From Hyphomicrobiales bacterium (GTDB taxonomy: Bacteria; Pseudomonadota; Alphaproteobacteria; Rhizobiales; Rhizobiaceae): 64,000 bases of DNA. The position numbers were made by a program, and so were the translations under genes. Where the stretch lies: NCBI GenBank assembly GCA_900470195.1, contig UEIJ01000023.1, positions 310,001 through 374,000 on the forward strand, read 5' to 3'. Numbering within the stretch: position 1 is the stretch's first letter; every line of letters begins with the position of its first letter. The notes below the pieces were generated by a model, which was given only the letters and a program-made list of their open reading frames with translations, searched no databases and was not told the DNA's origin. Below are positions 1-64,000 of the stretch, piece after piece.

Positions 1-219
1 CTCGATATTGTTGTCGCGATAGGCCGCTTCAGGACGCAGAACCAGACCGCCGCCTTCAGGTGCTTTCAGATAGGACTTGGATAGTGGTGGCTTATGATAG
101 GGAATATCGGTTTCGTCGTTGATGAGAACGATTTCTCCCGCATAGCCTTCCTGACGAAGACTGATAGCGGCCTGTGAGCCGGCATGACCAGCCCCAATTA
201 TAATGCATCTGTCGTCCAT
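1..219 (-). CDS. FAD-dependent ferredoxin reductase, N-terminal part (cut by window edge)
   Basis: Only the first 73 codons are present; the gene runs off the left edge. The protein starts MDDRCIIIGAGHAGSQAA, a GxGxxG dinucleotide-binding fold for FAD at the very N-terminus, followed by YHKPPLSKSYL near residues 40-50. That motif is typical of the NAD(P)H:ferredoxin/rubredoxin/putidaredoxin reductases that feed Rieske and P450 oxygenases. A good GGAGG ribosome site lies just upstream of the ATG. It is divergent from the creatininase operon, and the 14-bp operator palindrome at 333-346 lies between them, so it may share that regulation. No oxygenase partner is visible here. Family call is firm; electron partner unknown. 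Confidence 0.85.
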   Translation of the reverse strand, partial: MDDRCIIIGAGHAGSQAAISLRQEGYAGEIVLINDETDIPYHKPPLSKSYLKAPEGGGLVLRPEAAYRDNNIE

Positions 220-332
220 AGGACCTCCGGAAATTTCCGCTTAGCATAACGCTTCGCGTCCCGCTGCGTGACTGAACAGCCACGGATTCACACCTTAATT
301 GCACGCAATATGCATATTTTAAACATTTAGTT

Positions 333-346
333 TGACCGATCGGTCA
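333..346. promoter_or_regulatory. Perfect 14-bp palindrome, probable operator of the RutR-like TetR regulator
   Basis: TGACCGATCGGTCA is its own reverse complement and is preceded by TT. The E. coli RutR site is TTGACCA-NN-TGGTCAA, so the half-sites TTGACC and GGTCA match. The site lies between the divergent reductase (start 219) and the operon beginning at 464, whose last gene encodes a RutR-like protein. Assignment is inference from site shape and neighbourhood. Confidence 0.65.
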
Positions 347-382
347 GATTGTTTAGTAGGATGCACTAAATCTGGTTTGACG

Positions 383-425
383 CGCATCTTGTTCCGAAAA
401 CCGTTTCACACTTTTCGGGATGCGC
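383..425. repeat. Rhizobiales-type dispersed palindromic repeat
   Basis: The right arm TTTTCGGGATGCG (412-424) is complementary to the left-hand blocks CGCATC and CCGAAAA (383-400), which are separated by a five-base insertion. The sequence resembles the short intergenic palindromes scattered through Brucella and rhizobial genomes. It lies between the operator palindrome and the operon start, so it is probably transcribed in the leader and could fold there. Confidence 0.6.
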
Positions 426-463
426 TCTAACGCCCTTGGCCCGAGCGTGTAGGAGTTGCAGTC

Positions 464-1264
464 TTGAAACGATATTGGTCCGATTATACGAGCGAGGCAT
501 TCTCCCGCCTCGATCGTGAGAAGCTCGTGGCGGTTCTGCCCGTCGGCGCAATTGAACAGCACGGTCCCCACCTGCCCTTGGCGGTCGATGCCGCCATTGT
601 CGATGGCATGGTGAAGGAAACAATCGGCCGCCTTCCGGAAACAAGCCACGCGCTTTTCCTGCCGACGCAAGCCATCGGCAAGAGCAACGAACACAGCCTT
701 TATCCTGGCACGCTGACGTTCTCAGCAGAGACCATCATTCGCATGTGGTGCGAGATCGGCGCTTGCGTAGCAGCAAGCGGTGTCCGCAAGATGGCGCTGC
801 TCAACAGCCATGGGGGCCAGATCAGTGTCATGGATATTGTGGCGCGAGAGCTTCGTATCCGTCACAACATGATGGTGGTAAGCATTAACTGGTTCGGTCT
901 TGGAATGCCGGAAGGCGTGTACAGCGACCACGACCTGAAGCACGGCATTCATGCCGGTGACATGGAAACCTCGGTGATGCTGGAAATGCACCCCGAACTC
1001 GTTGATATGTCGAAAGCACAGGATTTCCGCACACTTACGGAAACTTTTGCGAGTGACTTCAAGCATCTTTCGCTGAGCGGAGGCGCCAAGCCCGCTTGGC
1101 AGATCCAGGATATCAATCCTTATGGCGCCGCTGGCGATGCGACGCTCGCGACAGCCCAGAAGGGGCGAGCGACCATTGATTTTGCTGCCGAGCAACTGGT
1201 TGAGGTTCTTGCGGAAATTGAACGAGCGCCGCTTTCCTGGCTCGACAACAAAACAGCCTGGTAA
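464..1264 (+). CDS. Creatininase-family amidohydrolase
   Basis: A 266-residue member of the creatininase/creatinine amidohydrolase family, metal-dependent hydrolases that open cyclic amides. The metal-site signature is intact: E31, H33 and D42 in the EQHGPHLPLAVD stretch, NSHGG at 114-118, and HAGDMETS at 163-170 with E168. There is no signal peptide, so it acts in the cytoplasm. It is the first gene of an operon with an ABC importer, a deaminase-like amidohydrolase and an FAD oxidase; the next gene starts 5 bases downstream. The substrate is probably a cyclic amide or lactam made or imported by this operon, but creatinine itself is not shown. Other family members act on formamides, so the exact reaction is open. 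Confidence 0.85.
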   Translation: MKRYWSDYTSEAFSRLDREKLVAVLPVGAIEQHGPHLPLAVDAAIVDGMVKETIGRLPETSHALFLPTQAIGKSNEHSLYPGTLTFSAETIIRMWCEIGACVAASGVRKMALLNSHGGQISVMDIVARELRIRHNMMVVSINWFGLGMPEGVYSDHDLKHGIHAGDMETSVMLEMHPELVDMSKAQDFRTLTETFASDFKHLSLSGGAKPAWQIQDINPYGAAGDATLATAQKGRATIDFAAEQLVEVLAEIERAPLSWLDNKTAW

Positions 1265-1269
1265 GGATT

Positions 1270-2079
1270 ATGAGCGTGGCCCCCAACTCGCAAGCTCCAT
1301 CCTCCCTGATCGATATAGACGGCGTCTATAAGCAATACGGCACTGGTGTAATGGCCGTGAGCGACATGTCGCTCAAGATCGACCAAGGCCAGTTTGTCAG
1401 CTTTCTCGGGCCCTCGGGCTGCGGCAAGAGCACGGCGTTGCGCATGATTGCCGGCCTGGAATCAATTTCCGCCGGTGAAATCCGCGTCAACGGCCATGCT
1501 CCCGGCAAGGGTCCCATCGGGGCGCAAGACATCGGTTTCGTATTTCAGGAGCCGACCCTGATGCCGTGGGCCAGCGTTTTCGACAATGTTTATTTGCCTC
1601 TGCGTCTGTCCGGCATTGCCCGCAAGGAAGCAACCCCGCGCGTCGAAGAAGCTTTGGCACAGGTTGGCCTGTCGCGCTTTGCTAAGGCATTTCCGCGGGA
1701 GCTGTCCGGAGGGATGAAAATGCGCGTTTCCATCGCTCGCGCGCTGGTTACGCGTCCGCGTCTTCTCCTGATGGACGAACCCTTTGCAGCGCTGGACGAA
1801 ATGACGCGCTTCAAGCTCAACAACGACGTGCTGCGTCTTTGGCAGGACCACGGCCTGACGGTGATTTTTGTCACCCACAGCGTTTATGAGTCGGTTTATC
1901 TGTCCAACCGCGTGGTGGTGATGGCCGCCAGACCGGGCCGCGTGGTGGCCGACATACCGATCATCGGACCTTACCCGCGCGCCGAAAACTACCGCACGAC
2001 CGACGCCTACGCAAAATATTGCGCCAAGGTATCCGACGCGCTGACCGCGACACTTTCCTCCGAAGATATCGATCATTGA
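1270..2079 (+). CDS. ABC transporter ATPase, SsuB/TauB/NitT type
   Basis: A 269-residue ATPase of an importer for small organic nitrogen or sulfur compounds. Walker [10 protein letters not shown] is at 47-55, the Q-loop has the FQEPTLMPW form typical of the nitrate/sulfonate/taurine class, the signature is LSGGM near residue 145, Walker B LLMDEP is near 170, and the switch histidine is in FVTHSV. It follows the creatininase gene by 5 bases and precedes its permease gene by 10, so the three are co-transcribed. With the permease at 2090 and the binding protein at 5520 it forms a complete SsuABC-like importer. Substrate is inferred to be the heterocycle handled by the neighbouring enzymes. Confidence 0.93.
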   Translation: MSVAPNSQAPSSLIDIDGVYKQYGTGVMAVSDMSLKIDQGQFVSFLGPSGCGKSTALRMIAGLESISAGEIRVNGHAPGKGPIGAQDIGFVFQEPTLMPWASVFDNVYLPLRLSGIARKEATPRVEEALAQVGLSRFAKAFPRELSGGMKMRVSIARALVTRPRLLLMDEPFAALDEMTRFKLNNDVLRLWQDHGLTVIFVTHSVYESVYLSNRVVVMAARPGRVVADIPIIGPYPRAENYRTTDAYAKYCAKVSDALTATLSSEDIDH

Positions 2080-2089
2080 GGACGGGACG

Positions 2090-2932
2090 ATGAATCCGAC
2101 ACAAGCCGAACTGCCTGTCCTGAATGTAGAACAGGATCGTCTCGCCCGGCGCGAGCGCATCTTGCGCATTGTCATGCCAACGCTGGCAATCATGATTGCC
2201 CTTGGCATATGGGAAGGTCTCGTCCGTTATTATCAGGTGCCGCATTACCTGATCCCCGCACCTTCGTTGGTTGCACAGACGCTCGTAAAGGACGGGCCTT
2301 CGCTAATGGCATCCATGTGGTTTACGATCAAGCTGACCTTGATCTCGCTCGGCTGCGCAATTATCGGCGGCATTCTGCTCGGCATGATTTTCGCCCTGTC
2401 TCGCCCCATCGAAATGGCATTCTTTCCTTTCGCCGTTATCCTTCAGGTAACGCCGGTAATCGCTATCGCGCCGCTGATCCTCATATATGTGCGTGATACG
2501 TTTTCCGCTCTGCTGATCTGCGCATGGATAGTGGCGTTCTTCCCGATCCTGTCCAATACGGTGATCGGTTTGCGCAGCGCCGATCATAACCTGCGCGATC
2601 TGTTCAGGCTCTATCGCGCTTCGCCATGGCAGCGCCTGCGCTATCTGCTGGCGCCAAGCGCATTGCCTTATTTCATGGCCGCCCTGAAAATCGCCGGGGG
2701 CCTCTCGCTGATCGGCGCGGTTGTCGCTGAGTTTGTTGCCGGCACGGCGGGCCAGAGCACAGGCCTTGCCTCGCGCATTCTGGAATCGAGCTTCCGCAAT
2801 GAAATTCCGCGCATGTTTGCGGCCCTCTTCCTTGTATCACTGCTCGGCATCGTAATCTTTCTGGTGACAAGCTGGCTGTCGCGCCTCGTCCTCGGACGTT
2901 GGCACGAAAGCGAAATACGCCGTGAGCGCTAA
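2090..2932 (+). CDS. ABC transporter permease, SsuC/TauC type
   Basis: A 280-residue inner-membrane permease with about six hydrophobic segments, beginning with one near residues 25-45. The cytoplasmic coupling loop reads near FRLYRASPWQRLRYLLAPSALP, the usual EAA-type loop of the sulfonate/nitrate/taurine permeases. The LxxPAPS motif after the first helix (here LIPAPS) is also typical of this family. The end overlaps the next gene's GTG start by 11 bases, indicating translational coupling. It pairs with the ATPase at 1270 and the periplasmic protein at 5520. Confidence 0.92.
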   Translation: MNPTQAELPVLNVEQDRLARRERILRIVMPTLAIMIALGIWEGLVRYYQVPHYLIPAPSLVAQTLVKDGPSLMASMWFTIKLTLISLGCAIIGGILLGMIFALSRPIEMAFFPFAVILQVTPVIAIAPLILIYVRDTFSALLICAWIVAFFPILSNTVIGLRSADHNLRDLFRLYRASPWQRLRYLLAPSALPYFMAALKIAGGLSLIGAVVAEFVAGTAGQSTGLASRILESSFRNEIPRMFAALFLVSLLGIVIFLVTSWLSRLVLGRWHESEIRRER

Positions 2933-4127
2933 AATGCTGACCGGCGTCACCATAGCCGGACTTTCCGGACGCCACGACATCGAGATCAAAGGTGATCGCA
3001 TCGCCTCGCTCGTGCCGTCGCAGTCAGCGGGTGGCGGACTTATCACCCCGCTTTTCGCAGACGTCCATGTTCATCTCGACAAAACCCTCACGATCCAGCG
3101 CATCGCAGAAAATGGCAGCGCCAAAGTGGATTGCCTGTTCGACGCAATTGACCTGATGAACACCGATCGGAAGAACTGGAGCGAGGCGGATATTCGCGCC
3201 CGCGCCAGTAAAGGCCTAAAAGCTGCGTTCGAACAAGGCGTCGGGGCGATGCGCAGCCACGTTGACTGGACGACCCCGGAACTGCCTGCAGCATGGCCTG
3301 TTCTGAATGAGTTGCGCGAAGAGTGGAAAGGCCGGATCGATCTTCAGCTGGCGGCACTTGTCCATGGCGATCTAGTGCTTGATGCCGGTTCACAAATCGC
3401 GACCCGCATTGCAAAAGACGGTGGCGTCTTTGGCGCGTTCTTCTATCGCAATGCCGATCTTGAAGACAAAATCGAAGAGATGTTCCGCCTTGCCGTGCAG
3501 CATGATCTCAACCTCGACTTCCATGTCGATGAAGGTCTGGATGTGGAAGCGGACGGCTTTTCGCTGATCATATCGGCAACCAGACGATATGGCATGGGTG
3601 GCCGGGTATTATGCGGCCACGCCTGCTCCCTGTCACTGCGTGGACCCGATGAACTCCAGCGCACCCTTCATGCCGCTGCAGATGCAGGCACGGCACTCGT
3701 TTCGCTACCCACGACAAATCTCTATCTTCAGGACAGGCTTGGAGGAAAATCCCCGCGTCTGCGCGGTGTTGCACCGCTGAAAGAAGCGCGCCGGGCAGGC
3801 ATGGATGTCATGCTCGGTTCCGACAATGTCCGGGACGCTTTCTATCCTTATGGCGATTACGATCCGCTCGCCATACTTCGTCTCGCAGCCCCAGCCTGCC
3901 ACCTTGAGCCGGATGAATGGCTCGACAGTATCACTACCCTGCCCGCCCGGCTTATCGCCGGCGAGCGCGTCCAACCCCCGCAGGTGGGCGACTCGGCCAG
4001 CTTTATCTGGCACGATGCCGAAGACCTGAACGATCTTATCAGCCGCCCGCAGGCACGTCGCATCGTCTGGCGCAATGGCATCGCACAACCCAACTCAACA
4101 GGCCAAATCATCGGGAGTTCCACATGA
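2922..4127 (+). CDS. Cytosine-deaminase-like metal-dependent amidohydrolase
   Basis: A 401-residue amidohydrolase-superfamily enzyme close to cytosine deaminase and isopropylammelide hydrolase. The metal ligands are visible: HVHLDK at 49-54 (two His), FHVDEG in mid-protein, CGHAC further on, and the catalytic Asp in LGSDNVRD followed by FYPYGDYD, all characteristic of CodA-like enzymes. The likely reaction is hydrolytic removal of ammonia or an amine from a ring carbon. The GTG start at 2922 overlaps the permease gene; an ATG at 2934 is an alternative four codons in. The stop overlaps the next start (ATGA). Context with a RutR-like regulator favours a pyrimidine-like or imidazole-like substrate, but this is inference. 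Confidence 0.85.
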   Translation: MSAKMLTGVTIAGLSGRHDIEIKGDRIASLVPSQSAGGGLITPLFADVHVHLDKTLTIQRIAENGSAKVDCLFDAIDLMNTDRKNWSEADIRARASKGLKAAFEQGVGAMRSHVDWTTPELPAAWPVLNELREEWKGRIDLQLAALVHGDLVLDAGSQIATRIAKDGGVFGAFFYRNADLEDKIEEMFRLAVQHDLNLDFHVDEGLDVEADGFSLIISATRRYGMGGRVLCGHACSLSLRGPDELQRTLHAAADAGTALVSLPTTNLYLQDRLGGKSPRLRGVAPLKEARRAGMDVMLGSDNVRDAFYPYGDYDPLAILRLAAPACHLEPDEWLDSITTLPARLIAGERVQPPQVGDSASFIWHDAEDLNDLISRPQARRIVWRNGIAQPNSTGQIIGSST

Positions 4128-5503
4128 ATTCTGCCGCTCCACAGCGCATCTATGACTGGGCCGCATTCCGCGCCGAAATCGATGGCATCCGCATTTATGA
4201 TGATCCAAAGCAGGTCGAACTGCGCTCTCGGGATTATTTCTGGTATAGCCCCATTCTGACCGAGGATATCGGCCATTATGTTGGTGATCTCGTCGTCATT
4301 CCGAAGGATCAGGACGAAGTGCGCCGCGTTGCTGCTGCCGCCGCGAAACTGCGCATCCCGATCACCGTTCGCGGTGGCGGCACCGGCAATTACGGCCAGT
4401 GCGTTCCGCTTGAAGGCGGCATCATTCTGGACATGACCAAGATCGACCGCATCATCGCAATCGAACCCGGCAAGGTTCGCGTCGAAGGTGGCGCTCGCAT
4501 TTCGCGCCTTGACGATGCCGTGCGCGAGACCGGACAGGAATTGCTGATGTATCCGTCCACACGCCGCATCGCCACGATTGGCGGCTTTTTCTCTGGCGGC
4601 TCCGGCGGCATCGGTTCGCTGCGCCACGGCATGCTGCGCGACGACGGCAATGTCTATTCCGTAAAGGTTCTCACTGTCGAGCCGGAACCGAAGGTCATCG
4701 AATTGACCGGGCGCGACATTCATAAAGTCCAGCATGCCTATGGCACCAACGGCATCATTCTGGAACTGGAAATCGGTCTCACCAAATCGACTGACTGGAT
4801 ACATACCGCTGCCTTGTTCGACAGTTACGAGGCAACGCTCAACTTCTGCCTCAAGGCATTGGAAGACAATCTCGACTGCTATCTGCTGACAACGGTAGAC
4901 CGGCGTTTTGCACGCTTCTATACCAAGTTCGGTGATCTCTTCCCGTCCGACAGGGATGCGGTTTTCGCCATGATCGCACCGGAGGAAATGGCCCGCTTCG
5001 AAGCGCTCGCGGCCGAATTCGGCGGCAGGGTTTCCTTCGCCATGACACTGGATGAGCTGCACAAGAACGGATTGCAGCCCGCTTATGAGTGTGGCTGGAA
5101 CCACACAACCTTGCAGGCGCTGAAAGCCGAGGAAGGCTGGACGTATCTTCAGGTCGCCTATCCGCGTCCTTTCGACGTGAATGTGGTGATACGCCAGATC
5201 GAGCGCTATGGTGAGACGCAGTACATGCATCACGAAATGGCCAGGCTTGAAGGCGAAGTGCAGATTTTCGCGCTTCCGCTTGTCCGCTTTGAAGGTCGTG
5301 ACGAGATGTACCGTCTGATCAAGGAACTGGAGCAGCTTGATGGCTGCGACATCTACGATCCTCATGCCTACACCATCGAGGATGGCGGCATGAAGGAGAT
5401 CGACAGCGTTCAGATCGAATTCAAGAAACTGGCCGATCCATACGGCCTTCTCAATCCGGGTAAAACACGCGGCTGGACCGCAGACATGGCTTTGACTGCT
5501 TAA
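4124..5503 (+). CDS. FAD-binding (PCMH/GlcD-type) oxidoreductase
   Basis: A 459-residue flavoprotein of the FAD-linked oxidase family that includes glycolate oxidase GlcD and vanillyl-alcohol oxidase. The PCMH-type FAD domain covers roughly residues 45-230, with VRGGGTGNYGQ and a GGFFSGGSGGIGSLRHG stretch. The C-terminus ends with the family-typical LLNPGKTRGW. The open frame extends further upstream, but the ATG at 4124 overlaps the preceding TGA and follows GGGAG, so I chose it. There is no signal peptide. It probably oxidises a hydroxyl or amine on the operon's substrate or product. No iron-sulfur partner is encoded nearby, so oxygen or a soluble carrier may be the acceptor. Confidence 0.85.
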   Translation: MNSAAPQRIYDWAAFRAEIDGIRIYDDPKQVELRSRDYFWYSPILTEDIGHYVGDLVVIPKDQDEVRRVAAAAAKLRIPITVRGGGTGNYGQCVPLEGGIILDMTKIDRIIAIEPGKVRVEGGARISRLDDAVRETGQELLMYPSTRRIATIGGFFSGGSGGIGSLRHGMLRDDGNVYSVKVLTVEPEPKVIELTGRDIHKVQHAYGTNGIILELEIGLTKSTDWIHTAALFDSYEATLNFCLKALEDNLDCYLLTTVDRRFARFYTKFGDLFPSDRDAVFAMIAPEEMARFEALAAEFGGRVSFAMTLDELHKNGLQPAYECGWNHTTLQALKAEEGWTYLQVAYPRPFDVNVVIRQIERYGETQYMHHEMARLEGEVQIFALPLVRFEGRDEMYRLIKELEQLDGCDIYDPHAYTIEDGGMKEIDSVQIEFKKLADPYGLLNPGKTRGWTADMALTA

Positions 5504-5519
5504 AACAAGGGGAACCAAT

Positions 5520-6530
5520 ATGAAAAAGACACTGGTTGCGGCGCTAGCCGCGCTTTCCATGGGGCTTTCCGCCCAGATGGCCTATGCGCTCGATAAGGTG
5601 ACGCTCGGCACCAACTGGCTGGCGCAGGCCGGTCACGGCGGGTTCTATCAGGCGGTAGCCGATGGCACCTATGAAAAATACGGACTTGATGTGCAAATCG
5701 ATATGGGAGGACCGCAGGTCAACAACCGCCCGATGCTTGCCGCAGGCCGTCTTGACTTCCTGCTGACGGGAAACCTGCTTTTGTCGTTCAATAATGTCGC
5801 CAACGGCGTCCCGACCACGGTTGTTGCTGCTTTCTACCAGAAAGACCCGCAGGCACTGATGGTGCATGAAGGTCAGTACAAGGATTTCAAGGACCTTGCC
5901 AATGCGCCGACCGTGCTGATGGGCAAGGACGCACAGTTTTCGTTCTGGCCGTGGCTGGTGAAGGAGTTCGGCTTCAAGGATGAGCAGCTCCGTCCCTATA
6001 ATTACAGCCTCGCCCAGTTCCTCAACGACAAGAAAGTCGTGCAGCAGGCTTATGCGACCGCCGAACCGATTTACGCCGAAAAGGAAGGGGCAAAGGTCAC
6101 GACTTATCTGCTTGCCGATTATGGCTACAGCACTTACGGCAACACGATAGAAACCCGCCAGGACCTGATCGAGAAGAACCCTGATCTGGTGCAGCGCTTC
6201 GTTAGCGCTTCGATCGAAGGCTGGACCAATTTCCTCTATGGCGACCGCAGCAAGGCCTATGATTTGATCCTGAAAGACAATCCGGACATGAGCAAGGAAA
6301 CGCTCGATGCGGAACTGGAGCGGATCAAGGGCCTCCAGCTCATCGACAGCGGCGACACGCTTGAAAAGGGGATCGGTGCCATTTCGATGGATCGCGTCAA
6401 GGCGTTTTACGAACTCGCTCGCAAGGCAGGAATCGTTAGCGGCGACGAACTCGACATGAGCAAGGTCGCGACCGATGCCTTCGTAAACAAGGGCGCGGGC
6501 CTCGACATCAAGAAGAAGTTGGGCCACTAA
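5520..6530 (+). CDS. Periplasmic substrate-binding protein, SsuA/NMT1-THI5-like
   Basis: A 336-residue secreted protein with a clear Sec signal (MKKTLVAALAALSMGLS..., cleavage after AYA near residue 23). The mature start KVTLGTNWLAQAGHGGFYQAVADG is typical of the NMT1/THI5-like binding proteins that bind thiamine pyrimidines, sulfonates, nitrate or aromatic acids. GGPQVNNRPML and DFLLTGN lines match the ligand cleft region of the fold. An AAGGGGAACC ribosome site precedes the ATG. It completes the ABC importer with 1270 and 2090. THI5-like proteins often bind pyrimidine rings, which fits the deaminase and the RutR-like regulator, but the ligand cannot be read from sequence. Confidence 0.9.
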   Translation: MKKTLVAALAALSMGLSAQMAYALDKVTLGTNWLAQAGHGGFYQAVADGTYEKYGLDVQIDMGGPQVNNRPMLAAGRLDFLLTGNLLLSFNNVANGVPTTVVAAFYQKDPQALMVHEGQYKDFKDLANAPTVLMGKDAQFSFWPWLVKEFGFKDEQLRPYNYSLAQFLNDKKVVQQAYATAEPIYAEKEGAKVTTYLLADYGYSTYGNTIETRQDLIEKNPDLVQRFVSASIEGWTNFLYGDRSKAYDLILKDNPDMSKETLDAELERIKGLQLIDSGDTLEKGIGAISMDRVKAFYELARKAGIVSGDELDMSKVATDAFVNKGAGLDIKKKLGH

Positions 6531-6556
6531 GTCCCTCCTAATCGCGGCAGATATGG

Positions 6557-7210
6557 ATGAACAATAGCGACGAGAATGAAGACGCCGAACTGACCGGACG
6601 GGACAAGGTTCTCGGACGCAGGCGGCGTATTCTCGGCGCAATCCGAGCTGCCGCGATCGACGAGTTTGCGGAGAAAGGCCTTGCGGGAGCGTCCACGCAG
6701 GGCATTGCACATCGTGCTGGCCTCACCAAGCCGCAACTGCACTACTATATCTCCAGCAAGGAAGAACTCTACGAGGATATCATCGTGTATATCCTTGACG
6801 AGTGGGAAGAAATTTTCCTCGGTGCCAATACCGAAAATGATCCGGCGAAGGTGATCCGGCAATATATCCGCGCCAAGCTCGAATATAGCCAGAAGAACCC
6901 CAAGGCTTCACGGCTTTTCACCACTGAAATCGCCAATGGTGCACCATATCTGAGCCGCCATTGGAAAAAACATGTCTCTGCGACCCACAATGCAGTGAAG
7001 CTTATCCAGTCATGGGTGGACGACGGTCGCATCAAGCCTGTCGATCCGCTGCTGTTTCAGATGCATATATGGGCTGTCACCCAGCACTATGCCGACTTTG
7101 AAGCGCAGGTTCGCAGCATGATGGAACTCGACAAAGACGAGCCGCTTGATCTCGAACGGATCGAGAAGGAAGTTTCGGCGCTGTTTCTGCGGGCCTGCGG
7201 GCTGGAATAA
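6557..7210 (+). CDS. RutR-like TetR-family transcriptional regulator
   Basis: A 217-residue repressor with a TetR helix-turn-helix at about residues 25-70 (FAEKGLAGASTQGIAHRAGL, then HYYISSKEELYED). The ligand-binding half contains YIRAKLEYSQKNPKASRLF, GAP and IWAVTQHYADF, closely resembling the corresponding stretches of E. coli RutR as I recall them. RutR senses uracil/thymine and controls pyrimidine breakdown. The gene follows the binding-protein gene by 26 bases and is probably the last gene of the operon. The TGACCGATCGGTCA palindrome at 333-346 has RutR-type half-sites, giving an autoregulated circuit. The effector is inferred to be pyrimidine-like. Confidence 0.85.
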   Translation: MNNSDENEDAELTGRDKVLGRRRRILGAIRAAAIDEFAEKGLAGASTQGIAHRAGLTKPQLHYYISSKEELYEDIIVYILDEWEEIFLGANTENDPAKVIRQYIRAKLEYSQKNPKASRLFTTEIANGAPYLSRHWKKHVSATHNAVKLIQSWVDDGRIKPVDPLLFQMHIWAVTQHYADFEAQVRSMMELDKDEPLDLERIEKEVSALFLRACGLE

Positions 7211-7230
7211 GACATCTGTTGAGAGCTTCG

Positions 7231-8073
7231 TCAGCGTAGCCCTTCAAGTTCAGCGATACGGGCGGCACTATCCCTTTCAAGCATTCTGGTCATTTCGCGA
7301 ATGACCGTTTCGGCAAGCACAAAGATTGCAGCCGACGAATCCCAGGCCGACGGCACGGCTGTTCGCCCCGCCAGAACATGCCGGGCCACGCGCGCAATCG
7401 GCGACAGCCACTGGTCGGTAACAAGAACAACCTCAACACCCCGCGACCGCGCCTTCTCGGCAAGTTGCAAAAGGCTGTCCTGATAACGGCGAATATCAAA
7501 GACCACCAGAACGTCACGCTTGCCCATGTCGAGAAGGCGGTCACGCCAGCCGCTCTCCTGCCCGCCAAGATGAAAGACCTGCGGGCGAATGACCGTCATG
7601 TGTGCGGCCATGTATTGCGCGATGGGATCGGTGAAGCGTCCGCCAATCAGGTAGATATTTCCCTTAGCGCCGCTCAAGGCTGACACAGCCTGCCTTAACT
7701 GCTTCTCGCCCAGATGCCGGAAACTCTCGCGGATATTCTCCAGCGTATGCTCGACCGCCGGATAGGCGGTGTCCGTCCTGATCCCCGGCTGTTCATTTCG
7801 ATGGTGTGGCGACTGCAATTGGGCGGCGAGTTCATCCTGTAACCGCGCCTGAAAATCGGGGTAGTTTTGAAATCCGAGCCTGTTTACAAAGCGAAGGATC
7901 GTCGGGGAGCTCACACCGGCCAGCGCGGAAAATTCCGCTACGGTTTTCAGTCCCAGGATCGGGTAATTGGCGATCAGTGTCTGCGCGGCGCTTCGCTCGC
8001 CCGCTGGCATCGTATCGATCCGCTCGTTGATCAGTTCCGCAACGCTTGCGTTCCCCGACGCTGATTTTTCCAT
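7231..8073 (-). CDS. RpiR-family transcriptional regulator (HTH-SIS)
   Basis: A 280-residue regulator with the two-part RpiR layout: an N-terminal HTH (about residues 10-80, with TVAEFSALAGVSSPTILRFVNRLGFQNY split across the recognition helix) and a SIS phosphosugar-type domain from about 125 to 260 (IYLIGGRFTD near the start). It is convergent with the TetR gene and divergent from the operon starting at 8200, which it most likely controls. Candidate binding sites are the two CAAATAATC repeats at 8112-8140. The SIS domain usually binds a sugar phosphate, but RpiR proteins next to amino-compound operons also occur, so the ligand is uncertain. Confidence 0.88.
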   Translation of the reverse strand: MEKSASGNASVAELINERIDTMPAGERSAAQTLIANYPILGLKTVAEFSALAGVSSPTILRFVNRLGFQNYPDFQARLQDELAAQLQSPHHRNEQPGIRTDTAYPAVEHTLENIRESFRHLGEKQLRQAVSALSGAKGNIYLIGGRFTDPIAQYMAAHMTVIRPQVFHLGGQESGWRDRLLDMGKRDVLVVFDIRRYQDSLLQLAEKARSRGVEVVLVTDQWLSPIARVARHVLAGRTAVPSAWDSSAAIFVLAETVIREMTRMLERDSAARIAELEGLR

Positions 8074-8107
8074 TCATTGGCTCTTTTTGAATTCGGCGAA
8101 ATTGTGT

Positions 8108-8136
8108 TTGACAAATAATCATAGGACGTATCAAAT
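8108..8136 (+). promoter_or_regulatory. Probable sigma-70-type promoter with overlapping direct repeats
   Basis: TTGACA (8108-8113) and TCAAAT (8131-8136) are 17 bases apart, upstream of the operon at 8200. Two exact copies of CAAATAATC (8112-8120 and 8132-8140), exactly 20 bases apart, overlap the -35 and -10 elements. That position would suit a repressor such as the divergently encoded RpiR protein. Confidence 0.5.
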
Positions 8137-8199
8137 AATCCGCAATAGCGCATAAACTGAAAAAACGTAACATAAGTTACAGCGCGGGGAACAAACGGA

Positions 8200-8988
8200 A
8201 TGACGGACGAGCGAGAATATCGCACGGTTTCGTGCGAGCCTGTTTCTGTCTTCAACACGGATGGGGCGAGTCCCTATCTGCTTGTTTGCGAGCATGCATC
8301 CAATTTCATTCCGGAACGTTTTGATGAACTGGGCCTTGGCGCAGAGGCATTGAAGGCGCATATCGCCTGGGACCCGGGCGCGGTCGAAGTTGCCAGACAT
8401 CTCGCATCATCGCTCGACGCATCCCTCGTCGAAAGCCGTCTTTCGCGGCTCTTGATCGACTGCAACCGCCCGCTCGATGCGCCCGACCTCATTCCCGAAC
8501 TCAGCGAGACAACCATCGTCCCGGGAAATCATGGGCTCGCGGCGGCAGAGCGCACAGCCCGTATCGATCTTTCACACCGCCCGTTCCACGGTTGTATCGA
8601 AGAAACGATCGCGGCCCGAGCCACACGCGGCCAACCTTCGTGGATCGTGACAGTTCATTCTTTCACGCCCGTTTATCGTGGCGTATCCCGGCCTTGGCAG
8701 ATCGGCATCATCCATGACGAGGACGACCGGATCGCAAAGCCCCTCATCGCCGGATTGCGGGAGGACACAAGTCTCAATGTCGGCGTCAACGAACCTTATT
8801 CCCCGGCTGATCGTGTCTATTACACGCTGGAGCGACACGCCCGCCCGCGAAACGCGCCATGCGCAATGGTGGAAATCCGCAACGACGAAATAGCCAGTTC
8901 CCGGACGCAAACCGCGTGGGCGGAAAGGCTTGCAGGCATATTGAAGCATGTCGCGCAAACACTCGCCCACACGGAAAAGAAAGCCTGA
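8200..8988 (+). CDS. N-formylglutamate-amidohydrolase-family hydrolase
   Basis: A 262-residue zinc hydrolase of the N-formylglutamate amidohydrolase (HutG-like) family. The signature CEHASNFIPE is at 30-39, followed by HIAWDPGA near residue 72, SRLLIDCNRP near 85-95 and VHSFTPVYRG in mid-protein. There is no signal peptide. It is the first gene of the catabolic operon and is followed by TRAP transporter genes 11 bases downstream. No hut genes are adjacent, so the classic histidine-degradation role is unlikely. In this context with a glutamine-synthetase-like ligase, it may cleave a glutamyl or acyl amide formed in the pathway; that role is inference. Confidence 0.82.
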   Translation: MTDEREYRTVSCEPVSVFNTDGASPYLLVCEHASNFIPERFDELGLGAEALKAHIAWDPGAVEVARHLASSLDASLVESRLSRLLIDCNRPLDAPDLIPELSETTIVPGNHGLAAAERTARIDLSHRPFHGCIEETIAARATRGQPSWIVTVHSFTPVYRGVSRPWQIGIIHDEDDRIAKPLIAGLREDTSLNVGVNEPYSPADRVYYTLERHARPRNAPCAMVEIRNDEIASSRTQTAWAERLAGILKHVAQTLAHTEKKA

Positions 8989-8999
8989 AGGAGCCGGAA

Positions 9000-9551
9000 A
9001 TGCCGAAGCCGATCAGACTGTTCGTCAAATATGTTGATGCATTGAATTATTATATCGGCCGCTTCGCGATGTATCTGTTCTTCGCGCTTGGCGCCTGTCT
9101 GCTTTATTCGACCTTTTCTCGCGTCGTCCTTGGCGTGCCGGTGAACTGGGTGCTTGAGATGTCCCAGTTTCTGCTCTCGGCCTATTATCTGCTCGGTGGC
9201 GCCTATGCCATGCAGCAGGGCGCGCATGTGCGCATGGATCTGTTCTTCGACCGTCTTTCCCCGCGCCGGAAGATGATCACGGATATGATCACGATCCTGT
9301 TCATCATCTTCTATCTCGGCGTGATGGTCGCGGGAGGCATTTCCTCGACCGGTTACGCCATCTCCTATGGCCAGAAAAATTACACGGCCTGGGCACCGCT
9401 CCTCTGGCCGATCAAACTTGTCATGACTGTAGGCATCTTTCTCCTGCTGCTGCAATGCGTCTCGAATTTCCTCAAGGACTGGGCGTCGTTCCGCGGGAAA
9501 CCGATCAACACGATTGCAGGACCGGCAATTGAGGAAGGGCACCACATATGA
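9000..9551 (+). CDS. TRAP transporter small membrane subunit (DctQ)
   Basis: A 183-residue four-helix membrane protein of the DctQ family, with hydrophobic segments near residues 20-40, 50-70, 95-115 and 140-160 and the conserved NWVLEMSQFLL and AYAMQQGAHVRMD motifs. The open frame extends upstream, but the ATG at 9000 follows an AAGGAGCC ribosome site and gives a normal DctQ N-terminus. The stop overlaps the DctM start (ATGA). Together with 9548 and 10974 it makes a complete TRAP importer driven by an ion gradient. Confidence 0.9.
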   Translation: MPKPIRLFVKYVDALNYYIGRFAMYLFFALGACLLYSTFSRVVLGVPVNWVLEMSQFLLSAYYLLGGAYAMQQGAHVRMDLFFDRLSPRRKMITDMITILFIIFYLGVMVAGGISSTGYAISYGQKNYTAWAPLLWPIKLVMTVGIFLLLLQCVSNFLKDWASFRGKPINTIAGPAIEEGHHI

Positions 9552-10873
9552 GTTCGGAACTTATCACCCTCTTCATGTTCGCCACCATGATGGTGCTGCT
9601 CATGACAGGGCAGCGCGTCTTTGGCGTCATCGGTTTTGTCGGCTCGATTGCGGCTCTACTTCTGTGGGGCAAAGGCTCCTTCGAGATGCCCTACAATGCC
9701 ACCTTCGCGGTACTGAACTGGTATCCGCTCATCACCGTGCCTTTCTTCGTCTTCATGGGCTACATGCTGTCGGAATCCGGCATTGCCAGCAATCTCTACC
9801 GGATGTTCCATGTCTGGTTCGGCGGCATTCGCGGCGGTCTGGCGCTTGGCACCATCGGCCTGATGGTCATCATTTCGTGCATGAACGGGCTAAGCGTTGC
9901 AGGCATGGCCATCGGCGCAACAGTTGCCCTGCCCGAACTCCTGAAACGGCGCTACAATAAAATCATGGTGACAGGGGTCATTCAGGCGGGCAGTTCGCTC
10001 GGCATCCTTATTCCGCCCAGCGTGGTACTGGTTCTCTACGCCATGATCGCCCGCCAGCCGGTATTGCAACTCTGGCTCGCCGGCATAGGTCCCGGCCTTC
10101 TCATGGCCGCGCTCTTCGCGATCTATATCTATATTCGTTGCCGCATCCAGCCAGAACTTGGTCCCACGCTGCCGCAAGAGGAGCTGGACAGCATCACATG
10201 GCGTGACCGTCTTGTCGCCCTGCGCGCAGGCATCCTCCCGCTTGTGGTGTTCGGTGTGATGATGGGATTGTTTCTGACCGGTGTCACGAGCCTTGTGGAA
10301 AGCTCGGCCGTCGGCGCGCTGCTTGCCACCCTGGCGGCTCTCTTCACCGGGCGACTGTCGAAAAACGTATGGGAAACTTCGACGCGCAACAGTCTCACCG
10401 TTACCTGCATGTTCCTCTGGATCATTCTGGCAGCGCTGTGCTTTTCTTCTGTCTATGACGGCCTTGGAGCTGTCAAGGCGATTGAGAACATCTTGCTCGG
10501 CACCTTCGATCTGTCGCCGTGGACGATCCTCATATTGATGCTGCTTTCGTTCATCGTGCTCGGGATGTTCCTGGATGACACCGCCATGCTGGTCATCGTC
10601 GCACCATTATATATTCCGCTGGTGAAGAGCCTCGGCTTCAACGCCATCTGGTTCGGTGTGCTCTACACCATCACCTGCCAGATCGCCTATATAACACCGC
10701 CCTTCGGGTATAATCTCTTCATGATGCGAGCGCTTGCGCCGAAAGACATCACGATGATCGACATCTATCGTTCCATCGTACCTTTCTTCTTTCTCATGGT
10801 GCTGACCATCATCATACTGATGATCTTTCCCCAGATCGCGATGTGGTTGCCCAATTGGTACACGGGGCGATGA
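9548..10873 (+). CDS. TRAP transporter large membrane subunit (DctM)
   Basis: A 441-residue, about 12-helix transport channel subunit. Family motifs include VPFFVFMGYML near residues 65-75, MNGLSVAGMAIGATVALPELLKR near 120-140, GSSLGILIPPSVVLVLYAM near 150-170, and AYITPPFGYNLFMM near 385-398. Full length for the family. It overlaps the DctQ gene by four bases. About 100 bases separate it from the binding-protein gene downstream. Substrate inferred from neighbours only. Confidence 0.92.
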   Translation: MSSELITLFMFATMMVLLMTGQRVFGVIGFVGSIAALLLWGKGSFEMPYNATFAVLNWYPLITVPFFVFMGYMLSESGIASNLYRMFHVWFGGIRGGLALGTIGLMVIISCMNGLSVAGMAIGATVALPELLKRRYNKIMVTGVIQAGSSLGILIPPSVVLVLYAMIARQPVLQLWLAGIGPGLLMAALFAIYIYIRCRIQPELGPTLPQEELDSITWRDRLVALRAGILPLVVFGVMMGLFLTGVTSLVESSAVGALLATLAALFTGRLSKNVWETSTRNSLTVTCMFLWIILAALCFSSVYDGLGAVKAIENILLGTFDLSPWTILILMLLSFIVLGMFLDDTAMLVIVAPLYIPLVKSLGFNAIWFGVLYTITCQIAYITPPFGYNLFMMRALAPKDITMIDIYRSIVPFFFLMVLTIIILMIFPQIAMWLPNWYTGR

Positions 10874-10973
10874 TGGAACCTATGGTTGACTGCGCATAAG
10901 TCGGCGACAAGAGCCGGGAACGGCCGGGCCGGTACAAATAAAGGGTGAACTCAAACAGAGTGGGAGAATGGGT

Positions 10974-12041
10974 ATGAGCGAGAATACCAAGCTAAACAAA
11001 CGCGATTTTCTCAAGAAGGCCGGACTGACGACCGTAGGCGCACTCGGCGCCGGCACACTTGCAACGCCCCATGTCAGGGCGCAGAGTCCGATCAAATGGC
11101 GGCTCCAGACCTATGCAGGTCCGGCCCTTGCCGAGCACGTCATCAAGCCGTCAATCGATGCTTTCAACAAGGCCGCCAATGGCGAGATGATCATCGAACT
11201 ATATACTGCCGATCAGCTTGTGCCCCAGGGCGAGCTTTTCCGCGCCGTGCAGTCCGGCACCATCGACGCAGCACAAAGCGACGACGACTCCATGGCGTCG
11301 CCGGTGGATATAGCGGTCTTCGGGGCCTATTTCCCGTTTGCGTCGCGCTATAGTCTCGATGTGCCGGCGCTCTTCAACTGGTATGGTCTCAACGAAATAT
11401 GGGAAGAGGCGTATAAGGAAATTCCGGGCGTCACCTGGCTCAGTGCCGGATCGTGGGATCCGTGCAACTTCGCCACAACCAAGCCGATCCGCAGTCTGCA
11501 GGATCTGCAGGGACTGCGTGTCTTCACCTTCCCTACCGGCGGTCGTTTCCTCACCAAATTCGGCGTCGTTCCGGTAACTTTGCCATGGGAAGACATTGAG
11601 GTCGCGATCCAGACCGGCGAACTGGATGGCGTGTGCTGGTCCGGCGCGACCGAGGTTTATACGGTCGGTTGGGCCGACATCAACAAATACTACCTCACCA
11701 ATAATATCAGCGGCGCGTGGGCTGGCTCCTATTTCGCCAATACGGAAAAGTGGGAGGCCGTGCCGGATCACCTCAAGCAGTTGTTCAGGCTGGCTATGGA
11801 TAGTTCGCATTACTATCGCCAGCACTGGTACTGGTGGGGCGAAGCCCATTACCGCACGACAGGCGGCAAGCTGGAACTCACCAGCATCCCTGAAGCTGAA
11901 TGGAAACAGGTGGAGGATGCGGCCATGCAGTTCTGGGACGAAATCGCCGCCAAGAGCGAGCGAACCGCCAAAGTCGTCGAAATCCTCAAGAAATACCAGA
12001 AGACGATGCGCGATGCCGGCGCACCCTATCGTTATGCCTGA
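10974..12041 (+). CDS. TRAP transporter substrate-binding protein (DctP/TakP-like)
   Basis: A 355-residue periplasmic binding protein. The N-terminus NKRDFLKKAGLTTVGALGAG looks like a Tat signal with a Lys-Arg pair in place of Arg-Arg, ending near VRAQS. The mature part has the TakP-like pattern: QTYAGPALAEHVIKPSIDAFN, LQGLRVFTFPTGGRFL, and WSGATEVYTVGWADINKYYLTN. TakP-type proteins bind 2-oxo acids or related carboxylates. I placed the start at 10974 because GGGAG (10962-10966) is only one base from the in-frame ATG at 10968 but seven from this one. The imported compound is presumably the substrate of the GS-like/ALDH/ADH genes that follow. Confidence 0.88.
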   Translation: MSENTKLNKRDFLKKAGLTTVGALGAGTLATPHVRAQSPIKWRLQTYAGPALAEHVIKPSIDAFNKAANGEMIIELYTADQLVPQGELFRAVQSGTIDAAQSDDDSMASPVDIAVFGAYFPFASRYSLDVPALFNWYGLNEIWEEAYKEIPGVTWLSAGSWDPCNFATTKPIRSLQDLQGLRVFTFPTGGRFLTKFGVVPVTLPWEDIEVAIQTGELDGVCWSGATEVYTVGWADINKYYLTNNISGAWAGSYFANTEKWEAVPDHLKQLFRLAMDSSHYYRQHWYWWGEAHYRTTGGKLELTSIPEAEWKQVEDAAMQFWDEIAAKSERTAKVVEILKKYQKTMRDAGAPYRYA

Positions 12042-12059
12042 CATGTGCCTGACAAAGAT

Positions 12060-12083
12060 GGCGCCGTGCATTCGCGCGGCGCC
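12060..12083 (+). other. Intercistronic hairpin after the TRAP binding-protein gene
   Basis: GGCGCCG (12060-12066) pairs with CGGCGCC (12077-12083). No T-run follows, so it is more likely an mRNA-stabilising or attenuating hairpin than a terminator. Such hairpins after binding-protein genes often raise the amount of that protein relative to its partners. Confidence 0.5.
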
Positions 12084-12114
12084 TCTCACTTCATCCTGTG
12101 GAGCAAAGCATTAA

Positions 12115-13485
12115 ATGGCCGGACAATTAACACTTGATGCATTGAAGAAGGCGGTAGCGGAAGGCGAAATCGACACGGTTCTCGCCTGTTTCGTGGACAT
12201 GCAGGGGCGTTTGATCGGCAAACGCTTTTACGGTAAGTTTTTCGTGGAATCCGGTTATGAGGAAACCCACGGCTGCAATTATCTTCTCGCTGATGATATC
12301 GATATGGAGCCAGTGCCGGGCTATGAAGCCGCCGCCTGGGACAAGGGCTATGGCGATTTTGTCATCAAGCCGGACCTCTCCACTCTGCGCCTCGCTCCGT
12401 GGCTGGAAAAGACCGCCCTTGTGCTGTGTGATGTACTCGACCATCACGACCACCAGGATCTGGCGCATTCGCCGCGCGCAATCTTGAAGAAGCAGATCGC
12501 CCGCCTCGATGAGCGCGGCTATCGCGCCTATTTCGCGTCCGAACTCGAATTCTATCTCTTTGACGAGACCTACAAAACCGCCCGCTCCAAGCGCTGGCAG
12601 GACATGGAAACGGCATCGCCCTATGTGCAGGACTATGTCATTCATCTCACCACCAAGGAAGAACCGGTGCTGCGCGCTATGCGCAACCAGTTGGCGGCGG
12701 CAGGCATTCCGGTTGAGAATTCAAAGGGCGAATGGGGGCCAGGGCAGGAAGAGCTGAATGTGCGCTATGCTGAAGCTCTCGAAATGGCAGACCGCCACGT
12801 CATCATGAAGAACGCCATGAAGGAAATCGCCGAGGCGCACGGCAAGTGCATCACTTTCATGGCGAAGTATGACTACAACAAGGCCGGAAGCTCCAGCCAC
12901 GTGCACAACTCCATCTGGAGCGCCGATGGCAAGGAGCCATTGTTCTTCGACCCGAAAGCCCCGTACACAATGACGCCGCTGATGCGTTCATGGGTGGCCG
13001 GACAGCTAAAATATGCCGCCGACTACACCTACTTCCTGGCCCCTTACATCAACTCCTACAAGCGTTTTCAGGCTGGCACCTTTGCACCCACGAAGATCAT
13101 GTGGAGTCCGGACAACCGCACTGCGGGCTTCCGTCTTTGCGGCGAAGGCACGAAAGGCATCCGCATTGAATGCCGTATCGGTGGCGCGGACCTCAATCCC
13201 TATCTCGCCTTCGCGGCACTGATCGCGGCCGGGCTAAGAGGGATAGATGAACAACTTGAACTGGAGGAACCATTCGTCGGAGATGCTTATAGCGCCGTGA
13301 AGCTGAAGGAAATTCCTTATACGTTGCGGGAAGCCGCGCAAGCTCTCAAGACCTCAGACTTCCTGAAGGAAGCGTTCGGAGAAGCGGTGGTCAACCACTA
13401 TGTCCACACAGCGCATTGGGAACAGATCGAATATGACCGGCGCGTAACCGATTGGGAACTGCATCGCGGTTTCGAGCGCTACTGA
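12115..13485 (+). CDS. Glutamine-synthetase-family ligase (PuuA/gamma-glutamylamide-synthetase-like)
   Basis: A 456-residue enzyme of the glutamine-synthetase fold, sized like gamma-glutamylputrescine synthetase rather than housekeeping GlnA. Visible catalytic motifs: SELEFYLF near residue 145 (metal Glu), GPGQEELN near 205, SSSHVHNSIW near 260 (metal His and ATP site), and RTAGFRLCGEGTKGIRIECRIGGADLNPYLA near 335-365. The regulatory adenylylation Tyr loop of GlnA is not evident. The family joins glutamate to an amine using ATP. Being followed by an aldehyde and an alcohol dehydrogenase suggests that it gamma-glutamylates an amine or amino alcohol to protect it during oxidation. Partner amine unknown. 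Confidence 0.87.
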   Translation: MAGQLTLDALKKAVAEGEIDTVLACFVDMQGRLIGKRFYGKFFVESGYEETHGCNYLLADDIDMEPVPGYEAAAWDKGYGDFVIKPDLSTLRLAPWLEKTALVLCDVLDHHDHQDLAHSPRAILKKQIARLDERGYRAYFASELEFYLFDETYKTARSKRWQDMETASPYVQDYVIHLTTKEEPVLRAMRNQLAAAGIPVENSKGEWGPGQEELNVRYAEALEMADRHVIMKNAMKEIAEAHGKCITFMAKYDYNKAGSSSHVHNSIWSADGKEPLFFDPKAPYTMTPLMRSWVAGQLKYAADYTYFLAPYINSYKRFQAGTFAPTKIMWSPDNRTAGFRLCGEGTKGIRIECRIGGADLNPYLAFAALIAAGLRGIDEQLELEEPFVGDAYSAVKLKEIPYTLREAAQALKTSDFLKEAFGEAVVNHYVHTAHWEQIEYDRRVTDWELHRGFERY

Positions 13486-13521
13486 CCCTGACATAAAGCC
13501 AGACTTCAAAGGAAAATACAG

Positions 13522-14907
13522 ATGAGCGGCACGGCCAAGATCATCTCTCCGATAGACGGCTCTGTTTATGCCGAGCGTCCTTTTCTCAATGGAACTGCAA
13601 TCGCTTCGGTCGTGACCTCCGCCCGGGATGCGCAGGTTGACTGGGCTCAATTGAGCATCGCCGAACGCGCGCGTTATTGCCGTGCCGCACTTGACGCCCT
13701 TGCCGCCATGCAGGACGAAATCGTGCCCGAAATCGCATGGCAGATGGGACGACCAACCCGTTACGGCGGTGAAAATGGCGGTGTTCAGGAGCGCGGCCAA
13801 TATATGATCGACATCGCCGAAGAAGCGCTGAAACCCTATGTTCCGGCTCAGAAGGACGGTTTTCGCCGGTATGTGAAGCATGTTCCGCTTGGGGTGGTCA
13901 TGGTGATCGCGCCGTGGAACTATCCCTATCTTACCGCTGTCAACACGATCATTCCCGCGCTGATGGCGGGTAACAGCGTCATCCTGAAACATGCAACACA
14001 GACCCTTCTAGCCGGTGAACGCTTTGCAAAAGCGTTCGAAAAAGCTGGATTGCCCAAGGGCGTGTTCCAGAATGTCGTCCTCGATCACGCCTCAACGGAA
14101 AAACTGCTTTCATCCGGCACGATTGATCACGTGAATTTCACCGGTTCGGTTGGCGGCGGCCGCGCTATCGAGAGGGCTGCGGCAGGCACCTTCATGACAT
14201 TGGGGCTCGAGCTTGGCGGGAAGGATCCTGCCTATGTTCTGCCCGATGCCAATCTGGATCATGCCGTCGGCAATCTTGTGGATGGGGCCTTCTTCAACTC
14301 CGGCCAGTGCTGCTGCGGCATTGAACGCATCTACGTTCACGAAGCCGTTTATGATCGTTTTGTGGACAGTTTCATTGACCTGACGAAACAATATGTCGTC
14401 GGCAATCCGCTGGACAGCTCCACCACGCTCGGGCCGATGGCGCAGGCACGTTTCGCTGACCTGATCCGCGAGCAGAAGGCCGAAGCCCTGCGCAAAGGCG
14501 CGAAAGCACATGTAAACATGCAGGTCGGGCAGGATGTCGCCGGTTCGCCATATATCGCGCCGGAAGTGCTCACCAATGTCGATCATCAGATGAGTGTCAT
14601 GCGTGAGGAAAGTTTCGGCCCCATCGTCGGCATCATGAAGGTGCGCAACGATGAGGAGGCGCTGGCGCTGATGAATGATAGTATCTATGGCCTCACCGCC
14701 TCGCTCTGGGCCACCGATACAGATCATGCCGCGGCACTTGGCGACCGCATTGAAACGGGCACCGTGTTCATGAACCGGTGCGATTATCTCGATCCGGCGC
14801 TTGTCTGGACCGGCGTCAAGGATACCGGCAAGGGCGCTGCCCTTTCTCCCATCGGCTATGGCAATCTCACGCGGCCGAAATCCTTCCACCTGCGTGAAAC
14901 AATCTGA
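13522..14907 (+). CDS. NAD(P)-dependent aldehyde dehydrogenase
   Basis: A 461-residue ALDH-superfamily enzyme. The oxyanion-site Asn lies in VIAPWNYPYL near residue 133, the cofactor motif FTGSVGGGRA near 210, the general-base Glu in LELGGKDPAYV near 229, and the catalytic Cys in FNSGQCCCG near 263. The MREESFGPIVG motif confirms the fold. An AAAGGAAAAT ribosome site precedes the ATG. The gene lies between the GS-like ligase and the iron alcohol dehydrogenase and probably oxidises an aldehyde made by the latter to an acid. It is PuuC/betaine-aldehyde-dehydrogenase-like in general features; the substrate cannot be fixed. Confidence 0.92.
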   Translation: MSGTAKIISPIDGSVYAERPFLNGTAIASVVTSARDAQVDWAQLSIAERARYCRAALDALAAMQDEIVPEIAWQMGRPTRYGGENGGVQERGQYMIDIAEEALKPYVPAQKDGFRRYVKHVPLGVVMVIAPWNYPYLTAVNTIIPALMAGNSVILKHATQTLLAGERFAKAFEKAGLPKGVFQNVVLDHASTEKLLSSGTIDHVNFTGSVGGGRAIERAAAGTFMTLGLELGGKDPAYVLPDANLDHAVGNLVDGAFFNSGQCCCGIERIYVHEAVYDRFVDSFIDLTKQYVVGNPLDSSTTLGPMAQARFADLIREQKAEALRKGAKAHVNMQVGQDVAGSPYIAPEVLTNVDHQMSVMREESFGPIVGIMKVRNDEEALALMNDSIYGLTASLWATDTDHAAALGDRIETGTVFMNRCDYLDPALVWTGVKDTGKGAALSPIGYGNLTRPKSFHLRETI

Positions 14908-14938
14908 TCCCGCGCTGCAATTCTGGAAAGCAATCGAC

Positions 14939-16111
14939 ATGACTAGTTTGACCGCCAAATGGAATTTCCCTACCACGGTCCTGTTCGGACCGGGCCGTAT
15001 CAAGGAACTGCCAGCCGTTCTCAAAGCGGCTGGTATCCAGAATCCGCTCTTCGTGACCGATCCCGGCCTGGCAAAGCTTCCTGTGGTCGCTTCCACGCTG
15101 ACGATCCTGAACGAAGGAGGCGTCAAACATGCGGTCTTTTCCGATGTGAAGCCCAATCCAGTCGAAAGCAACCTTTATGCGGGCGTGAAAGTGTTCAAGG
15201 ATGGCGGCCATGATGGTGTCATCGCCTTCGGCGGCGGCTCGGCTCTCGATCTCGGCAAGCTGATTGCCTTTCAGGCCGGGCAGAGCCGTCCGGTTTGGGA
15301 TTTCGAGGATATCGGCGACTGGTGGACCCGGGCTGATAGCGCCGCCATCGCACCTATCATCGCCGTGCCGACCACGGCGGGAACCGGCTCCGAGGTTGGC
15401 CGCGCGGGCGTTCTGACCAATGAGGCGACACATACCAAGAAAGTCATTTTTCATCCCAAGATGCTGCCCGTCACGGTCATCGCCGATCCAGAACTTTCCA
15501 CCGGAATGCCGCCCTTCATCACTGCCGGTACAGGCATGGATGCGCTGGCGCACTGCCTTGAAGCTTATTGTGCGCCGGGGTTCCATCCGATGGCCGATGG
15601 CATAGCGGTGGAAGGTATTCGGCTGGTTTTCGAAAACCTTCCAAAGGCTTACGCCGATGGGCAGAATATCGAAGCCCGTGCCAACATGATGGCAGCTGCG
15701 GCCATGGGTGCAACGGCCTTTCAGAAAGGTCTGGGCGCAATCCACTCCCTCTCCCATCCGATCGGGGCTCTCTACGATACACATCACGGCATGACCAATG
15801 CGGTTTTCATGCCTTACATACTGCTTCAGAACCGGTCCGCCATCGAAACGCGTATCGAAAGGCTCGCCGATTATCTCGGTATCAAGGGCGGGTTCGATGG
15901 CTTCCTGGCGGCCATTATGAAACTGCGCAGCGACCTCGGTGTACCCAACACGCTGTCCCAATTCATCAAGGGGCTCGACATGGACGACGCCCGCAAAGAA
16001 CTGATTGCCGAAATGGCAATCGTAGATCCAACTGCCGGTGGCAACCCGATTGAACTGACAAAAGAACGCGCGTTGAAGTTGCTAAATGCCGCACTCGAGG
16101 GTAAAGTCTGA
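14939..16111 (+). CDS. Iron-containing alcohol dehydrogenase
   Basis: A 390-residue group III (iron-dependent) alcohol dehydrogenase. GGGSALDLGK near residue 98 binds NAD, PTTAGTGSEVGRAGV near 142-156 is the PROSITE-like first signature, and the metal ligands lie in MDALAHCLEAY and GAIHSLSHPIGALYDTHHGMTNA. The open frame extends upstream into the ALDH gene, but homology to the family starts with MTSLTAKWNFPTTVLFGPGR at this ATG. It is the last gene of the operon; no strong terminator follows. It would interconvert an alcohol and the aldehyde used by the ALDH. Confidence 0.9.
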   Translation: MTSLTAKWNFPTTVLFGPGRIKELPAVLKAAGIQNPLFVTDPGLAKLPVVASTLTILNEGGVKHAVFSDVKPNPVESNLYAGVKVFKDGGHDGVIAFGGGSALDLGKLIAFQAGQSRPVWDFEDIGDWWTRADSAAIAPIIAVPTTAGTGSEVGRAGVLTNEATHTKKVIFHPKMLPVTVIADPELSTGMPPFITAGTGMDALAHCLEAYCAPGFHPMADGIAVEGIRLVFENLPKAYADGQNIEARANMMAAAAMGATAFQKGLGAIHSLSHPIGALYDTHHGMTNAVFMPYILLQNRSAIETRIERLADYLGIKGGFDGFLAAIMKLRSDLGVPNTLSQFIKGLDMDDARKELIAEMAIVDPTAGGNPIELTKERALKLLNAALEGKV

Positions 16112-16307
16112 AACGCTAAATTTAGGCTTGGCAAAAAGCCACAAGAGGTAAGCATCGCACCACCTATGGCGGGGGGCGATGCATTGGGGGAGCGGGTTCT
16201 TGGGGAGGAGCCCGCTCCTCTTCATTTCCTGAATGTCTTTTATAGAAATTGGGAACAATTCTATATTTCAACCGTTTACCCTCATCGTCTAATACGGAGG
16301 GTTGCAC

Positions 16308-16766
16308 GTGAATATCTTTAAACAGACTTGTGTCGGGGCATTGGCCGTGATTTTCGGAGCAACATCGGTTGCACCTACAATGGCCGCTCCTATGAATCTG
16401 GAGCGCCCCGTCATCAATCACAATGTAGAACAGGTCCGCGATCATCGCCGTCCGCCGCGTCATTATCGTGGCCATCGGCCTAACCGACCCGGATACTGGC
16501 ACGGCCATCGCGGCTATCGGCATTATCGCCACGGTTATCGTCGCCACAGTGACGGATGGTGGTATCCGCTGGCGGCATTCGGCGCTGGCGCGATCATTGG
16601 CGGTGCAATAAACCAGCCCCGCCCTGTTTATCGCGCGCCAAGACTATCTAGCGCACATGTGCAGTGGTGCTATAACCGCTATAAGTCCTATCGTTCCTCG
16701 GATAACACATTCCAGCCCTATAATGGGCCGCGCAAACAGTGCTATTCGCCTTATTTTCGCGGATAA
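16308..16766 (+). CDS. BA14K-family protein (immunoreactive 14-kDa lectin-like)
   Basis: A 152-residue exported protein nearly colinear, as I recall it, with the Brucella abortus 14-kDa antigen. The signal peptide runs to about residue 27 (TMAAP). It is followed by a His/Arg/Tyr-rich basic segment ([18 protein letters not shown] region), a glycine-rich hydrophobic patch ([14 protein letters not shown]), and the BA14K motif [21 protein letters not shown] with two Cys. BA14K has been linked to mannose binding, immunoreactivity and smooth LPS. I chose GTG at 16308 because GGAGG lies seven bases ahead; a TTG at 16302 is too close. Stands alone, with its own terminator. Confidence 0.93.
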
Positions 16767-16770
16767 TAGA

Positions 16771-16795
16771 AAAAGCGCCCAAAAAGGCGCTTTTT
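16771..16795 (+). terminator. Rho-independent terminator of the BA14K gene
   Basis: AAAAGCGCC pairs with GGCGCTTTT around a short A-rich loop, followed by further T residues. It lies five bases after the BA14K stop. Confidence 0.85.
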
Positions 16796-16796
16796 T

Positions 16797-17093
16797 CATT
16801 CACGTTGCGTCGCTCTGAACCGAAATGTGATGAATTTTTAAGTTTCATTCCGGCGCAAGCGCTGGACGCCTCTCCAAAACAGGACTAAGCAAGCCCGCGT
16901 CATATCAATGTCGCGGGCAAATTTTCTGAGTTCTTGCCTTTCTGCGATCCGCAAAATAACAGTCAGAACACGTTATTGGAAGAAATGCGCTGATTTTCTC
17001 CATGACCGGTTCCGTCCGAAGCCGAAGGGCGCTCTTTAACTGACCGCATTGCGCGAGTGGAAGCCGCATGTCGGCATAACTTCGAGTTTGAAA
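16797..17093. other. Intergenic region between BA14K and the DMT permease
   Basis: About 300 bases without a convincing gene. It contains one further hairpin, GCCCGCG (16893-16899) with CGCGGGC (16912-16918), followed by AAATTTT. This could terminate a short RNA or fold in the leader of the permease gene. Nothing else recognisable. Confidence 0.5.
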
Positions 17094-17993
17094 ATGTCGC
17101 ATAGCGCCGCCGCAAGCCCCACTCCCACGAACGCGCAACGTCTGGCGATGACCGCCCTGATCATTGGCGGCATCGCTATTGGCAGTTCGCCGATTTTTGT
17201 CCGGCTTTCCGAGGTGGGACCGCTCGCAACCGGCTTCTGGCGTCTCGCGCTTGCCGTTTTACCACTTCTGTTCATGGATAACCGCGAACGGCGTGACGAG
17301 AAGGATGTCGCGCCCCTCACTCTATCCGATTGTCTGCGCCTCGCCCTGCCCGGACTGTTCATCGCTTTCGATCTGGGTGCCTGGCACCTATCGCTGCACA
17401 TGACATCCGTCGCCAATGCAACACTGCTTGCCAATATGGCCCCTATCTTCGTAACAATCGGTGCATGGCTGCTTTTCAAGTCGCGCGTGAGCAATTCCTT
17501 CGTGGTCGGACTTGCCGTCGCGATCATCGGTGTCGTGGTGCTGAAAGGCGGACCGGGCGGGCTTCTCCAATCCCGGTCCTCCGGCGACGCGATGGCGCTT
17601 CTGGCCGCGGTCTTTTATGCCGGTTACATACTTTCAGTGGGCCGCTTGAGAAGCCGCTTCTCCACGATGCGCATCATGTTGTGGAGCAGCGCTATTGCCG
17701 CCGTGTTTTCATTGCCAATCGCCTATTTCATGGAAGGCCAGATACTACCGGCGACGTTTTATGGCTGGCTTATCCTCGCCGGGCTTGCATGGGTAACCCA
17801 CGCAGCCGGCCAGAGCATGATCGCCTATGCCCTGGCCTATCTTCCCGCATCGTTCTCGTCGCTGACCTTGCTTCTGCAACCCGTTGTCGCGGCGTTTCTT
17901 GCCTGGACAATCTTGTCAGAACCCATCGGCTTGCTGCAGGCTCTTGGCGGCATCATCGTGATCTCAGGCATCCTGATTGCCCGTAGAGGGTAG
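17094..17993 (+). CDS. DMT-superfamily (EamA) permease
   Basis: A 299-residue inner-membrane protein with about ten hydrophobic segments in two EamA repeats. The first begins TALIIGGIAIGSSPIFVRLSE with the usual family pattern, and HLTS-type SVANATLLANMAPIF sits near residue 110; the second repeat ends with SEPIGLLQALGGIIVISGI. EamA proteins export or exchange metabolites and amino acids. I chose ATG 17094 over an upstream in-frame TTG because it gives the normal N-terminus, although its ribosome site is weak. It is convergent with the betaine/choline transporter operon and shares a terminator with it. Substrate unknown. Confidence 0.85.
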   Translation: MSHSAAASPTPTNAQRLAMTALIIGGIAIGSSPIFVRLSEVGPLATGFWRLALAVLPLLFMDNRERRDEKDVAPLTLSDCLRLALPGLFIAFDLGAWHLSLHMTSVANATLLANMAPIFVTIGAWLLFKSRVSNSFVVGLAVAIIGVVVLKGGPGGLLQSRSSGDAMALLAAVFYAGYILSVGRLRSRFSTMRIMLWSSAIAAVFSLPIAYFMEGQILPATFYGWLILAGLAWVTHAAGQSMIAYALAYLPASFSSLTLLLQPVVAAFLAWTILSEPIGLLQALGGIIVISGILIARRG

Positions 17994-18000
17994 AATAAGA

Positions 18001-18024
18001 AAAGCCCCGGTTGCCCGGGGCTTT
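18001..18024. terminator. Bidirectional terminator between the DMT permease and proX genes
   Basis: AAAGCCCCGG (18001-18010) pairs with CCGGGGCTTT (18015-18024) with a four-base loop. It lies between convergent genes, with A/T runs on both sides, so it can serve both strands. Confidence 0.85.
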
Positions 18025-18037
18025 ATGCTGGGACCAA

Positions 18038-18904
18038 TTATTCAGCCAGCCATTCCTTGATGCGATCTGGATGATCCGCGATATATTTGTCGACGGCCTT
18101 TTCATAGGACGTTTCCTGCGCATCGAACATCGCAGCTTCAAGCTCGCTGATCGGAAGGCTCATTTTCGTGAGCAGCGACGCAACTTTCGGATTCTCTTCC
18201 TTGAAGCCCTTGCGCGCAATGGCATCGATATGTTCCGCGCCGCCAAGCGCACCTTCAGGATCGGCGATATAACGCAGCTTGTACTTGCCGAACATCCAGT
18301 GTGGGCTCCACGAAGTCGCAACGAACCAGCCATCCGAACGCGTGGCGCGGTCGACGGTGGTGAGCATGGCTGCTTCACTCGAAATATTGAGCTTGTAGTC
18401 CAACCCGTACTTCTTGATCGCTTCCTGCGACAGACGGGTAAGGCCGGCACCCGGATCAATGCCCTGAATCTCGCCCTTCAGCTTCTCACGAACTTCCGGC
18501 TTCTTGAGGTCCTCAATGGAACTGATCTCGCTTTCCGGAATGTACGCCGGGACAATCCAGCCAAGCTTCGCACCTTCATAGAGCGGGCCGAGGTTTTCGA
18601 CCTTGCCTTCAATGCGCTTGTAGTAATCAGCGTGGGTTTCCGGCAGCCAGGCCATCATCATGGCATCAATATCGCCACGGCTCACGCCCTGATAGAGTGG
18701 GGCCACGTCTGTCTGAACCAGCTCAACCTTCTGGCCGAGATTGTCTTCGATCAGCTTCTTGGCAAGTTTTGTGACGAATTCAGCATCCGACCATGGCGCC
18801 CAGCCGATTTTAACCGGCTTGCTGTCCTGCGCAAATGCTGCGCCCATGGTCATCGTTCCCGCCACAACTGCCGCCAGACCGAATTTGGTTAGTTTGCCTA
18901 ACAT
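18038..18904 (-). CDS. Betaine/choline/proline ABC transporter substrate-binding protein (ProX/OpuAC-like)
   Basis: A 288-residue periplasmic protein with a Sec signal (MLGKLTKFGLAAVVAGTMTM..., cleavage near AFAQ). The mature start KPVKIGWAPWSDAEFVTKLAKK, DIDAMMMAWLPETHADYY and GWFVATSWSPHWMF are typical of quaternary-ammonium binding proteins, where Trp/Tyr residues form the aromatic cage. ATG 18904 follows AGGAGAAGCT; an upstream in-frame ATG would add eleven hydrophilic residues before the signal and is unlikely. It is the last gene of a proV-proW-proX order operon. Glycine betaine, choline or proline betaine are all possible ligands. Confidence 0.88.
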   Translation of the reverse strand: MLGKLTKFGLAAVVAGTMTMGAAFAQDSKPVKIGWAPWSDAEFVTKLAKKLIEDNLGQKVELVQTDVAPLYQGVSRGDIDAMMMAWLPETHADYYKRIEGKVENLGPLYEGAKLGWIVPAYIPESEISSIEDLKKPEVREKLKGEIQGIDPGAGLTRLSQEAIKKYGLDYKLNISSEAAMLTTVDRATRSDGWFVATSWSPHWMFGKYKLRYIADPEGALGGAEHIDAIARKGFKEENPKVASLLTKMSLPISELEAAMFDAQETSYEKAVDKYIADHPDRIKEWLAE

Positions 18905-18964
18905 AGCTTCTCCTTTTCGATTGGTATCAGTTCCCATTGTTATTCTTGGTTATTTTTGCTTGCG

Positions 18965-19870
18965 TCATGCTTCCTGCTTGCGAAAGGACGAGGCGGACTG
19001 GGTGCCCGCCGTCTTCCTTAGCGATGCGAGCCTTTTGAAAAATCCGGTGCCCCCCTTGCCGAAGCTCTGGGTAATGCGGTCGAGAATGACTGCCAGAATG
19101 ACCACAGCAAGGCCTCCTTCAAAACCGAGGCCCACGTTGAGGCGCTGAATGCCGGTCAAAACCGTATTGCCAAGACCGCCTGCGCCGATCATGGATGCAA
19201 TGACCACCATAGACAGCGACAGCATGATCGTCTGGTTGATGCCGGCCATGATCGACGGCATGGCATTCGGAAGCTGCACCTTGAACAGCAACTGCCGCGA
19301 CGTACAGCCGAAGGCAAGTCCCGCTTCAACGAACTCCGAATGCACCTGCCGGATACCGAGATTGGTAAGACGCACGACCGGCGGCATGGCGAAGATCACC
19401 GTCGCAATTGTCCCTGGCACGGCACCAAGGCCGAAAAACATTGCTGCCGGAATGAGATAGACGAAAGCGGGCATCGTTTGCATGAGGTCGAGGACCGGGC
19501 GCACGATTGAAGCAATCGTGTCACTGCGGGCCATCGCGATACCGAGTGGGATGCCTATTACGACAGCAATAACCGTCGATGCCAGCACCAGGGAAAGGCT
19601 TTCCATCGTACCAGTCCACAAATCCATGTGGATGATGAGGCCCAGCGCAAGAGCCGTGAAAATCGCAAATTTCCACCCCACACGCCACAGCGATAGCAAT
19701 GTCAGAACTGCAACCCCACCGATCGGCGGCACAGCAAGAAGAGCATTCTGGATACTGTCGGTAACAAAACCGATAGTGGCTGCGATCATATCGAGCGCGG
19801 GCGTAAAGTGGTCGAGAATGTAGTTGACCACAACATCCGCCCATCCGCCGACACTGAAATTCAAATCCAT
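18965..19870 (-). CDS. Betaine/choline ABC transporter permease (ProW-like)
   Basis: A 301-residue inner-membrane permease with about seven hydrophobic segments. The helix-rich centre IGIPLGIAMARSD, the motif DLMQTMPAFVYLIPAAMFFGLG and the coupling loop FVEAGLAFGCTSRQLLFKVQLPNAMPSI are signatures of the ProW/OpuAB family. The N-terminal tail is short compared with E. coli ProW. It lies 81 bases after proV and 60 before proX on the same strand, so the three genes form one operon. Confidence 0.92.
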   Translation of the reverse strand: MDLNFSVGGWADVVVNYILDHFTPALDMIAATIGFVTDSIQNALLAVPPIGGVAVLTLLSLWRVGWKFAIFTALALGLIIHMDLWTGTMESLSLVLASTVIAVVIGIPLGIAMARSDTIASIVRPVLDLMQTMPAFVYLIPAAMFFGLGAVPGTIATVIFAMPPVVRLTNLGIRQVHSEFVEAGLAFGCTSRQLLFKVQLPNAMPSIMAGINQTIMLSLSMVVIASMIGAGGLGNTVLTGIQRLNVGLGFEGGLAVVILAVILDRITQSFGKGGTGFFKRLASLRKTAGTQSASSFRKQEA

Positions 19871-19951
19871 GTTTTACCGTCCATTTCCGTATTTCTTCTG
19901 GATTGGACCCATTCTGCCCGTTTCAGGCAAAAGTCCGTTGGCGTGCAGGTC

Positions 19952-21136
19952 TCAACCCGCGCGGCCAAGCGTTTCGAGCAATGCCGATTTACTGATGGCG
20001 CCGACGTAGCGGTTCTGGCGGTCAGTGACCGGAACCGGCCAGGGGCTTTCCGCCACCTTGGTCAACAAACCGGAAAGCGGCGCTTCCGCCTCGATGGCAG
20101 AAACACTATCCAGTCTCTCGGTCCCTTGCACTGCAACACCCTTCGCCAGCGCATCGCGGCTAACCATACCGCGATAGGTGCGGTCGGCGTCGATCAGAAC
20201 ACCGAATGCCTTCCCGCTTGCGTCGAACCGTTCAAGCGCTGTAGCCAGCTGTTCAGGTTCGAAGACGATCAGTTCGTCCTCGCGCGCCACGTCCGCGGCC
20301 TTGAAAACGCGGGACACATCGACATTGCGAAAGAAGGAACGGACGTAATCGTTGGCAGGCGCGGAAACGATTTCGTTCGGCGTCCCCACCTGCACAACCT
20401 TGCCGTGCTGCATGATGCAGATACGGTCGCCGATGCGCATGGCTTCGTCCAGATCATGGCTGACGAAAATGATCGTCCGGCTGTGTTCAGCCTGAAGCCG
20501 CTTCAACTCGTCCTGCATTTCGGTGCGGATCAGCGGATCAAGCGCAGAAAAAGCCTCGTCCATCAGAAGAATGGTGGGCTCGCTCGCCAGCGCACGTGCC
20601 AGTCCGACACGCTGTTTCATGCCACCGGAAAGTTGGTCCGGCATGCTGTGAGCATATGGCTCCAGCCCAACGGCAGCCAGCGCCTTCAGTGCTTTCTGGT
20701 GCCGCTCCGCCTCGCCCATTCCGGCCACTTCAAGACCGAACGAAGCGTTGTTCAGAACCGAACGATGGGGCAGGAGCGCGAAGGATTGAAACACCATGCT
20801 CATGTCGCGACGGCGAAGATCGATCAACTCGCGCTTGGTCATTTTGACGATATCGCGGCCATCCACTTCGATGGAACCGGCGGTCGGTTCGATCAGGCGA
20901 TTGAGCAGACGCAGAAGCGTGGATTTGCCCGAACCGGAGAGCCCCATAATAACGAATACTTCACCTTCATAGATATCGAAGGTCGCATTGTCGACGCCGA
21001 TTGTTGCGCCGAGTTCGCTGTGTATCTGGGTTTTTGATTTACCTGCGCGCAACTCTTGCATTGCACGCTCCGGATCATCGCCGAAGACCTTAAAAACGCC
21101 TTTCAAGCTTATTTTAGTCTCAGCCGGCGACTTCAT
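19952..21136 (-). CDS. Betaine/choline ABC transporter ATPase with CBS domains (ProV-like)
   Basis: A 394-residue ATPase. Walker A GLSGSGKST is at 65-73, the Q-loop VFQSFALLPH follows, then the signature LSGGMKQRVGLARAL and Walker B ILLMDEAFSALDP, with Glu replaced in the usual ProV way. The family-specific N-terminal segment (FGDDPERAM) is present. The last ~110 residues form a paired CBS module, which in OpuA-type systems senses ionic strength. ATG 21136 follows AAGGAAGAAAGT. First gene of the operon. An ATTAAGT/ACTTAAT inverted repeat (21165-21199) lies just upstream. Confidence 0.92.
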   Translation of the reverse strand: MKSPAETKISLKGVFKVFGDDPERAMQELRAGKSKTQIHSELGATIGVDNATFDIYEGEVFVIMGLSGSGKSTLLRLLNRLIEPTAGSIEVDGRDIVKMTKRELIDLRRRDMSMVFQSFALLPHRSVLNNASFGLEVAGMGEAERHQKALKALAAVGLEPYAHSMPDQLSGGMKQRVGLARALASEPTILLMDEAFSALDPLIRTEMQDELKRLQAEHSRTIIFVSHDLDEAMRIGDRICIMQHGKVVQVGTPNEIVSAPANDYVRSFFRNVDVSRVFKAADVAREDELIVFEPEQLATALERFDASGKAFGVLIDADRTYRGMVSRDALAKGVAVQGTERLDSVSAIEAEAPLSGLLTKVAESPWPVPVTDRQNRYVGAISKSALLETLGRAG

Positions 21137-21676
21137 ACTTTCTTCCTTGTATAAAATACCATGCATTAAGTTTAACCCCGCTGTGCTGGCGGACTTAATC
21201 TCCTTTTTATTAATGATAGAACTTCATTCCAATGCAAATTGCTCGCAAGGAATCTGCGCTTCGCGAACGGCACGCACGGAATGATTATCGATAGATTTCC
21301 TGATTCTATATAGGTCATTTCCCGACATGTCCACCCACAGCCGTGAATTCATCTGAATGATCCGTCCGGCAACCGTCCCCTTGAATGTTTTTTGAAGGGC
21401 CGCACGACGAATTTTGAGGACTGCTCGACGCAGGAGGCAATCGACCAGCTTGAAAGCAATAGTAGTCCTGTTCCAATCAATTACCGGAACGGCCTGCGAC
21501 AAATATGCAATCAGCTGCGACATCACCCGAATTAGTATTATTCGGCATAAAAACGACTATAATTGCAGAAAAACAGTGAGATTATACTGCGAACCCTGGC
21601 TATCTAATCTATACATAAAAACGGCGCAGATCGAGCAATCCGCGCCGTGTGAGACAGATCGCATAGGGCCGATACT
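21137..21676. other. 540-base intergenic region upstream of the ProVWX operon
   Basis: No convincing coding region. Near the proV start it contains a 7-bp inverted repeat, ATTAAGT (21165-21171) and ACTTAAT (21193-21199), a possible operator. At the other end is the terminator of the NTF2-like gene. A 100-codon open frame on the minus strand (21224-21526) has no recognisable motif or good start and was not accepted. Confidence 0.5.
21617..21648 (-). terminator. Rho-independent terminator of the D-TA/RpiR operon
   Basis: On the minus strand ACGGCGC pairs with GCGCCGT (arms at 21642-21648 and 21621-21627), followed by a run of T. It lies about 30 bases beyond the stop of the NTF2-like gene. Confidence 0.75.
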
Positions 21677-22150
21677 TCAGCGATAAGCCATGTATCCAAC
21701 AAAGCCGGTGATCTTCCAGCGCGCACCTTCGCGACGGCAGAAATACAGCGTCTGCCAGTTGAGGCGTTCGACGGAGCCGTCCTTTCTTGCAATCGTTCCA
21801 TCGAATTTTTTCCGTGCGACAGCGATGTCGCCCGTAATATCGATCACGCTCAGATCGGTTGCGCGGAAGATGCCTTCGGCCAGAGATTCGGCATATTCGA
21901 CCGCTGCGCTCTCCGCCGCCTGCCGCAGCCATTCATCGCGATAACTTGCGAGCGTCGGAAATCCTGCATCCCATTTGTCGGGATCACGGTCATTATGTGC
22001 ATGTATGCCGAGGAAGCGCATCTCATCGAAATCATCGGCCACCAGGGGCCAGTCCTGCGATACGAAAGCTTCGATATCGCGCCGCACGAGCATTTCCCAA
22101 ATCTGCTCGCGGTCCTTGTCGCCTGCAAAGGGATTGGCCGCAGCCTTCAT
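21677..22150 (-). CDS. SnoaL/NTF2-like protein of unknown function
   Basis: A 157-residue protein with the layout of the NTF2-like cone fold. An N-terminal helix DREQIWEMLVRRDIEAFVSQDW is followed by FLGIHAHNDRDPDKW, and the C-terminus WQTLYFCRREGARWKITGFVGYM is the usual terminal strand pair. Such proteins are isomerases, dehydratases or small-ligand binders; the active-site residues cannot be identified here. It is the last gene of the minus-strand operon (SDR, ATPase, RpiR, D-threonine-aldolase-like), 13 bases after the aldolase-like gene, so it may act on the same compound. Confidence 0.75.
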   Translation of the reverse strand: MKAAANPFAGDKDREQIWEMLVRRDIEAFVSQDWPLVADDFDEMRFLGIHAHNDRDPDKWDAGFPTLASYRDEWLRQAAESAAVEYAESLAEGIFRATDLSVIDITGDIAVARKKFDGTIARKDGSVERLNWQTLYFCRREGARWKITGFVGYMAYR

Positions 22151-22163
22151 GCTATCCTCCTGA

Positions 22164-23228
22164 TTATCTTAACTTTCCACGTGCGGCGACCGGCAGGATA
22201 TCGACGACATCCTCGCCCGAAACAATATGGACCTCGTCAAAGAGATTGGAAACGACGCAGACGTGATCAGGAATGATCCGCACGCGCTCGCCAACCTTCA
22301 GGTCAGCGACATCGCCGGTCAGCTTGCCGTGCTCCTCACTCAAACCGATCACACGGGCGTCGGGGCGTCCCATCACTTCACCAAAGTCGCTCAGCCCAAG
22401 TGTATCGCTGGACAGCGCCTTGGACCCGGCATCGATGATGGCCCGTCCGGAGGTCGGATGGCTGACGACTGTTGAAAGCACCGTAAAAGCGCAGTCATTC
22501 ACTGTCGCAGCCCCCTTCTCGACCTGATAACGGTCGAAATAGATATAGGTGCCGGGACGATATTCGGTGACGACACTGTCACTGGGCTTGCGCCACATAT
22601 CGGGCGTGCCGCCGCTCGAAATGGTTTCGCATTGGAGGCCGTTTGCAGCAAGCAGTTCGCGGGCCGAATAAAGCCATTGTTCAGCCTCATCCGGCTTACC
22701 CGCTGCGGGGTAGGTCATTAGACCGCCAAAACGCAGCCCCGCACTTTGATCGATAACTCGCGCCAGCTCCAATGCTTCGGCAGGTGTCTGTACACCACAA
22801 CGTCCCATCCCGGTATCGCATTCGACCAGCACTTTCAGCGGATGTTTTTCATCAGTGAAGCGCGACGCCAGACCTGCGAGGGAGGTTGGGTTATCGACCG
22901 TAACCGACAGTGTGATGCGCTGATGCAGCGCGTGCAGGCGGTCGAGCTTTTCCCGCCCAAGAATATTGTAGGGCAGGAAAATATCCGTCAGCCCGGCATC
23001 AGCCATGACTTCCGCCTCACCGAGCTTCTGGCAGGTGATGCCCGCTGCGCCTGCTTTCACCTGCATTTTGGCAAAGAGCGGCAGCTTATGCGTCTTGATA
23101 TGCGGCCGCAGTTTCACTCCTATCGCATCCGCGTGGGCCTGCGCCTTGGCAATATTCGCTCTCACGCGATCAATGTCGATGAGGATCGCAGGCGTATCCA
23201 CGTCGTGAATGGTTTTCGGTCCGGTCAT
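22164..23228 (-). CDS. PLP enzyme of the D-threonine aldolase / D-serine dehydratase family
   Basis: A 354-residue fold-type III PLP enzyme. The N-terminal alanine-racemase-like barrel has the Schiff-base lysine K45 in RPHIKTHKLP. ECDTGMGRCGV and SSGGTPDMWR bind the cofactor. The C-terminal domain carries the His-x-Cys zinc pair of this family (H322 and C324 in PDHVCVV). Family members split D-threonine or D-3-hydroxy-amino acids, or dehydrate D-serine/D-3-hydroxyaspartate. A RidA protein is encoded in the adjacent divergent operon; RidA removes the enamine/imine formed by PLP dehydratases, so a dehydratase role is attractive. It overlaps no neighbour; the RpiR gene ends 3 bases upstream of its start. 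Confidence 0.85.
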   Translation of the reverse strand: MTGPKTIHDVDTPAILIDIDRVRANIAKAQAHADAIGVKLRPHIKTHKLPLFAKMQVKAGAAGITCQKLGEAEVMADAGLTDIFLPYNILGREKLDRLHALHQRITLSVTVDNPTSLAGLASRFTDEKHPLKVLVECDTGMGRCGVQTPAEALELARVIDQSAGLRFGGLMTYPAAGKPDEAEQWLYSARELLAANGLQCETISSGGTPDMWRKPSDSVVTEYRPGTYIYFDRYQVEKGAATVNDCAFTVLSTVVSHPTSGRAIIDAGSKALSSDTLGLSDFGEVMGRPDARVIGLSEEHGKLTGDVADLKVGERVRIIPDHVCVVSNLFDEVHIVSGEDVVDILPVAARGKLR

Positions 23229-23231
23229 GAA

Positions 23232-24113
23232 TCAATCTCCCAGCGGCAGGCGCGGATCGTCTATGGTAAGCGTATTGAGGCTGTGCTTGATGCGGCGCAG
23301 GCTTTCCAGCACCTTTGGGCCGCGCGCTTCCGCTGTGGCCGTAGCGATCATATCGAGAATAGCAAGCAGCGCGAAGCGCGATGACGTCGGCTTGTAGATA
23401 TTGCCATCTTCATTGGCCTGATAGGGAATGAGGACGTCCGCCGCCTTGGCGAGATCGGAACCGGCAGGCGTAATCGCCACCGTCTGCGCCCCATATTGCC
23501 GCGCAACCAGCACGGCCTCCACCACAGAACGCGCAAAGCCGGAAACGGAAAAAGCGATTACTGTGGTCTCATGCGTGGTGACGGCGGCATACATGCGCTG
23601 CAACTGCCCATCCACCTGCGCGCTGACTGAAATGCCTAGGCGGAACAAGCGGTTCTGCATTTCTGTTGCCAGCATGGACGAGATACCGCCAGAGCCAAAG
23701 CAAAGGACGGGTCCACCAGCGGCAAGCCGTTCGGCCACTTTCATCAGCACGCCCATGTCGAGCCCATCGCTTGCTCGCTGGATGGCGGCAACCGCCGCAT
23801 CGGTCACAGCGGCCGCGATGCGGCTTTCACGCACGTCGCGGGCGGGAATTTCAGCGGTCAGATACTGACCTCCGATGGCGAGTGCCTGCGCCAGAAAAAA
23901 CTTGAAATCCCGGACACCATCGCAGCCGAGCGCCCGACAAAAACGCGTCACAGTGGGCTCACTGACACCGGCTCTGGCCGCAATTTCCGAGATAGCCGCC
24001 TTGGAGGCATAATCGGGATCGGCCAGCACGAGCGCAGCCAGCCGCCGGTCGGATTTCGACCCGTCCTGCGCCACGACGTGCAGCCGCGTGATAATGTCGG
24101 CAACCTTGCTCAT
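23232..24113 (-). CDS. RpiR-family transcriptional regulator (HTH-SIS)
   Basis: A 293-residue regulator. The HTH occupies about residues 1-80 (AAISEIAARAGVSEPTVTRFCRALG, longest match to RpiR/HexR), and the SIS domain spans about 125-265 with VLCFGSGGISSML and AFSVSGFARSVVEAVL. It lies inside the minus-strand operon, between the ATPase and the aldolase-like genes. It most likely controls both this operon and the divergent transporter operon. Two AATGTAAG-N5-AACAAAA repeats in the 25951-26127 gap are candidate sites. The SIS ligand could be a phosphosugar or another small acid. Confidence 0.88.
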   Translation of the reverse strand: MSKVADIITRLHVVAQDGSKSDRRLAALVLADPDYASKAAISEIAARAGVSEPTVTRFCRALGCDGVRDFKFFLAQALAIGGQYLTAEIPARDVRESRIAAAVTDAAVAAIQRASDGLDMGVLMKVAERLAAGGPVLCFGSGGISSMLATEMQNRLFRLGISVSAQVDGQLQRMYAAVTTHETTVIAFSVSGFARSVVEAVLVARQYGAQTVAITPAGSDLAKAADVLIPYQANEDGNIYKPTSSRFALLAILDMIATATAEARGPKVLESLRRIKHSLNTLTIDDPRLPLGD

Positions 24114-24120
24114 GGGAAGT

Positions 24121-25173
24121 TCAAAGCGGCAGACCGCTATCCTTGTCGAAAAGGTGTATGTGTTCGCTCTTTGCAGTTACAGGCACTTGCTCGCCGGGCG
24201 CAAGATGTATGCGCTCGCGAAACACAGCTCGTATGGGCTGCCCTGCAATCCGTCCATAAATATGCGTTTCTGGTCCCGTCGGCTCAATAACTTCCACGGT
24301 AAGCCTCAGCCCCTTGCCATCCCGCGCGACCGTAAAATTTTCAGGCCGAATGCCAGCTTCCGCCTGTCGGTCATAGGACGATCCCCCAGCGACGGCGATT
24401 TCTTCGCCCTCCCCGGTACGGAATATGCCTCCCGACACCGTTCCCGGAATGAAGCTCATCGACGGTGAGCCGATAAAGCTCGCGACGAACTTGTTGGCTG
24501 GGCGATCATAAAGATCCAGCGGCGCGCCGATCTGCTGGATCTTGCCCTGGTTCATGACAACGATCCGGTCAGCCATCGTCATGGCCTCGATCTGGTCATG
24601 GGTGACGTAGATCACGGTTGTTTTCAGGCGCTGATGGAGCGCCTTGATCTCGGTACGCATCTGTACGCGCAATTGCGCGTCGAGATTGGAAAGCGGCTCG
24701 TCAAACAGAAACACCGCCGGTTCGCGGACAATGGCGCGCCCCATGGCGACGCGCTGGCGCTGCCCGCCCGAAAGCTGGCGCGGATAGCGATCGAGATAGG
24801 AATGGAGGTTGAGGATGGAAGCGGCCTTGTCCACCTTCGCGGCTGTTTCTTCCGATCTCTCGCCGCGAATGCGCGGCCCAAAGCCAATGTTTTCACGCGC
24901 CGTCATATGCGGAAACAGCGCATAGGATTGAAACACCATCGCGATATTGCGCTTTTGCGGCGGCAACTCGTTGGCCCGTTCCCCACCGATCAGGAGATCG
25001 CCGGCGGAAATAGGTTCAAGGCCAGCCACCATCCGCAGAAGCGTGGATTTTCCGCAGCCCGAAGGACCGACCAGCACAAGGAATTCCCCGCTTTGAATAT
25101 CGAGGTCGACACGGTCGAGGACGGTCAATTGCCCGAAGGTTTTGGTGATACCGCGCAGCGAAACTTCTTTCAT
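24121..25173 (-). CDS. Sugar-type ABC transporter ATPase (UgpC/MsmK-like)
   Basis: A 350-residue carbohydrate-importer ATPase of the CUT1 class. Walker [10 protein letters not shown] is at 36-44, the Q-loop reads [12 protein letters not shown], the signature [15 protein letters not shown], Walker [17 protein letters not shown], and the switch [10 protein letters not shown]. The C-terminal 110 residues form the TOBE-type regulatory domain. It is on the opposite strand from its presumed partners, the binding protein (26128) and permeases (27432, 28298), which lack an ATPase of their own. It starts 4 bases beyond the stop of the SDR gene. Confidence 0.92.
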
Positions 25174-25176
25174 CGG

Positions 25177-25950
25177 TCAGTTTCCTCCGAGAATATCTTC
25201 GATGAAAGGACGGCAACCTGCTGTCAGCCCCGCATCGACCGGGAGGATCGCGCCGGTAATCCCCGATGCGCGGTCGGAAGCCAGAAATGCTACCGTTTCC
25301 GCCACTTCCCGGGTGTCAACGATACGCCCCAGAGGATAGAAGCGCTGCAGGCGATCCAGTACACTCGCATCCTGCGCGATACGATGATCCCATGCCGGCG
25401 TTCGTATCGACCCCGGACAGACGACATTGGCGCGCACACCCCTTCTTCCAAACTCAACCGCAATCGCGCGCGCAAAAGCATTGATCCCTGCCTTTGCCGC
25501 TGCATAGGCGGGGTTTCCGAAATGCGAGAGACCGTTGACCGACGAGATGAAGACAAAAACACCGTGTCCCCGCGCTGCCATGGCCTGCGCCATGACATTG
25601 GAGAATCCCGCAACCGCAGTCAGGTTGAGGTCGATCTCAGCGTCAATATTGCCCTGATCCAGCCCGGCGAAGGCCTCGGCGCGGGTCCATCCCGCATTGT
25701 TGATGACAATATCCGGCAGGCCCGATTGCGCTATGATCCGTCTTGCAGCCGGCTCCAGCCCGCCGCGATCGAGCAAATCGAAGGCGTGACGCGCATGGAA
25801 GCCGTCGCCTCCCATTGCCTCCAGTGTCGCATCGCAACCGATCACGCGGGCGCCGCGTTCGGAAAACAGCTTGACCAGCGCACTTCCCACACCGCCACCT
25901 GCCCCGGTAACCAGTACCGATTTTCCGGCAAATTCGCCTGCTTGCTCCAC
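25177..25950 (-). CDS. Short-chain dehydrogenase/reductase
   Basis: A 257-residue classical SDR. The cofactor motif TGAGGGVG is at 15-22, NNAG lies near residue 90, and the catalytic Ser-Tyr-Lys set is in SSVNG and YAAAKAG around 140-160. PGSIRTPAWD follows near 188. An acidic residue (CDATLEAM) at the end of the second strand favours NAD over NADP. It is the first gene of the minus-strand operon and is divergent from the binding-protein gene. It probably oxidises a hydroxyl group of the imported compound or of a 3-hydroxy-amino acid used by the aldolase-like enzyme. Confidence 0.88.
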   Translation of the reverse strand: MEQAGEFAGKSVLVTGAGGGVGSALVKLFSERGARVIGCDATLEAMGGDGFHARHAFDLLDRGGLEPAARRIIAQSGLPDIVINNAGWTRAEAFAGLDQGNIDAEIDLNLTAVAGFSNVMAQAMAARGHGVFVFISSVNGLSHFGNPAYAAAKAGINAFARAIAVEFGRRGVRANVVCPGSIRTPAWDHRIAQDASVLDRLQRFYPLGRIVDTREVAETVAFLASDRASGITGAILPVDAGLTAGCRPFIEDILGGN

Positions 25951-26009
25951 GCTATTCCCCTTTTATGCGGCAGTTTCTGCATTTTTATTCCCGTCAGCGT
26001 AAGAGTCAA

Positions 26010-26080
26010 AATGTAAGTTTGCAACAAAACTTTTCGCTTGAAACTACTAATAATGCCGATAATGTAAGAAAATAACAAAA
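26010..26080. promoter_or_regulatory. Two direct repeats, candidate RpiR operators
   Basis: AATGTAAG-N5-AACAAAA occurs at 26010-26029 and again at 26061-26080, exactly 51 bases apart. Both lie in the gap between the divergent SDR and binding-protein genes. The 15 fixed bases are identical. This placement suits a regulator controlling both operons. Confidence 0.55.
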
Positions 26081-26127
26081 ATAGATTGTCACCGCACCAA
26101 TGCGGGGCAAAACAAGGGAACGGGAAA

Positions 26128-27363
26128 ATGTCTATCAACAAATGGAAGGCCGGCCTTCTGGCCGGATTGAGCATTCTGGCGCTGTCGTCGGTTGCAAATG
26201 CAGGCGAAGTGCGCATGACCGTCGCGGAATACAGCTCCAAGACCGGTCCTTATTTCGAAGAGGTCAAAAAGGCATTTGAAGCCGCCAATCCCGGCATCAC
26301 GCTCAATTTTGAAGTCGTGCCGTGGGACGTGCTCCTGCAGAAGCTGACCACCGACATTTCAGCAGGCACCAATGCAGACCTTTCGATCATCGGCACACGC
26401 TGGCTGATTGATTTCGTGCAGCAGGGCATCGCAGAACCGCTCGACGGTTACATAAATGACGAGTTCAAGGGCCGGTTCATCGAGACTTTCCTGTCGCCAT
26501 CCGTCCTTGAGGGCAAGACCTATGGCTTGCCGATCGCGGCCTCAGCGCGCGCCATGTATTACAACAAGGATCTGCTCGCAAAGGCAGGCGTCGAAAACCC
26601 GCCCGCGACCTGGGACGAACTGAAAGCAGCAGCCACCAAGATCAAGGCGCTCGGCGGGGAGAATTACGGTTTCGGCCTGCAAGGCAAGGAAATCGAGACC
26701 GACGTTTATTATTACTATGCCATGTGGTCCTATGGGACCGAAATCCTCAACAATGACGGCACGTCGGGCCTCAGCACACCCGGCGCGCTTGAAGCCGCCA
26801 AATTTTACAAGTCGCTGATCAATGACGGCCTGACCCAGCCCGGCGTCACTTCCTATGCGCGCGAGGATGTGCAGAACCTGTTCAAGCAGGGCAAGGTCGG
26901 CATGATGATTACCGCGCCTTTCCTTTCCAACCAGATCAAGGAGGAAGCGCCGAACCTCAAATACGGTGTTGCGGCCATTCCTGCCGGACCGACAGGCGCG
27001 CGCGGAACCTATGGCGTGACCGATTCCGTCATCATGTTCCAGAATTCCAAAAACAAGGAGGAAGCCTGGAAGGTGCTCGACTTCCTGTTCCAGACAGAAT
27101 GGCGCGCCAAATTCACACAAGGTGAAGGCTTCCTCCCGGTCAACAAGGAAGAGGCGAAGATGGATTATTACGTCAATAATGCCGATCTTGCCGCTTTCAC
27201 CGCACTCCTGCCGGATGCCCGTTTTGCGCCCATCATTCCGGGCTGGGAAGAAATTGCCGACATCACCTCCAACGCCATGCAGAGCATCTATCTCGGCAAG
27301 GGCGAACCCGATGCCGTGCTGAAGGATGCCGCAGCCAAGGCGGATGCGATCCTTCAGAAGTAA
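26128..27363 (+). CDS. Sugar-type ABC transporter substrate-binding protein (family 1)
   Basis: A 411-residue periplasmic protein with a Sec signal ([20 protein letters not shown]..., cleavage after ANA). Mature features [37 protein letters not shown] are split across the usual family-1 start, and [26 protein letters not shown] is the diagnostic motif. ATG 26128 follows AAGGGAACGGG; an upstream in-frame start would spoil the signal. It works with the permeases downstream and the divergent UgpC-like ATPase. Despite the sugar family, the adjacent enzymes suggest an amino-acid derivative or glycoside. A hairpin follows the gene. Confidence 0.92.
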
Positions 27364-27374
27364 GCTCCCCGCCT

Positions 27375-27402
27375 GCCCGGCAGTGCCCCCGCTCTGCCGG
27401 GC
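27375..27402 (+). other. Intercistronic hairpin after the binding-protein gene
   Basis: GCCCGGCAG (27375-27383) pairs with CTGCCGGGC (27394-27402) and is followed by TCTTTTC. It lies between binding-protein and permease genes and probably stabilises the upstream mRNA or partially terminates. Confidence 0.65.
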
Positions 27403-27431
27403 TCTTTTCTTCCCCAGGACATTGTTTGCCG

Positions 27432-28301
27432 ATGCAAAGCCGCACCCTGCCCTATCTTCTGATCCTGCCGAGCCTCCTTCTGGCTGCGGTGGTGATCTTC
27501 TGGCCCGTGGTGCACCTAGTTGAAATTGCCAGCCACGACGTCAACCGCTTCGGGCAGCTGCGTGATTTCAACGACGGCGCAAACTTCACTGCGCTTTTCG
27601 CAACGCCCGACTTCCTAAACGCACTCTGGCGCACCGCAGTCTGGACCGTCGCCGTGGTTGGCGGAGCGCTGATCGTTTCCATTCCGGTCGCGATCATTCT
27701 CAACATGGATTTCTATGGCCGGTCAGTGGCCCGCGTCATCGTCATGCTGCCTTGGGCCGTTTCACTCACCATGACAGCCATCGTCTGGCGCTGGGCGCTC
27801 AATGGCGAAAGCGGAATGCTCAATTCCGCACTGCGCAATCTCGGCCTCATCGACAGCAATATTCAATGGCTGGCGAGTGCGGCAACGGCCTTTCCGATGC
27901 AGGTTCTGGTCGGCATTCTGGTCACTGTGCCGTTCACCACGACGATCTTTCTCGGCGGACTATCCTCCATCCCGGAGGATCTCTACGAAGCCTCGTCCCT
28001 TGAAGGCGCCAGCCTGTGGCAGCAGTTCCGGGAAATCACCTTTCCGCTTCTCAAGCCCTTCGTGAACATCGCCATCGTGCTGAATACCATCTACGTCTTC
28101 AATTCATTCCCGATCATCTGGGTCATGACGCAGGGCGGACCGGCGAACTCCACCGACATTCTGGTGACGCATCTCTACAAGCTTGCTTTCCGGCTGGGCA
28201 AGCTCGGCGAGGCCTCGGCGGTGTCGCTCATCATGCTGGCGATACTCCTCGTCTTCACGGCGATCTATATTCGCCTCGCCATGCGGGGAGAACGCGCATG
28301 A
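27432..28301 (+). CDS. Sugar-type ABC transporter permease (UgpA/MalF-like)
   Basis: A 289-residue permease with six hydrophobic segments, the first at about residues 8-30 ([18 protein letters not shown]). The coupling loop [23 protein letters not shown] is the EAA motif of CUT1 permeases. An in-frame TTG two codons upstream (27426) lies at better spacing from AGGA, so the start is uncertain by two residues. It overlaps the next permease gene by four bases. It should dimerise with the product of 28298. Confidence 0.9.
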
Positions 28302-29125
28302 CGGGTTCAAAGCTGAAACGCACGATCATCGCCTGGGCAGTTCTGTCACCGCTTATCGTACTGACGCTGTTTCCGTTTGCGGTGATGTTTCTCACTGCCG
28401 TCAAACCGCCGCAGGAAGTCCTGTCTCCGACGTGGTGGCCGAGCAGCTTCCACTGGCAGAATTTTTCGGAAATGTGGGTCCAGACCAAATTCGGGCAAGC
28501 GCTTCTGAACTCGCTTTACGTTTCGGTCATTGCTTCCGTTGGCGCAATCATCGTGTCCATTCCTGCCGCCTATGCCATGTCACGCTTTCGCTTTGCAGGC
28601 CATGGCGCATTCAGGCAATTCCTGCTCGTCTCCCAGATGATCTCGCCGATTGTTCTGGTGCTGGGTCTTTTCCGGCTGCTCGCCGCCTATGGTTTGATTG
28701 AAAGCGTGTCTGCCGTCGGTGCGGTCTATATGGCCTTCAATATCGCCTTCACCGTCTGGATGCTGCAAAGCTATTTCGACACGATACCCCGTGATCTTGA
28801 AGAAGCCTCGTGGATGGAAGGGGCTGGCCGCGGCAAGACACTGATAAAAGTGTTCCTGCCGCTTTGCCTGCCTGCCATCGCCGTGACCGCCATTTTCACC
28901 TTCATCAACGCATGGAACGAATTCGTCGTGGCGTTGACCATGCTGCGCAGGCAGGAAAGCTATACGCTGCCCATTCAGGTCTTCTCGCTGGTGGCGGGAC
29001 GCTACACCGTCGAATGGCACTATGTCATGGCGGCAACCTTCCTCGCCACGCTGCCGGTCGCAATCCTCTTCATCTGGCTCCAGCGCTATCTCATCAAGGG
29101 ACTTGCTCTTGGAGCCGTCAAATAA
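28298..29125 (+). CDS. Sugar-type ABC transporter permease (UgpE/MalG-like)
   Basis: A 275-residue partner permease with six hydrophobic segments. The EAA loop reads [23 protein letters not shown], and FNAW-type [17 protein letters not shown] near residue 210 is a MalG-family hallmark. The ATG overlaps the upstream stop (ATGA), so the two permeases are translationally coupled. The last residues are short, as in other CUT1 second permeases. Confidence 0.92.
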
Positions 29126-29137
29126 CCGGAGAAAATC

Positions 29138-29509
29138 ATGTCCAGAAAACAGGTCTTCGGCGCATCGCATGTGCCTCTTTCCCCCGCCGTCCGCGCAGGC
29201 GACACTGTCTATGTTTCCGGTCAGGTGCCTGTTGGAGCAGACGGCCAGATCGTTGAAGGCGGCATCGAAGCGCAGACGAAACAGGTGCTTGAAAACGTCA
29301 AGGCCGCACTCGCGCTTGCAGGCGCGACCATGGAGGACGTGGTCAAGACCACCATCTGGCTGGAAGATGCACGGGATTTCGGGCGCATGAATGCAGTCTA
29401 TGCCACCTATTTTCCGAAAGAACCTCCGGCACGCACCACGGTCGAATCCCGCCTGATGATCGACATAAAGATCGAAGTCGAAGCCATCGCCTACGCACCG
29501 CTAAAGTAA
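29138..29509 (+). CDS. RidA-family enamine/imine deaminase
   Basis: A 123-residue YjgF/YER057c/UK114 protein. SPAVRAGDTVYVSGQVPVG is the N-terminal family motif; the key Arg is in PPARTTVE near residue 105, and IKIEVEAIAY is the C-terminal strand with the conserved Glu. RidA hydrolyses reactive enamines and imines made by PLP enzymes. It lies between the transporter genes and the M81 gene on the same strand and opposite a D-serine-dehydratase-like enzyme. That context supports removal of a pathway imine rather than a general housekeeping role. Confidence 0.9.
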   Translation: MSRKQVFGASHVPLSPAVRAGDTVYVSGQVPVGADGQIVEGGIEAQTKQVLENVKAALALAGATMEDVVKTTIWLEDARDFGRMNAVYATYFPKEPPARTTVESRLMIDIKIEVEAIAYAPLK

Positions 29510-29533
29510 TCCCCACTCCCGCAGGCCATTTCC

Positions 29534-31003
29534 ATGCGCATTTTCACCGCATCCCTTGCGACAGAAACCAACACGTTTTCGCCGGTTCCAACCGACCGGG
29601 CTTCGTTCGAAATGGCTTTCTACGCAGCACCCGGCAAGCATCCGGAAACACCGACGCTTTGCTCTTCTCCCATTGTGGCATTGCGCAAGCGCGCGGCGGC
29701 GGAAGGATTGACTGTCATCGAAGGCACAGCCACCTGGGCAGAACCTGGCGGCTTGTTGCAGCGTCAGGCATTCGAGGAATTGCGTGACGAAATCCTTGAT
29801 CAGCTCAAGGCGGCAATGCCTGTCGATGCAGTTGTTCTCGGCCTGCACGGCGCCATGGTCGCACAGGGTTATGACGATTGCGAGGGCGATCTTCTGGAGC
29901 GCGTGCGTGCCATTGTCGGGCCGGATATTCTAATCGCAAGTGAGTTCGATCCGCATAGCCATCTGACGCCGAAGCGGGTCGAAAACCTCAATATTTTCGC
30001 GTCGTTCCTCGAATTTCCTCATACGGATTTCTACGAACGCGGCGAGCATGTGGTCGATCTTGCGCTGGATGCCCTGAAAGGCCGCATCAAGCCGGTGATC
30101 TCGACTTTCGACTGCCGTATGATCGGCGTATATCCGACAAGCAAGGAGCCGATGCGTTCCTTCATCGACCGTATCAAGGCGATGCAGGGCAAGGATGGCA
30201 TTCTGTCGATTTCAGTTATTCATGGCTTCATGGCCGCCGATGTGCCGGAAATGGGGACCCGTATTCTCGTCGTCACCGATAATGACCCGGACAAGGGTGC
30301 GGCCCTTGCGGAAGAACTGGGACGTGAGTTGGTCGCCATGCGCGAGCAGACGCTGATGACCATGTTCGACACCGATCAGGGCATCGACCGGGCGCTGGTT
30401 GCCCATGCGCGCCCCCCCTCGAAACCGGCAGTAATCGCCGATGTGTGGGACAATCCCGGTGGCGGCGTTGCAGGCGACGGAACCTATATCCTTCGCCGCC
30501 TGATCGAACGCGGCGTCGACAATATCGGCATCGCCACCATCTGGGACCCAATCGCCGTGACATTCTGCCATGCGGCTGGCGAAGGCGCGATGATCGATCT
30601 GCGTTTCGGCGGAAAATCCGGACCGCTTGGCGGCGAACCTATCGATGCGCGTGTGACGGTCCTGAAAGTCCTGGCAGAAGGCTGGCAGAGTTTCGGGCCA
30701 AGCCGCGTGACGCTTGGACCTTCGGCGGTTGTGCGGATTGAAGGTACCGGGATCGACATCATTCTCAACACCAACCGGACGCAGACATTCGAGCCGGACA
30801 TCTTCTCGAATATGGGCATCGACCCGATGAAGAAGGATATATTGGTGGTCAAATCCACCAATCATTTCCATGCGGGCTTCGTGCCGATCGCTGCCGAAAT
30901 TATCTATGTCGCGGCACCCAGTTCCTATCCGAGCAATCCACGCACCACCAATTACCGCAAGCTCAGCCGCGCGATCTGGCCGCGTGTCGAAAACCCGTGG
31001 TGA
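29534..31003 (+). CDS. M81-family metallopeptidase-like protein (MlrC-like)
   Basis: A 489-residue protein of the M81/microcystinase C family. The N-terminus begins RIFTASLATETNTFSPVPT, as in the family; GLHGAM near residue 103 and SEFDPHSHLT near 136-145 carry the predicted zinc ligands (Asp/His), with a further His in VIHGF. ADVWDNPGGGVAGDGT is the second-domain motif. MlrC cleaves small peptides with D-residues and modified amino acids, and many relatives occur in small-molecule catabolic operons. It is the last gene of the plus-strand operon. It may open a D-amino-acid amide or cyclic compound for the PLP enzyme. Substrate unproven. Confidence 0.87.
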   Translation: MRIFTASLATETNTFSPVPTDRASFEMAFYAAPGKHPETPTLCSSPIVALRKRAAAEGLTVIEGTATWAEPGGLLQRQAFEELRDEILDQLKAAMPVDAVVLGLHGAMVAQGYDDCEGDLLERVRAIVGPDILIASEFDPHSHLTPKRVENLNIFASFLEFPHTDFYERGEHVVDLALDALKGRIKPVISTFDCRMIGVYPTSKEPMRSFIDRIKAMQGKDGILSISVIHGFMAADVPEMGTRILVVTDNDPDKGAALAEELGRELVAMREQTLMTMFDTDQGIDRALVAHARPPSKPAVIADVWDNPGGGVAGDGTYILRRLIERGVDNIGIATIWDPIAVTFCHAAGEGAMIDLRFGGKSGPLGGEPIDARVTVLKVLAEGWQSFGPSRVTLGPSAVVRIEGTGIDIILNTNRTQTFEPDIFSNMGIDPMKKDILVVKSTNHFHAGFVPIAAEIIYVAAPSSYPSNPRTTNYRKLSRAIWPRVENPW

Positions 31004-31012
31004 ACAAATGAA

Positions 31013-31039
31013 AAAAGCGCGGGAGTTTCCCGCGCTTTT
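31013..31039. terminator. Bidirectional terminator between the M81 and TRAP genes
   Basis: AAAAGCGCGGGA (31013-31024) pairs with TCCCGCGCTTTT (31028-31039). It is a strong 12-bp stem with A and T runs on both sides, between convergent operons. Confidence 0.9.
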
Positions 31040-31059
31040 CCATTCAGACATCGCCCCGT

Positions 31060-32334
31060 TTAATGAGCCAGATAGGTCGATATGATCGGCACGTAAGTAA
31101 CCAGCGCCAGCAGGATAAACAGCGCCATATACATGCTGAAGGCCTGGCGGGTGAAATCTCCAACCCTCACCTTCGCGATGTTGCAGACCATCAACATGAC
31201 CGTACCAACCGGTGGTGTCAGTGTGCCAATCGACAGGTTGATGATCACGATGATACCGAAATGCACCGGGTCAATGCCCAGCGCCTTCACCGTCGGCATC
31301 AGGAGCGGCACCAGAACGATCATCAGGGCCGTACCTTCGATCAAAGCGCCGAGGATCAGCAGGATCACGTTGACTGCCAGCAGGAACGCATAAGGATTGC
31401 TGGTGAAAGACGAGATAAGCTGCATCAGCGACTGGCCGGCCTGTTCAAGCGAAAACACCCACGCGAGCGCTGACGACGCCATGATGACGAGCATGACGGA
31501 TGCGGTTGATTTCGCCGTTTCGATCAGCGAATCCACCACATGCGAGATACGCATTTCGCGATAGATCACGAAGCCGATAATCAAAACCAGCGTAACCGCA
31601 ACCGCACCGGCTTCCGTCGGCGTGAAGATGTTCATGCGGATGCCGCCGATGATCGCGAACAGCAGCAGCACCGCAGGCCATGCCGAAGCAAGCGTCGATG
31701 CAACCTCGGCTCCGCTCATCCGCTTTTCACGGCTTGGTTTATAGCCGCGCTTCACCGATGTGACATAGGCCGCAATCATCAGGATAACAGCGCCGAGAAT
31801 GCCCGGCAGCACACCCGCCATGAACATCTTGCCGATGGAAACGTCAGCGATCAGACCATAGATGATAAGCGCGATACCCGGAGGAATGATCGGCGTAATC
31901 AGCGAGCCTGCAGCCGTGACCGCGCAGGAAAATGCCTTGTCATAGCCGCGCTTGACCATTTCCGGCACCATCATGCGGGTGAGCATGGCGCTGTCGGCCA
32001 GATTGGAAGCGCTGACGCCGCCCATCAGGGTGGAAACCATGATGTTGGTGAGCGCCATGCCGCCGCGCATGCGGCCGACCAAAATTTCCGCCACCTTGAT
32101 CAGCCGCTCGGCAATGCCGGTATGCGACATCACCGTGCCAAGCATGATGAAGAACGGAATGGCGAGCAGCGACGTATTCTGAGCAGGGCTGATGAAGCGC
32201 TGAACGGCAATCGCAATCGGCATCTGGTTGAAGAAGGTGAAATAGGTGAAGACCGCAATCAGAATGGCCACGTAAAGGCGCATATTGAGCGCGATCAGCG
32301 CCAGCATGATGAGAACGATGGTCGTCAGGTTCAT
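31060..32334 (-). CDS. TRAP transporter large membrane subunit (DctM)
   Basis: A 424-residue, about 12-helix permease. IPFFIMLGTVMSHTGIAERL near residue 55, MGGVSASNLADSAMLTRMM near 100-118 and GSLITPIIPPGIALIIYGL near 138-156 are DctM hallmarks, and LTPPVGTVMLMVCN lies near 370. The open frame continues upstream through the small-subunit gene, but the ATG at 32334 overlaps that gene's stop (ATGA) and gives the normal start. It is the last gene of the hexonate/uronate operon. It closely matches UxuT/YiaN-type TRAP channels in general features. Confidence 0.92.
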   Translation of the reverse strand: MNLTTIVLIMLALIALNMRLYVAILIAVFTYFTFFNQMPIAIAVQRFISPAQNTSLLAIPFFIMLGTVMSHTGIAERLIKVAEILVGRMRGGMALTNIMVSTLMGGVSASNLADSAMLTRMMVPEMVKRGYDKAFSCAVTAAGSLITPIIPPGIALIIYGLIADVSIGKMFMAGVLPGILGAVILMIAAYVTSVKRGYKPSREKRMSGAEVASTLASAWPAVLLLFAIIGGIRMNIFTPTEAGAVAVTLVLIIGFVIYREMRISHVVDSLIETAKSTASVMLVIMASSALAWVFSLEQAGQSLMQLISSFTSNPYAFLLAVNVILLILGALIEGTALMIVLVPLLMPTVKALGIDPVHFGIIVIINLSIGTLTPPVGTVMLMVCNIAKVRVGDFTRQAFSMYMALFILLALVTYVPIISTYLAH

Positions 32335-32816
32335 GCCTTGCCTCCCGCAAAAGCGGCGCGCAAGGATTTGAATGCGCCTGCAAACATATAAAGAGCGATA
32401 ATGACGAAGCCGACGGGCACAGCGATATCGATCCAGTAATAGGAGACTCGCAGCACGTCGGTTACTTTGAACTGCGCCGCAACCGAAAGCTTGTAACCAG
32501 CATAGGACACGTAGAGCAGAAATAGTCCCGACAGGATTGAAACGATAGCGTTGATGACCTCGCGCAGCTTTTCCGGCAGCATGTCCACGAGCATCGGGAT
32601 GGCAAGATGCTGGTTGCTGCGTTCTGCGGCGACACTGCCGAGCATCACGATCCAGATCATCAACAGACCGGCCATTTCCTCGGTCCATTGCAATGGCTGG
32701 TGCATCCAGTAGCGCATGACAACGGCGATGTTGAACATCGCAAGCAGGATGAACAGCGGCACCGCAGCCAGCCATTCGATCATTTTTTCAAACAGTTTCA
32801 TCGGATTGAATTCCAT
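32331..32816 (-). CDS. TRAP transporter small membrane subunit (DctQ)
   Basis: A 161-residue four-helix protein. VPLFILLAMFNIAVVMRYW is the first membrane segment, QWTEEMAGLLMIWIVMLG the second with the conserved Glu-Glu, and QHLAIPMLVDMLP follows. The start is uncertain: ATG 32816 (MEFNP) or ATG 32801 (MKLFEK) are both plausible, since neither has a strong ribosome site; a TTG further upstream is less likely. It overlaps the DctM gene by four bases. Confidence 0.88.
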   Translation of the reverse strand: MEFNPMKLFEKMIEWLAAVPLFILLAMFNIAVVMRYWMHQPLQWTEEMAGLLMIWIVMLGSVAAERSNQHLAIPMLVDMLPEKLREVINAIVSILSGLFLLYVSYAGYKLSVAAQFKVTDVLRVSYYWIDIAVPVGFVIIALYMFAGAFKSLRAAFAGGKA

Positions 32817-32871
32817 GAGCAAACCACGCCGCGGCAAAGCCGCGACATGGCAATATCCGAATAAGGATGGA

Positions 32872-33846
32872 TCAGTTCAGTTCGGCTTTGATCTTGTCAT
32901 AAAGACCAGGCGACCATTCCGGGAACTGGGTGTAGACCTTTTCAGCAAGCGCCTTGAAAGGAGCGCGGTCGACGTCGATGATCTCGACACCGGCTTCCTT
33001 CATCTTTTCGATCATTTCATTGTCTTTTTCGATCGTCAGCTTCTGGCTGTAGAGGCCTGCATCATAGGCGGACTCATGGATCATCTTGAGCTGATCTTCC
33101 GGCAGCGTGGAGAAGAAGGCTTCGCCGCCGACGATGAGCGCCACATTGGTCAGATAGCCGACCTTGCTCAGATACTTGGCTTCTTCCTGGAATTTCTGGC
33201 CGTAAAGAACCGAAATCGGGTTCTCAACGCCATCGATTACGCCCTGCGCCAGCGCCGGGAAGGTTTCGCCCAGCGGCATCGGGGTAGGCGTTGCGCCCAT
33301 GGCCTCGAAGGTCTTGATCTGCATGACGTTGTTCGGCACGCGGATCTTCATGCCCTTCAGGTCTTCCGGCGTGCGGATCGGCTTCTTGGAAATGATCTGG
33401 CGAATGCCGTAAAGATAGTTCGGCATTACGATATGAATGCCCTTCTTCTTCAGCTCTTCGCTCTTCTCCTTGAACCAGGGACCGTCATAAACCTTGAAAA
33501 GCTGTGCCGGATCGTCGGTCAGGAACGGGCCGTAGAGCACGCCGAGGTCCGGGTCGTATTCGGCCAGGAAGCCAACGTCGGAAATAGTCACGACGTTGAG
33601 GCCCATCATGGCCTGTTCGGTCACATCTTTTTTGGAGCCAAGCTGCGAGCTTGGATAAAGTTCGAGCGTGATCTCGCCGTTGCTGCGCTTGGCAAGGTCA
33701 TCTTTCCAGTAATGCATTACTTCATCGAAAGGCTCGCCGGGATTGTTTTCGTAGGCAACCTTGATCGACACATTGGCAGCATATGCAGCCATGCTTCCGG
33801 CCAGCAACATGCTGGCGGCGATCATGCCGGTAACGAGTTTCTTCAT
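32872..33846 (-). CDS. TRAP transporter substrate-binding protein (DctP)
   Basis: A 324-residue periplasmic protein with a Sec signal (MKKLVTGMIAASMLLAGS..., cleavage after AYA). ELYPSSQLGSKKDVTEQAM and the Arg-containing LKGMKIRVPNNVMQIKTFEAMGATPTP are the DctP ligand-site motifs, where the Arg pairs with the ligand's carboxylate. ATG 33846 follows GGGAGGAAAAC. Its neighbours indicate a sugar-acid ligand such as L-galactonate, tagaturonate or another hexuronate/hexonate. Confidence 0.92.
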   Translation of the reverse strand: MKKLVTGMIAASMLLAGSMAAYAANVSIKVAYENNPGEPFDEVMHYWKDDLAKRSNGEITLELYPSSQLGSKKDVTEQAMMGLNVVTISDVGFLAEYDPDLGVLYGPFLTDDPAQLFKVYDGPWFKEKSEELKKKGIHIVMPNYLYGIRQIISKKPIRTPEDLKGMKIRVPNNVMQIKTFEAMGATPTPMPLGETFPALAQGVIDGVENPISVLYGQKFQEEAKYLSKVGYLTNVALIVGGEAFFSTLPEDQLKMIHESAYDAGLYSQKLTIEKDNEMIEKMKEAGVEIIDVDRAPFKALAEKVYTQFPEWSPGLYDKIKAELN

Positions 33847-33947
33847 GTTTTCCTCCCGTATGGGGTCATTAAACAATGGCCTTGTGGCCGGTTTCCTCCA
33901 CTAGCGCTCTGCATCGGTCGTGCCGACGCACAGCATTTGCTTCGATT

Positions 33948-34964
33948 TCAGTTGCGCTCGATGATGATCTTCAAAACATTTCGGTCGCCGTCCCAATAGG
34001 GAAGCGCCGCTTCAGCTTCATCGAACGGAAATACCTTGGAGATCAGCTTGTCGGCATCCGCCCCAAGCTTCTCCAGATGCGTTATGACGGCCTCGAAATC
34101 TGCAAGTGTCGCATTGCGCGATCCCATGATGTCGAGTTCCTTCAGGTTGAAGAACTGGGTCTGATAGGTCACGGGCGCCTTGGAATAGCCGACATACACC
34201 ACCCTACCCGCAAAGCCTGCCAGATCGACAGCCTGCGTGAATGTGATCGGCAAGCCGACCGCTTCAAAAGCAACATCCACCCCGTCATCGTTGGTCAGCT
34301 CCTGCACCTTCGCGACAACATCGTCGCCACCCGGCAGTGCGTGCGTTGCGCCGAACTGCAGCGCCAGTTCACGCTTTTCGGCACTTGGATCGATGGCGAT
34401 GACCTTGGCGCCACGCGCGACGGCACCGAGCAGCACGCCCATGCCGATCATGCCGCAACCGAGAACCGCGACCGTGTCGCCTGCCTGGACCCGCCCGCGC
34501 TCGACGGCGTGAAAGCCGACCGAAAGCGGCTCGACCAGCGCCAGATGACGTGGCTCCAGTGTATCGTTGAGGATCAGCTTTTCGGCAGGCAACACGATCT
34601 GGTCGGCCAGGCCGCCATTCTGCTGCACGCCGAGCGTCTTGTTATAACGGCACGCATTGAGCCGCCCCTTGCGGCAGGATGAGCACTCACCGCAATTCGT
34701 ATAGGGCAGCACGATCACTCGCTTGCCCTTAGCGTAGGCAGCGTCGACGCCCTCGCCGACTTCGATGATTTCTCCACCGATCTCGTGGCCCGGAATGCGC
34801 GGCAGCTGAACCAGAGGGTTAAGCCCCTTGAAGGTGTTCAGGTCGCTGCCGCAAAGCCCCACATGGCGCACGCGCACGCGGACATGCCCCGCCAGCAATG
34901 GCGCTTCGTCGATTTCTGCAAAACGTGTGACGTTTTCGCTCTCGATACGCAGAGCTTTGACCAT
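33948..34964 (-). CDS. Zinc-dependent alcohol dehydrogenase, L-galactonate/hexonate 5-dehydrogenase-like
   Basis: A 338-residue medium-chain dehydrogenase. The catalytic zinc site is C38 with GSD in HVGLCGSDLNTF, GHE in IPGHEIGGEI near residue 60, and the later EP pair in LVEPLSVGFHAVE. The four structural-zinc Cys are in NCGECSSCRKGRLNAC. GCGMIGMGVL is the NAD motif. It resembles E. coli LgoD (YjjN), which converts L-galactonate to D-tagaturonate. ATG 34964 has AGGAA eight bases upstream and is preferred over ATG 34988. The neighbouring altronate dehydratase and tagaturonate reductase make this assignment attractive, but related sorbitol or idonate dehydrogenases cannot be excluded. Confidence 0.82.
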   Translation of the reverse strand: MVKALRIESENVTRFAEIDEAPLLAGHVRVRVRHVGLCGSDLNTFKGLNPLVQLPRIPGHEIGGEIIEVGEGVDAAYAKGKRVIVLPYTNCGECSSCRKGRLNACRYNKTLGVQQNGGLADQIVLPAEKLILNDTLEPRHLALVEPLSVGFHAVERGRVQAGDTVAVLGCGMIGMGVLLGAVARGAKVIAIDPSAEKRELALQFGATHALPGGDDVVAKVQELTNDDGVDVAFEAVGLPITFTQAVDLAGFAGRVVYVGYSKAPVTYQTQFFNLKELDIMGSRNATLADFEAVITHLEKLGADADKLISKVFPFDEAEAALPYWDGDRNVLKIIIERN

Positions 34965-35015
34965 TGAATTATTCCTGTCAGTCGTCATTGAATAAGGGGC
35001 TACGAAACAAACGGA

Positions 35016-36560
35016 TCAGGTTACGGCACCGACCTGCCACGGCACGAATTCGTTGTCGCCATAGTCGTAGACTTCGCTCAACGTCTTCTCGCCGGAAGCG
35101 ACCGCAATGATATGTTCAAAGATGCGCGTGCCCGACTGTTCGATGGTCTCGTCGCCGGTGACGATGCCGCCGCAATTTATGTCCATGTCTTCCTTCATGT
35201 GTTCATACATTTCGGAATTCGTGGCGATCTTGATGCAAGGCGAAGGCTTGAAGCCGGATACCGAGCCGCGACCCGTGGTGAAGCAGATCACATTGCAGCC
35301 ACCGGCTACCTGCCCGGTCACGGCAACGGGATCGTAACCCGGCGTGTCCATGAACACGAAGCCCGGTTCGGTCACGGTTTCAGCAAATTCATAGACGGCC
35401 TTGAGCGGCATGGAACCACCCTTGGCAACCGCGCCGAGCGACTTTTCCAGAATGGTGGTGAGCCCACCAAGCTTGTTGCCATGCGACGGGTTGTTGTTGA
35501 GTTCGTCGCCATTGCGCGCCGTGTAGTCGCGCCACCAGTCGATGCGCTGCAACAGTTTTTCGGCGACCGCAGGCGTTGCGGCGCGGCGCGTCAGAAGATG
35601 TTCCGCGCCATAGATTTCCGGCGTTTCCGACAGAACGGTCGTACCGCCGTTGCGCACGATAAGGTCCGAGGCATAGCCCAATGCCGGATTGGCCGAGATG
35701 CCGGAATAGCCGTCCGAGCCGCCGCATTCCAGCGCCACTTTCAGCTTCGACAAAGGCTGTTTGGTGCGCACTGCCGAATTGACCAGCGGCAGCATTTCCT
35801 TGATCTCGGCAATCGCATGATCGATGGTCTTGCGCGTGCCGCCATGCTGCTGGATCGTCATGGTGCGCAGGCGCGAGCCTTCTTCCATGCGATAATGTTC
35901 GAGGATCGGCGCAATCTGGTTGGTTTCGCAGCCAAGCCCGATCAGCAATATGCCCCCGAAATTCGGATGCTTGGCATAGCCCTGAATGGTGCGCGTCAAA
36001 AGGCGATAGCCTTCCGACTTGGTGTTGAGCGCGCAACCGCTGCCATGCGTCAGCGCGACGACGCCATCGACATTGTCGAAACCATCAAGGCCGCCCATGC
36101 GATTGAAGTAATCGGCGATGTAGCGCGACACCGTAGCCGAACAATTGACCGACGAAATCACGCCGATGAAATTGCGCGTGCCGACGCCGCCCGCGCCGCG
36201 GTCAAAGCCCATGAAATGGCGACGCTCCGCCTCTGGCAGCATGCCGCGTTCTTCAATATCGATCGAGAACTGGTGCTCGTGTTCGGAGGGCAGCATGGCA
36301 AGGTTCTGCAGATGCACATGCTCGCCCTGCGCAATGTCCTTCGTCGCAACGCCGATCACCTGCCCGTATTTCAGGACTTCCCTGCCTTCAGGAATATCGC
36401 GAACTGCAACCTTGTGCCCACGTCCGATCAGTTCCCGAGCCTTGATCCCATCAAGGCCGATGGAATCGCCCGCGCGAACCGAAACGCGCGCCACCGCAAC
36501 ATCATCCGAAGGATGCAGCAGAATTACAGGCGCCACCGCTGTAGCAACGGAATCATTCAT
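35016..36560 (-). CDS. uxaA: Altronate dehydratase (UxaA family)
   Basis: A 514-residue protein with an N-terminal SAF domain (about residues 12-85) and a C-terminal UxaA/GarD dehydratase domain. The latter contains VNCSATVSRYIA, LTHGSGCALNTKSEGY, ALECGGSDGYSG near residue 325 and FTTGRGSVSGFKPSPCIKIATNSEMY. Conserved Cys residues in these motifs fit an iron-dependent dehydratase. The reaction would be D-altronate to 2-keto-3-deoxygluconate. It starts just after the GntR regulator and precedes the dehydrogenase on the same strand. The closely related galactarate dehydratase is possible, but the UxaB-like neighbour favours altronate. Confidence 0.87.
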   Translation of the reverse strand: MNDSVATAVAPVILLHPSDDVAVARVSVRAGDSIGLDGIKARELIGRGHKVAVRDIPEGREVLKYGQVIGVATKDIAQGEHVHLQNLAMLPSEHEHQFSIDIEERGMLPEAERRHFMGFDRGAGGVGTRNFIGVISSVNCSATVSRYIADYFNRMGGLDGFDNVDGVVALTHGSGCALNTKSEGYRLLTRTIQGYAKHPNFGGILLIGLGCETNQIAPILEHYRMEEGSRLRTMTIQQHGGTRKTIDHAIAEIKEMLPLVNSAVRTKQPLSKLKVALECGGSDGYSGISANPALGYASDLIVRNGGTTVLSETPEIYGAEHLLTRRAATPAVAEKLLQRIDWWRDYTARNGDELNNNPSHGNKLGGLTTILEKSLGAVAKGGSMPLKAVYEFAETVTEPGFVFMDTPGYDPVAVTGQVAGGCNVICFTTGRGSVSGFKPSPCIKIATNSEMYEHMKEDMDINCGGIVTGDETIEQSGTRIFEHIIAVASGEKTLSEVYDYGDNEFVPWQVGAVT

Positions 36561-36594
36561 ATGTCTGACCTCACTCCCAAATCGCCCCGGCCGA

Positions 36595-37302
36595 TCACTC
36601 GCTGGGTTCATTATCCATCCAACGCTGCTTGGATCGGTCCAGATGCGTTCGCATGGCTGCCTGCGCCTGAAGCGGATCCCTCGCTTCCAGCGCCGCATAG
36701 ATGGCTTCATGCTCGGCCAAAGCCAGAGCCCATGTATCGTTATCCTCGAAGCGTGTTCTGATATGCGACGTCAGCGGGCTGTGCCGCTCGTCGAAAAGGT
36801 CGCGCACAATGCGCACCAGCACCGAATTGCCCGATTGCTCGGCAATGAGCAGATGAAACTGCCTGTCGAGTTCAATCGCCTTGCGCCCGGCATCGACATT
36901 CACCTTCATGGCGTCAATCGTCGCGCGCAATTCGGCCAGGCTTTCAGGCGTCATGCGCGCGCAGGCCGTAACGACCACGCTGCCCTCGACCATCTCGCGC
37001 GCCTGCATGATTTCAAGAGGGCTTTCGCCGATGGAAGCTCCGTGCGAAAGTAAACGCTTTTCCGACTCCGGCGTGACATAGATGCCGGACCCCATACGGA
37101 TCTCGACATTGCCGGCGATTTCGAGCGCAATCAGCGCCTCGCGCAGCGAGGGGCGCGACACGCCGAGCTGCTGCGCCAGCTCGCGCTCAGCCGGCAGCCT
37201 GCTGCCAGCAGGAAACTGGCCATCCTGAATGAGATTCCTCACCCGGTCTGCAATCTGCTGGTAAAGCCTGCGCGGTTCCGCAGCTGCCGTAAAGTCGCTC
37301 AT
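36595..37302 (-). CDS. GntR/FadR-family regulator (ExuR/UxuR-like)
   Basis: A 235-residue regulator with a winged helix at about residues 12-75 (SRLPAERELAQQLGVSRPSL, then GSGIYV) and an all-helical FCD domain from about 95 to 225, with the metal/ligand residues in DRQFHLLIAEQSGN and LAEHEAIYAALEARD. It is the first gene of the minus-strand operon (uxaA, dehydrogenase, TRAP genes) and is divergent from the tagaturonate-reductase gene. Two TGGC-N3-ACCA sites in the divergent gap (37331-37341 and 37450-37460) are candidate operators. Effector probably a uronate or aldonate. Confidence 0.9.
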   Translation of the reverse strand: MSDFTAAAEPRRLYQQIADRVRNLIQDGQFPAGSRLPAERELAQQLGVSRPSLREALIALEIAGNVEIRMGSGIYVTPESEKRLLSHGASIGESPLEIMQAREMVEGSVVVTACARMTPESLAELRATIDAMKVNVDAGRKAIELDRQFHLLIAEQSGNSVLVRIVRDLFDERHSPLTSHIRTRFEDNDTWALALAEHEAIYAALEARDPLQAQAAMRTHLDRSKQRWMDNEPSE

Positions 37303-37330
37303 GGTGCTCCCAATTCACCTCTCCTCGAAT

Positions 37331-37341
37331 TGGCCTTACCA
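37331..37341. promoter_or_regulatory. Candidate GntR operator, copy 1
   Basis: TGGCCTTACCA lies 29 bases upstream of the GntR gene start. It has the TGG-N5-CCA dyad and shares the pattern TGGCnTnACCA with the site at 37450-37460. FadR-type regulators bind short dyads of this kind. Assigned from pattern and position only. Confidence 0.45.
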
Positions 37342-37449
37342 TATTTCCAAGCGAAACGAAGCGCAATATGCACAGAAACGCGATGAATTGCGGCAAATCG
37401 CGCGTTTCAACAAGGACGACCGAACCAATCTGCCAATAAAGATTCCTAC

Positions 37450-37460
37450 TGGCTTGACCA
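37450..37460. promoter_or_regulatory. Candidate GntR operator, copy 2
   Basis: TGGCTTGACCA lies 49 bases upstream of the tagaturonate-reductase start and has the same TGGCnTnACCA form as copy 1. One site near each divergent gene would allow a single regulator to control both. Confidence 0.45.
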
Positions 37461-37509
37461 ATTTGCTGTGCATCGCTTAGTTAAAACCACTGTTTTATGG
37501 GAGAAGGTC

Positions 37510-38631
37510 ATGCACGAAAAGCCAGCGATTCTGCAGTTTGGCACCAGCCGATTTCTGTTGGCTCATGCCGATTTCTTTGTTTCAGAGGCACTTTCTGACG
37601 GCAAAGCGATCGGAACGATTGCCGTTGTGCAGACGACTTCAAACCCGCAGAGCAGCCAGCGGATCGCGGCCCTGAACGAAGCCCGCAGCTATCCGGTAAT
37701 GATCCGCGGACTGATCGACGGCAAACCGTCCGAAAAGGAATGTCAGGCAAAGGGTGTCACCGCCGCCTATTCGGCGCATCATGACTGGGCCGCGATTCTC
37801 GAACTCGGCGCGAGCGTTGATGTGATCCTTTCCAACACCGGCGACAAGGGTTATGAGCTAGATCCGAGTGATGACAGCTCGCTTCTTGCCCACCCGGAAG
37901 CTTTGCCGAAAAGCTTTCCGGCCAAGCTTCTGGTGCTCCTGCATCATCGCTGGCAGCGCAATCCGGATGCGCCATTGTCGGTATTTCCCTGCGAGCTGAT
38001 CTCTCGCAATGGCGACAAGCTGCGCTCGATCCTGATCGATCTCGCCCACGACTGGAAACTGCCGGACAGTTTTGTCCAATGGCTCGAAATGCGCTGCATC
38101 TTCGCCAACAGCCTTGTCGACCGCATCGTTTCAGAACCTATCGACCCCATCGGGGCCGTCGCCGAACCCTATGCGCTCTGGGCAATCGAGAATGCCGATG
38201 GGCTGAGGCTTCCTTGCGAACATGAAGACATCGTCGTTACCGACGATCTGGCGCGCTACGAGCGCCTGAAGCTCTATCTGCTCAACCTTGGCCATACGTT
38301 CATCGCCGAACAATGGCTCAAGGGCGGGCGCCCGAAGGATGAAATCGTTCTGGAAGCCATGCGGGACGAGACAATCCGGGGTGAACTGGAAGCGGTCTGG
38401 CGGGAGGAAGTGCTGCCGGTATTTGCTGCGGACGGTCTTGGTGAACAAGCGTCGGCTTATGTGGATTCTGTACGGGAGCGGTTTCTCAACCCTTTCCTCA
38501 AGCACCGCATTGCAGACATTGCTTCCAACCATGAGGAAAAGAAGCAGCGGCGCTTCGCGCCGGTCATCGCTCGCGCAACTGAGCTTGGCCTCAATCTCGC
38601 ACAGAGCCGTTTGAAGGCGGCTGTCGGTTAG
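37510..38631 (+). CDS. Tagaturonate reductase-like protein (mannitol dehydrogenase family)
   Basis: A 373-residue polyol dehydrogenase-family enzyme. The N-terminus ILQFGTSRFLLAHADFFV is the family NAD-binding start; VFPCELISRNGDKLRSIL near residue 160 and FANSLVDRIVSEP near 198 carry the catalytic Lys/Asn region, and KLYLLNLGHTFIAEQW is the usual downstream motif. It is shorter than E. coli UxaB (about 480). UxaB converts D-tagaturonate to D-altronate with NADH. ATG 37510 follows GGGAGAAGG; an upstream in-frame start is less likely. Divergent from the uxaA operon. Fructuronate or other ketouronate reductase activity is an alternative. Confidence 0.82.
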   Translation: MHEKPAILQFGTSRFLLAHADFFVSEALSDGKAIGTIAVVQTTSNPQSSQRIAALNEARSYPVMIRGLIDGKPSEKECQAKGVTAAYSAHHDWAAILELGASVDVILSNTGDKGYELDPSDDSSLLAHPEALPKSFPAKLLVLLHHRWQRNPDAPLSVFPCELISRNGDKLRSILIDLAHDWKLPDSFVQWLEMRCIFANSLVDRIVSEPIDPIGAVAEPYALWAIENADGLRLPCEHEDIVVTDDLARYERLKLYLLNLGHTFIAEQWLKGGRPKDEIVLEAMRDETIRGELEAVWREEVLPVFAADGLGEQASAYVDSVRERFLNPFLKHRIADIASNHEEKKQRRFAPVIARATELGLNLAQSRLKAAVG

Positions 38632-38672
38632 AGTGCGGCGCGTCCCTTCGGACGCGCAAATGACGCGCTAAC

Positions 38673-39440
38673 CTATTGAGCCTGCGCATCGTGCTTCCCG
38701 AAAATCGAATCCGATTTTCGGGCCGATGCTGCAAGCCATTCGTTCAGCTCGACTTCGGCACGTTCCAGCGCGCTATAGTTTAAAAGCTTGCGCAGGAGCG
38801 CGACCGTGACGGCACGCGCCCGGAGATTGAAGCGCCCCTCCTCAGGCTCACCCTTTTCCTGGTAAACGCCAAGTTTTTCATAGAGTTGCTGCAATCTGTT
38901 CTGGACGCTTCTGAGCGACAGATTGCGGCGGCGTGCGATGACGCGGTCTGTCAGACCCAGCGCGATATCGATAAGAATTTCATATTCGCTTTCGCTGAAG
39001 CCGCTGGCATGGCCGAGGCTCTTCTGCTGCAGCCCGCGCACCTCACGGTCGATAACGCATTGCGCCTCGACGAAGATGCTGCGCAATGCCAGCCGCAGCT
39101 TGTCGTCGGATGCCGATTTCAGTACATAGCCGTAAGCCGCCCCTTCGGGCACGATGCGCGACACGCCCCGCACGTAGGCTTCGTCGGCGTAATTCGACCA
39201 GAACAGGATGCGCGTTTCCGGATTTTCCTTCCAGATGGTGCGCGCCGCCTCTATGCCATTGCGCCCGTTCATCTGCAAATCCATGACGATATGCGCTGCC
39301 CTGTGCTGGCGCGCCAGCTTTTCGCCGGCCGACCCGTTGTCGGCCTCCAGCACGTCACTGCATTCCGGCAGCGCCGCCCGCACGGCCTCGCCAAGATAAG
39401 CGCGATGCAACGGATCATCTTCCACGATCAGGACATGCAT
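38673..39440 (-). CDS. NarL/LuxR-type response regulator
   Basis: A 255-residue two-component regulator. The receiver domain has the acidic cluster E7-D8-D9, the phosphoacceptor D54 in HIVMDLQMN, and K108 in GYVLKSAS. The LuxR-type HTH is at about residues 150-195, with RRNLSLRSVQNRLQQLYEKLGV as recognition part. The C-terminal tail, about residues 238-252, is encoded by the palindromic repeat at 38686-38729, so the extension is probably not conserved. It starts one base from the end of the histidine-kinase gene. Likely target: the divergent sugar ABC operon at 40994. Confidence 0.9.
   Translation of the reverse strand: MHVLIVEDDPLHRAYLGEAVRAALPECSDVLEADNGSAGEKLARQHRAAHIVMDLQMNGRNGIEAARTIWKENPETRILFWSNYADEAYVRGVSRIVPEGAAYGYVLKSASDDKLRLALRSIFVEAQCVIDREVRGLQQKSLGHASGFSESEYEILIDIALGLTDRVIARRRNLSLRSVQNRLQQLYEKLGVYQEKGEPEEGRFNLRARAVTVALLRKLLNYSALERAEVELNEWLAASARKSDSIFGKHDAQAQ
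38686..38729. repeat. Dispersed palindromic repeat overlapping the response-regulator 3' end
   Basis: CCCGAAAATCG (38697-38707) pairs with CGATTTTCGGG (38712-38722), and an outer GCATCG/CGATGC pair extends it. It belongs to the rhizobial/Brucella palindromic repeat type, distinct in sequence from the copy at 383-425 but sharing CCGAAAA. It lies inside the last codons of the response-regulator gene. Confidence 0.7.
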
Positions 39441-39441
39441 T

Positions 39442-40680
39442 TTATCCTCCGCTCTCCCGGCACATTTCAGCGGGCAGGTGAATGGTGACGCTGGTGCCGC
39501 CGCCCTCCCCGTTTTTCCTGATAGCGAAATTGGCAGAAATCAACCGCGCCCGCGTGCGCATATTGTCGATCCCGTGCCCGACATCGGGACGCTGCATCTG
39601 GCGATCCATGCCGATGCCGTTGTCTGCGACTTCCACGTGCAGGCGACCACCCTTGTTGCTGAACGTAACGCGCAGCCGGCTTGCATGAGCGTGGCGGATC
39701 GTATTGTTGATCGCCTCCTGCACGATGCGAAAGAGCGAGGTCGCAACGGTTTCCTCCAGCCGGTCAGCCATGCCATCGCTGTGGTCGTCCAGCGTCCATT
39801 CGATGGTTGACCCGCTGTCGCGCACCGAACGGCCCAGATGGTTTTCCGTCGCCTGCACAAAACCGAAAAGCTGGAGGATCGAAGGCTTCGCCTCTTCAAT
39901 GATTTGCCGGAGGTCGTGCATGCAATGCTGGAGCCCGCGAAACAGCGGTTCAAGCTGCTCGCCCGAGAGGTCCGGCGTATGGGTGAGCCGCTCCACATGG
40001 CGCGCAAGCCGTGTCAGATCGGCCAGCGTCTGATCGTGCAGATCCATGCCGATGCGGTGCCGCTCGATTTCCAGCGCTTCTGTCAGTTTCAGCGCCCCGA
40101 AACGCAAGCCCTCCTCGCGCGCCCGCGCTTCCGCTTCCACAATGGCGGACCGCTTGGCCTGCTCCGCCGCACGGATTGCGAAGAAATACGGCGTAAGCAG
40201 ATCGGCAATCGACTGGGCATTTTCCACATCCCGCATCGTATAGCAGGCGGGGGTGAGGCTGGAACAGCTGAGCGCACCGATGATATCGCCCTGCGCTTTC
40301 AGCGGCACATGTAGGCGCCCCCTCAGATCGTGCTCGATAATGGGGCTGGAAAAAGCCCCCGTGAAATGAAACCGCGGGTCGGTGCGCGCATCGTCAGTCA
40401 GAAGATGATCGGCTTCACCGGAAAGCACTGTTCGAATGGGGCTGCCGGAAAGCGGTGCGGGCGGATTACGGCTCCAGGCCGTTGAAATACCGCTTTCATA
40501 GGCGATATGGAACTTGCCATCGAGTGTCTTGATGCACACATCCAGATGGTCATAGGGCACGATATGCGTGATCTCTGCCGCCACCGCCCGGATGATGGAA
40601 TCAAAGTCGAGTTGTCCCGCCAGCAATCTGGAAATATTCAGATAGTGATCAAGCAACCTTTGGGGCGCGAGTTCAAGCAA
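39442..40680 (-). CDS. GAF-domain histidine kinase (HisKA_3, NarX/UhpB-like)
   Basis: A 412-residue soluble sensor kinase. The N-terminal half is a GAF domain (about residues 20-170, with IVPYDHLDVCI, GSPIRTVLSGEA and LHVPLKAQGDIIGALS), which binds a small ligand. A coiled linker of about residues 172-205 leads to the HisKA_3 dimerisation helix with phosphoacceptor H215 in MDLHDQTLADL. The ATPase domain (about 310-410) has QEAINNTIRHAHASRLRV and VADNGIGMD. There are no membrane segments. It is the first gene of the kinase/regulator pair, divergent from a sugar ABC operon. It presumably senses a metabolite or redox state in the cytoplasm. Confidence 0.9.
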   Translation of the reverse strand: MLELAPQRLLDHYLNISRLLAGQLDFDSIIRAVAAEITHIVPYDHLDVCIKTLDGKFHIAYESGISTAWSRNPPAPLSGSPIRTVLSGEADHLLTDDARTDPRFHFTGAFSSPIIEHDLRGRLHVPLKAQGDIIGALSCSSLTPACYTMRDVENAQSIADLLTPYFFAIRAAEQAKRSAIVEAEARAREEGLRFGALKLTEALEIERHRIGMDLHDQTLADLTRLARHVERLTHTPDLSGEQLEPLFRGLQHCMHDLRQIIEEAKPSILQLFGFVQATENHLGRSVRDSGSTIEWTLDDHSDGMADRLEETVATSLFRIVQEAINNTIRHAHASRLRVTFSNKGGRLHVEVADNGIGMDRQMQRPDVGHGIDNMRTRARLISANFAIRKNGEGGGTSVTIHLPAEMCRESGG

Positions 40681-40993
40681 GCGTCTCTCCTCCGGAACGC
40701 AGACTGCTCATAAGCTATAATACGCCGTAACATCCTCGGCGCGTCTTGCGGCTTCCCGCAATTTTGCTGCGGGAACCCGCAAGTCAGTTGCTTCATTCGG
40801 CCTTCACAGAAGGCTCCTCTTCTTTCATCCTCGCTTCACCAGAAAATTGCCCGCAAGACAAGAGTGGAAATCAAGTCGATTGCGGTTGGTGCCGTTGAGG
40901 AGCGGCGGTGCGGGAGGCTCGCGCCATAATCATTTCAGACGATCCGGAGCGCCGGGGCGCTGCGGGTCGTATACTGGCAACCGGGAGGACAGA
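40681..40993. other. Divergent control region between kinase and sugar ABC operon
   Basis: 313 bases without a gene. The main feature is the paired palindrome at 40745-40783. A further TTGCCCGCAA at 40847-40856 repeats its half-site. GGGAGGAC near 40983 is the ribosome site of the binding-protein gene. Confidence 0.7.
40745..40783. promoter_or_regulatory. Two tandem 16-bp palindromes, candidate response-regulator sites
   Basis: TTGCGGCTTCCCGCAA (40746-40761) and CTGCGGGAACCCGCAA (40767-40782) are each dyads with halves TGCGG and CCGCA, 21 bases apart. The two also form one 16-bp inverted repeat (40745-40760 with 40768-40783), with one mismatch and a 7-base centre. Such helical-phase spacing suits a NarL-type dimer binding twice. 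Could alternatively fold in RNA. Confidence 0.6.
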
Positions 40994-42010
40994 ATGAAAC
41001 TAGCAAAAATCCTTTTCGCATCCGCAGCACTTGCTGGCATTTTAGCCACGGGCAGCGCATTGGCCGACACATCGTCGAAGAAGATTGCATTCTCGAACAA
41101 CTACGCTGGCAACTCGTGGCGCCAGGCCATGCTGGAAAGCTGGGACAAGATCACCAAGGAAGCCGTGAAGGCTGGCGTGGTTGCAGCCGCCGATCCGTTC
41201 ACGACCGCCGAAAATCAGGCGACGGAACAGGCCGCGCAGATCCAGAACATGATCCTGCAAGGCTATGACGCCATCGTTATCAATGCGGCCTCTCCGACCG
41301 CGTTGAATGGCGCAATCAAGGAAGCCTGCGACGCGGGCATCACCGTCGTTTCCTTTGACGGCATCGTGACCGAGCCTTGCGCATGGCGCATCGCGGTCGA
41401 TTTCAAGGCAATGGGCGAAGGTCAGATCGACTACCTTGCCAAGCGTTTCCCGGATGGCGGCAACCTGCTCGAAATTCGTGGCCTTGCCGGTGTTTCCGTC
41501 GATGACAACATCCATGCCGGCATCGAAGAAGGCGTAAAGAAGCATCCGAAATTCAAGATCGTCGGTTCCGTCAATGGCGACTGGGCCGCAGACGTCGCAC
41601 AGCGTGCCGTCGCTGGCATTCTCCCAAGTCTGCCGAAAGTCGATGCGGTCGTAACACAGGGCGGCGACGGCTATGGCGCTGCGCAGGCCTTCGCTGCCGC
41701 CAAACGCGAAACGCCGATCATCATCATGGGCAACCGTGAAGACGAACTGCAGTGGTGGAAGCAACAGAAAGACGCCAACGGCTACGAAACCATGTCGGTT
41801 TCGATTGCACCGGGCGTTTCCACGCTGGCTTTCTGGGTCGCACAGCAGATTCTCGACGGCAAGGACGTGAAGAAGGACCTCGTGGTTCCGTTCCTCAGCG
41901 TCAGCCAGGAATCGCTCGAAAAGGACCTCGCCAACACCCAGAAGGGTGGCGTCGCCAATGTAGAATATTCGCTGGAAGACGCGCAGAAGGTCATCGACGC
42001 CGCGAAATAA
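40994..42010 (+). CDS. Sugar ABC transporter periplasmic binding protein (RbsB-like)
   Basis: A 338-residue type I periplasmic binding protein with a Sec signal (MKLAKILFASAALAGILATG..., cleavage after ALA). The mature start KKIAFSNNYAGNSWRQAMLESW and GYDAIVINAASPTALNGAIKEACDAGI match the ribose/galactose-type CUT2 class, as does VVTQGGDGYGAAQAF. ATG 40994 follows GGGAGGAC and is the first gene of a five-gene operon. The SMP-30 lactonase at the operon's end suggests an aldose substrate that is oxidised to a lactone. A hairpin follows at 42031. Confidence 0.92.
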   Translation: MKLAKILFASAALAGILATGSALADTSSKKIAFSNNYAGNSWRQAMLESWDKITKEAVKAGVVAAADPFTTAENQATEQAAQIQNMILQGYDAIVINAASPTALNGAIKEACDAGITVVSFDGIVTEPCAWRIAVDFKAMGEGQIDYLAKRFPDGGNLLEIRGLAGVSVDDNIHAGIEEGVKKHPKFKIVGSVNGDWAADVAQRAVAGILPSLPKVDAVVTQGGDGYGAAQAFAAAKRETPIIIMGNREDELQWWKQQKDANGYETMSVSIAPGVSTLAFWVAQQILDGKDVKKDLVVPFLSVSQESLEKDLANTQKGGVANVEYSLEDAQKVIDAAK

Positions 42011-42030
42011 GCGGATCGGCCCAAAATATG

Positions 42031-42054
42031 AGGGGCGGGTTCATCCTCGCCCCT
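42031..42054 (+). other. Intercistronic hairpin after the RbsB-like gene
   Basis: AGGGGCG (42031-42037) pairs with CGCCCCT (42048-42054), followed by TCTTCG. It likely protects the upstream message or reduces read-through, so more binding protein than channel is made. Confidence 0.6.
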
Positions 42055-42137
42055 TCTTCGTCCCTTTACCTTGACGCCTTTCCGACAGCAGTGCCTTTGC
42101 CGCGTCGCCGGAAAATGTCCAATCGTTAGTTGAGTGC

Positions 42138-43598
42138 ATGACAGAAACAGCAGAGAAACAGGAGGTCGTCGCCGCGCGCGATATTCGCGTGCAGTTCGGT
42201 GCGGTAAAAGCACTGGATGGCGCAGAACTCGTGATCCGCGAAGGTGAATGCGTCGGGCTGGTCGGCCATAATGGCGCAGGCAAATCCACCATCGTCAATG
42301 TCATCAATGGCGGGCTTTCCCCGCATGAAGGCAGCATTTCCTATCACGGCGAACCGGGACATGGCGTGGTAACAGCGCGCAAGCACGGCGTGCGCTGCGT
42401 GTTTCAGGAATTGTCACTGTTTCCAAACCTCACCATTGCGGAAAATGTCCGCATCATGCAGCGCGACCTCACCGGCGCGAACTGGCGTGGCAAGGCCGTT
42501 GAACTGATTTCCACGAAGCTTGATGAGATTTTTCCCGGCCACAAGATCGACTGTGCCGCGACCATCGATGAGCTGTCTATCGCCGAGCGGCAGATGGTGG
42601 AAATCGCCATCAATTTCACCGCGCCCGGCACCGCGCCGAAGCTTGTCATTCTGGACGAACCGACCTCCTCGCTCGACGCAGGCATTGCCGCGCAACTGAT
42701 GGCCTATGTGCGCCGTTTCGTCGGCGCGGGCGGTTCCGTCATTCTCATTTCGCATATGCTGGGGGAAATTCTTTCCACCTCCGACCGCATCGTCGTGATG
42801 AAGGACGGCAAGGTCGTCGCCAATCGTGCAGCCAAAGATTTCACCAATCGCAGCCTCGTTGAAGCCATGGGCAGCGTCGAGCGCGAGAAAGCCGCGCGCC
42901 GCGTTGCAAAGGCCGCTGCGAGCGGCACGCCCGTGCTGTCCTTTGCCAAGCGCGCCAGCGACATCAAGCCGTTTCAGGCATACAAGGGCGAAGTCATCGG
43001 CCTCGCCGGACTGGCCGGACACGGGCAGACCAGGATGCTTCTAGACCTTTACTATGCGCGGCGGCCGAACTGGGTCCCTGCCCGCAACTGCGAGATCGCT
43101 TTTGTAGCCGGCGACCGCAGCCTCAACGGCACTTTCCCGCTGTGGAGCATTCTGCACAATCTCACCATCGGCTCGCTTGACCGGCTGTCGTCGGCAAAGC
43201 TCGTTGACCAGAAGCGCGAGGACACGCTCGGCAGCCAGTGGAAAGACCGCATCCAGATTCGCACGCCGGATATGGGCAACCGCATCCTGTCGCTGTCGGG
43301 CGGCAACCAGCAGAAGGTTCTTTTTGCCCGCGCATTGGCGACCAGCGCCAACGCCATTTTGATGGACGATCCGATGCGCGGCGTCGATGTGGGTACCAAG
43401 CAGGAAGTCTATGAAATCCTGCGCCACGAGGCGGAAAACGGACGCACCTTCGTCTGGTACTCCACCGAAATGGACGAAATCGAACTTTGTGACCGCGTCT
43501 ATGTTTTCCGCGACGGCGCTATCGTCGCGGAACTGACTGGCGAGGACATTACGGAAAAGAACGTGCTTGCAGCATCCTTTGAGGGAGGCCACGAATAA
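42138..43598 (+). CDS. Sugar ABC transporter ATPase, two-domain (RbsA/XylG-like)
   Basis: A 486-residue double ATPase. The first domain has Walker A GHNGAGKST at 43-51, signature LSIAERQMVEIA and Walker B LVILDEPTSSLD. The second domain has a degenerate Walker A (GLAGHGQTRML, without the Lys), signature LSGGNQQKVLFARAL and Walker B ILMDDPMRGVDVGT, which is normal for the CUT2 class. The protein is full length but at the short end. The stop overlaps the first permease start (43598). It powers the RbsB-like importer. Confidence 0.93.
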   Translation: MTETAEKQEVVAARDIRVQFGAVKALDGAELVIREGECVGLVGHNGAGKSTIVNVINGGLSPHEGSISYHGEPGHGVVTARKHGVRCVFQELSLFPNLTIAENVRIMQRDLTGANWRGKAVELISTKLDEIFPGHKIDCAATIDELSIAERQMVEIAINFTAPGTAPKLVILDEPTSSLDAGIAAQLMAYVRRFVGAGGSVILISHMLGEILSTSDRIVVMKDGKVVANRAAKDFTNRSLVEAMGSVEREKAARRVAKAAASGTPVLSFAKRASDIKPFQAYKGEVIGLAGLAGHGQTRMLLDLYYARRPNWVPARNCEIAFVAGDRSLNGTFPLWSILHNLTIGSLDRLSSAKLVDQKREDTLGSQWKDRIQIRTPDMGNRILSLSGGNQQKVLFARALATSANAILMDDPMRGVDVGTKQEVYEILRHEAENGRTFVWYSTEMDEIELCDRVYVFRDGAIVAELTGEDITEKNVLAASFEGGHE

Positions 43599-44539
43599 TG
43601 CGCCTTTCCTCTTCCTCCATCCGCCTGCTGACGCCGGTATTCTCGCTGATTTTGCTCCTTGCTGCCGTCTTCTACATGCAGCCGCGCGCCATGAGCTATA
43701 CGGGGCTGAATCTGCTGTTCAATCTGGCTGTACCCATCGCGCTCGCGACCATCGCCCAGATGCTCATCATGGCCGTCAACGATCTCGATCTTTCGATGGG
43801 AACCTTTGTGAGCTTTGTCGTCTGCGTCGCAGCGACCTGGCTCAACACGGCTCCCCTCATCGGTGTACTGATCCTCGCTGCCGCAATTGCCGCTTATGCG
43901 GCGCTGGGTGCAATCATCCATTTGCGCAATTTGCCTTCCATCGTCGTCACGCTCGGCATGAGCTTCGTCTGGGGCGGTTTGGCCGTGTTGCTTTTGCCCT
44001 CGCCCGGCGGACAGGCGCCGGACTGGGCGCGCTCCCTCATGACGGCCAAGCCGCCTTTCATGCCGATGGCCATTGTCGCCAGCATCGTAATTGCCGTCGT
44101 CACGCATTTCATCGTCATGCGCTCGACCTTCGGCGTTCTGATGCGCGGTGCGGGCGGCAATACCCGCTCCATCGAGCGCGCAGGCTGGTCGGTCACCGCC
44201 ATCCGCGCTGCAACCTATGCGCTGGCCGCCTTCTTCGCCGTGCTGGCGGGAATTGCCCTGGTCGGCCTCACCACTTCGGCGGATGCCAATATCGCGTTAC
44301 GTTATACGCTTCTTTCCATCGCGGGCGTCATTCTCGGCGGCGGTGAATTCGTCGGCGGGCGCGTCTCACCCATTGGCGCGGTGATCGGCGCGCTGACGCT
44401 GACCCTCGCCGGCTCGTTCCTCTCCTTCATGCGCATTTCGCCGGACTGGCAGATCGGCGCGCAGGGCGGCATTCTCATCGTGGTGCTGGCATTGCGCCTC
44501 TTCCTCAATCGCCTCGAAAAGGGGGAGAAAAAGCAATGA
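43598..44539 (+). CDS. Sugar ABC transporter permease 1 (RbsC-like)
   Basis: A 313-residue permease with 8-10 hydrophobic segments. NLLFNLAVPIALATIAQMLIM and VNDLDLSMGTFVSFV form the first family motif, while LRNLPSIVVTLGMSFVWGGLAVL and GGGEFVGGRVSPIGAVIGALTL are the CUT2 signatures. It overlaps both the ATPase gene by one base and the second permease gene by four, so all are translationally coupled. Two distinct permeases imply a heterodimeric channel, unlike E. coli RbsC homodimers. Confidence 0.92.
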   Translation: MRLSSSSIRLLTPVFSLILLLAAVFYMQPRAMSYTGLNLLFNLAVPIALATIAQMLIMAVNDLDLSMGTFVSFVVCVAATWLNTAPLIGVLILAAAIAAYAALGAIIHLRNLPSIVVTLGMSFVWGGLAVLLLPSPGGQAPDWARSLMTAKPPFMPMAIVASIVIAVVTHFIVMRSTFGVLMRGAGGNTRSIERAGWSVTAIRAATYALAAFFAVLAGIALVGLTTSADANIALRYTLLSIAGVILGGGEFVGGRVSPIGAVIGALTLTLAGSFLSFMRISPDWQIGAQGGILIVVLALRLFLNRLEKGEKKQ

Positions 44540-45483
44540 ACGGCCTCGCCATTCTCACCAGCCGCCCGTGGATATGGTCGTTTATCGCGACCGCTGCGGT
44601 GTGGATCATCACCATCCTCTTCACCGGCGGCGCAGGCGCGCACGGACTTTCCCATGCAGCCTTCACCTTCGCATCCTTCTCGGTGATCGTCGGACTGGGG
44701 CAGATGTTCGTCATCACGCTCGGCCCCGGCAATATCGACCTGTCGGTCCCGGCCAACATGACGCTTGCAGCCACGCTGGCGCTCAAACTCATGGATACGC
44801 AGGATGGCATGGTGCTGGCAGGGCTTGCCGTCGCCATACTGATCGGCCTTGCCATTGGCATCTGCAATTACACACTGATCAAGCTTCTGCGCATTCCGCC
44901 CATCATCGCCACCCTGTCGATGAGTTTCCTGATCCAGTCCACTGCTATCTGGAGCAATCGCGGCCTGCGCGTGAAACCGCCGGAAAGCCTCGCGCAATTC
45001 ACCACAGCCTCGACGCTCGGCATTCCCAATGTCGCCATCGTGGCGCTGATCCTGTCGGTCATCGGCTGGGTGCTTTTGAAAAAGAGCATCTATGGACGCT
45101 GGATTTCGGCAACCGGTCAAAATCCCTTTGCAGCCCGCATGGCAGGCGTTCCGGTCGATGGCACACGCTTCGTCACCTATCTGCTCTGCGCGGTGCTGGC
45201 CTCGCTCTGCGGCTTCCTGCTCGCCTGTTTCTCGGGCGGCGCGGCACTCAACATGGGCGCGGAATATCTGCTGATGTCGATTGCGGTCGTCATCATCGGC
45301 GGCACGGCGGTTGCGGGCGGTGATTCCAATATCCCCGGCATCTGGGGCGCTGCCCTCTTCATGTTCCTCATCGTTTCAATGCTTAACACCTACGGCTTCG
45401 GTGCCGGTGTCCGTCTCGTGCTGACAGGACTCACCATCATTGCGGTGATCGTCCTCGCCAGTGGCCGAAGGGCAGAGCGATAG
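44536..45483 (+). CDS. Sugar ABC transporter permease 2 (RbsC-like)
   Basis: A 315-residue permease of the same family as its neighbour. GQMFVITLGPGNIDLSVPANMTLAATLA near residue 60 corresponds to the DLS motif, LRIPPIIATLSMSFLIQS near 115 is the second conserved stretch, and IIGGTAVAGGDSNIPGIWGAALFMF near 255 the third. The start overlaps the previous stop (ATGA). It ends 20 bases before the lactonase gene. Confidence 0.92.
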   Translation: MNGLAILTSRPWIWSFIATAAVWIITILFTGGAGAHGLSHAAFTFASFSVIVGLGQMFVITLGPGNIDLSVPANMTLAATLALKLMDTQDGMVLAGLAVAILIGLAIGICNYTLIKLLRIPPIIATLSMSFLIQSTAIWSNRGLRVKPPESLAQFTTASTLGIPNVAIVALILSVIGWVLLKKSIYGRWISATGQNPFAARMAGVPVDGTRFVTYLLCAVLASLCGFLLACFSGGAALNMGAEYLLMSIAVVIIGGTAVAGGDSNIPGIWGAALFMFLIVSMLNTYGFGAGVRLVLTGLTIIAVIVLASGRRAER

Positions 45484-45503
45484 TTTTTCTGGAGTGATTT
45501 TCC

Positions 45504-46436
45504 TTGTCTCAGACTGTTTCGATCTACGAAATCCACGACGAACGTTTCAAGCAGATGATCGTGCCGAGCGCCGATCTGGATGAACTTTATAACGGTTGCC
45601 GCTGGGCCGAAGGCCCGGTCTGGTTCAACGACCTGAATTGCCTTTTGTGGAGCGACATCCCGAACCAGCGCATCCTGCGCTGGGTGCCGGGAAGCGAAAT
45701 TGAAGGCGGCGTCTCTGTCTTCCGTCAGCCTTCCAATTTCTCCAACGGCAACACCCGCGACCGTGAAGGGCGGCTCGTCACTTGCGAGCATGGCGGTCGC
45801 CGCGTCACGCGCACGGAGCCGGATGGCAGCATCACTGTGCTGGCCGACAGCTATCAGGGCAAAAAGCTGAATGCACCCAATGATGTGATCGTGCGCTCGG
45901 ACGGAACGGTGTGGTTCACCGATCCGACATACGGCATTCTCGCGGATTATGAAGGCTACAAGGCCGATCCGGAACAGCCGACACGCAATGTCTATCGCCT
46001 CGACCCGAAGACCGGCGAAATCGACGCCGTCATCACCGATTTCCACCAGCCGAACGGCCTCGCCTTCTCTCCGGACGAAACGAAGCTCTATGTCGCCGAC
46101 AGTGCCTACAGCCACGACGAGAACGCGCCGCGCCACATCCGCGTCTTCGACGTTGCGGATGGCGGCAAGCGCCTGACGGGTGGCTCTGTATTCTGCACTA
46201 TAGATAATGGCTTGCCGGATGGATTCCGCCTCGATACAGCCGGCAATCTGTGGACCAGCGCGGGCGACGGCGTGCACTGCTTCTCGCCGGAGGGAACGCT
46301 TCTGGGCAAGATCAGGACGCCGCAGACGGTCGCCAATGTGACTTTCGGCGGGCCGCGCCGCAACCGGCTTTTCATCGCCGCCACGAAATCGCTTTATGCA
46401 GTCTATCTCACCGTCACAGGCGCTCAATATCCTTGA
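45504..46436 (+). CDS. SMP-30/gluconolactonase-family lactonase
   Basis: A 310-residue six-blade beta-propeller hydrolase. The metal-site residues appear in NGCRWAEGPVWF near residue 33 (Glu), LNAPNDVIVRSDGTVWFTDPTYGI near 122-145 (Asn/Asp) and PNGLAFSPDETKLYVADS near 180-197 (Asn, Asp). The family opens sugar lactones to aldonic acids. No signal peptide. The gene begins with TTG (GGAG lies nine bases upstream); the next Met is 15 residues in and would cut the first blade. As last gene of the operon it probably hydrolyses the lactone of the imported sugar after oxidation by a dehydrogenase encoded elsewhere. Confidence 0.9.
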   Translation: MSQTVSIYEIHDERFKQMIVPSADLDELYNGCRWAEGPVWFNDLNCLLWSDIPNQRILRWVPGSEIEGGVSVFRQPSNFSNGNTRDREGRLVTCEHGGRRVTRTEPDGSITVLADSYQGKKLNAPNDVIVRSDGTVWFTDPTYGILADYEGYKADPEQPTRNVYRLDPKTGEIDAVITDFHQPNGLAFSPDETKLYVADSAYSHDENAPRHIRVFDVADGGKRLTGGSVFCTIDNGLPDGFRLDTAGNLWTSAGDGVHCFSPEGTLLGKIRTPQTVANVTFGGPRRNRLFIAATKSLYAVYLTVTGAQYP

Positions 46437-46444
46437 TGAAACAA

Positions 46445-46473
46445 CGGCGGCTTTCCGAAACGGAAAGCCGCCG
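46445..46473 (+). terminator. Terminator of the sugar ABC/lactonase operon
   Basis: CGGCGGCTTTCCG (46445-46457) and CGGAAAGCCGCCG (46461-46473) form a perfect 13-bp stem with an AAA loop. It follows the lactonase stop by eight bases; the downstream T-run is weak. Confidence 0.75.
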
Positions 46474-46928
46474 CTCATTATAAATAGAATATTTCATTGA
46501 AAAAACTGCATTCGCCGCACGTCCCAATGCAGACGTGCCAATAATGTTCCTTGATTCAAAACGGACCTTTCCAGCCCAACACCGGAACGACCCGCATATC
46601 AGGACCGTGAATGACGGAACAAATCAAAGAATGATCTCTTCTGTCCTTCTGCCATGCACCCAAAGAAGGCAAGCCTTGCGAATGAGCACATGTCCTGATG
46701 CGCTGGGGCCTTATACCTTATCGTCAACGGGATGGAAACAGTTTGTCAACAAACCCGGTCAATTTACTGTGATTAAATTGAACAAAACATGCAAGTTATC
46801 ATAATGTTATGTGTATTTTACTACAAACTATATTAGTAGGTTCTATTTCACAATCCTATTTATTACCATGTTTCCTCGCGATCAAAATCAGCCAATTAAT
46901 GCCCGGCGGCGATCAATATTCGAGCCGG
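46474..46928. other. AT-rich intergenic region without recognisable genes
   Basis: About 450 bases between two operons. The part from 46740 to 46900 is clearly richer in A and T than its surroundings. An 89-codon frame (46535-46804) has no motif and an unusual composition. I see no repeat, RNA structure or gene here. Confidence 0.5.
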
Positions 46929-47723
46929 TCACGCCGAATGTCTGAGTTCCAGAGAGCGACCGCCCGGCGCGCAATAGCGAATGTGACAGCTATTGGTGCC
47001 CTGATATTCTACATCGACTTCCACGCCAAAAACTTCGGCGATACGCTCTGCCCGCAACACCTCGCGTGGCGTGCCGAGAGCAACGAGATTTCCCTTGTCC
47101 ATCACCGCGATACGATCGCAGAACATCGCCGCGTGGTTCAGATCGTGCAAAGCTGCCACGACCGTGAGCTTCTGGCGGCTGACGAGATCAAGCAGCCCGA
47201 TCTGGTGCCCGATATCGAGATGATTGGTCGGCTCATCCAGAAGCAATATCTGCGGCTCCTGCGCCAGTGCGCGCGCTATATGCAGGCGCTGCCGTTCCCC
47301 GCCGGAGAGCGTGTGCCAATAGCGGTCAGCCAGATGCGCCATATCGACATTGCCCAATGCCTGATCAACGATTGCATCGTCTTCCGCCGACCATGGCGAC
47401 AGGGCGCCGAGATAAGGCGTCCGTCCCAGTTCCACCGCCTGACGCGCCGTGATGCGTTCCGTCGTGCCCGCTTGCTGCTCGACAAGCGCCAGCAGGCGGG
47501 CGATCTGGCGGCGGCTGAACCGGCCGATAGGCGCGCCGCAAAGGGTCACTTCACCGACGCGGCATCGACGAACGCCGGACAGCAGCGACAGAAAGCTGGT
47601 CTTTCCCGAACCGTTCGGGCCGATAATGCCAAGAAACTCACCTTCAGCTACGTCCAGCGAAACATTGCGCAAAATCTCTACATTGCCGGCTGACCAGCCG
47701 ACATTGCGTGCTGAAAGAATCAT
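46929..47723 (-). CDS. btuD: Cobalamin-type ABC transporter ATPase (BtuD/FecE-like)
   Basis: A 264-residue ATPase of the iron-siderophore/cobalamin class. Walker A GPNGSGKT is at 35-42, signature LSGGERQRLHIARAL near 140, Walker B ILLLDEPTNHLD near 160, and switch ALHDLNHA near 192. The C-terminal GLEVDVEY-like segment (FGVEVDVEYQ) is common in this family. The frame is open much further upstream, but ATG 47723 overlaps the permease stop (ATGA). It is the last gene of an operon under a cobalamin riboswitch, which favours B12 or cobinamide over siderophore. Confidence 0.88.
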   Translation of the reverse strand: MILSARNVGWSAGNVEILRNVSLDVAEGEFLGIIGPNGSGKTSFLSLLSGVRRCRVGEVTLCGAPIGRFSRRQIARLLALVEQQAGTTERITARQAVELGRTPYLGALSPWSAEDDAIVDQALGNVDMAHLADRYWHTLSGGERQRLHIARALAQEPQILLLDEPTNHLDIGHQIGLLDLVSRQKLTVVAALHDLNHAAMFCDRIAVMDKGNLVALGTPREVLRAERIAEVFGVEVDVEYQGTNSCHIRYCAPGGRSLELRHSA

Positions 47724-48775
47724 GATGCAGCCCTTCGTTGTCCGAGCAGCAGGGCAAAGGCGGGCGCGCCAAACAAAGCCGTGATGACGCCGATCGGCAG
47801 GACCTGCCCCGGAATGATGATGCGCGACAGGATATCGGCGACGATCATGAAGATTGCACCAATCAGGGCCGCCGCAGGCAGCAGCCTGCCGTGACGCACC
47901 CCGACCACCATTCGCGCCGCGTGAGGAATGACAAGCCCGATGAAACCGACGGAGCCGACGATGGAAACCATCACAGCCGTCATCATGGCGCTGACACCAA
48001 TCAGCACGGCATAGACGCGACGCACCGGTATGCCGAGCGAAGCAGCGGATTCCGTTCCGAAGGTAAAAGCGTCGAGGGCGCGCGCATGCCACAGGCAAAC
48101 GACAAGACCGACGAGGCACGCTGGCAGCGCAAGCGCCGCGTCGGGCCAGCGCACGCCGGAAAGGTTGCCCAGGAGCCAGAACATGATACCGCGGGCCTGT
48201 TCCGCATTTGCAGCCTTGGTGACGATGAATGACGTCAGCGCATTGAAAAGCTGCGAACCGGCAATACCGGCAAGGATGATCGCGCTGCTGCCTCGCCCTG
48301 CCCTCAGCGCCAGCAGTGACACAAGGCAGAAAGCGACGATGGCGCCGATGAACGCGCCCAGCGAAAGCGTCAGCACGCCAGCGCCGATGCCGAGAATGGC
48401 CACACCGACAGCCCCCGTCGAAGCACCTGCGGAAATGCCCAGAATATACGGATCGGCCAGCGAATTGCGCAGCAGCGACTGCAGGATAACGCCGGATATT
48501 GCCAGCGACGCGCCGCAACATGCGGCAATGACGGCGCGGCTCAGGCGATAGCTCCACACGATCCCCTCATCGATGGGTTCGAGCGGGTATCCGGCGTTCC
48601 AAATCCGGTTGGCTACAGTCTTCACCACCACGTCGAGCGGTATCGCCGTTTCACCTATCGCGGCCCCAAGCCAAAGGGCGAGAAGAAGCAGGGCAAGCGA
48701 AAGGGTCAGGAAAAGCGCGCCGGAGCGTGTTTTTCTCTTCTGGCGGAAGCCTGTTATCGCTACCCGCACCGTCAC
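47720..48775 (-). CDS. btuC: Cobalamin-type ABC transporter permease (BtuC/FecCD family)
   Basis: A 351-residue permease with about ten hydrophobic segments. RLSRAVIAACCGASLAISGVILQSLLRNSLADPYILGIS (split over residues 75-115) is the diagnostic FecCD motif, and GFIGLVIPHAARMVVGVRHGRLLP near 270 contains the coupling loop. IIPGQVLPIGVITALFGAPAFALLL closes the protein. It overlaps the binding-protein gene by four bases and the ATPase gene by four. Symbol given from the riboswitch context; the sequence alone only says FecCD family. Confidence 0.88.
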   Translation of the reverse strand: MTVRVAITGFRQKRKTRSGALFLTLSLALLLLALWLGAAIGETAIPLDVVVKTVANRIWNAGYPLEPIDEGIVWSYRLSRAVIAACCGASLAISGVILQSLLRNSLADPYILGISAGASTGAVGVAILGIGAGVLTLSLGAFIGAIVAFCLVSLLALRAGRGSSAIILAGIAGSQLFNALTSFIVTKAANAEQARGIMFWLLGNLSGVRWPDAALALPACLVGLVVCLWHARALDAFTFGTESAASLGIPVRRVYAVLIGVSAMMTAVMVSIVGSVGFIGLVIPHAARMVVGVRHGRLLPAAALIGAIFMIVADILSRIIIPGQVLPIGVITALFGAPAFALLLGQRRAAS

Positions 48776-49800
48776 TTGTTCAGGTCCGAGGCGGCAATAT
48801 CGGCGGCAAGCGTTTCGATGCCTTCCACTACGCGAAGCGAAGTGCTCATCGACTGTGCATCCATGTCGAAGACATGCCTGTCCTTCACCGCAGGCATCAG
48901 CTTCGTGACAGCATCATTGTCAAGAAACTGGTGCTTGACGGCAATGTCGTCAGCCGGATAACGGCGGCGATCCAGCTTTGCGGCAACGATCATCGACGGG
49001 TTCGACTTCGCAATCGTTTCCCAGCCCACCGTCGGCCATTCTTCTTCGCTGTCGATGACATTCTTGATGCCGAGGGCCGAAAGAATATAGGCAGGCGCAC
49101 CGAACTTGCCCGCCACATAAGGATCGGCGTCGACCTGTGCACTGGAGAACCAGACGACGGCGGAAAGATTTTCGTCCCTGGATGCAATTTTCTCTCGGGC
49201 CGCGGTCTCGCGGGCTTTCAGGTCAGCGACAAGCTTTTCGCCACGGTCCTGCACATTGAAGATTTCAGCCAGTTCAGTGATTTCCTGATAGACGATGTCC
49301 ATTGTAAACGTCGTAGTGCGAACGCCATCGCCGCCACCGGAATTGTCCTTGCCAACGCAATCGGAGGGCGATGTGTAGGCCGGAATGCCAAGCTCCTCGA
49401 ACTGTTCCGGCTTCGCCACAATACCCGTCGGGCCGACATGCCACTGGAAATCCGCCGTCACGATATCCGGCTTTTCGGCCAGAATGCTTTCAAAGCTCGG
49501 ATCGTTGTCGGCAAGCCGCTTTACCTTGGCGTTCACGTCTTCAAATCCTTTGAGAACGGGGCCGAACCACACCGCTGTGCCGACGACCTTGTCACCCAAT
49601 CCAAGGCTGTAGAGAATTTCTGCGCTGCTCTGGCCGACAGCAACCGCGCGGGCGGGTGCGCACTTGAACGTCACCTCGCGACCGCAATTCTTCAATGTCA
49701 GCGGATAGTGCGTTTCCGCTGCCTGTGCAGCCGGACCGCCTGCAAGGAATACGAGCGCGCAGAAGGATGCACGAAACGGCATTTTGCCGAAAGTCTTCAT
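48772..49800 (-). CDS. btuF: Cobalamin-type ABC transporter binding protein (BtuF/FepB-like)
   Basis: A 342-residue periplasmic protein with a signal peptide (MKTFGKMPFRASFCALVFLAG..., cleavage after AQA). The class III binding fold is shown by PARAVAVGQSSAEILYSLGLGDKVVGTAVW, KPDIVTADFQ and WETIAKSNPSMIVAA. It is longer than E. coli BtuF (about 266) and closer in size to siderophore-binding relatives. It is the first gene after a cobalamin riboswitch, 190 bases downstream of it. No TonB receptor (btuB) is encoded in the window. B12 or a precursor is the likely ligand. Confidence 0.85.
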   Translation of the reverse strand: MKTFGKMPFRASFCALVFLAGGPAAQAAETHYPLTLKNCGREVTFKCAPARAVAVGQSSAEILYSLGLGDKVVGTAVWFGPVLKGFEDVNAKVKRLADNDPSFESILAEKPDIVTADFQWHVGPTGIVAKPEQFEELGIPAYTSPSDCVGKDNSGGGDGVRTTTFTMDIVYQEITELAEIFNVQDRGEKLVADLKARETAAREKIASRDENLSAVVWFSSAQVDADPYVAGKFGAPAYILSALGIKNVIDSEEEWPTVGWETIAKSNPSMIVAAKLDRRRYPADDIAVKHQFLDNDAVTKLMPAVKDRHVFDMDAQSMSTSLRVVEGIETLAADIAASDLNK

Positions 49801-49989
49801 AGGAATCCCCGAAAATGATAAGAGAAACGAGCCCTGTCAGGCGACGGACAAAATCCCGCACGAAAGACGGACAGGCATATCCGGGGGCATGTCGAAATCA
49901 TGCGATGACGATGGGAGAAAGCGTTCTGCGACGCGGAAAACTGTCATAACCGGCTCCTGCTCCGGGCATCCCCGCCCGTGACAATGGAC

Positions 49990-50202
49990 AACACTAGACG
50001 GCAGGTCTCCTGGCTCGCGAATATCTGCTGTTCATCTGCCTTCCCGCGCCTCTCCGGCGCAGTGGCACGACGCTTTGAACGTCACGAGGATGAACGGCAA
50101 TCCGCTTACAGTTGCGGGGGCAGCCACGGTCTTGGCCCCTTTTCGGGTCGTCCTCACCGTGTTCCCTATTAATCCCCTTCGCTCTCGGTCGGGGAACCGT
50201 CG
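49990..50202 (-). ncRNA. Cobalamin riboswitch
   Basis: On the minus strand, the conserved pieces appear in the right order: AATAGGGAACACGGTG (50155-50170), GCTGCCCCCGCAACTGTAAG (about 50110-50130), a GGGAAGGC block, and the B12 box AGCCAGGAGACCTGCC (50000-50015). This is the classic Cobalamin family layout. It precedes the btuF-like gene by about 190 bases, in the same direction. Outer limits are approximate. It should shut off the importer when adenosylcobalamin is abundant. Confidence 0.92.
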
Positions 50203-50366
50203 TTATACTATTACGTCGCCGCATCGCCGCAGTCAAGCGCATCTGGGGCGCTGTTTCGGCTTGAAAATTCAGGCGATTCGAAATCGCGTCACCTAAATTG
50301 CGGCCAAACTATTGTCGCATATGCTGGCCTATTGAATTTGTTTTTGGCAATATCCATGTAGACAAC

Positions 50367-50385
50367 TCCCGCTAGAGGAGCGGGA
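50367..50385 (+). other. Small hairpin in the tctC leader
   Basis: TCCCGCT (50367-50373) pairs with AGCGGGA (50379-50385). It lies about 50 bases ahead of the tctC start. No T-run, so a leader structure or operator rather than a terminator. Confidence 0.35.
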
Positions 50386-50434
50386 CTTGGGGAGGGCCGC
50401 CGCAGGGCGGCAATACATTCCGTTGGGAGGACAT

Positions 50435-51385
50435 ATGCGTAGATTTATTCTGGCCCTGACGTCGGTAGCGGCGTTGGCTATGGCAGGCTCTGCTTCGGCA
50501 GAGGACTACAAGGTGCTTGCACCCGCGGCTCCAGGCGGCGGCTGGGACCAGACGGCGCGCACGATGCAGAGCGTGCTTCAGGATGAAAAGATTTCCGGCA
50601 GTGTACAGGTCATCAACATTCCGGGTGCAGGCGGCACCATCGGTCTCGCGCAGTTCGTGAACCAGAACAAGGGCGATCCGAGCCAGCTCATCGTCGGCGG
50701 CTATGTCATGGTCGGCGCGATCCTGACCAACAAATCGCCAGTTACGCTTGATGAGATCACGCCGATTGCACGCCTTACCGGCGAGTATGAAGCCATCGTC
50801 GTTCCGGCTTCTTCCGACATTCAGAACCTTGGCGACCTTGCAGCAAAGCTGAAAGCTGATCCGGGCTCCGTTTCCTGGGGCGGCGGCTCCGCTGGCGGCA
50901 CCGATCACATCACCGCAGGCCTTTTTGCCAAGGCGGCAGGCGTCGATCCGACCAAGGTCAACTACATTGCCTTCTCCGGCGGCGGCGAAGCCCTTGCGGC
51001 CATTCTCGGCAATCAGGTGACTGTCGGCATTTCCGGCTACGGCGAATTTGAACCCCAGATCAAGGCCGGCACGCTGCGCATCATCGGCATTTCGAGCGAC
51101 GAGCGCGTGGAAGGCATCGACGCCCCCACCTTCAAGGAAGGCGGCGTGGACGTTTCAATCCAGAACTGGCGCATGGTCGGCGCAGCTCCCGGCATCACTG
51201 CCGAACAGGAAGCCGCCATCAATGCCGATATCGAGAAGATGGTGAAGTCGGAATCCTGGCAGAAGGCTCTCAAGGACAAGGGTTGGGCAGATACCTATCT
51301 CGCCGGTCCGGCGTTCAAGGAGCAGCTTGCCAAGGACGTTGCTGCGACTGAAACCATCCTCAAGGAAATCGGCCTCGTCAAATGA
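50435..51385 (+). CDS. tctC: Tripartite tricarboxylate transporter binding protein (TctC)
   Basis: A 316-residue periplasmic protein with a Sec signal (MRRFILALTSVAALAMAGS..., cleavage after ASA). The mature start YKVLAPAAPGGGWDQTARTMQ is the TctC hallmark, where PGGGWD forms the carboxylate pocket, and NIPGAGGTIGLAQF and AGGTDHITAG follow. ATG 50435 has GGGAGG seven bases upstream. First gene of a tctCBA operon. The ligand is a di- or tricarboxylate such as citrate, but TctC proteins also bind other acids. Confidence 0.93.
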   Translation: MRRFILALTSVAALAMAGSASAEDYKVLAPAAPGGGWDQTARTMQSVLQDEKISGSVQVINIPGAGGTIGLAQFVNQNKGDPSQLIVGGYVMVGAILTNKSPVTLDEITPIARLTGEYEAIVVPASSDIQNLGDLAAKLKADPGSVSWGGGSAGGTDHITAGLFAKAAGVDPTKVNYIAFSGGGEALAAILGNQVTVGISGYGEFEPQIKAGTLRIIGISSDERVEGIDAPTFKEGGVDVSIQNWRMVGAAPGITAEQEAAINADIEKMVKSESWQKALKDKGWADTYLAGPAFKEQLAKDVAATETILKEIGLVK

Positions 51386-51879
51386 CAGGATCAAAACCGC
51401 AGGAAGAGCGCCGCCCGGAAGGGGCGGCGCCAGATTTCGCCGCGCTCGTCATCGCTCTCGTTCTTGCAGCTGTCGCCATCGCCATTGCCTGGTCGACAAC
51501 CTATGGCAACGACGTGACGAGCTACTCGCCGGTCGGCCCGAAAACCGTTCCCTATGTCGTTGCAGCCGGATTATTCGGCCTTGCCATATGGACCGTATTC
51601 GAAGCGCTTCGCGGTGATTTCCCAGAGCGTGAGCATCAGGAAATCGCCCCTATGGCATGGATCGTCGGCGGCCTGGCTATCCAGATGCTGACGATGAAGA
51701 CAGTCGGCTTTTCCCTGTCCACCGGCCTGCTTTTCGCAGCAACAGCACGCGGCTTCGGCTATCGCAAATTCTGGATCAGCGTTCCCGTCGGCATCATCTT
51801 CGCCTTTGTGATCTGGTTCATTTTTGCGCGCGGCCTGCAGCTGTCACTGCCGTCCGGCTGGCTTGAACGTTTCATCTAA
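51382..51879 (+). CDS. tctB: Tripartite tricarboxylate transporter small subunit (TctB)
   Basis: A 165-residue membrane protein with four hydrophobic segments (about residues 20-40, 55-75, 90-110 and 125-150). YSPVGPKTVPYVVAAGLFGLAIW is the usual family opening and MKTVGFSLSTGLLFAATARGFG the second half motif. The start overlaps the tctC stop (ATGA). Confidence 0.9.
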   Translation: MTGSKPQEERRPEGAAPDFAALVIALVLAAVAIAIAWSTTYGNDVTSYSPVGPKTVPYVVAAGLFGLAIWTVFEALRGDFPEREHQEIAPMAWIVGGLAIQMLTMKTVGFSLSTGLLFAATARGFGYRKFWISVPVGIIFAFVIWFIFARGLQLSLPSGWLERFI

Positions 51880-51894
51880 CGGCGAGGGCATATC

Positions 51895-53439
51895 ATGGAT
51901 ACTGTCGCACTTCTCGCCAACGGACTTCTGGTGGCGCTTGAACCATCGAACCTCCTTTATGCGCTTATCGGCGTCACGCTCGGCACAGCCGTCGGCGTGC
52001 TGCCTGGCATCGGCCCGGCACTCACAGTCGCGCTCCTTCTGCCGGTCACCTACAAGCTGGACCCCTCCGGCTCCCTCATCATGTTTGCGGGCATCTATTA
52101 CGGCGGCATGTACGGCGGCTCGACCACATCGATCCTGCTTAATACGCCGGGAGAAAGCGCCTCCATCGTCACAGCATTGGAGGGCAACAAGATGGCCCGC
52201 GCCGGGCGCGGCGGGCCAGCACTGGCCACGGCTGCTATCGGCTCGTTCATTGCGGGCCTGATCGCCACTCTGGCTCTTGCCTTCGTGGCACCTTGGGTCG
52301 TGAAATTCGCCCTGTCCTTCGGACCGTCCGAATATTTCGCGCTGATGCTTCTGGCCTTCATGACGGTCTCTGCCGCATTTGGCGATTCCACCCTGCGCGG
52401 CCTGACATCCCTGTTCATCGGCCTCGCCCTTGGGCTGATCGGTATCGACCAGTTGACGGGTCAGGCACGTCTCGTCATGGGAACGCCAAACCTGCTCGAC
52501 GGCATCAATGTCACGACACTGGCGGTCGCGCTGTTTGCCATTGGGGAAACGCTGGCTGTCGTATCGAAAAAACTCCGGCCCGAAGATGAAGTCATCGCCG
52601 TCAAGGGTTCCGTCTGGATGACGAAGAACGACTGGAAACGCTCCTGGATGCCATGGCTGCGTGGCACCGCCATCGGCTTTCCGATCGGAGCGATGCCGGC
52701 AGGCGGCGCGGATGTGTCGAGCTTCCTTTCCTATTCGGCGGAACGGCAGTTCTCGAAACATCCCGAGGAATTCGGCAAAGGCGCCATCGAAGGCGTTGCG
52801 GGACCGGAGGCGGCTAACAATGCCTCGGCCGCAGGTACGCTCGTCCCGCTTCTGACGCTCGGCCTGCCAACCACAGCGACAGCGGCTATCATGCTTGCCG
52901 GCTTCCAGCAGTTCGGCCTGCAGCCCGGCCCGCTCCTGTTCGTGACCAATGCCACGCTGGTATGGGGTCTGGTGGCGAGCCTTCTCGTCGCCAATCTGAT
53001 GCTGCTGATCCTGAACCTGCCACTGATCGGCCTGTGGGTGAAGATGCTTACCATCCCGCGCCACTGGCTTTATGCGGGCATTCTGGTTTTCGCCACGCTT
53101 GGAACCATCGGTGCGAATGCCTCCACCTCGATGCTATTCGGCCTGCCGGTTTCATTCGAGCTTGGCCTGCTTCTGGCATTCGGTGTGCTGGGCTATGTGC
53201 TGCGGCGCTTTTCCTACCCCATCGCGCCGGTCGTCGTTGGTCTCATCCTCGGGCCGATGGCTGAAAAAAGCCTGCGTCAGGCATTGCAGATCAGCCAGGG
53301 AAACCCGATGACTCTGGTCCATTCCTGGGTATCGATTGTGCTGATCGCACTGGCAATTGCCGCAGTCGTTGTCCCCATGATCATGCGCCAGCGCGGCAAA
53401 GGCGAATTGCTGAGCCAGATGGCGACAGACGAAGACTAA
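51895..53439 (+). CDS. tctA: Tripartite tricarboxylate transporter large subunit (TctA)
   Basis: A 514-residue channel subunit with about twelve hydrophobic segments. [25 protein letters not shown] near residue 30, [20 protein letters not shown] near 65-85 and [32 protein letters not shown] near 300-335 are the TctA signatures. Full length. It follows tctB by 15 bases and ends at a strong terminator. Confidence 0.94.
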
Positions 53440-53443
53440 AAAC

Positions 53444-53469
53444 AAAAGCCCCGGAAATCCGGGGCTTTT
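53444..53469. terminator. Terminator after tctA
   Basis: AAAAGCCCCGGA (53444-53455) pairs with TCCGGGGCTTTT (53458-53469), with further T. It lies between convergent genes and can serve both tctCBA and the small gene at 53502. Confidence 0.88.
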
Positions 53470-53501
53470 TTACTCAGATACACATACGCTTACTTGATTG
53501 C

Positions 53502-53660
53502 TCAACCCTGAATACGACGGAACTGGTCAACGTCGATGCCAAGCGTCTCAAGGTCCTGGGCAGTAGGCTTCTGACCAGCGCGCACAGCAGCAGAAGCACG
53601 AACGGCGCTACCGAATTGCGCGAATGCACGACCGAAACGATTATTGAAGCGGGTAAACAT
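53502..53660 (-). CDS. Small DUF1127-like protein
   Basis: A 52-residue basic protein, MFTRFNNRFGRAF at the N-terminus and LETLGIDVDQFRRIQG at the end. The terminal pattern (Leu-x-x-(I/L)GI-x-x-x-(D/Q)-(F/I)) resembles DUF1127/YjiS proteins, which are abundant in Rhizobiales; some affect RNA turnover and phosphate or carbon metabolism. I chose ATG 53660 because GGAGAG lies seven bases upstream; the frame is open further. It is divergent from the DUF465 gene, with an FNR/FixK-like box between. Confidence 0.7.
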   Translation of the reverse strand: MFTRFNNRFGRAFAQFGSAVRASAAVRAGQKPTAQDLETLGIDVDQFRRIQG

Positions 53661-53782
53661 TTTTCTCTCCATCACGGACATTTCTTCGTCCGCACCCAAC
53701 AAATGGGGATCATTTCGCCTGCTTAGAAGATCGCCATTTGCATGCCAGCCATGCAATCGCGGCATATTCGGTTTCGTTCATC

Positions 53783-53796
53783 TTGATTGCAATCAA
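53783..53796. promoter_or_regulatory. Perfect FNR/FixK-type box
   Basis: TTGATTGCAATCAA is a perfect palindrome and fits the anaerobox consensus TTGAT-N4-ATCAA. It lies between the divergent DUF1127-like and DUF465 genes, centred about 63 bases upstream of the DUF465 start codon. Confidence 0.6.
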
Positions 53797-53852
53797 TGCT
53801 GTTTGCCCGCTGGCTTGCCAAGCTCATTTCAGCCAAAGGAAGGAGCCTTAGA

Positions 53853-54092
53853 ATGTCGAATACCCCCCATACGCTCGGTGAAGAGTTTCCCGGTCAGCTC
53901 GACGCCATTCATGCCCTGAAGGCAAAAAACGCCCGTTTTGCCCAAATTCTGGAAGAATATGATTCCATCAATGACCGCATCCATAGGGCCGAAACCAAGA
54001 TAGAGCCGGTAAGCCAGGAAGAGGAAACCAACCTGCGCAAGCAAAGGCTTGCCTTGAAAGACAGCATTGCTGAGGCACTTGCCGAAGCCTGA
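53853..54092 (+). CDS. DUF465/YdcH-family small protein
   Basis: A 79-residue charged, mostly helical protein. ARFAQILEEYDSINDRIHRAET and LRKQRLALKDSIAEAL form the two antiparallel helices typical of YdcH (DUF465). An AAGGAAGGAG ribosome site precedes ATG 53853; upstream in-frame codons are not needed. Function of the family is unknown. The FNR/FixK-like box upstream suggests induction in low oxygen. Confidence 0.85.
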   Translation: MSNTPHTLGEEFPGQLDAIHALKAKNARFAQILEEYDSINDRIHRAETKIEPVSQEEETNLRKQRLALKDSIAEALAEA

Positions 54093-54128
54093 TCTGTCGT
54101 TGAGCGTGCCAGACGGCCCGGCAACCCC

Positions 54129-54644
54129 TTAAGAGGGTTTGTCCCCGATTTTGCGGTGAACTTTACTGTTGTCCGGGCCGACGGAGTTTTCCATTTTTCC
54201 CACCACGATCAGAACGGCGACGGCGATGAACGTCGCCATGACCGCAATATGCCAAAGGCCGAGACCGCTGGCGAGACCGACCGATGCAGCGAGCCACATG
54301 CCCGCGCCGGTTGTGATACCCGTTATTTTTCCACGCGCGAAAATGATGAAACCGGCTGCCAGAAAAGCGACCCCGCTGGTGATCGCCTCCACGAGCCGCG
54401 AAGGGTCCATCCGGATATTCTGATCGTTGAATACCGGGACATTGACCAGTTCCAGCGAGACGATGGTAAAGGTGGCGGATGCGAGGCAGACCAGCATATG
54501 CGTCTTAAGCCCAGCCGGTCGCCTGCGCCATTCGCGCTCCAGACCGATGATGGACCCAAGCACCGTTGCCAGCAGCATCCGCGCAAGAACCACCGGCGAA
54601 CTGATTACATTGTCGTGCGTGAATTCACCCCAGAATTGTTCCAT
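54129..54644 (-). CDS. mgtC: MgtC/SapB-family membrane protein
   Basis: A 171-residue inner-membrane protein with about four or five hydrophobic segments. VLARMLLATVLGSIIGLEREWRRRPAGLKTHMLVCLASATF (residues 19-59) is the diagnostic MgtC segment and GVAFLAAGFIIFARGKITGITTGAGMWLAASVGLA the second. It lacks the C-terminal cytoplasmic domain of Salmonella MgtC. MgtC proteins are needed for growth in low magnesium and in macrophages, including in Brucella. Monocistronic; no magnesium leader is evident. Confidence 0.88.
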   Translation of the reverse strand: MEQFWGEFTHDNVISSPVVLARMLLATVLGSIIGLEREWRRRPAGLKTHMLVCLASATFTIVSLELVNVPVFNDQNIRMDPSRLVEAITSGVAFLAAGFIIFARGKITGITTGAGMWLAASVGLASGLGLWHIAVMATFIAVAVLIVVGKMENSVGPDNSKVHRKIGDKPS

Positions 54645-54698
54645 GCCCGATAACGGGCATGGTGGGGTTTGGTTCCGCTATGAAAGTTCGCTGGCGGC

Positions 54699-54911
54699 TC
54701 AGTTCGCCGAAGCCGGAGGAACCGTTTCAGTCGTGGCGGGCGGCAGGGAATTTTCGCCGTTTGGCGTGTTCTCATCGGGAGAAATGACGGCGCCGTAGAT
54801 TTCAACCAGCACCCATACCGCGAGTGCTCCCACGATACTCACCAGCAGTACCATGAGAACCGGCTTGCCTTCGCGCCCTTGCCTTGCCTCAGTCGGGTTG
54901 ACCTGTTTCAT
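54699..54911 (-). CDS. Small single-span membrane protein of unknown function
   Basis: A 70-residue protein: a short charged N-terminus (MKQVNPTEARQGREGK), one membrane helix (PVLMVLLVSIVGALAVWVLV, residues 17-36), and a Pro/Thr/Asn-rich tail (TPNGENSLPPATTE) that would be periplasmic. AGGAGGATTTG lies upstream of the ATG, an unusually good ribosome site. It may be co-transcribed with mgtC 54 bases downstream. Function unknown. Confidence 0.65.
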   Translation of the reverse strand: MKQVNPTEARQGREGKPVLMVLLVSIVGALAVWVLVEIYGAVISPDENTPNGENSLPPATTETVPPASAN

Positions 54912-55201
54912 GGATCAAATCCTCCTGTTGGTTTCAGCGGCAAAATCGCCGCTATAGACCTAATGGAAGGATGGAAAATTGGTTCCAACTATAATGAAGC
55001 GCCTTGCAGGACTTTGCCGTCCATTGGTTTGCGCGATTAGCCAGCTCACCGAACCAGCGTGTCTTCACGCCTGGATTACCTGACGCCGGGCCGAAAGATT
55101 GAGCTTAACGCGCGCGCATCCGTTTCGTGAAAACATGCGTTTGAGCGGGAACAATCTGCCTTAAGTGCAGTTGAGATGCGGTGCGCAGAGGGAGAGCTGT
55201 C

Positions 55202-56599
55202 ATGCCGGGAAGTAGTTTTCGACACTTCGTTACAACAATCGTCATTCTTTTGCCTGGCAGTCTGGCGCAGGCCGACCCACTTCCTCCAGATCTCACCTAC
55301 CGCCCCCTGCCCGTTCAGCCTTTTTCGGCGGTGAGAGAACAAGATCAGAAGCAAAAACCTACCGTCATGGAGCAGCAGAAAGAGCTGCTTGAACGGCGGT
55401 ATGATCTCCGCGATCAGCCTTCAGCCGATACGATGATGTCAGGTGAACGAAAAGCCGTTCAGGAAGGCGTGCGCGTAAAGCTTCCTGAAGGAATGAGCTG
55501 GGAAAAGCTCGGTCAGATGAAACCGGAGGAAATCAAGTCGAAGGGACTGCTGCCCGAAGGTTTTCTGCCGCTCCCCCACGTAAAACAGGCTGCGGGCGGA
55601 CAGGTTTTTCCTCAGAGGCAGATCGACGTCATCCAGCAGGACGAAAAGCGGGATTTGAAGCGGTTCGATGTCGAATTCGATCTTCCCAATCATCTGACGC
55701 CAGAATTTCCCCCGCCAATCTTCTTGACCACTCATCCTGAACTCGGCGATGTCTCGCGTGGCGACGTCCTGACGATCAAAAATTTCTATGAATATATGAA
55801 CGGGATTGTCACGCCGGTGCAAATGGAGGGCCTTCGGCTTTTGCTGACGCCCTTCCCGCAGGAGGAATTCAATCAAACGGAAGACCGCAAGGTAGCCGAC
55901 CCCAGCATGGGCGTGGCCTGCCTCGACTGTCATACGAACTTTCATACCAATGGGGCCTTTCATCAAACCCCGGATGTGCGCCCTCAGGCTAGTCGTTTCA
56001 GGCTTGATACGACAAGTCTGCGCGGCATGTTCAATCAACAGATACATGGTTCAAAACGGTCGTTGCGCTCGATTGAGGACTTTACCGAGTTCGAACAGCG
56101 AACGGCTTATTTCAACGGCGATCATGTCAGTGCGACACGCAAGGGTGTTCATCTCCCGGACAGGCCCAATCAAGTAGCGATGATGGCGCAAATGCAGAAT
56201 ATTATCGACTTCCCCCCTGCGCCGAAACTGGATACTTTCGGCAAACTCGACCCCGACAAGGCAAGCCCGTTGGAACTGAAGGGAGAGCAAGTGTTTTTGG
56301 GCAAGGGCCGCTGCGCCGAATGTCATATCCCGCAAACTTCGTTCCTCGACAACAACATGCACGATTTGAAGCTCGAGCGGTTTTACACGCCGGGAAAATC
56401 GTACAACGGAATGGTCACTCTGCCGGACGGGCCGATCAAGACTTTCACACTCCGGGGCATCAAGGACTCTCCACCGTACCTGCACGACGGACGTTTGTTG
56501 ACGCTCGACGACACAGTTGAGTTTTTCAACCTCGTCCTGGGAACCAAACTGGCGACAGACGAAAAACAGGCGCTCGTCGCCTATCTTCGAACGCTTTAG
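55202..56599 (+). CDS. Dihaem cytochrome c peroxidase-like (MauG-type) protein
   Basis: A 465-residue exported protein with a signal peptide (MPGSSFRHFVTTIVILLPGS..., cleavage after AQA). Two haem-binding motifs are present: CLDCH at 240-244 and CAECH at 371-375. TFTLRGIKDSPPYLHDGRLLTLDDTVEFFN near the C-terminus is typical of the MauG/cytochrome c peroxidase superfamily, with DSPPYLHDGR near haem 2. The first 200 residues are rich in Lys and Gln and unlike classical peroxidases. ATG 55202 follows GGGAGAGC; an in-frame start seven codons upstream is possible. The next gene starts 10 bases downstream. Confidence 0.85.
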   Translation: MPGSSFRHFVTTIVILLPGSLAQADPLPPDLTYRPLPVQPFSAVREQDQKQKPTVMEQQKELLERRYDLRDQPSADTMMSGERKAVQEGVRVKLPEGMSWEKLGQMKPEEIKSKGLLPEGFLPLPHVKQAAGGQVFPQRQIDVIQQDEKRDLKRFDVEFDLPNHLTPEFPPPIFLTTHPELGDVSRGDVLTIKNFYEYMNGIVTPVQMEGLRLLLTPFPQEEFNQTEDRKVADPSMGVACLDCHTNFHTNGAFHQTPDVRPQASRFRLDTTSLRGMFNQQIHGSKRSLRSIEDFTEFEQRTAYFNGDHVSATRKGVHLPDRPNQVAMMAQMQNIIDFPPAPKLDTFGKLDPDKASPLELKGEQVFLGKGRCAECHIPQTSFLDNNMHDLKLERFYTPGKSYNGMVTLPDGPIKTFTLRGIKDSPPYLHDGRLLTLDDTVEFFNLVLGTKLATDEKQALVAYLRTL

Positions 56600-56609
56600 G
56601 AGAACGACA

Positions 56610-57185
56610 ATGTTGGCCCGTATCTCGCTTGCATTGCTACTCGGGACGGCAAGCCTTGCTTATGCGCAAGCTCCCAATCCAGGCTTCGTGTCGCCGGATA
56701 CCAATATCAATCAAAGCGGGCTGCCTGCCCCTTCCCAGACCAACAATACCGACAAGCTCTTCCTTCAACTGGCACTTGCGGGAAACTCGACTGAACTTTC
56801 TTTGGCCGAAAAGGCCGAAACATATGCCGAGAGCGACACCTTGAAAGCCTTTTTGAAACGGATCCAGAATGACCATGGTCCGATGGCTGACAAACTGAAA
56901 GCACTCGCCTATGCTGTCAAACTGCCTCCCGCCGCAGTCCCGCCTGCGCCACCGCCTGTCGATAACGAAGCTGCATATTGGCAGAGCCAGATTACAGATC
57001 ACCAGAAAATGGTTCAGCTTCTTTCGTGGGAAATAGGTTCGGGCGAGTATGTCGAACTGCAAGACTATGCTCGCGGGATTTTGCCTGTTGTCCTGCAGCA
57101 TCTTGATCAGGCTCGTGAGGGACAGCGGCAATTTCTGGAACAGCAAAAAGGGATGAATGAAGGAACCCAGCCAAGGCGAAGCTGA
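56610..57185 (+). CDS. Periplasmic DUF4142-like four-helix protein
   Basis: A 191-residue exported protein with signal MLARISLALLLGTASLAYA. Mature part: DKLFLQLALAGNSTELSLAEKAETYAESDTLKAFL and NDHGPMADKLKALAYAV form helices with the DUF4142 pattern (ferritin-like bundle with conserved His), then a Pro-rich linker (PPAAVPPAPPPVD) and a second helical pair. It starts 10 bases after the cytochrome stop with TAGGAGAA overlapping that stop, so the two are an operon. Possibly an electron-transfer or stress partner; function unknown. Confidence 0.72.
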   Translation: MLARISLALLLGTASLAYAQAPNPGFVSPDTNINQSGLPAPSQTNNTDKLFLQLALAGNSTELSLAEKAETYAESDTLKAFLKRIQNDHGPMADKLKALAYAVKLPPAAVPPAPPPVDNEAAYWQSQITDHQKMVQLLSWEIGSGEYVELQDYARGILPVVLQHLDQAREGQRQFLEQQKGMNEGTQPRRS

Positions 57186-57265
57186 AAGCAGTTAAAGGCG
57201 TTTTGGCGGTACCGTCATCAACCCTTTGAAGGTGCTATGGAATTCGTTGAACCGGAGAAAGAAAA

Positions 57266-57448
57266 ATGGTGCAGAAGAAAAATCCATGGTCCGATCCAGA
57301 TCTGGTGAGGGAAAAGGAAGCTGTAGACCCCACTCAAGCGGAGCCTAGGGACCACCAGGAGAAGCCAACGCATGAACAATCGAATGCGCCCGGTAATCCG
57401 GACATAAAGGTGCCCAAGGAACCTTACCCGGATCGGTCTAAGGATTGA
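57266..57448 (+). CDS. Small hydrophilic protein of unknown function
   Basis: A 60-residue protein rich in Lys, Glu, Asp, Pro and Gln with no hydrophobic segment (KKNPWSDPDLVREKEAVD near the start). CCGGAGAAAG precedes the ATG with good spacing. Such disordered small proteins are often stress-induced in Rhizobiales. No motif recognised; it could be a chance frame, though the ribosome site argues for it. Confidence 0.55.
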   Translation: MVQKKNPWSDPDLVREKEAVDPTQAEPRDHQEKPTHEQSNAPGNPDIKVPKEPYPDRSKD

Positions 57449-57823
57449 GATTGGTAAGCCTCATCGAGCTCCCAACTTTTCCCTGTCCACTTGTTGCGAT
57501 TGTTTTGCCGATCAGGAAGGTGTCTTATTGTTGAGTGATCGGTCTCCATAGGAAGCCCCTCATACCCGGATTACCTCCGATCATTTACAGCCTCGATTGC
57601 CCCTGCGCCTCAAAGCGCGGGGGCCTTTTATCTTGGCTTACGTTCCAATGAAATTCCAGATAAACACCTAATATGGTTGAATAATTTTCAACAGCCCAAC
57701 GGGCGCGCTGGTATGCCGTGCATCACATTGTGTAGCGCCAAACGGCAAAAGGTCGAACAGGCGTCGGCCATCTCTCTTGCGCGCTGTTTTATCCAGGTAA
57801 TTTAGTTGGTGGCTGAAAATCAA
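57449..57823. other. Intergenic region with one terminator-like hairpin
   Basis: About 375 bases. A GCCCCTGCGC/GCGCGGGGGC hairpin with TTTTATC follows at about 57597-57632 and looks like a rho-independent terminator for the small gene or for an unannotated short RNA from the 57450-57600 stretch. No coding frame is convincing. Confidence 0.45.
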
Positions 57824-57900
57824 TGGTACGGTCGGTTGGAGTTGAACCAACGACCTCAGGAGCCACAATCCTGCGCTCTAACCAACTGAGCTACGACCGC
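57824..57900 (-). tRNA. tRNA-His (anticodon GTG), CCA encoded
   Basis: The minus-strand sequence folds as a cloverleaf: acceptor GCGGTCG with CGACCGT, D-arm AGCTCAGTTGGTTAGAGC, anticodon loop ATTGTGGC with GTG, and the T-arm GGTTCAACTCC. CCA is encoded at 57824-57826. The discriminator is A and the stem begins with G1, with no extra paired G-1, as known for many alphaproteobacterial tRNA-His. Coordinates include CCA. Confidence 0.95.
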
Positions 57901-58252
57901 GTACCTTTGTGCCGACTGCGTGACGCTCTGGCGTCGCCGACAGGGGGTCACATACGGAGAATCGATCCATATTGCAAGTGATTATAACTCTATTTTTTGA
58001 GAAATTCCCAATTGCGGGATTCTATATCAAATCCTGCTGATAAAGGTCACGGGCTGGTAACCATTATAGGTGACCGGCTGTGCACAACCGGGATATTGGC
58101 CTGGGCCTGTAAAATTGCCTTTCCCGTATTAACTAATGAAACAGAAAATACGGCCCATACCCAATGGCAATGTGGACCCGCGCCCACAAGAGGCTTATTA
58201 ACAGGGCGTTAACAAGCACTGCGGGCGGTCGAAAGAACAGGTAAGGACTGGT
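57901..58252. other. Intergenic region upstream of pdhS
   Basis: About 350 bases with no credible gene. It holds the divergent promoters of tRNA-His and pdhS and, 40 bases ahead of the pdhS start, a full CtrA box. Confidence 0.6.
58198..58213. promoter_or_regulatory. CtrA-binding box upstream of pdhS
   Basis: TTAACAGGGCGTTAAC matches the CtrA consensus TTAA-N7-TTAAC exactly. It ends 39 bases before the pdhS ATG. PdhS acts on the DivK/CtrA cell-cycle pathway, so this would be a feedback link. Confidence 0.65.
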
Positions 58253-61200
58253 ATGTCAGGATCATACCCCTTCATCGATATTGCCGCGCTGGATTCTATC
58301 CGCGAGGGCTTTGCAAAGGGCGATGCGCAGCTCGTGCTGACGCACGACCTGTCGGCAGTGCTTTGGGTCAATGGCCCCGGTGCGAAGCTTTTCGGCTTTG
58401 ATCGCGTGGAAAATCTGATCGGCCGCAGCCTCGATCTACCTGTCGCGACCCGTCGGCAGATTGCCTCGTCGACCAGCAATGCGGACGGTGAAACCCGAAC
58501 CATTTCCATTCGCCTCGGCGGCGGACTGCGATCCGACCTTACCCGTTTCAGCGTTTCGCATATCACGCTACCCGATGGCGTATCGGGGCTGCTGCTGACT
58601 GCCGATGGCAAGAACGCCGAAGCGGAAGCTATTATTTCCGGCCTCAGCGATGACAGCACGCATATTGCATTGATCGGCGCAGACAGCAGGGTAGTTGCTG
58701 CAAGCCTGCATTTTAACACGCTTGAAATTTCTTCCGCGACATTGGAAGACCTCGTTGTCGAGGCCGCAGATGCGGCGGACCGTATCGTCAAGCGCCGCAT
58801 TCGCGCCGGAAAACACTCCCTGCCGGGGGCGATTGCGCGGTTGACCGACACGCCCCCCATGCATCTTCTCTGCATTGTCGGCGATGCGCCCGTGACCGCA
58901 CAGGCAGCACCAGCAGCTCTGCCGGGCGAGGCTGAGGAAATACTGGAAGAGATGCTCCCAGAGCCTGCGGAGAACTCAACGACCGGGACGCTCGAAGAAG
59001 CTTCCGCCGATCAGCCGAAGCCCCGCGATTTTGTGTTCGATCAGGATGCGCCGCCCGCGCGCTTCATCTGGAAGGTCGGACCGGATGGCGCATTCAGCGA
59101 AGTATCTCCCGATCTTGCCGCGACGATCGGGCCAAATGCAGCCGATGTCGTCGGACGCCGCTTTGCCGACGTCGCCAATGTCTTTGGCTTCGATCCGGAT
59201 GGCAGCATTGCGGCCCTCCTCGACAAGCGCGATACATGGTCGGGAAAACGGTTGATGTGGCCGGTCGAAGGCACGGACCTTCGCGTGCCGGTGGAGCTTG
59301 CCGCCCTGCCCGTCTATTCCCGTGACCGGGAGTTTACCGGCTTTCGCGGCTTTGGGGTGGTACGCCCGGCAGATGCCGAAAAAGACCCTGAACAAATCGG
59401 TCTGGTGCTTGCCGGCGGCATTCCACAGATGCGCAAGCCCGTCAGCGAGACCGTTGAAACGGCGGCACCTGTCGAAGACGACGATGTGCTGGCGCTCAGC
59501 GAGGAAGTTGCCAACGACGACCGGCCTGTCGCCACGCTGCCCAAGCCGCCGCTCGATATTGCGCCGACGCCTGGCCGTCGCGAATCCGACAAGGTCATCA
59601 GTCTGCTAAACGCCTGCGCACAGGAAAAAGTGGCGGCGGATCAGGCGCGCATTCTGAAGGAACGGGAGCGCGAAGAGCGTCCCGAAGGCGGGCTGACCAA
59701 AACCGAACGCAACGCCTTTCGCGAAATCGCCGACCGCCTGCGCAAGCAGGGTCTCGCCAGTTCGCGCACGACAAGCGAAGCGAGCGCAATATCGGAAGAG
59801 GTTGTCCCAGAAAGCCCGCAACCGGTCGCCGTTGAAGAAGCGGCACCTATTACCTCCAGCCCCGCCCTTGGCGATGAAACCGCCCTCCTGGCCAATCTGC
59901 CTGTACCGGTCATCATCCATTCGGGCGACACTATTCATTACGTCAATCAGGCCCTGCTTGATCTGACCGGTTATGAATCGCTCGATGATATTCGCGGCGC
60001 GGGTGGCGTTGACGTGCTGTTCAACAGCGAAAGCGACGACGGTGAGACGCGGCAGGGCATGGTGCTGCGCCGCGCGGACGGCAGCGAAGAGCCGGTCGAT
60101 GCGCACCTGAACGCCATTTCCTGGCGTGAGGGCCGCGCACTCATGCTGAGCCTGATGCCCGTCGCGGCAGCACCGGCGAAGGTCGAAACCGTCGCGGCAG
60201 AAGCGCCGGTCACGATGGATACGGACGACGAGAAGCAGGCGCTTGCCGATCACGTCGAGGAACTGAAGACCATTCTCGACACGGCAACAGACGGCGTTGT
60301 CCTCATCGACCCGGAAGGCCGCATCCGCTCCATGAACCATTCGGCCTCGGCCCTGTTCGGCTATGAACGCGACGAGACGGAAGGCAAGTTCTTCTCGATG
60401 CTGTTCGCCATTGAAAGCCAGCGCGCTGCGATGGACTATCTGCACGGTCTTTCCGGCAACGGGGTTCTGAGCGTCCTCAATGACGGGCGCGAAGTCATTG
60501 GCCGCGAAGCCAAGGGCGGGTTCATTCCGCTGTTCATGACCATCGGCAAACTGCCGCACACGCGCGGTTTCTGCGCCGTGCTGCGCGACATCACGCAGTG
60601 GAAACGCACCGAGGAAGAACTGACCAATGCGCGCAAGGAGGCCGAACGCGCCTCAAGCCAGAAGACCGAGTTTCTGGCGCGCATCAGCCACGAAATCCGC
60701 ACGCCGCTCAACGCCATCATCGGCTTTTCCGAGCTAATGGCCGATGAGAAATTCGGCCCCATCGGCAACGACCGTTATCGGGACTATCTGCGCGACATCA
60801 ATCGTTCCGGCAATCACGTGCTGGCGCTGGTCAACGACCTGCTTGATATCTCGAAGATCGAAGCCGGCGCCCTCGACATGCAGTTTGAGGCGGTCTCGCT
60901 CAATGATGCCATTGCTGAAGCCATCGCGTTGATGCAGCCGCAGGCCAACCGCGAGCGCGTCATCATCCGCTCCAGCTTCCAGTCCAACCTGCCGGACATT
61001 GTTGCCGATGCGCGGTCGATCAAGCAGGTGGCGCTGAACCTTCTGTCCAACGCGGTGCGCTTCACCGCGCCGGGCGGTCAGGTGATTGTCTCGACAAGCT
61101 ACGAATTGAGCGGCGATGTCGTGATGCGGGTGCGCGATACCGGTATCGGCATGACCAAATCCGAAGTCGAGCAGGCACTGAAGCCATTCCGGCAGGTCAA

Positions 61201-61384
61201 CGCGCTGGAGCGCCGCAAGGCCGAAAGCGCCAAGGACTGGCGCAGCGAAGGCACCGGGCTGGGCCTGCCGCTGACAAAAGCCATGGTGGAAGCCAATCGT
61301 GCGCAATTTGCCATCGATTCCACTCCGGGACATGGAACGGTGGTCGAGATCGCCTTTCCGCCAACCCGCGTACTGGCTGACTGA
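58253..61384 (+). CDS. pdhS: Cell-cycle sensor histidine kinase PdhS
   Basis: A 1043-residue cytoplasmic kinase matching Brucella PdhS in length and layout. The N-terminal 550 residues are a long sensor region with a first PAS-like segment (residues 25-120) and acidic/Pro-rich linkers. PAS domains lie at about 545-640 and 665-785 (EELKTILDTATDGVVLIDPEG opens the latter). The HisKA helix has H813 in ARISHEIRTPLNAI, and the ATPase domain has NLLSNAVRFT, RVRDTGIGM and GTGLGLPLTKAMVE. PdhS is a PleC/DivJ homologue that marks the old pole and signals through DivK to CtrA. There are no membrane helices. A CtrA box lies upstream. Confidence 0.9.
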   Translation: MSGSYPFIDIAALDSIREGFAKGDAQLVLTHDLSAVLWVNGPGAKLFGFDRVENLIGRSLDLPVATRRQIASSTSNADGETRTISIRLGGGLRSDLTRFSVSHITLPDGVSGLLLTADGKNAEAEAIISGLSDDSTHIALIGADSRVVAASLHFNTLEISSATLEDLVVEAADAADRIVKRRIRAGKHSLPGAIARLTDTPPMHLLCIVGDAPVTAQAAPAALPGEAEEILEEMLPEPAENSTTGTLEEASADQPKPRDFVFDQDAPPARFIWKVGPDGAFSEVSPDLAATIGPNAADVVGRRFADVANVFGFDPDGSIAALLDKRDTWSGKRLMWPVEGTDLRVPVELAALPVYSRDREFTGFRGFGVVRPADAEKDPEQIGLVLAGGIPQMRKPVSETVETAAPVEDDDVLALSEEVANDDRPVATLPKPPLDIAPTPGRRESDKVISLLNACAQEKVAADQARILKEREREERPEGGLTKTERNAFREIADRLRKQGLASSRTTSEASAISEEVVPESPQPVAVEEAAPITSSPALGDETALLANLPVPVIIHSGDTIHYVNQALLDLTGYESLDDIRGAGGVDVLFNSESDDGETRQGMVLRRADGSEEPVDAHLNAISWREGRALMLSLMPVAAAPAKVETVAAEAPVTMDTDDEKQALADHVEELKTILDTATDGVVLIDPEGRIRSMNHSASALFGYERDETEGKFFSMLFAIESQRAAMDYLHGLSGNGVLSVLNDGREVIGREAKGGFIPLFMTIGKLPHTRGFCAVLRDITQWKRTEEELTNARKEAERASSQKTEFLARISHEIRTPLNAIIGFSELMADEKFGPIGNDRYRDYLRDINRSGNHVLALVNDLLDISKIEAGALDMQFEAVSLNDAIAEAIALMQPQANRERVIIRSSFQSNLPDIVADARSIKQVALNLLSNAVRFTAPGGQVIVSTSYELSGDVVMRVRDTGIGMTKSEVEQALKPFRQVNALERRKAESAKDWRSEGTGLGLPLTKAMVEANRAQFAIDSTPGHGTVVEIAFPPTRVLAD

Positions 61385-61795
61385 ACCTTCTCCGGGATTC
61401 CGATGCCCTTGCGCGGGCAAAAAAAGCGCCGGACAAACCGGCGCCATCACAATCTCAGAGACAAAGGACACAAAAGCAATTCGCAACGGAGCACCGGAAA
61501 CGGCAGCTCGATCATCACTCAGTGTTGCATCCCTTATCGCGTGAAGCCGGTTAACGATGCCTTAAATTCTTCGTTTCGGGTTTACGTCTTGGTAGTCTCT
61601 GTAAAATCAGGGTTAATTTCCGCGCAGCAATTGATTAACCATTCGGCGTTTCCCGCCCGCTTCGTTCGGAAAAAACGAACAGAAGTGCGTTCTATCCCTT
61701 TGTTTTCGCCGCATTTATGCAGCATCCCATCTTTCCATTTGACTGAAAAATACTCTAGTTTACACCATAGCCTTGTTTCACTGATTGGATGGTTG
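61385..61795. other. Intergenic region between pdhS and the AsmA gene
   Basis: About 410 bases. GCGCCGG (61426-61432) and CCGGCGC (61438-61444) form a hairpin that may end pdhS transcription, without a T-run. A CtrA-like box is at 61551-61566. The open frame continues through the region into the AsmA gene, but it lacks a start or motif and its composition differs. Confidence 0.55.
61551..61566. promoter_or_regulatory. CtrA-like box upstream of the AsmA gene
   Basis: TTAACGATGCCTTAAA fits TTAA-N7-TTAA, with A instead of C/T at the last position. It lies about 230 bases ahead of the proposed AsmA start. Confidence 0.45.
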
Positions 61796-63751
61796 ATGCG
61801 CTGGCCCCGATTTACGCGCCTCATAATTGCGCTCGTCATTCTCTGCGCCGCGGCTGCAGCAACCTTGCTGGCTGTGGTGCCCTTCATCGTCTCCACCGAT
61901 GCCATCCGCATCCGCGTTGCACAGGAAATCAGCGCCTGGACCGGCTATAGCGTCGAACTCAGGCAGGCTCCCCGCCTGAAAGTATTCCCTGTCCTGCGCG
62001 CATCCCTGAACGGCGTGACGCTCAGCAAGCTCACCGATCAGGGCCAGAAGCCGCTCATGAGCGCAGACCGCATCGATGTGGAGCTTTCGCCGCTTGATGC
62101 CATCATGGGACATATCTCGTTTTCGGAAACGCAGATCGTCCGGCCGCATGTAAACCTCGACGGGCCGGTCTCGAATTTCTCGCAACTCCTTGATGCCATC
62201 GCCAATTCCAACGGACGGCTCGGCACTGCGATCCGGGCACAGCGTGCTTTGCAGCAAAGCGGTTCCAGCGACAATGCACTGGCCGCGCAACAGGCCTCGC
62301 AGCCCTTTGGACGCGTCGTGGTTCGCGACGGGACGGTTGCATTCAACAGGCCGGGCAGCGAACCGGAAATCACTAGTGACGAACAGATAACCAACGTCAA
62401 CGCCACGCTGGAATGGCCGCGCACATCCAGCGCGGCGACGCTTAAGGGCAGCGCCAAATGGCGTGACGAGAATTCGCAGTTCAGCCTGACCGCTGCGCAA
62501 GCGCTGCCGCTTCTGGCAGGCGGCACGTCCGACGTAACTGCAAGCTTGACCGCCAATCCGTTGAGCCTGACCTTTCAGGGCAAGGCGAATATTTCCAAGG
62601 ATCGCTTTTTCGAAGGCGCGCTGACGGCGAAAACGCCGTCGCTCAGCGGCGCAGTGCGCTGGCTCAGCCTTCCGCCCATCGCTGGCAGCGCCGAGATCGG
62701 CGCATTTTCGCTGGAATCCACCATCACCGCGACACCGAAACGGCTCAAATTTGCTGACGTGGAGATGACTTCCAACGACAGCCCGGCCAAGGGCGTGATC
62801 GAAATCGGTCTGGAGCAGGCTCAACCAGCGGTGACGGGGACGCTGGCTTTCGACAAGCTCGACCTTCGCCGCCTGTTTTCCGCCTTCATCCCGCTTCCCG
62901 ACAGCGGGGCGCGCTCGCCCAGCGAGCGCGACAATCCCGACCGGGAACTGGTCGACACGAGCTTCATTGATCGTGCGGAAGTCGATCTTCGTCTTTCCGC
63001 GCAGAGCGCCACGGCAGGTCCTGTCAACATGACGGGCGTCGCCGCCGCCGTGCAAATACGTGGTGGCCGCGCCATATTCGATATTGGCGATGCAAAGGCC
63101 TTCAACGGCATCATGCAGGCCAATGTGCAGATCGTACGCGACCTGAAAAGCGCGAGCGGCGAGTTGCGCTTCAACGCTTCGGATATCGACAGTTCGCAGT
63201 TCTTCACTGCACTGGGTTTCGAAAAGCCCTTCGTGAGCGGCAAGGGCAATGTTTCCCTGTTCGTGAAAGGCCCCGCCAATCGCTGGTCCGGTCTTCTGAC
63301 CAATGCGCAGGGCAACGTTTCCATCCAGCTCAACAATGGACAGATGCAGGGCTTCGCCGTGCAGGATTTTCTCTCCAAGGCGCAAAGCCAACGTTTTTTC
63401 GCGCTTGAACGCAAGGAGAATGTCGCCCTCGCCTTCAATCGTCTCGATGTGAAAGCCAATCTTTCCGACGGCGTGGCGACACTTGAAAATGCGCGCATAG
63501 ACACGTCCGACGGGACGCTGACACTGGCAGGCATCGTGCCTTTCATTGATCGCAGTCTGGCGTTGAGCGGCGAAGTCGTCTTCCCGAACAGCCAGCCGCA
63601 ACCGCAACAGCAGCAGGAAGGCGGCACCGATGGGCAGAACGGCCAGCCGCCTGCCGAAGCCCCGTCCGCCAAGCCGCCGCTCAATTTCTTCGTCGGCGGT
63701 TCGTGGGATCGGCCATTCATTTCGCCGTCTTCAATGGGAACCGGGCAGTAG
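61796..63751 (+). CDS. AsmA-family protein
   Basis: A 651-residue protein anchored by an N-terminal helix (RLIIALVILCAAAAATLLAVVPFIV, residues 8-32), the rest periplasmic. IRIRVAQEISAWTGYSVELRQAPRLKVFP is the AsmA N-terminal motif, and the C-terminal AsmA_2-like domain (DLRLSAQSATAGPVNMTGVAAAVQIRGGRA and NNGQMQGFAVQDFLSKAQ) is complete. The tail is Gln/Pro-rich. AsmA-like proteins help lipid transport and outer-membrane assembly. Its ATG at 61796 follows GGATGG; the frame is open far upstream, but nothing there resembles the family. Confidence 0.87.
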   Translation: MRWPRFTRLIIALVILCAAAAATLLAVVPFIVSTDAIRIRVAQEISAWTGYSVELRQAPRLKVFPVLRASLNGVTLSKLTDQGQKPLMSADRIDVELSPLDAIMGHISFSETQIVRPHVNLDGPVSNFSQLLDAIANSNGRLGTAIRAQRALQQSGSSDNALAAQQASQPFGRVVVRDGTVAFNRPGSEPEITSDEQITNVNATLEWPRTSSAATLKGSAKWRDENSQFSLTAAQALPLLAGGTSDVTASLTANPLSLTFQGKANISKDRFFEGALTAKTPSLSGAVRWLSLPPIAGSAEIGAFSLESTITATPKRLKFADVEMTSNDSPAKGVIEIGLEQAQPAVTGTLAFDKLDLRRLFSAFIPLPDSGARSPSERDNPDRELVDTSFIDRAEVDLRLSAQSATAGPVNMTGVAAAVQIRGGRAIFDIGDAKAFNGIMQANVQIVRDLKSASGELRFNASDIDSSQFFTALGFEKPFVSGKGNVSLFVKGPANRWSGLLTNAQGNVSIQLNNGQMQGFAVQDFLSKAQSQRFFALERKENVALAFNRLDVKANLSDGVATLENARIDTSDGTLTLAGIVPFIDRSLALSGEVVFPNSQPQPQQQQEGGTDGQNGQPPAEAPSAKPPLNFFVGGSWDRPFISPSSMGTGQ

Positions 63752-63781
63752 TCCAGTCCCCTGCAAGGCGGGAGCGTCCTA

Positions 63782-63831
63782 CGCCTTTCGGCGATGGGCG
63801 CCAGCCAAAGGCCCGAATTGACCGAAAGGCG
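63782..63831. other. Large inverted repeat between the AsmA and acyltransferase genes
   Basis: CGCCTTTCGG (63782-63791) and CCGAAAGGCG (63822-63831) are perfect 10-bp arms around a 30-base loop that itself contains GGGC/GCCC. It could be a terminator-like structure or a diverged palindromic repeat; there is no T-run. Confidence 0.5.
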
Positions 63832-63878
63832 CGTGGTCCGCAAAGTTGGCTTCCTCAAAGGAGCAAGGGGCCCCGGTC

Positions 63879-64000
63879 GTGCCGATACACACCCTGCCAG
63901 GACGCTATCCCGAACTCGATGCGTTACGCGGACTGGCGGCGACCGTCGTGTTGATGCGGCATTTCGTGAATATCTGGCCCTATGACGCCATGGGGCCATA
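63879..64000 (+). CDS. Acyltransferase 3 (OafA-like), N-terminal part cut by window edge
   Basis: About 40 codons are present. The protein begins MPIHTLPGRYPELDALRGLAATVVLMRHF, which is the first helix of acyltransferase-3 integral membrane proteins; ELDALRGLAA and the catalytic-type His after it (LMRHF) are diagnostic. GTG start; AGGGG lies eight bases upstream. These enzymes O-acetylate surface polysaccharides or lipids. The rest is beyond the window. Confidence 0.82.
   Translation, partial: MPIHTLPGRYPELDALRGLAATVVLMRHFVNIWPYDAMGP

What the first reader, a model, noticed from the sequence alone, without database searches (positions are those of the whole stretch)
333..7210. A RutR-like-controlled operon for an unknown N-heterocycle
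The operon joins a creatininase-family hydrolase, a THI5/SsuA-type ABC importer, a cytosine-deaminase-like amidohydrolase and an FAD oxidase under a regulator resembling RutR, the pyrimidine sensor. I do not know a described pathway with this set. The enzymes suggest ring oxidation, hydrolytic deamination and cyclic amide opening of a pyrimidine-, imidazole- or creatinine-like compound. The order of steps and the substrate are inference.
Basis: partly seen in the sequence, partly recalled or inferred. Interest (0 to 1): 0.7.

Follow-up and report, generated by a model that had tools for sequence, protein, structure and literature searches.

The report
Heterocycle-breakdown operon with RutR-like control
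A recurrent set of bacterial genes, with no matching pathway found in print, that appears to import and take apart a nitrogen-containing ring compound, perhaps a pterin from vitamin B9, under its own RutR-like switch.

Summary
Seven tightly packed genes (464-7210) encode a creatininase-family hydrolase, an ABC ATPase and permease, a cytosine-deaminase-like amidohydrolase, an FAD oxidoreductase, a THI5/NMT1-type binding protein and a RutR-like regulator. The unit is wider than described: a palindrome at 332-347, the only perfect copy in the genome, is conserved in 17 of 85 related loci, and a ferredoxin-reductase-like gene and a RidA gene run divergently. The set recurs: of 69 FAD-anchored loci with good flanks, 64 have the creatininase-type gene, 61 the deaminase, 57 a Rid gene. 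The genome has a separate pyrimidine-type operon with a closer RutR, so this looks like a parallel module. Residues argue against cytosine and creatinine. The FAD enzyme is 44% identical to solved structure 6v42; I recall, but could not confirm, that its title names folate catabolism. Best reading: catabolism of an aminated pyrimidine-type ring, most likely a pterin; thiamin pyrimidine is the main named rival. The substrate is not shown. Ten searches of a held library gave no described pathway with this set among the papers listed.

The parts
1..219 (-). 5' end of a divergent ferredoxin-reductase-like gene (Pyr_redox_2 + Reductase_C); it continues upstream of the window and is followed there by a RidA-family gene (L013:12591-12977, minus strand)
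   Evidence: (best NCBIfam HcaD, 314.6 against cut-off 450); found in 24 of 85 loci
332..347 (.). Putative operator TTGACCGATCGGTCAG (14-bp perfect palindrome at 333-346); may overlap a -35 box
   Evidence: only perfect copy in the own genome; within 300 bp upstream of the creatininase-type gene with at most 1 mismatch in 17 of 85 loci; in those 17 (16 distinct sequences) site identity to the majority 0.97 against 0.73 and 0.54 in the flanks
464..1264 (+). Creatininase-family amidohydrolase (TTG start), not a true creatininase by cut-off
   Evidence: PF02633 234.5 bits; TIGR04448 87.4 against cut-off 235; motif comparison
1270..2079 (+). ABC importer ATP-binding protein
   Evidence: PF00005
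2090..2932 (+). ABC importer permease
   Evidence: PF00528
2922..4127 (+). Cytosine-deaminase-like amidohydrolase with intact metal and catalytic residues but a different substrate pocket
   Evidence: PF07969/PF01979; PRK07583 326.7 against cut-off 403; residues
4124..5503 (+). FAD-binding oxidoreductase (FAD_binding_4), same subfamily as PDB 6v42/6v43
   Evidence: PF01565; 403.6 bits to 6v42, 194 of 442 identical; HG[DE]G[NQ] motif in 0 of 85 relatives
5520..6530 (+). Periplasmic binding protein of the NMT1/THI5 family, THI5/ThiY branch
   Evidence: PF09084; the 6 PDB sequences that the family profile matches at E 0.01 or better are 4nmy, THI5 (2), ThiY 3ix1 and THI13 (2)
6557..7210 (+). RutR-like TetR-family regulator
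   Evidence: PF08362 and PF00440; TIGR03613 147.9 against cut-off 368; best PDB matches are RutR

Best explanation
A substrate-induced operon for using an aminated, pyrimidine-type N-heterocycle as a nitrogen (and perhaps carbon) source, most likely a pterin such as a folate breakdown product. The binding protein and ABC transporter import the compound. The amidohydrolase removes the ring amino group by hydrolysis. The FAD enzyme oxidises or oxygenates the ring, with electrons handled by a ferredoxin reductase or, in relatives, a flavodoxin-like NAD(P)H oxidoreductase. The creatininase-family enzyme hydrolyses the resulting cyclic amide (or a formamide). RidA clears an enamine or imine product. 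The RutR-like repressor sits on the palindrome at 332-347 between the two divergent units and lets go when the compound or an early product binds. Shown: gene content, recurrence of the set, kept deaminase catalytic residues, a unique conserved palindrome. Inferred: repression, ligand, reactions and their order, and the pterin identity.
For: Operon architecture. Recurrent enzyme set with correlated divergence. Of the six CodA metal/catalytic residues, five are kept in 71 of 71 relatives and Glu217 in 69 of 71. The binding protein falls in the THI5/ThiY branch. A comparable operon elsewhere in the genome joins a RutR, an NMT1 transporter and ring-acting hydrolases for pyrimidines. Unique conserved palindrome. 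The FAD enzyme is 44% identical to 6v42 over 442 aligned positions; 6v42 groups with Mesorhizobium loci L115 and L122 (support 0.954), which carry the same set apart from the regulator. The folate-catabolism title of 6v42 is recalled only.
Against: The pterin identity rests on a recalled title that I could not check; the structure tool answered busy to every accepted alignment. I did not search for carboxypeptidase G or known pterin deaminases, and none of the recurrent neighbour families that I identified is specific for folate. The FAD enzyme lies in a different clade from 6v42, so its substrate may differ. The operator is missing in L054 and L055 and is not found in most loci outside the closest group, although many of those carry the regulator (L110 has a 2-mismatch site). 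The binding-protein evidence is weak: of four other NMT1 proteins of the genome compared, three score higher than this one on 4nmy and ThiY. Transporters vary between loci (SulP in L080, Opp-type in L113).
Confidence: 0.45

Rival explanations
1. The operon degrades the pyrimidine half of thiamin (HMP or related aminopyrimidines). The importer takes up HMP-like compounds, the deaminase removes the 4-amino group, the FAD enzyme oxidises the hydroxymethyl group, the creatininase-family enzyme opens the ring and RidA hydrolyses the enamine.
For: The binding-protein profile matches six PDB sequences, five named as thiamin-pyrimidine proteins (THI5, THI13, ThiY 3ix1) and 4nmy, which I recall as thiamin-bound. 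FAD_binding_4 enzymes often oxidise alcohols (general knowledge).
Against: Three of four other NMT1 proteins of the genome, including the one in the pyrimidine-type operon, score higher on 4nmy and ThiY, so this is a property of the branch, not of the ligand. Thiamin genes were not searched for; none turned up among the neighbour families identified.
Confidence: 0.15
2. The operon degrades another N-heterocycle of the purine/hydantoin/methylated-pyrimidine kind, or a nucleotide-derived ring.
For: A 5'-nucleotidase-like gene sits inside the cluster in L097 and L104 (domains tested in L104); a xanthine-dehydrogenase set lies next to it in R. leguminosarum TA1; allophanate hydrolase adjoins it in R. 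leguminosarum CB782 (1 of 85 loci).
Against: Each of these neighbours was seen in one or two loci only. Cytosine and creatinine are argued against by residues.
Confidence: 0.25
3. The operon is a RutR-controlled variant of uracil/thymine degradation (Rut or reductive pathway).
For: RutR-like regulator; Rid proteins in relatives match RutC weakly, below cut-off.
Against: Dihydropyrimidinase (609.7 against cut-off 393), a hydantoinase/carbamoylase-family hydrolase, a transporter and a closer RutR (257 against 148 bits) lie together at C50; no RutA-type monooxygenase among the seven genes. The dehydrogenase of the reductive pathway was not among the C50 genes scanned and was not sought elsewhere.
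Confidence: 0.04
4. The gene set is a detoxification system for a reactive or antimetabolite ring (for example a pterin or pyrimidine analogue) rather than nutrition.
For: Rid proteins are usually detoxifiers (general knowledge); the set looks accessory in the genus (full-length close FAD gene in 31 of 35 genomes).
Against: A dedicated importer next to the enzymes fits uptake for use.
Confidence: 0.08

Closest known systems
Flavoenzyme PDB 6v42/6v43 (nearest named proteins: Hoeflea)
   Same: Same FAD_binding_4 subfamily, 194 of 442 positions identical; its nearest loci L115 and L122 hold the same gene set
   Different: Different clade; no RutR-like gene found in L115 and L122, and related Rhizobium loci (L011, L124) have a LysR gene in the cluster; substrate and title not verified here
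Pyrimidine-type operon with RutR (C50 of the same genome)
   Same: RutR-type regulator, NMT1 binding protein and ABC ATPase, ring-acting hydrolases
   Different: Uses dihydropyrimidinase and a hydantoinase/carbamoylase-family hydrolase; among the genes scanned there no creatininase-type, FAD_binding_4 or cytosine-deaminase-like enzyme
Rut pathway of E. coli (recalled)
   Same: RutR-like regulator, Rid protein, separate electron supply
   Different: No RutA-type monooxygenase among the seven genes; regulator below the RutR cut-off
Cytosine deaminase CodA (PDB 1k6w)
   Same: Sequence similarity over 340 residues and six metal/catalytic residues
   Different: Gln156, Asp314 and Trp319 replaced; scores below the curated cut-offs listed
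BrbF/ArfB-type and true creatininases
   Same: Creatininase family, with EQHGPHLP, NSHGGQ and HAGDxETS motifs
   Different: Not creatininase, MftE or IolN by cut-off. Relation to Oant_3869, the O. anthropi homologue that failed to replace BrbF (PMC9478397, passages seen), not settled: the genome has three family members
Lumichrome (riboflavin) lum cluster, PMC12746152 (passages seen)
   Same: Hydrolytic removal of a fused pyrimidine ring in a vitamin catabolic pathway
   Different: Uses a P450, a TPP decarboxylase, a xanthine-oxidase-like enzyme, Rieske and catechol dioxygenases, none among the seven genes; compared by gene content only

Membership tests
RutR (pyrimidine sensor) | Passes the curated RutR equivalog cut-off | tested here: not met
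   TIGR03613 147.9 against 368; PRK15008 126 against 230. The C50 RutR also misses both (257; 227.8 against 230)
RutR (pyrimidine sensor) | Binds a TTGACCAnnTGGTCAA-like operator (consensus recalled; one search listed no paper with TTGACCA) | tested here: inconclusive
   Similar palindrome TTGACCGATCGGTCAG at 332-347, conserved in 17 of 85 loci; binding not testable
Rut or reductive pyrimidine pathway | RutA-type monooxygenase or dihydropyrimidinase in the operon | tested here: not met
   None among the seven genes; dihydropyrimidinase lies at C50
Cytosine deaminase (CodA) | Metal and catalytic residues H61, H63, H214, E217, H246, D313 (numbering recalled) | tested here: met
   71 of 71 for five, 69 of 71 for the Glu
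Cytosine deaminase (CodA) | Substrate residues Q156, D314, W319 (recalled) | tested here: not met
   Q in 0 of 71 at the aligned place (1 has Q within two columns); Asn in 71 of 71; Phe in 70 of 71
Creatininase (EC 3.5.2.10) | Passes the creatininase equivalog cut-off; Tyr121-Glu122 after the metal-binding His (recalled) | tested here: not met
   TIGR04448 87.4 against 235; Gly-Gly at that place (invariant in 16 of 16 aligned)
6v42-type flavoenzyme | Full-length sequence similarity | tested here: met
   403.6 bits; 44% identity over 442 positions
6v42-type flavoenzyme | Same substrate (folate catabolite, recalled title) | not testable with these tools
   Structure tool busy on every try; 6v42/6v43 named in no paper of the library
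D-2-hydroxyacid/glycolate oxidases | C-terminal HGDGN-like motif (recalled) | tested here: not met
   0 of 85 relatives
THI5/NMT1 binding proteins | PF09084 above cut-off | tested here: met
   83.4 against 20.5 bits
THI5/NMT1 binding proteins | Binds an aminopyrimidine | not testable with these tools
   Only sequence similarity to THI5, THI13 and ThiY

The most novel reading that the evidence does not exclude
A widespread, undescribed bacterial route for taking apart the pterin ring of folates: import, hydrolytic deamination, flavin-dependent ring oxidation, lactam hydrolysis by a creatininase-family enzyme and RidA clean-up, switched on by a pterin-sensing relative of RutR.
Probability: 0.35. 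Interest if true: 0.65.

Novelty: new variant of a known kind. Interest (0 to 1): 0.48.

Why it matters
Bacterial breakdown of vitamins and their rings is poorly mapped: a 2025 paper says that only the catabolic pathways of B6, NAD and riboflavin are well characterised (PMC12746152, passages seen). A compact, recurrent gene set with a solved flavoenzyme relative and a predicted operator makes the substrate directly testable with a small panel of compounds. It would also give a function to many proteins now named only creatininase family, cytosine deaminase or FAD-binding oxidoreductase.

Tried and rejected
Cytosine, creatinine and uracil as substrates: argued against by residues and gene content. 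D-lactate/glycolate-type oxidase: rejected on motif. Riboflavin/lumichrome pathway: PMC12752717 (part 1 of 2 of the text) and PMC12746152 (passages) describe different enzymes. Neighbour genes as substrate clues (representatives scanned): mostly unrelated, or seen in one to three loci (5'-nucleotidase-like, SulP, Opp-type binding protein, MmgE/PrpD, allophanate hydrolase), so only hints. The RpiR/TRAP unit downstream was set apart because many other loci have other genes there. Among the palindromes printed for 23 upstream regions of more distant loci (best three each), none recurs between loci. Structure prediction never ran, so no fold search was possible. The gene calls are crude (the FAD gene of the window itself was missed there); counts rest on tblastn instead. 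L006-L008 were misread and left out of that comparison (5 of 8 used, this one included).
Full report
Observation. Pfam identifies a creatininase-family hydrolase (464-1264), ABC ATPase (1270-2079), permease (2090-2932), amidohydrolase (2922-4127), FAD_binding_4 oxidoreductase (4124-5503), NMT1 binding protein (5520-6530) and a TetR regulator with the YcdC/RutR C-terminal domain (6557-7210). The named close relatives of the FAD protein are Brucella/Ochrobactrum.

Upstream on the other strand are a ferredoxin-reductase-like gene (its 5' end is at window 1-219) and a RidA-family gene. Between the reductase and the operon is a perfect 14-bp palindrome at 333-346. Allowing two mismatches, the 15-mer has one perfect site in the genome; the others are 2-mismatch sites at about the level of the control pattern (10 matches in all, counting the perfect site on both strands, against 6). 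A site with at most one mismatch lies within 300 bp upstream of the creatininase-type gene in 17 of 85 loci; it is missing in L054 and L055 and in the other loci, of which many carry the regulator; L110 has a 2-mismatch site at -52. In those 17 loci (16 distinct sequences) the 22-base site is 0.97 identical to the majority, its flanks 0.73 and 0.54. This fits an operator of the adjacent RutR-like regulator; binding is inference.

Conservation. With four plasmid loci and the own locus (85), tblastn finds FAD 85 (by construction), creatininase-type 73, amidohydrolase 71, permease 68, binding protein 68, ATPase 67, regulator 49, flavodoxin-like oxidoreductase 45, Rid proteins 36 (one query) and 31 (another), ferredoxin reductase 24, 2Fe-2S ferredoxin 11, allophanate hydrolase 1; some loci are cut short. 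Of 69 loci with at least 4 kb on both sides: 64, 61, 60, 59 and 59 for creatininase-type, amidohydrolase, permease, ATPase and binding protein; 41 the regulator; 57 a Rid gene. The flavodoxin-like oxidoreductase and the ferredoxin reductase tend to exclude each other (2 both, 34 and 18 alone, 15 neither; Fisher p 8e-6, not corrected for kinship), which suggests alternative electron partners. Partner-gene distances follow FAD distances (r 0.84-0.89, 0 of 300 permutations as high). Of 35 genomes of the genus, 31 have the full FAD gene at 87% identity or more, one has it in three pieces, three have no close match; 9 of 25 other genomes of the order have a 40-44% relative.

Enzymes. The amidohydrolase scores below every curated cut-off listed (best: PRK07583, 326.7 against 403). 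Aligned with E. coli CodA, 71 of 71 relatives keep five metal/catalytic residues, 69 the sixth (Glu). The residues I recall as contacting cytosine differ: Gln156 is His here and Gln in 0 of 71 (Pro 32, His 11, others fewer; one relative has a Gln within two columns); Asp314 is Asn in 71 of 71; Trp319 is Phe in 70 of 71. So it is probably a deaminase by chemistry with another substrate. The creatininase-family protein lacks the Tyr-Glu pair of true creatininase; EQHGPHL, a lysine-Glu-His stretch (GKSNEH), HGG and a later His and Glu (HAGDxETS) are conserved in the 16 sequences aligned. Work on BrbF found a distant O. anthropi homologue, Oant_3869, that did not replace BrbF (PMC9478397, passages); I could not tell whether it is this gene, as the genome has three family members. 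The FAD protein has an HGDGN-like motif in 0 of 85 relatives and is closest in the PDB to 6v42, 403.6 bits and 44% identity.

Substrate. The best named relative of 6v42 is a Hoeflea protein at 90%, followed by Mesorhizobium and others. In a tree, 6v42 groups with L115 and L122, whose loci carry the same set apart from the regulator. I recall its PDB title as a flavin oxygenase of folate catabolism; no tool result confirms this, no paper in the library names the entry, and the structure queue stayed full. The binding-protein profile matches 4nmy, THI5, THI13 and ThiY in the PDB (6 sequences), but of four other NMT1 proteins of the genome compared, three score higher on 4nmy and ThiY than this one does, so this supports an aminopyrimidine-like ligand only loosely. 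The genome has a separate pyrimidine-type operon at C50: a closer RutR (257 bits, itself just under the curated cut-offs), dihydropyrimidinase (609.7, above cut-off), a hydantoinase/carbamoylase-family hydrolase (above cut-off), an ABC ATPase and an NMT1 protein; its dehydrogenase was not among the genes scanned. The window operon looks like a parallel version for another ring. Variovorax sp. F1 degrades folate by carboxypeptidase G and a pterin deaminase related to Arad3529; the paper has no mention of gene clusters, creatininase or transporters (PMC9513972, passages and word counts).

Verdict. A real, recurrent catabolic module of a known general kind, with no described pathway found for it. 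That it handles an N-heterocycle is likely (my estimate about 0.8); that the ring is a pterin is a lead (about 0.4).

Noticed in passing
window 7231-16111: A separate unit: RpiR-type regulator, N-formylglutamate-amidohydrolase-like protein, TRAP transporter (DctQ, DctM, DctP), glutamine-synthetase-like ligase, aldehyde dehydrogenase and iron alcohol dehydrogenase; it resembles gamma-glutamylated amine or amino-alcohol catabolism.
   Followed up: partly
L013:5897-12485: An MFS transporter, GcvP and a GcvH-sized gene lie upstream of the RidA gene; in L044 a GcvT gene is there too. Whether folate-linked glycine cleavage next to this operon means anything is open.
   Followed up: no
L097:6015-7877 and L104:5961-7862: A 5'-nucleotidase/UshA-like gene inserted inside the homologous cluster (domains tested in L104).
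   Followed up: partly
L080, L082, L088: No ABC importer found; a SulP-family gene stands next to the creatininase-type gene (domain tested in L080 only).
   Followed up: no
G006:C2:1072610-1073894: The FAD gene appears in three overlapping pieces in a genome that is 69% complete; real break or sequencing error not examined.
   Followed up: no
L012:12404-14800 and seven other loci: A transketolase-like protein of about 800 residues recurs near the cluster in 8 loci of mixed origin (domains tested in L012 only).
   Followed up: no
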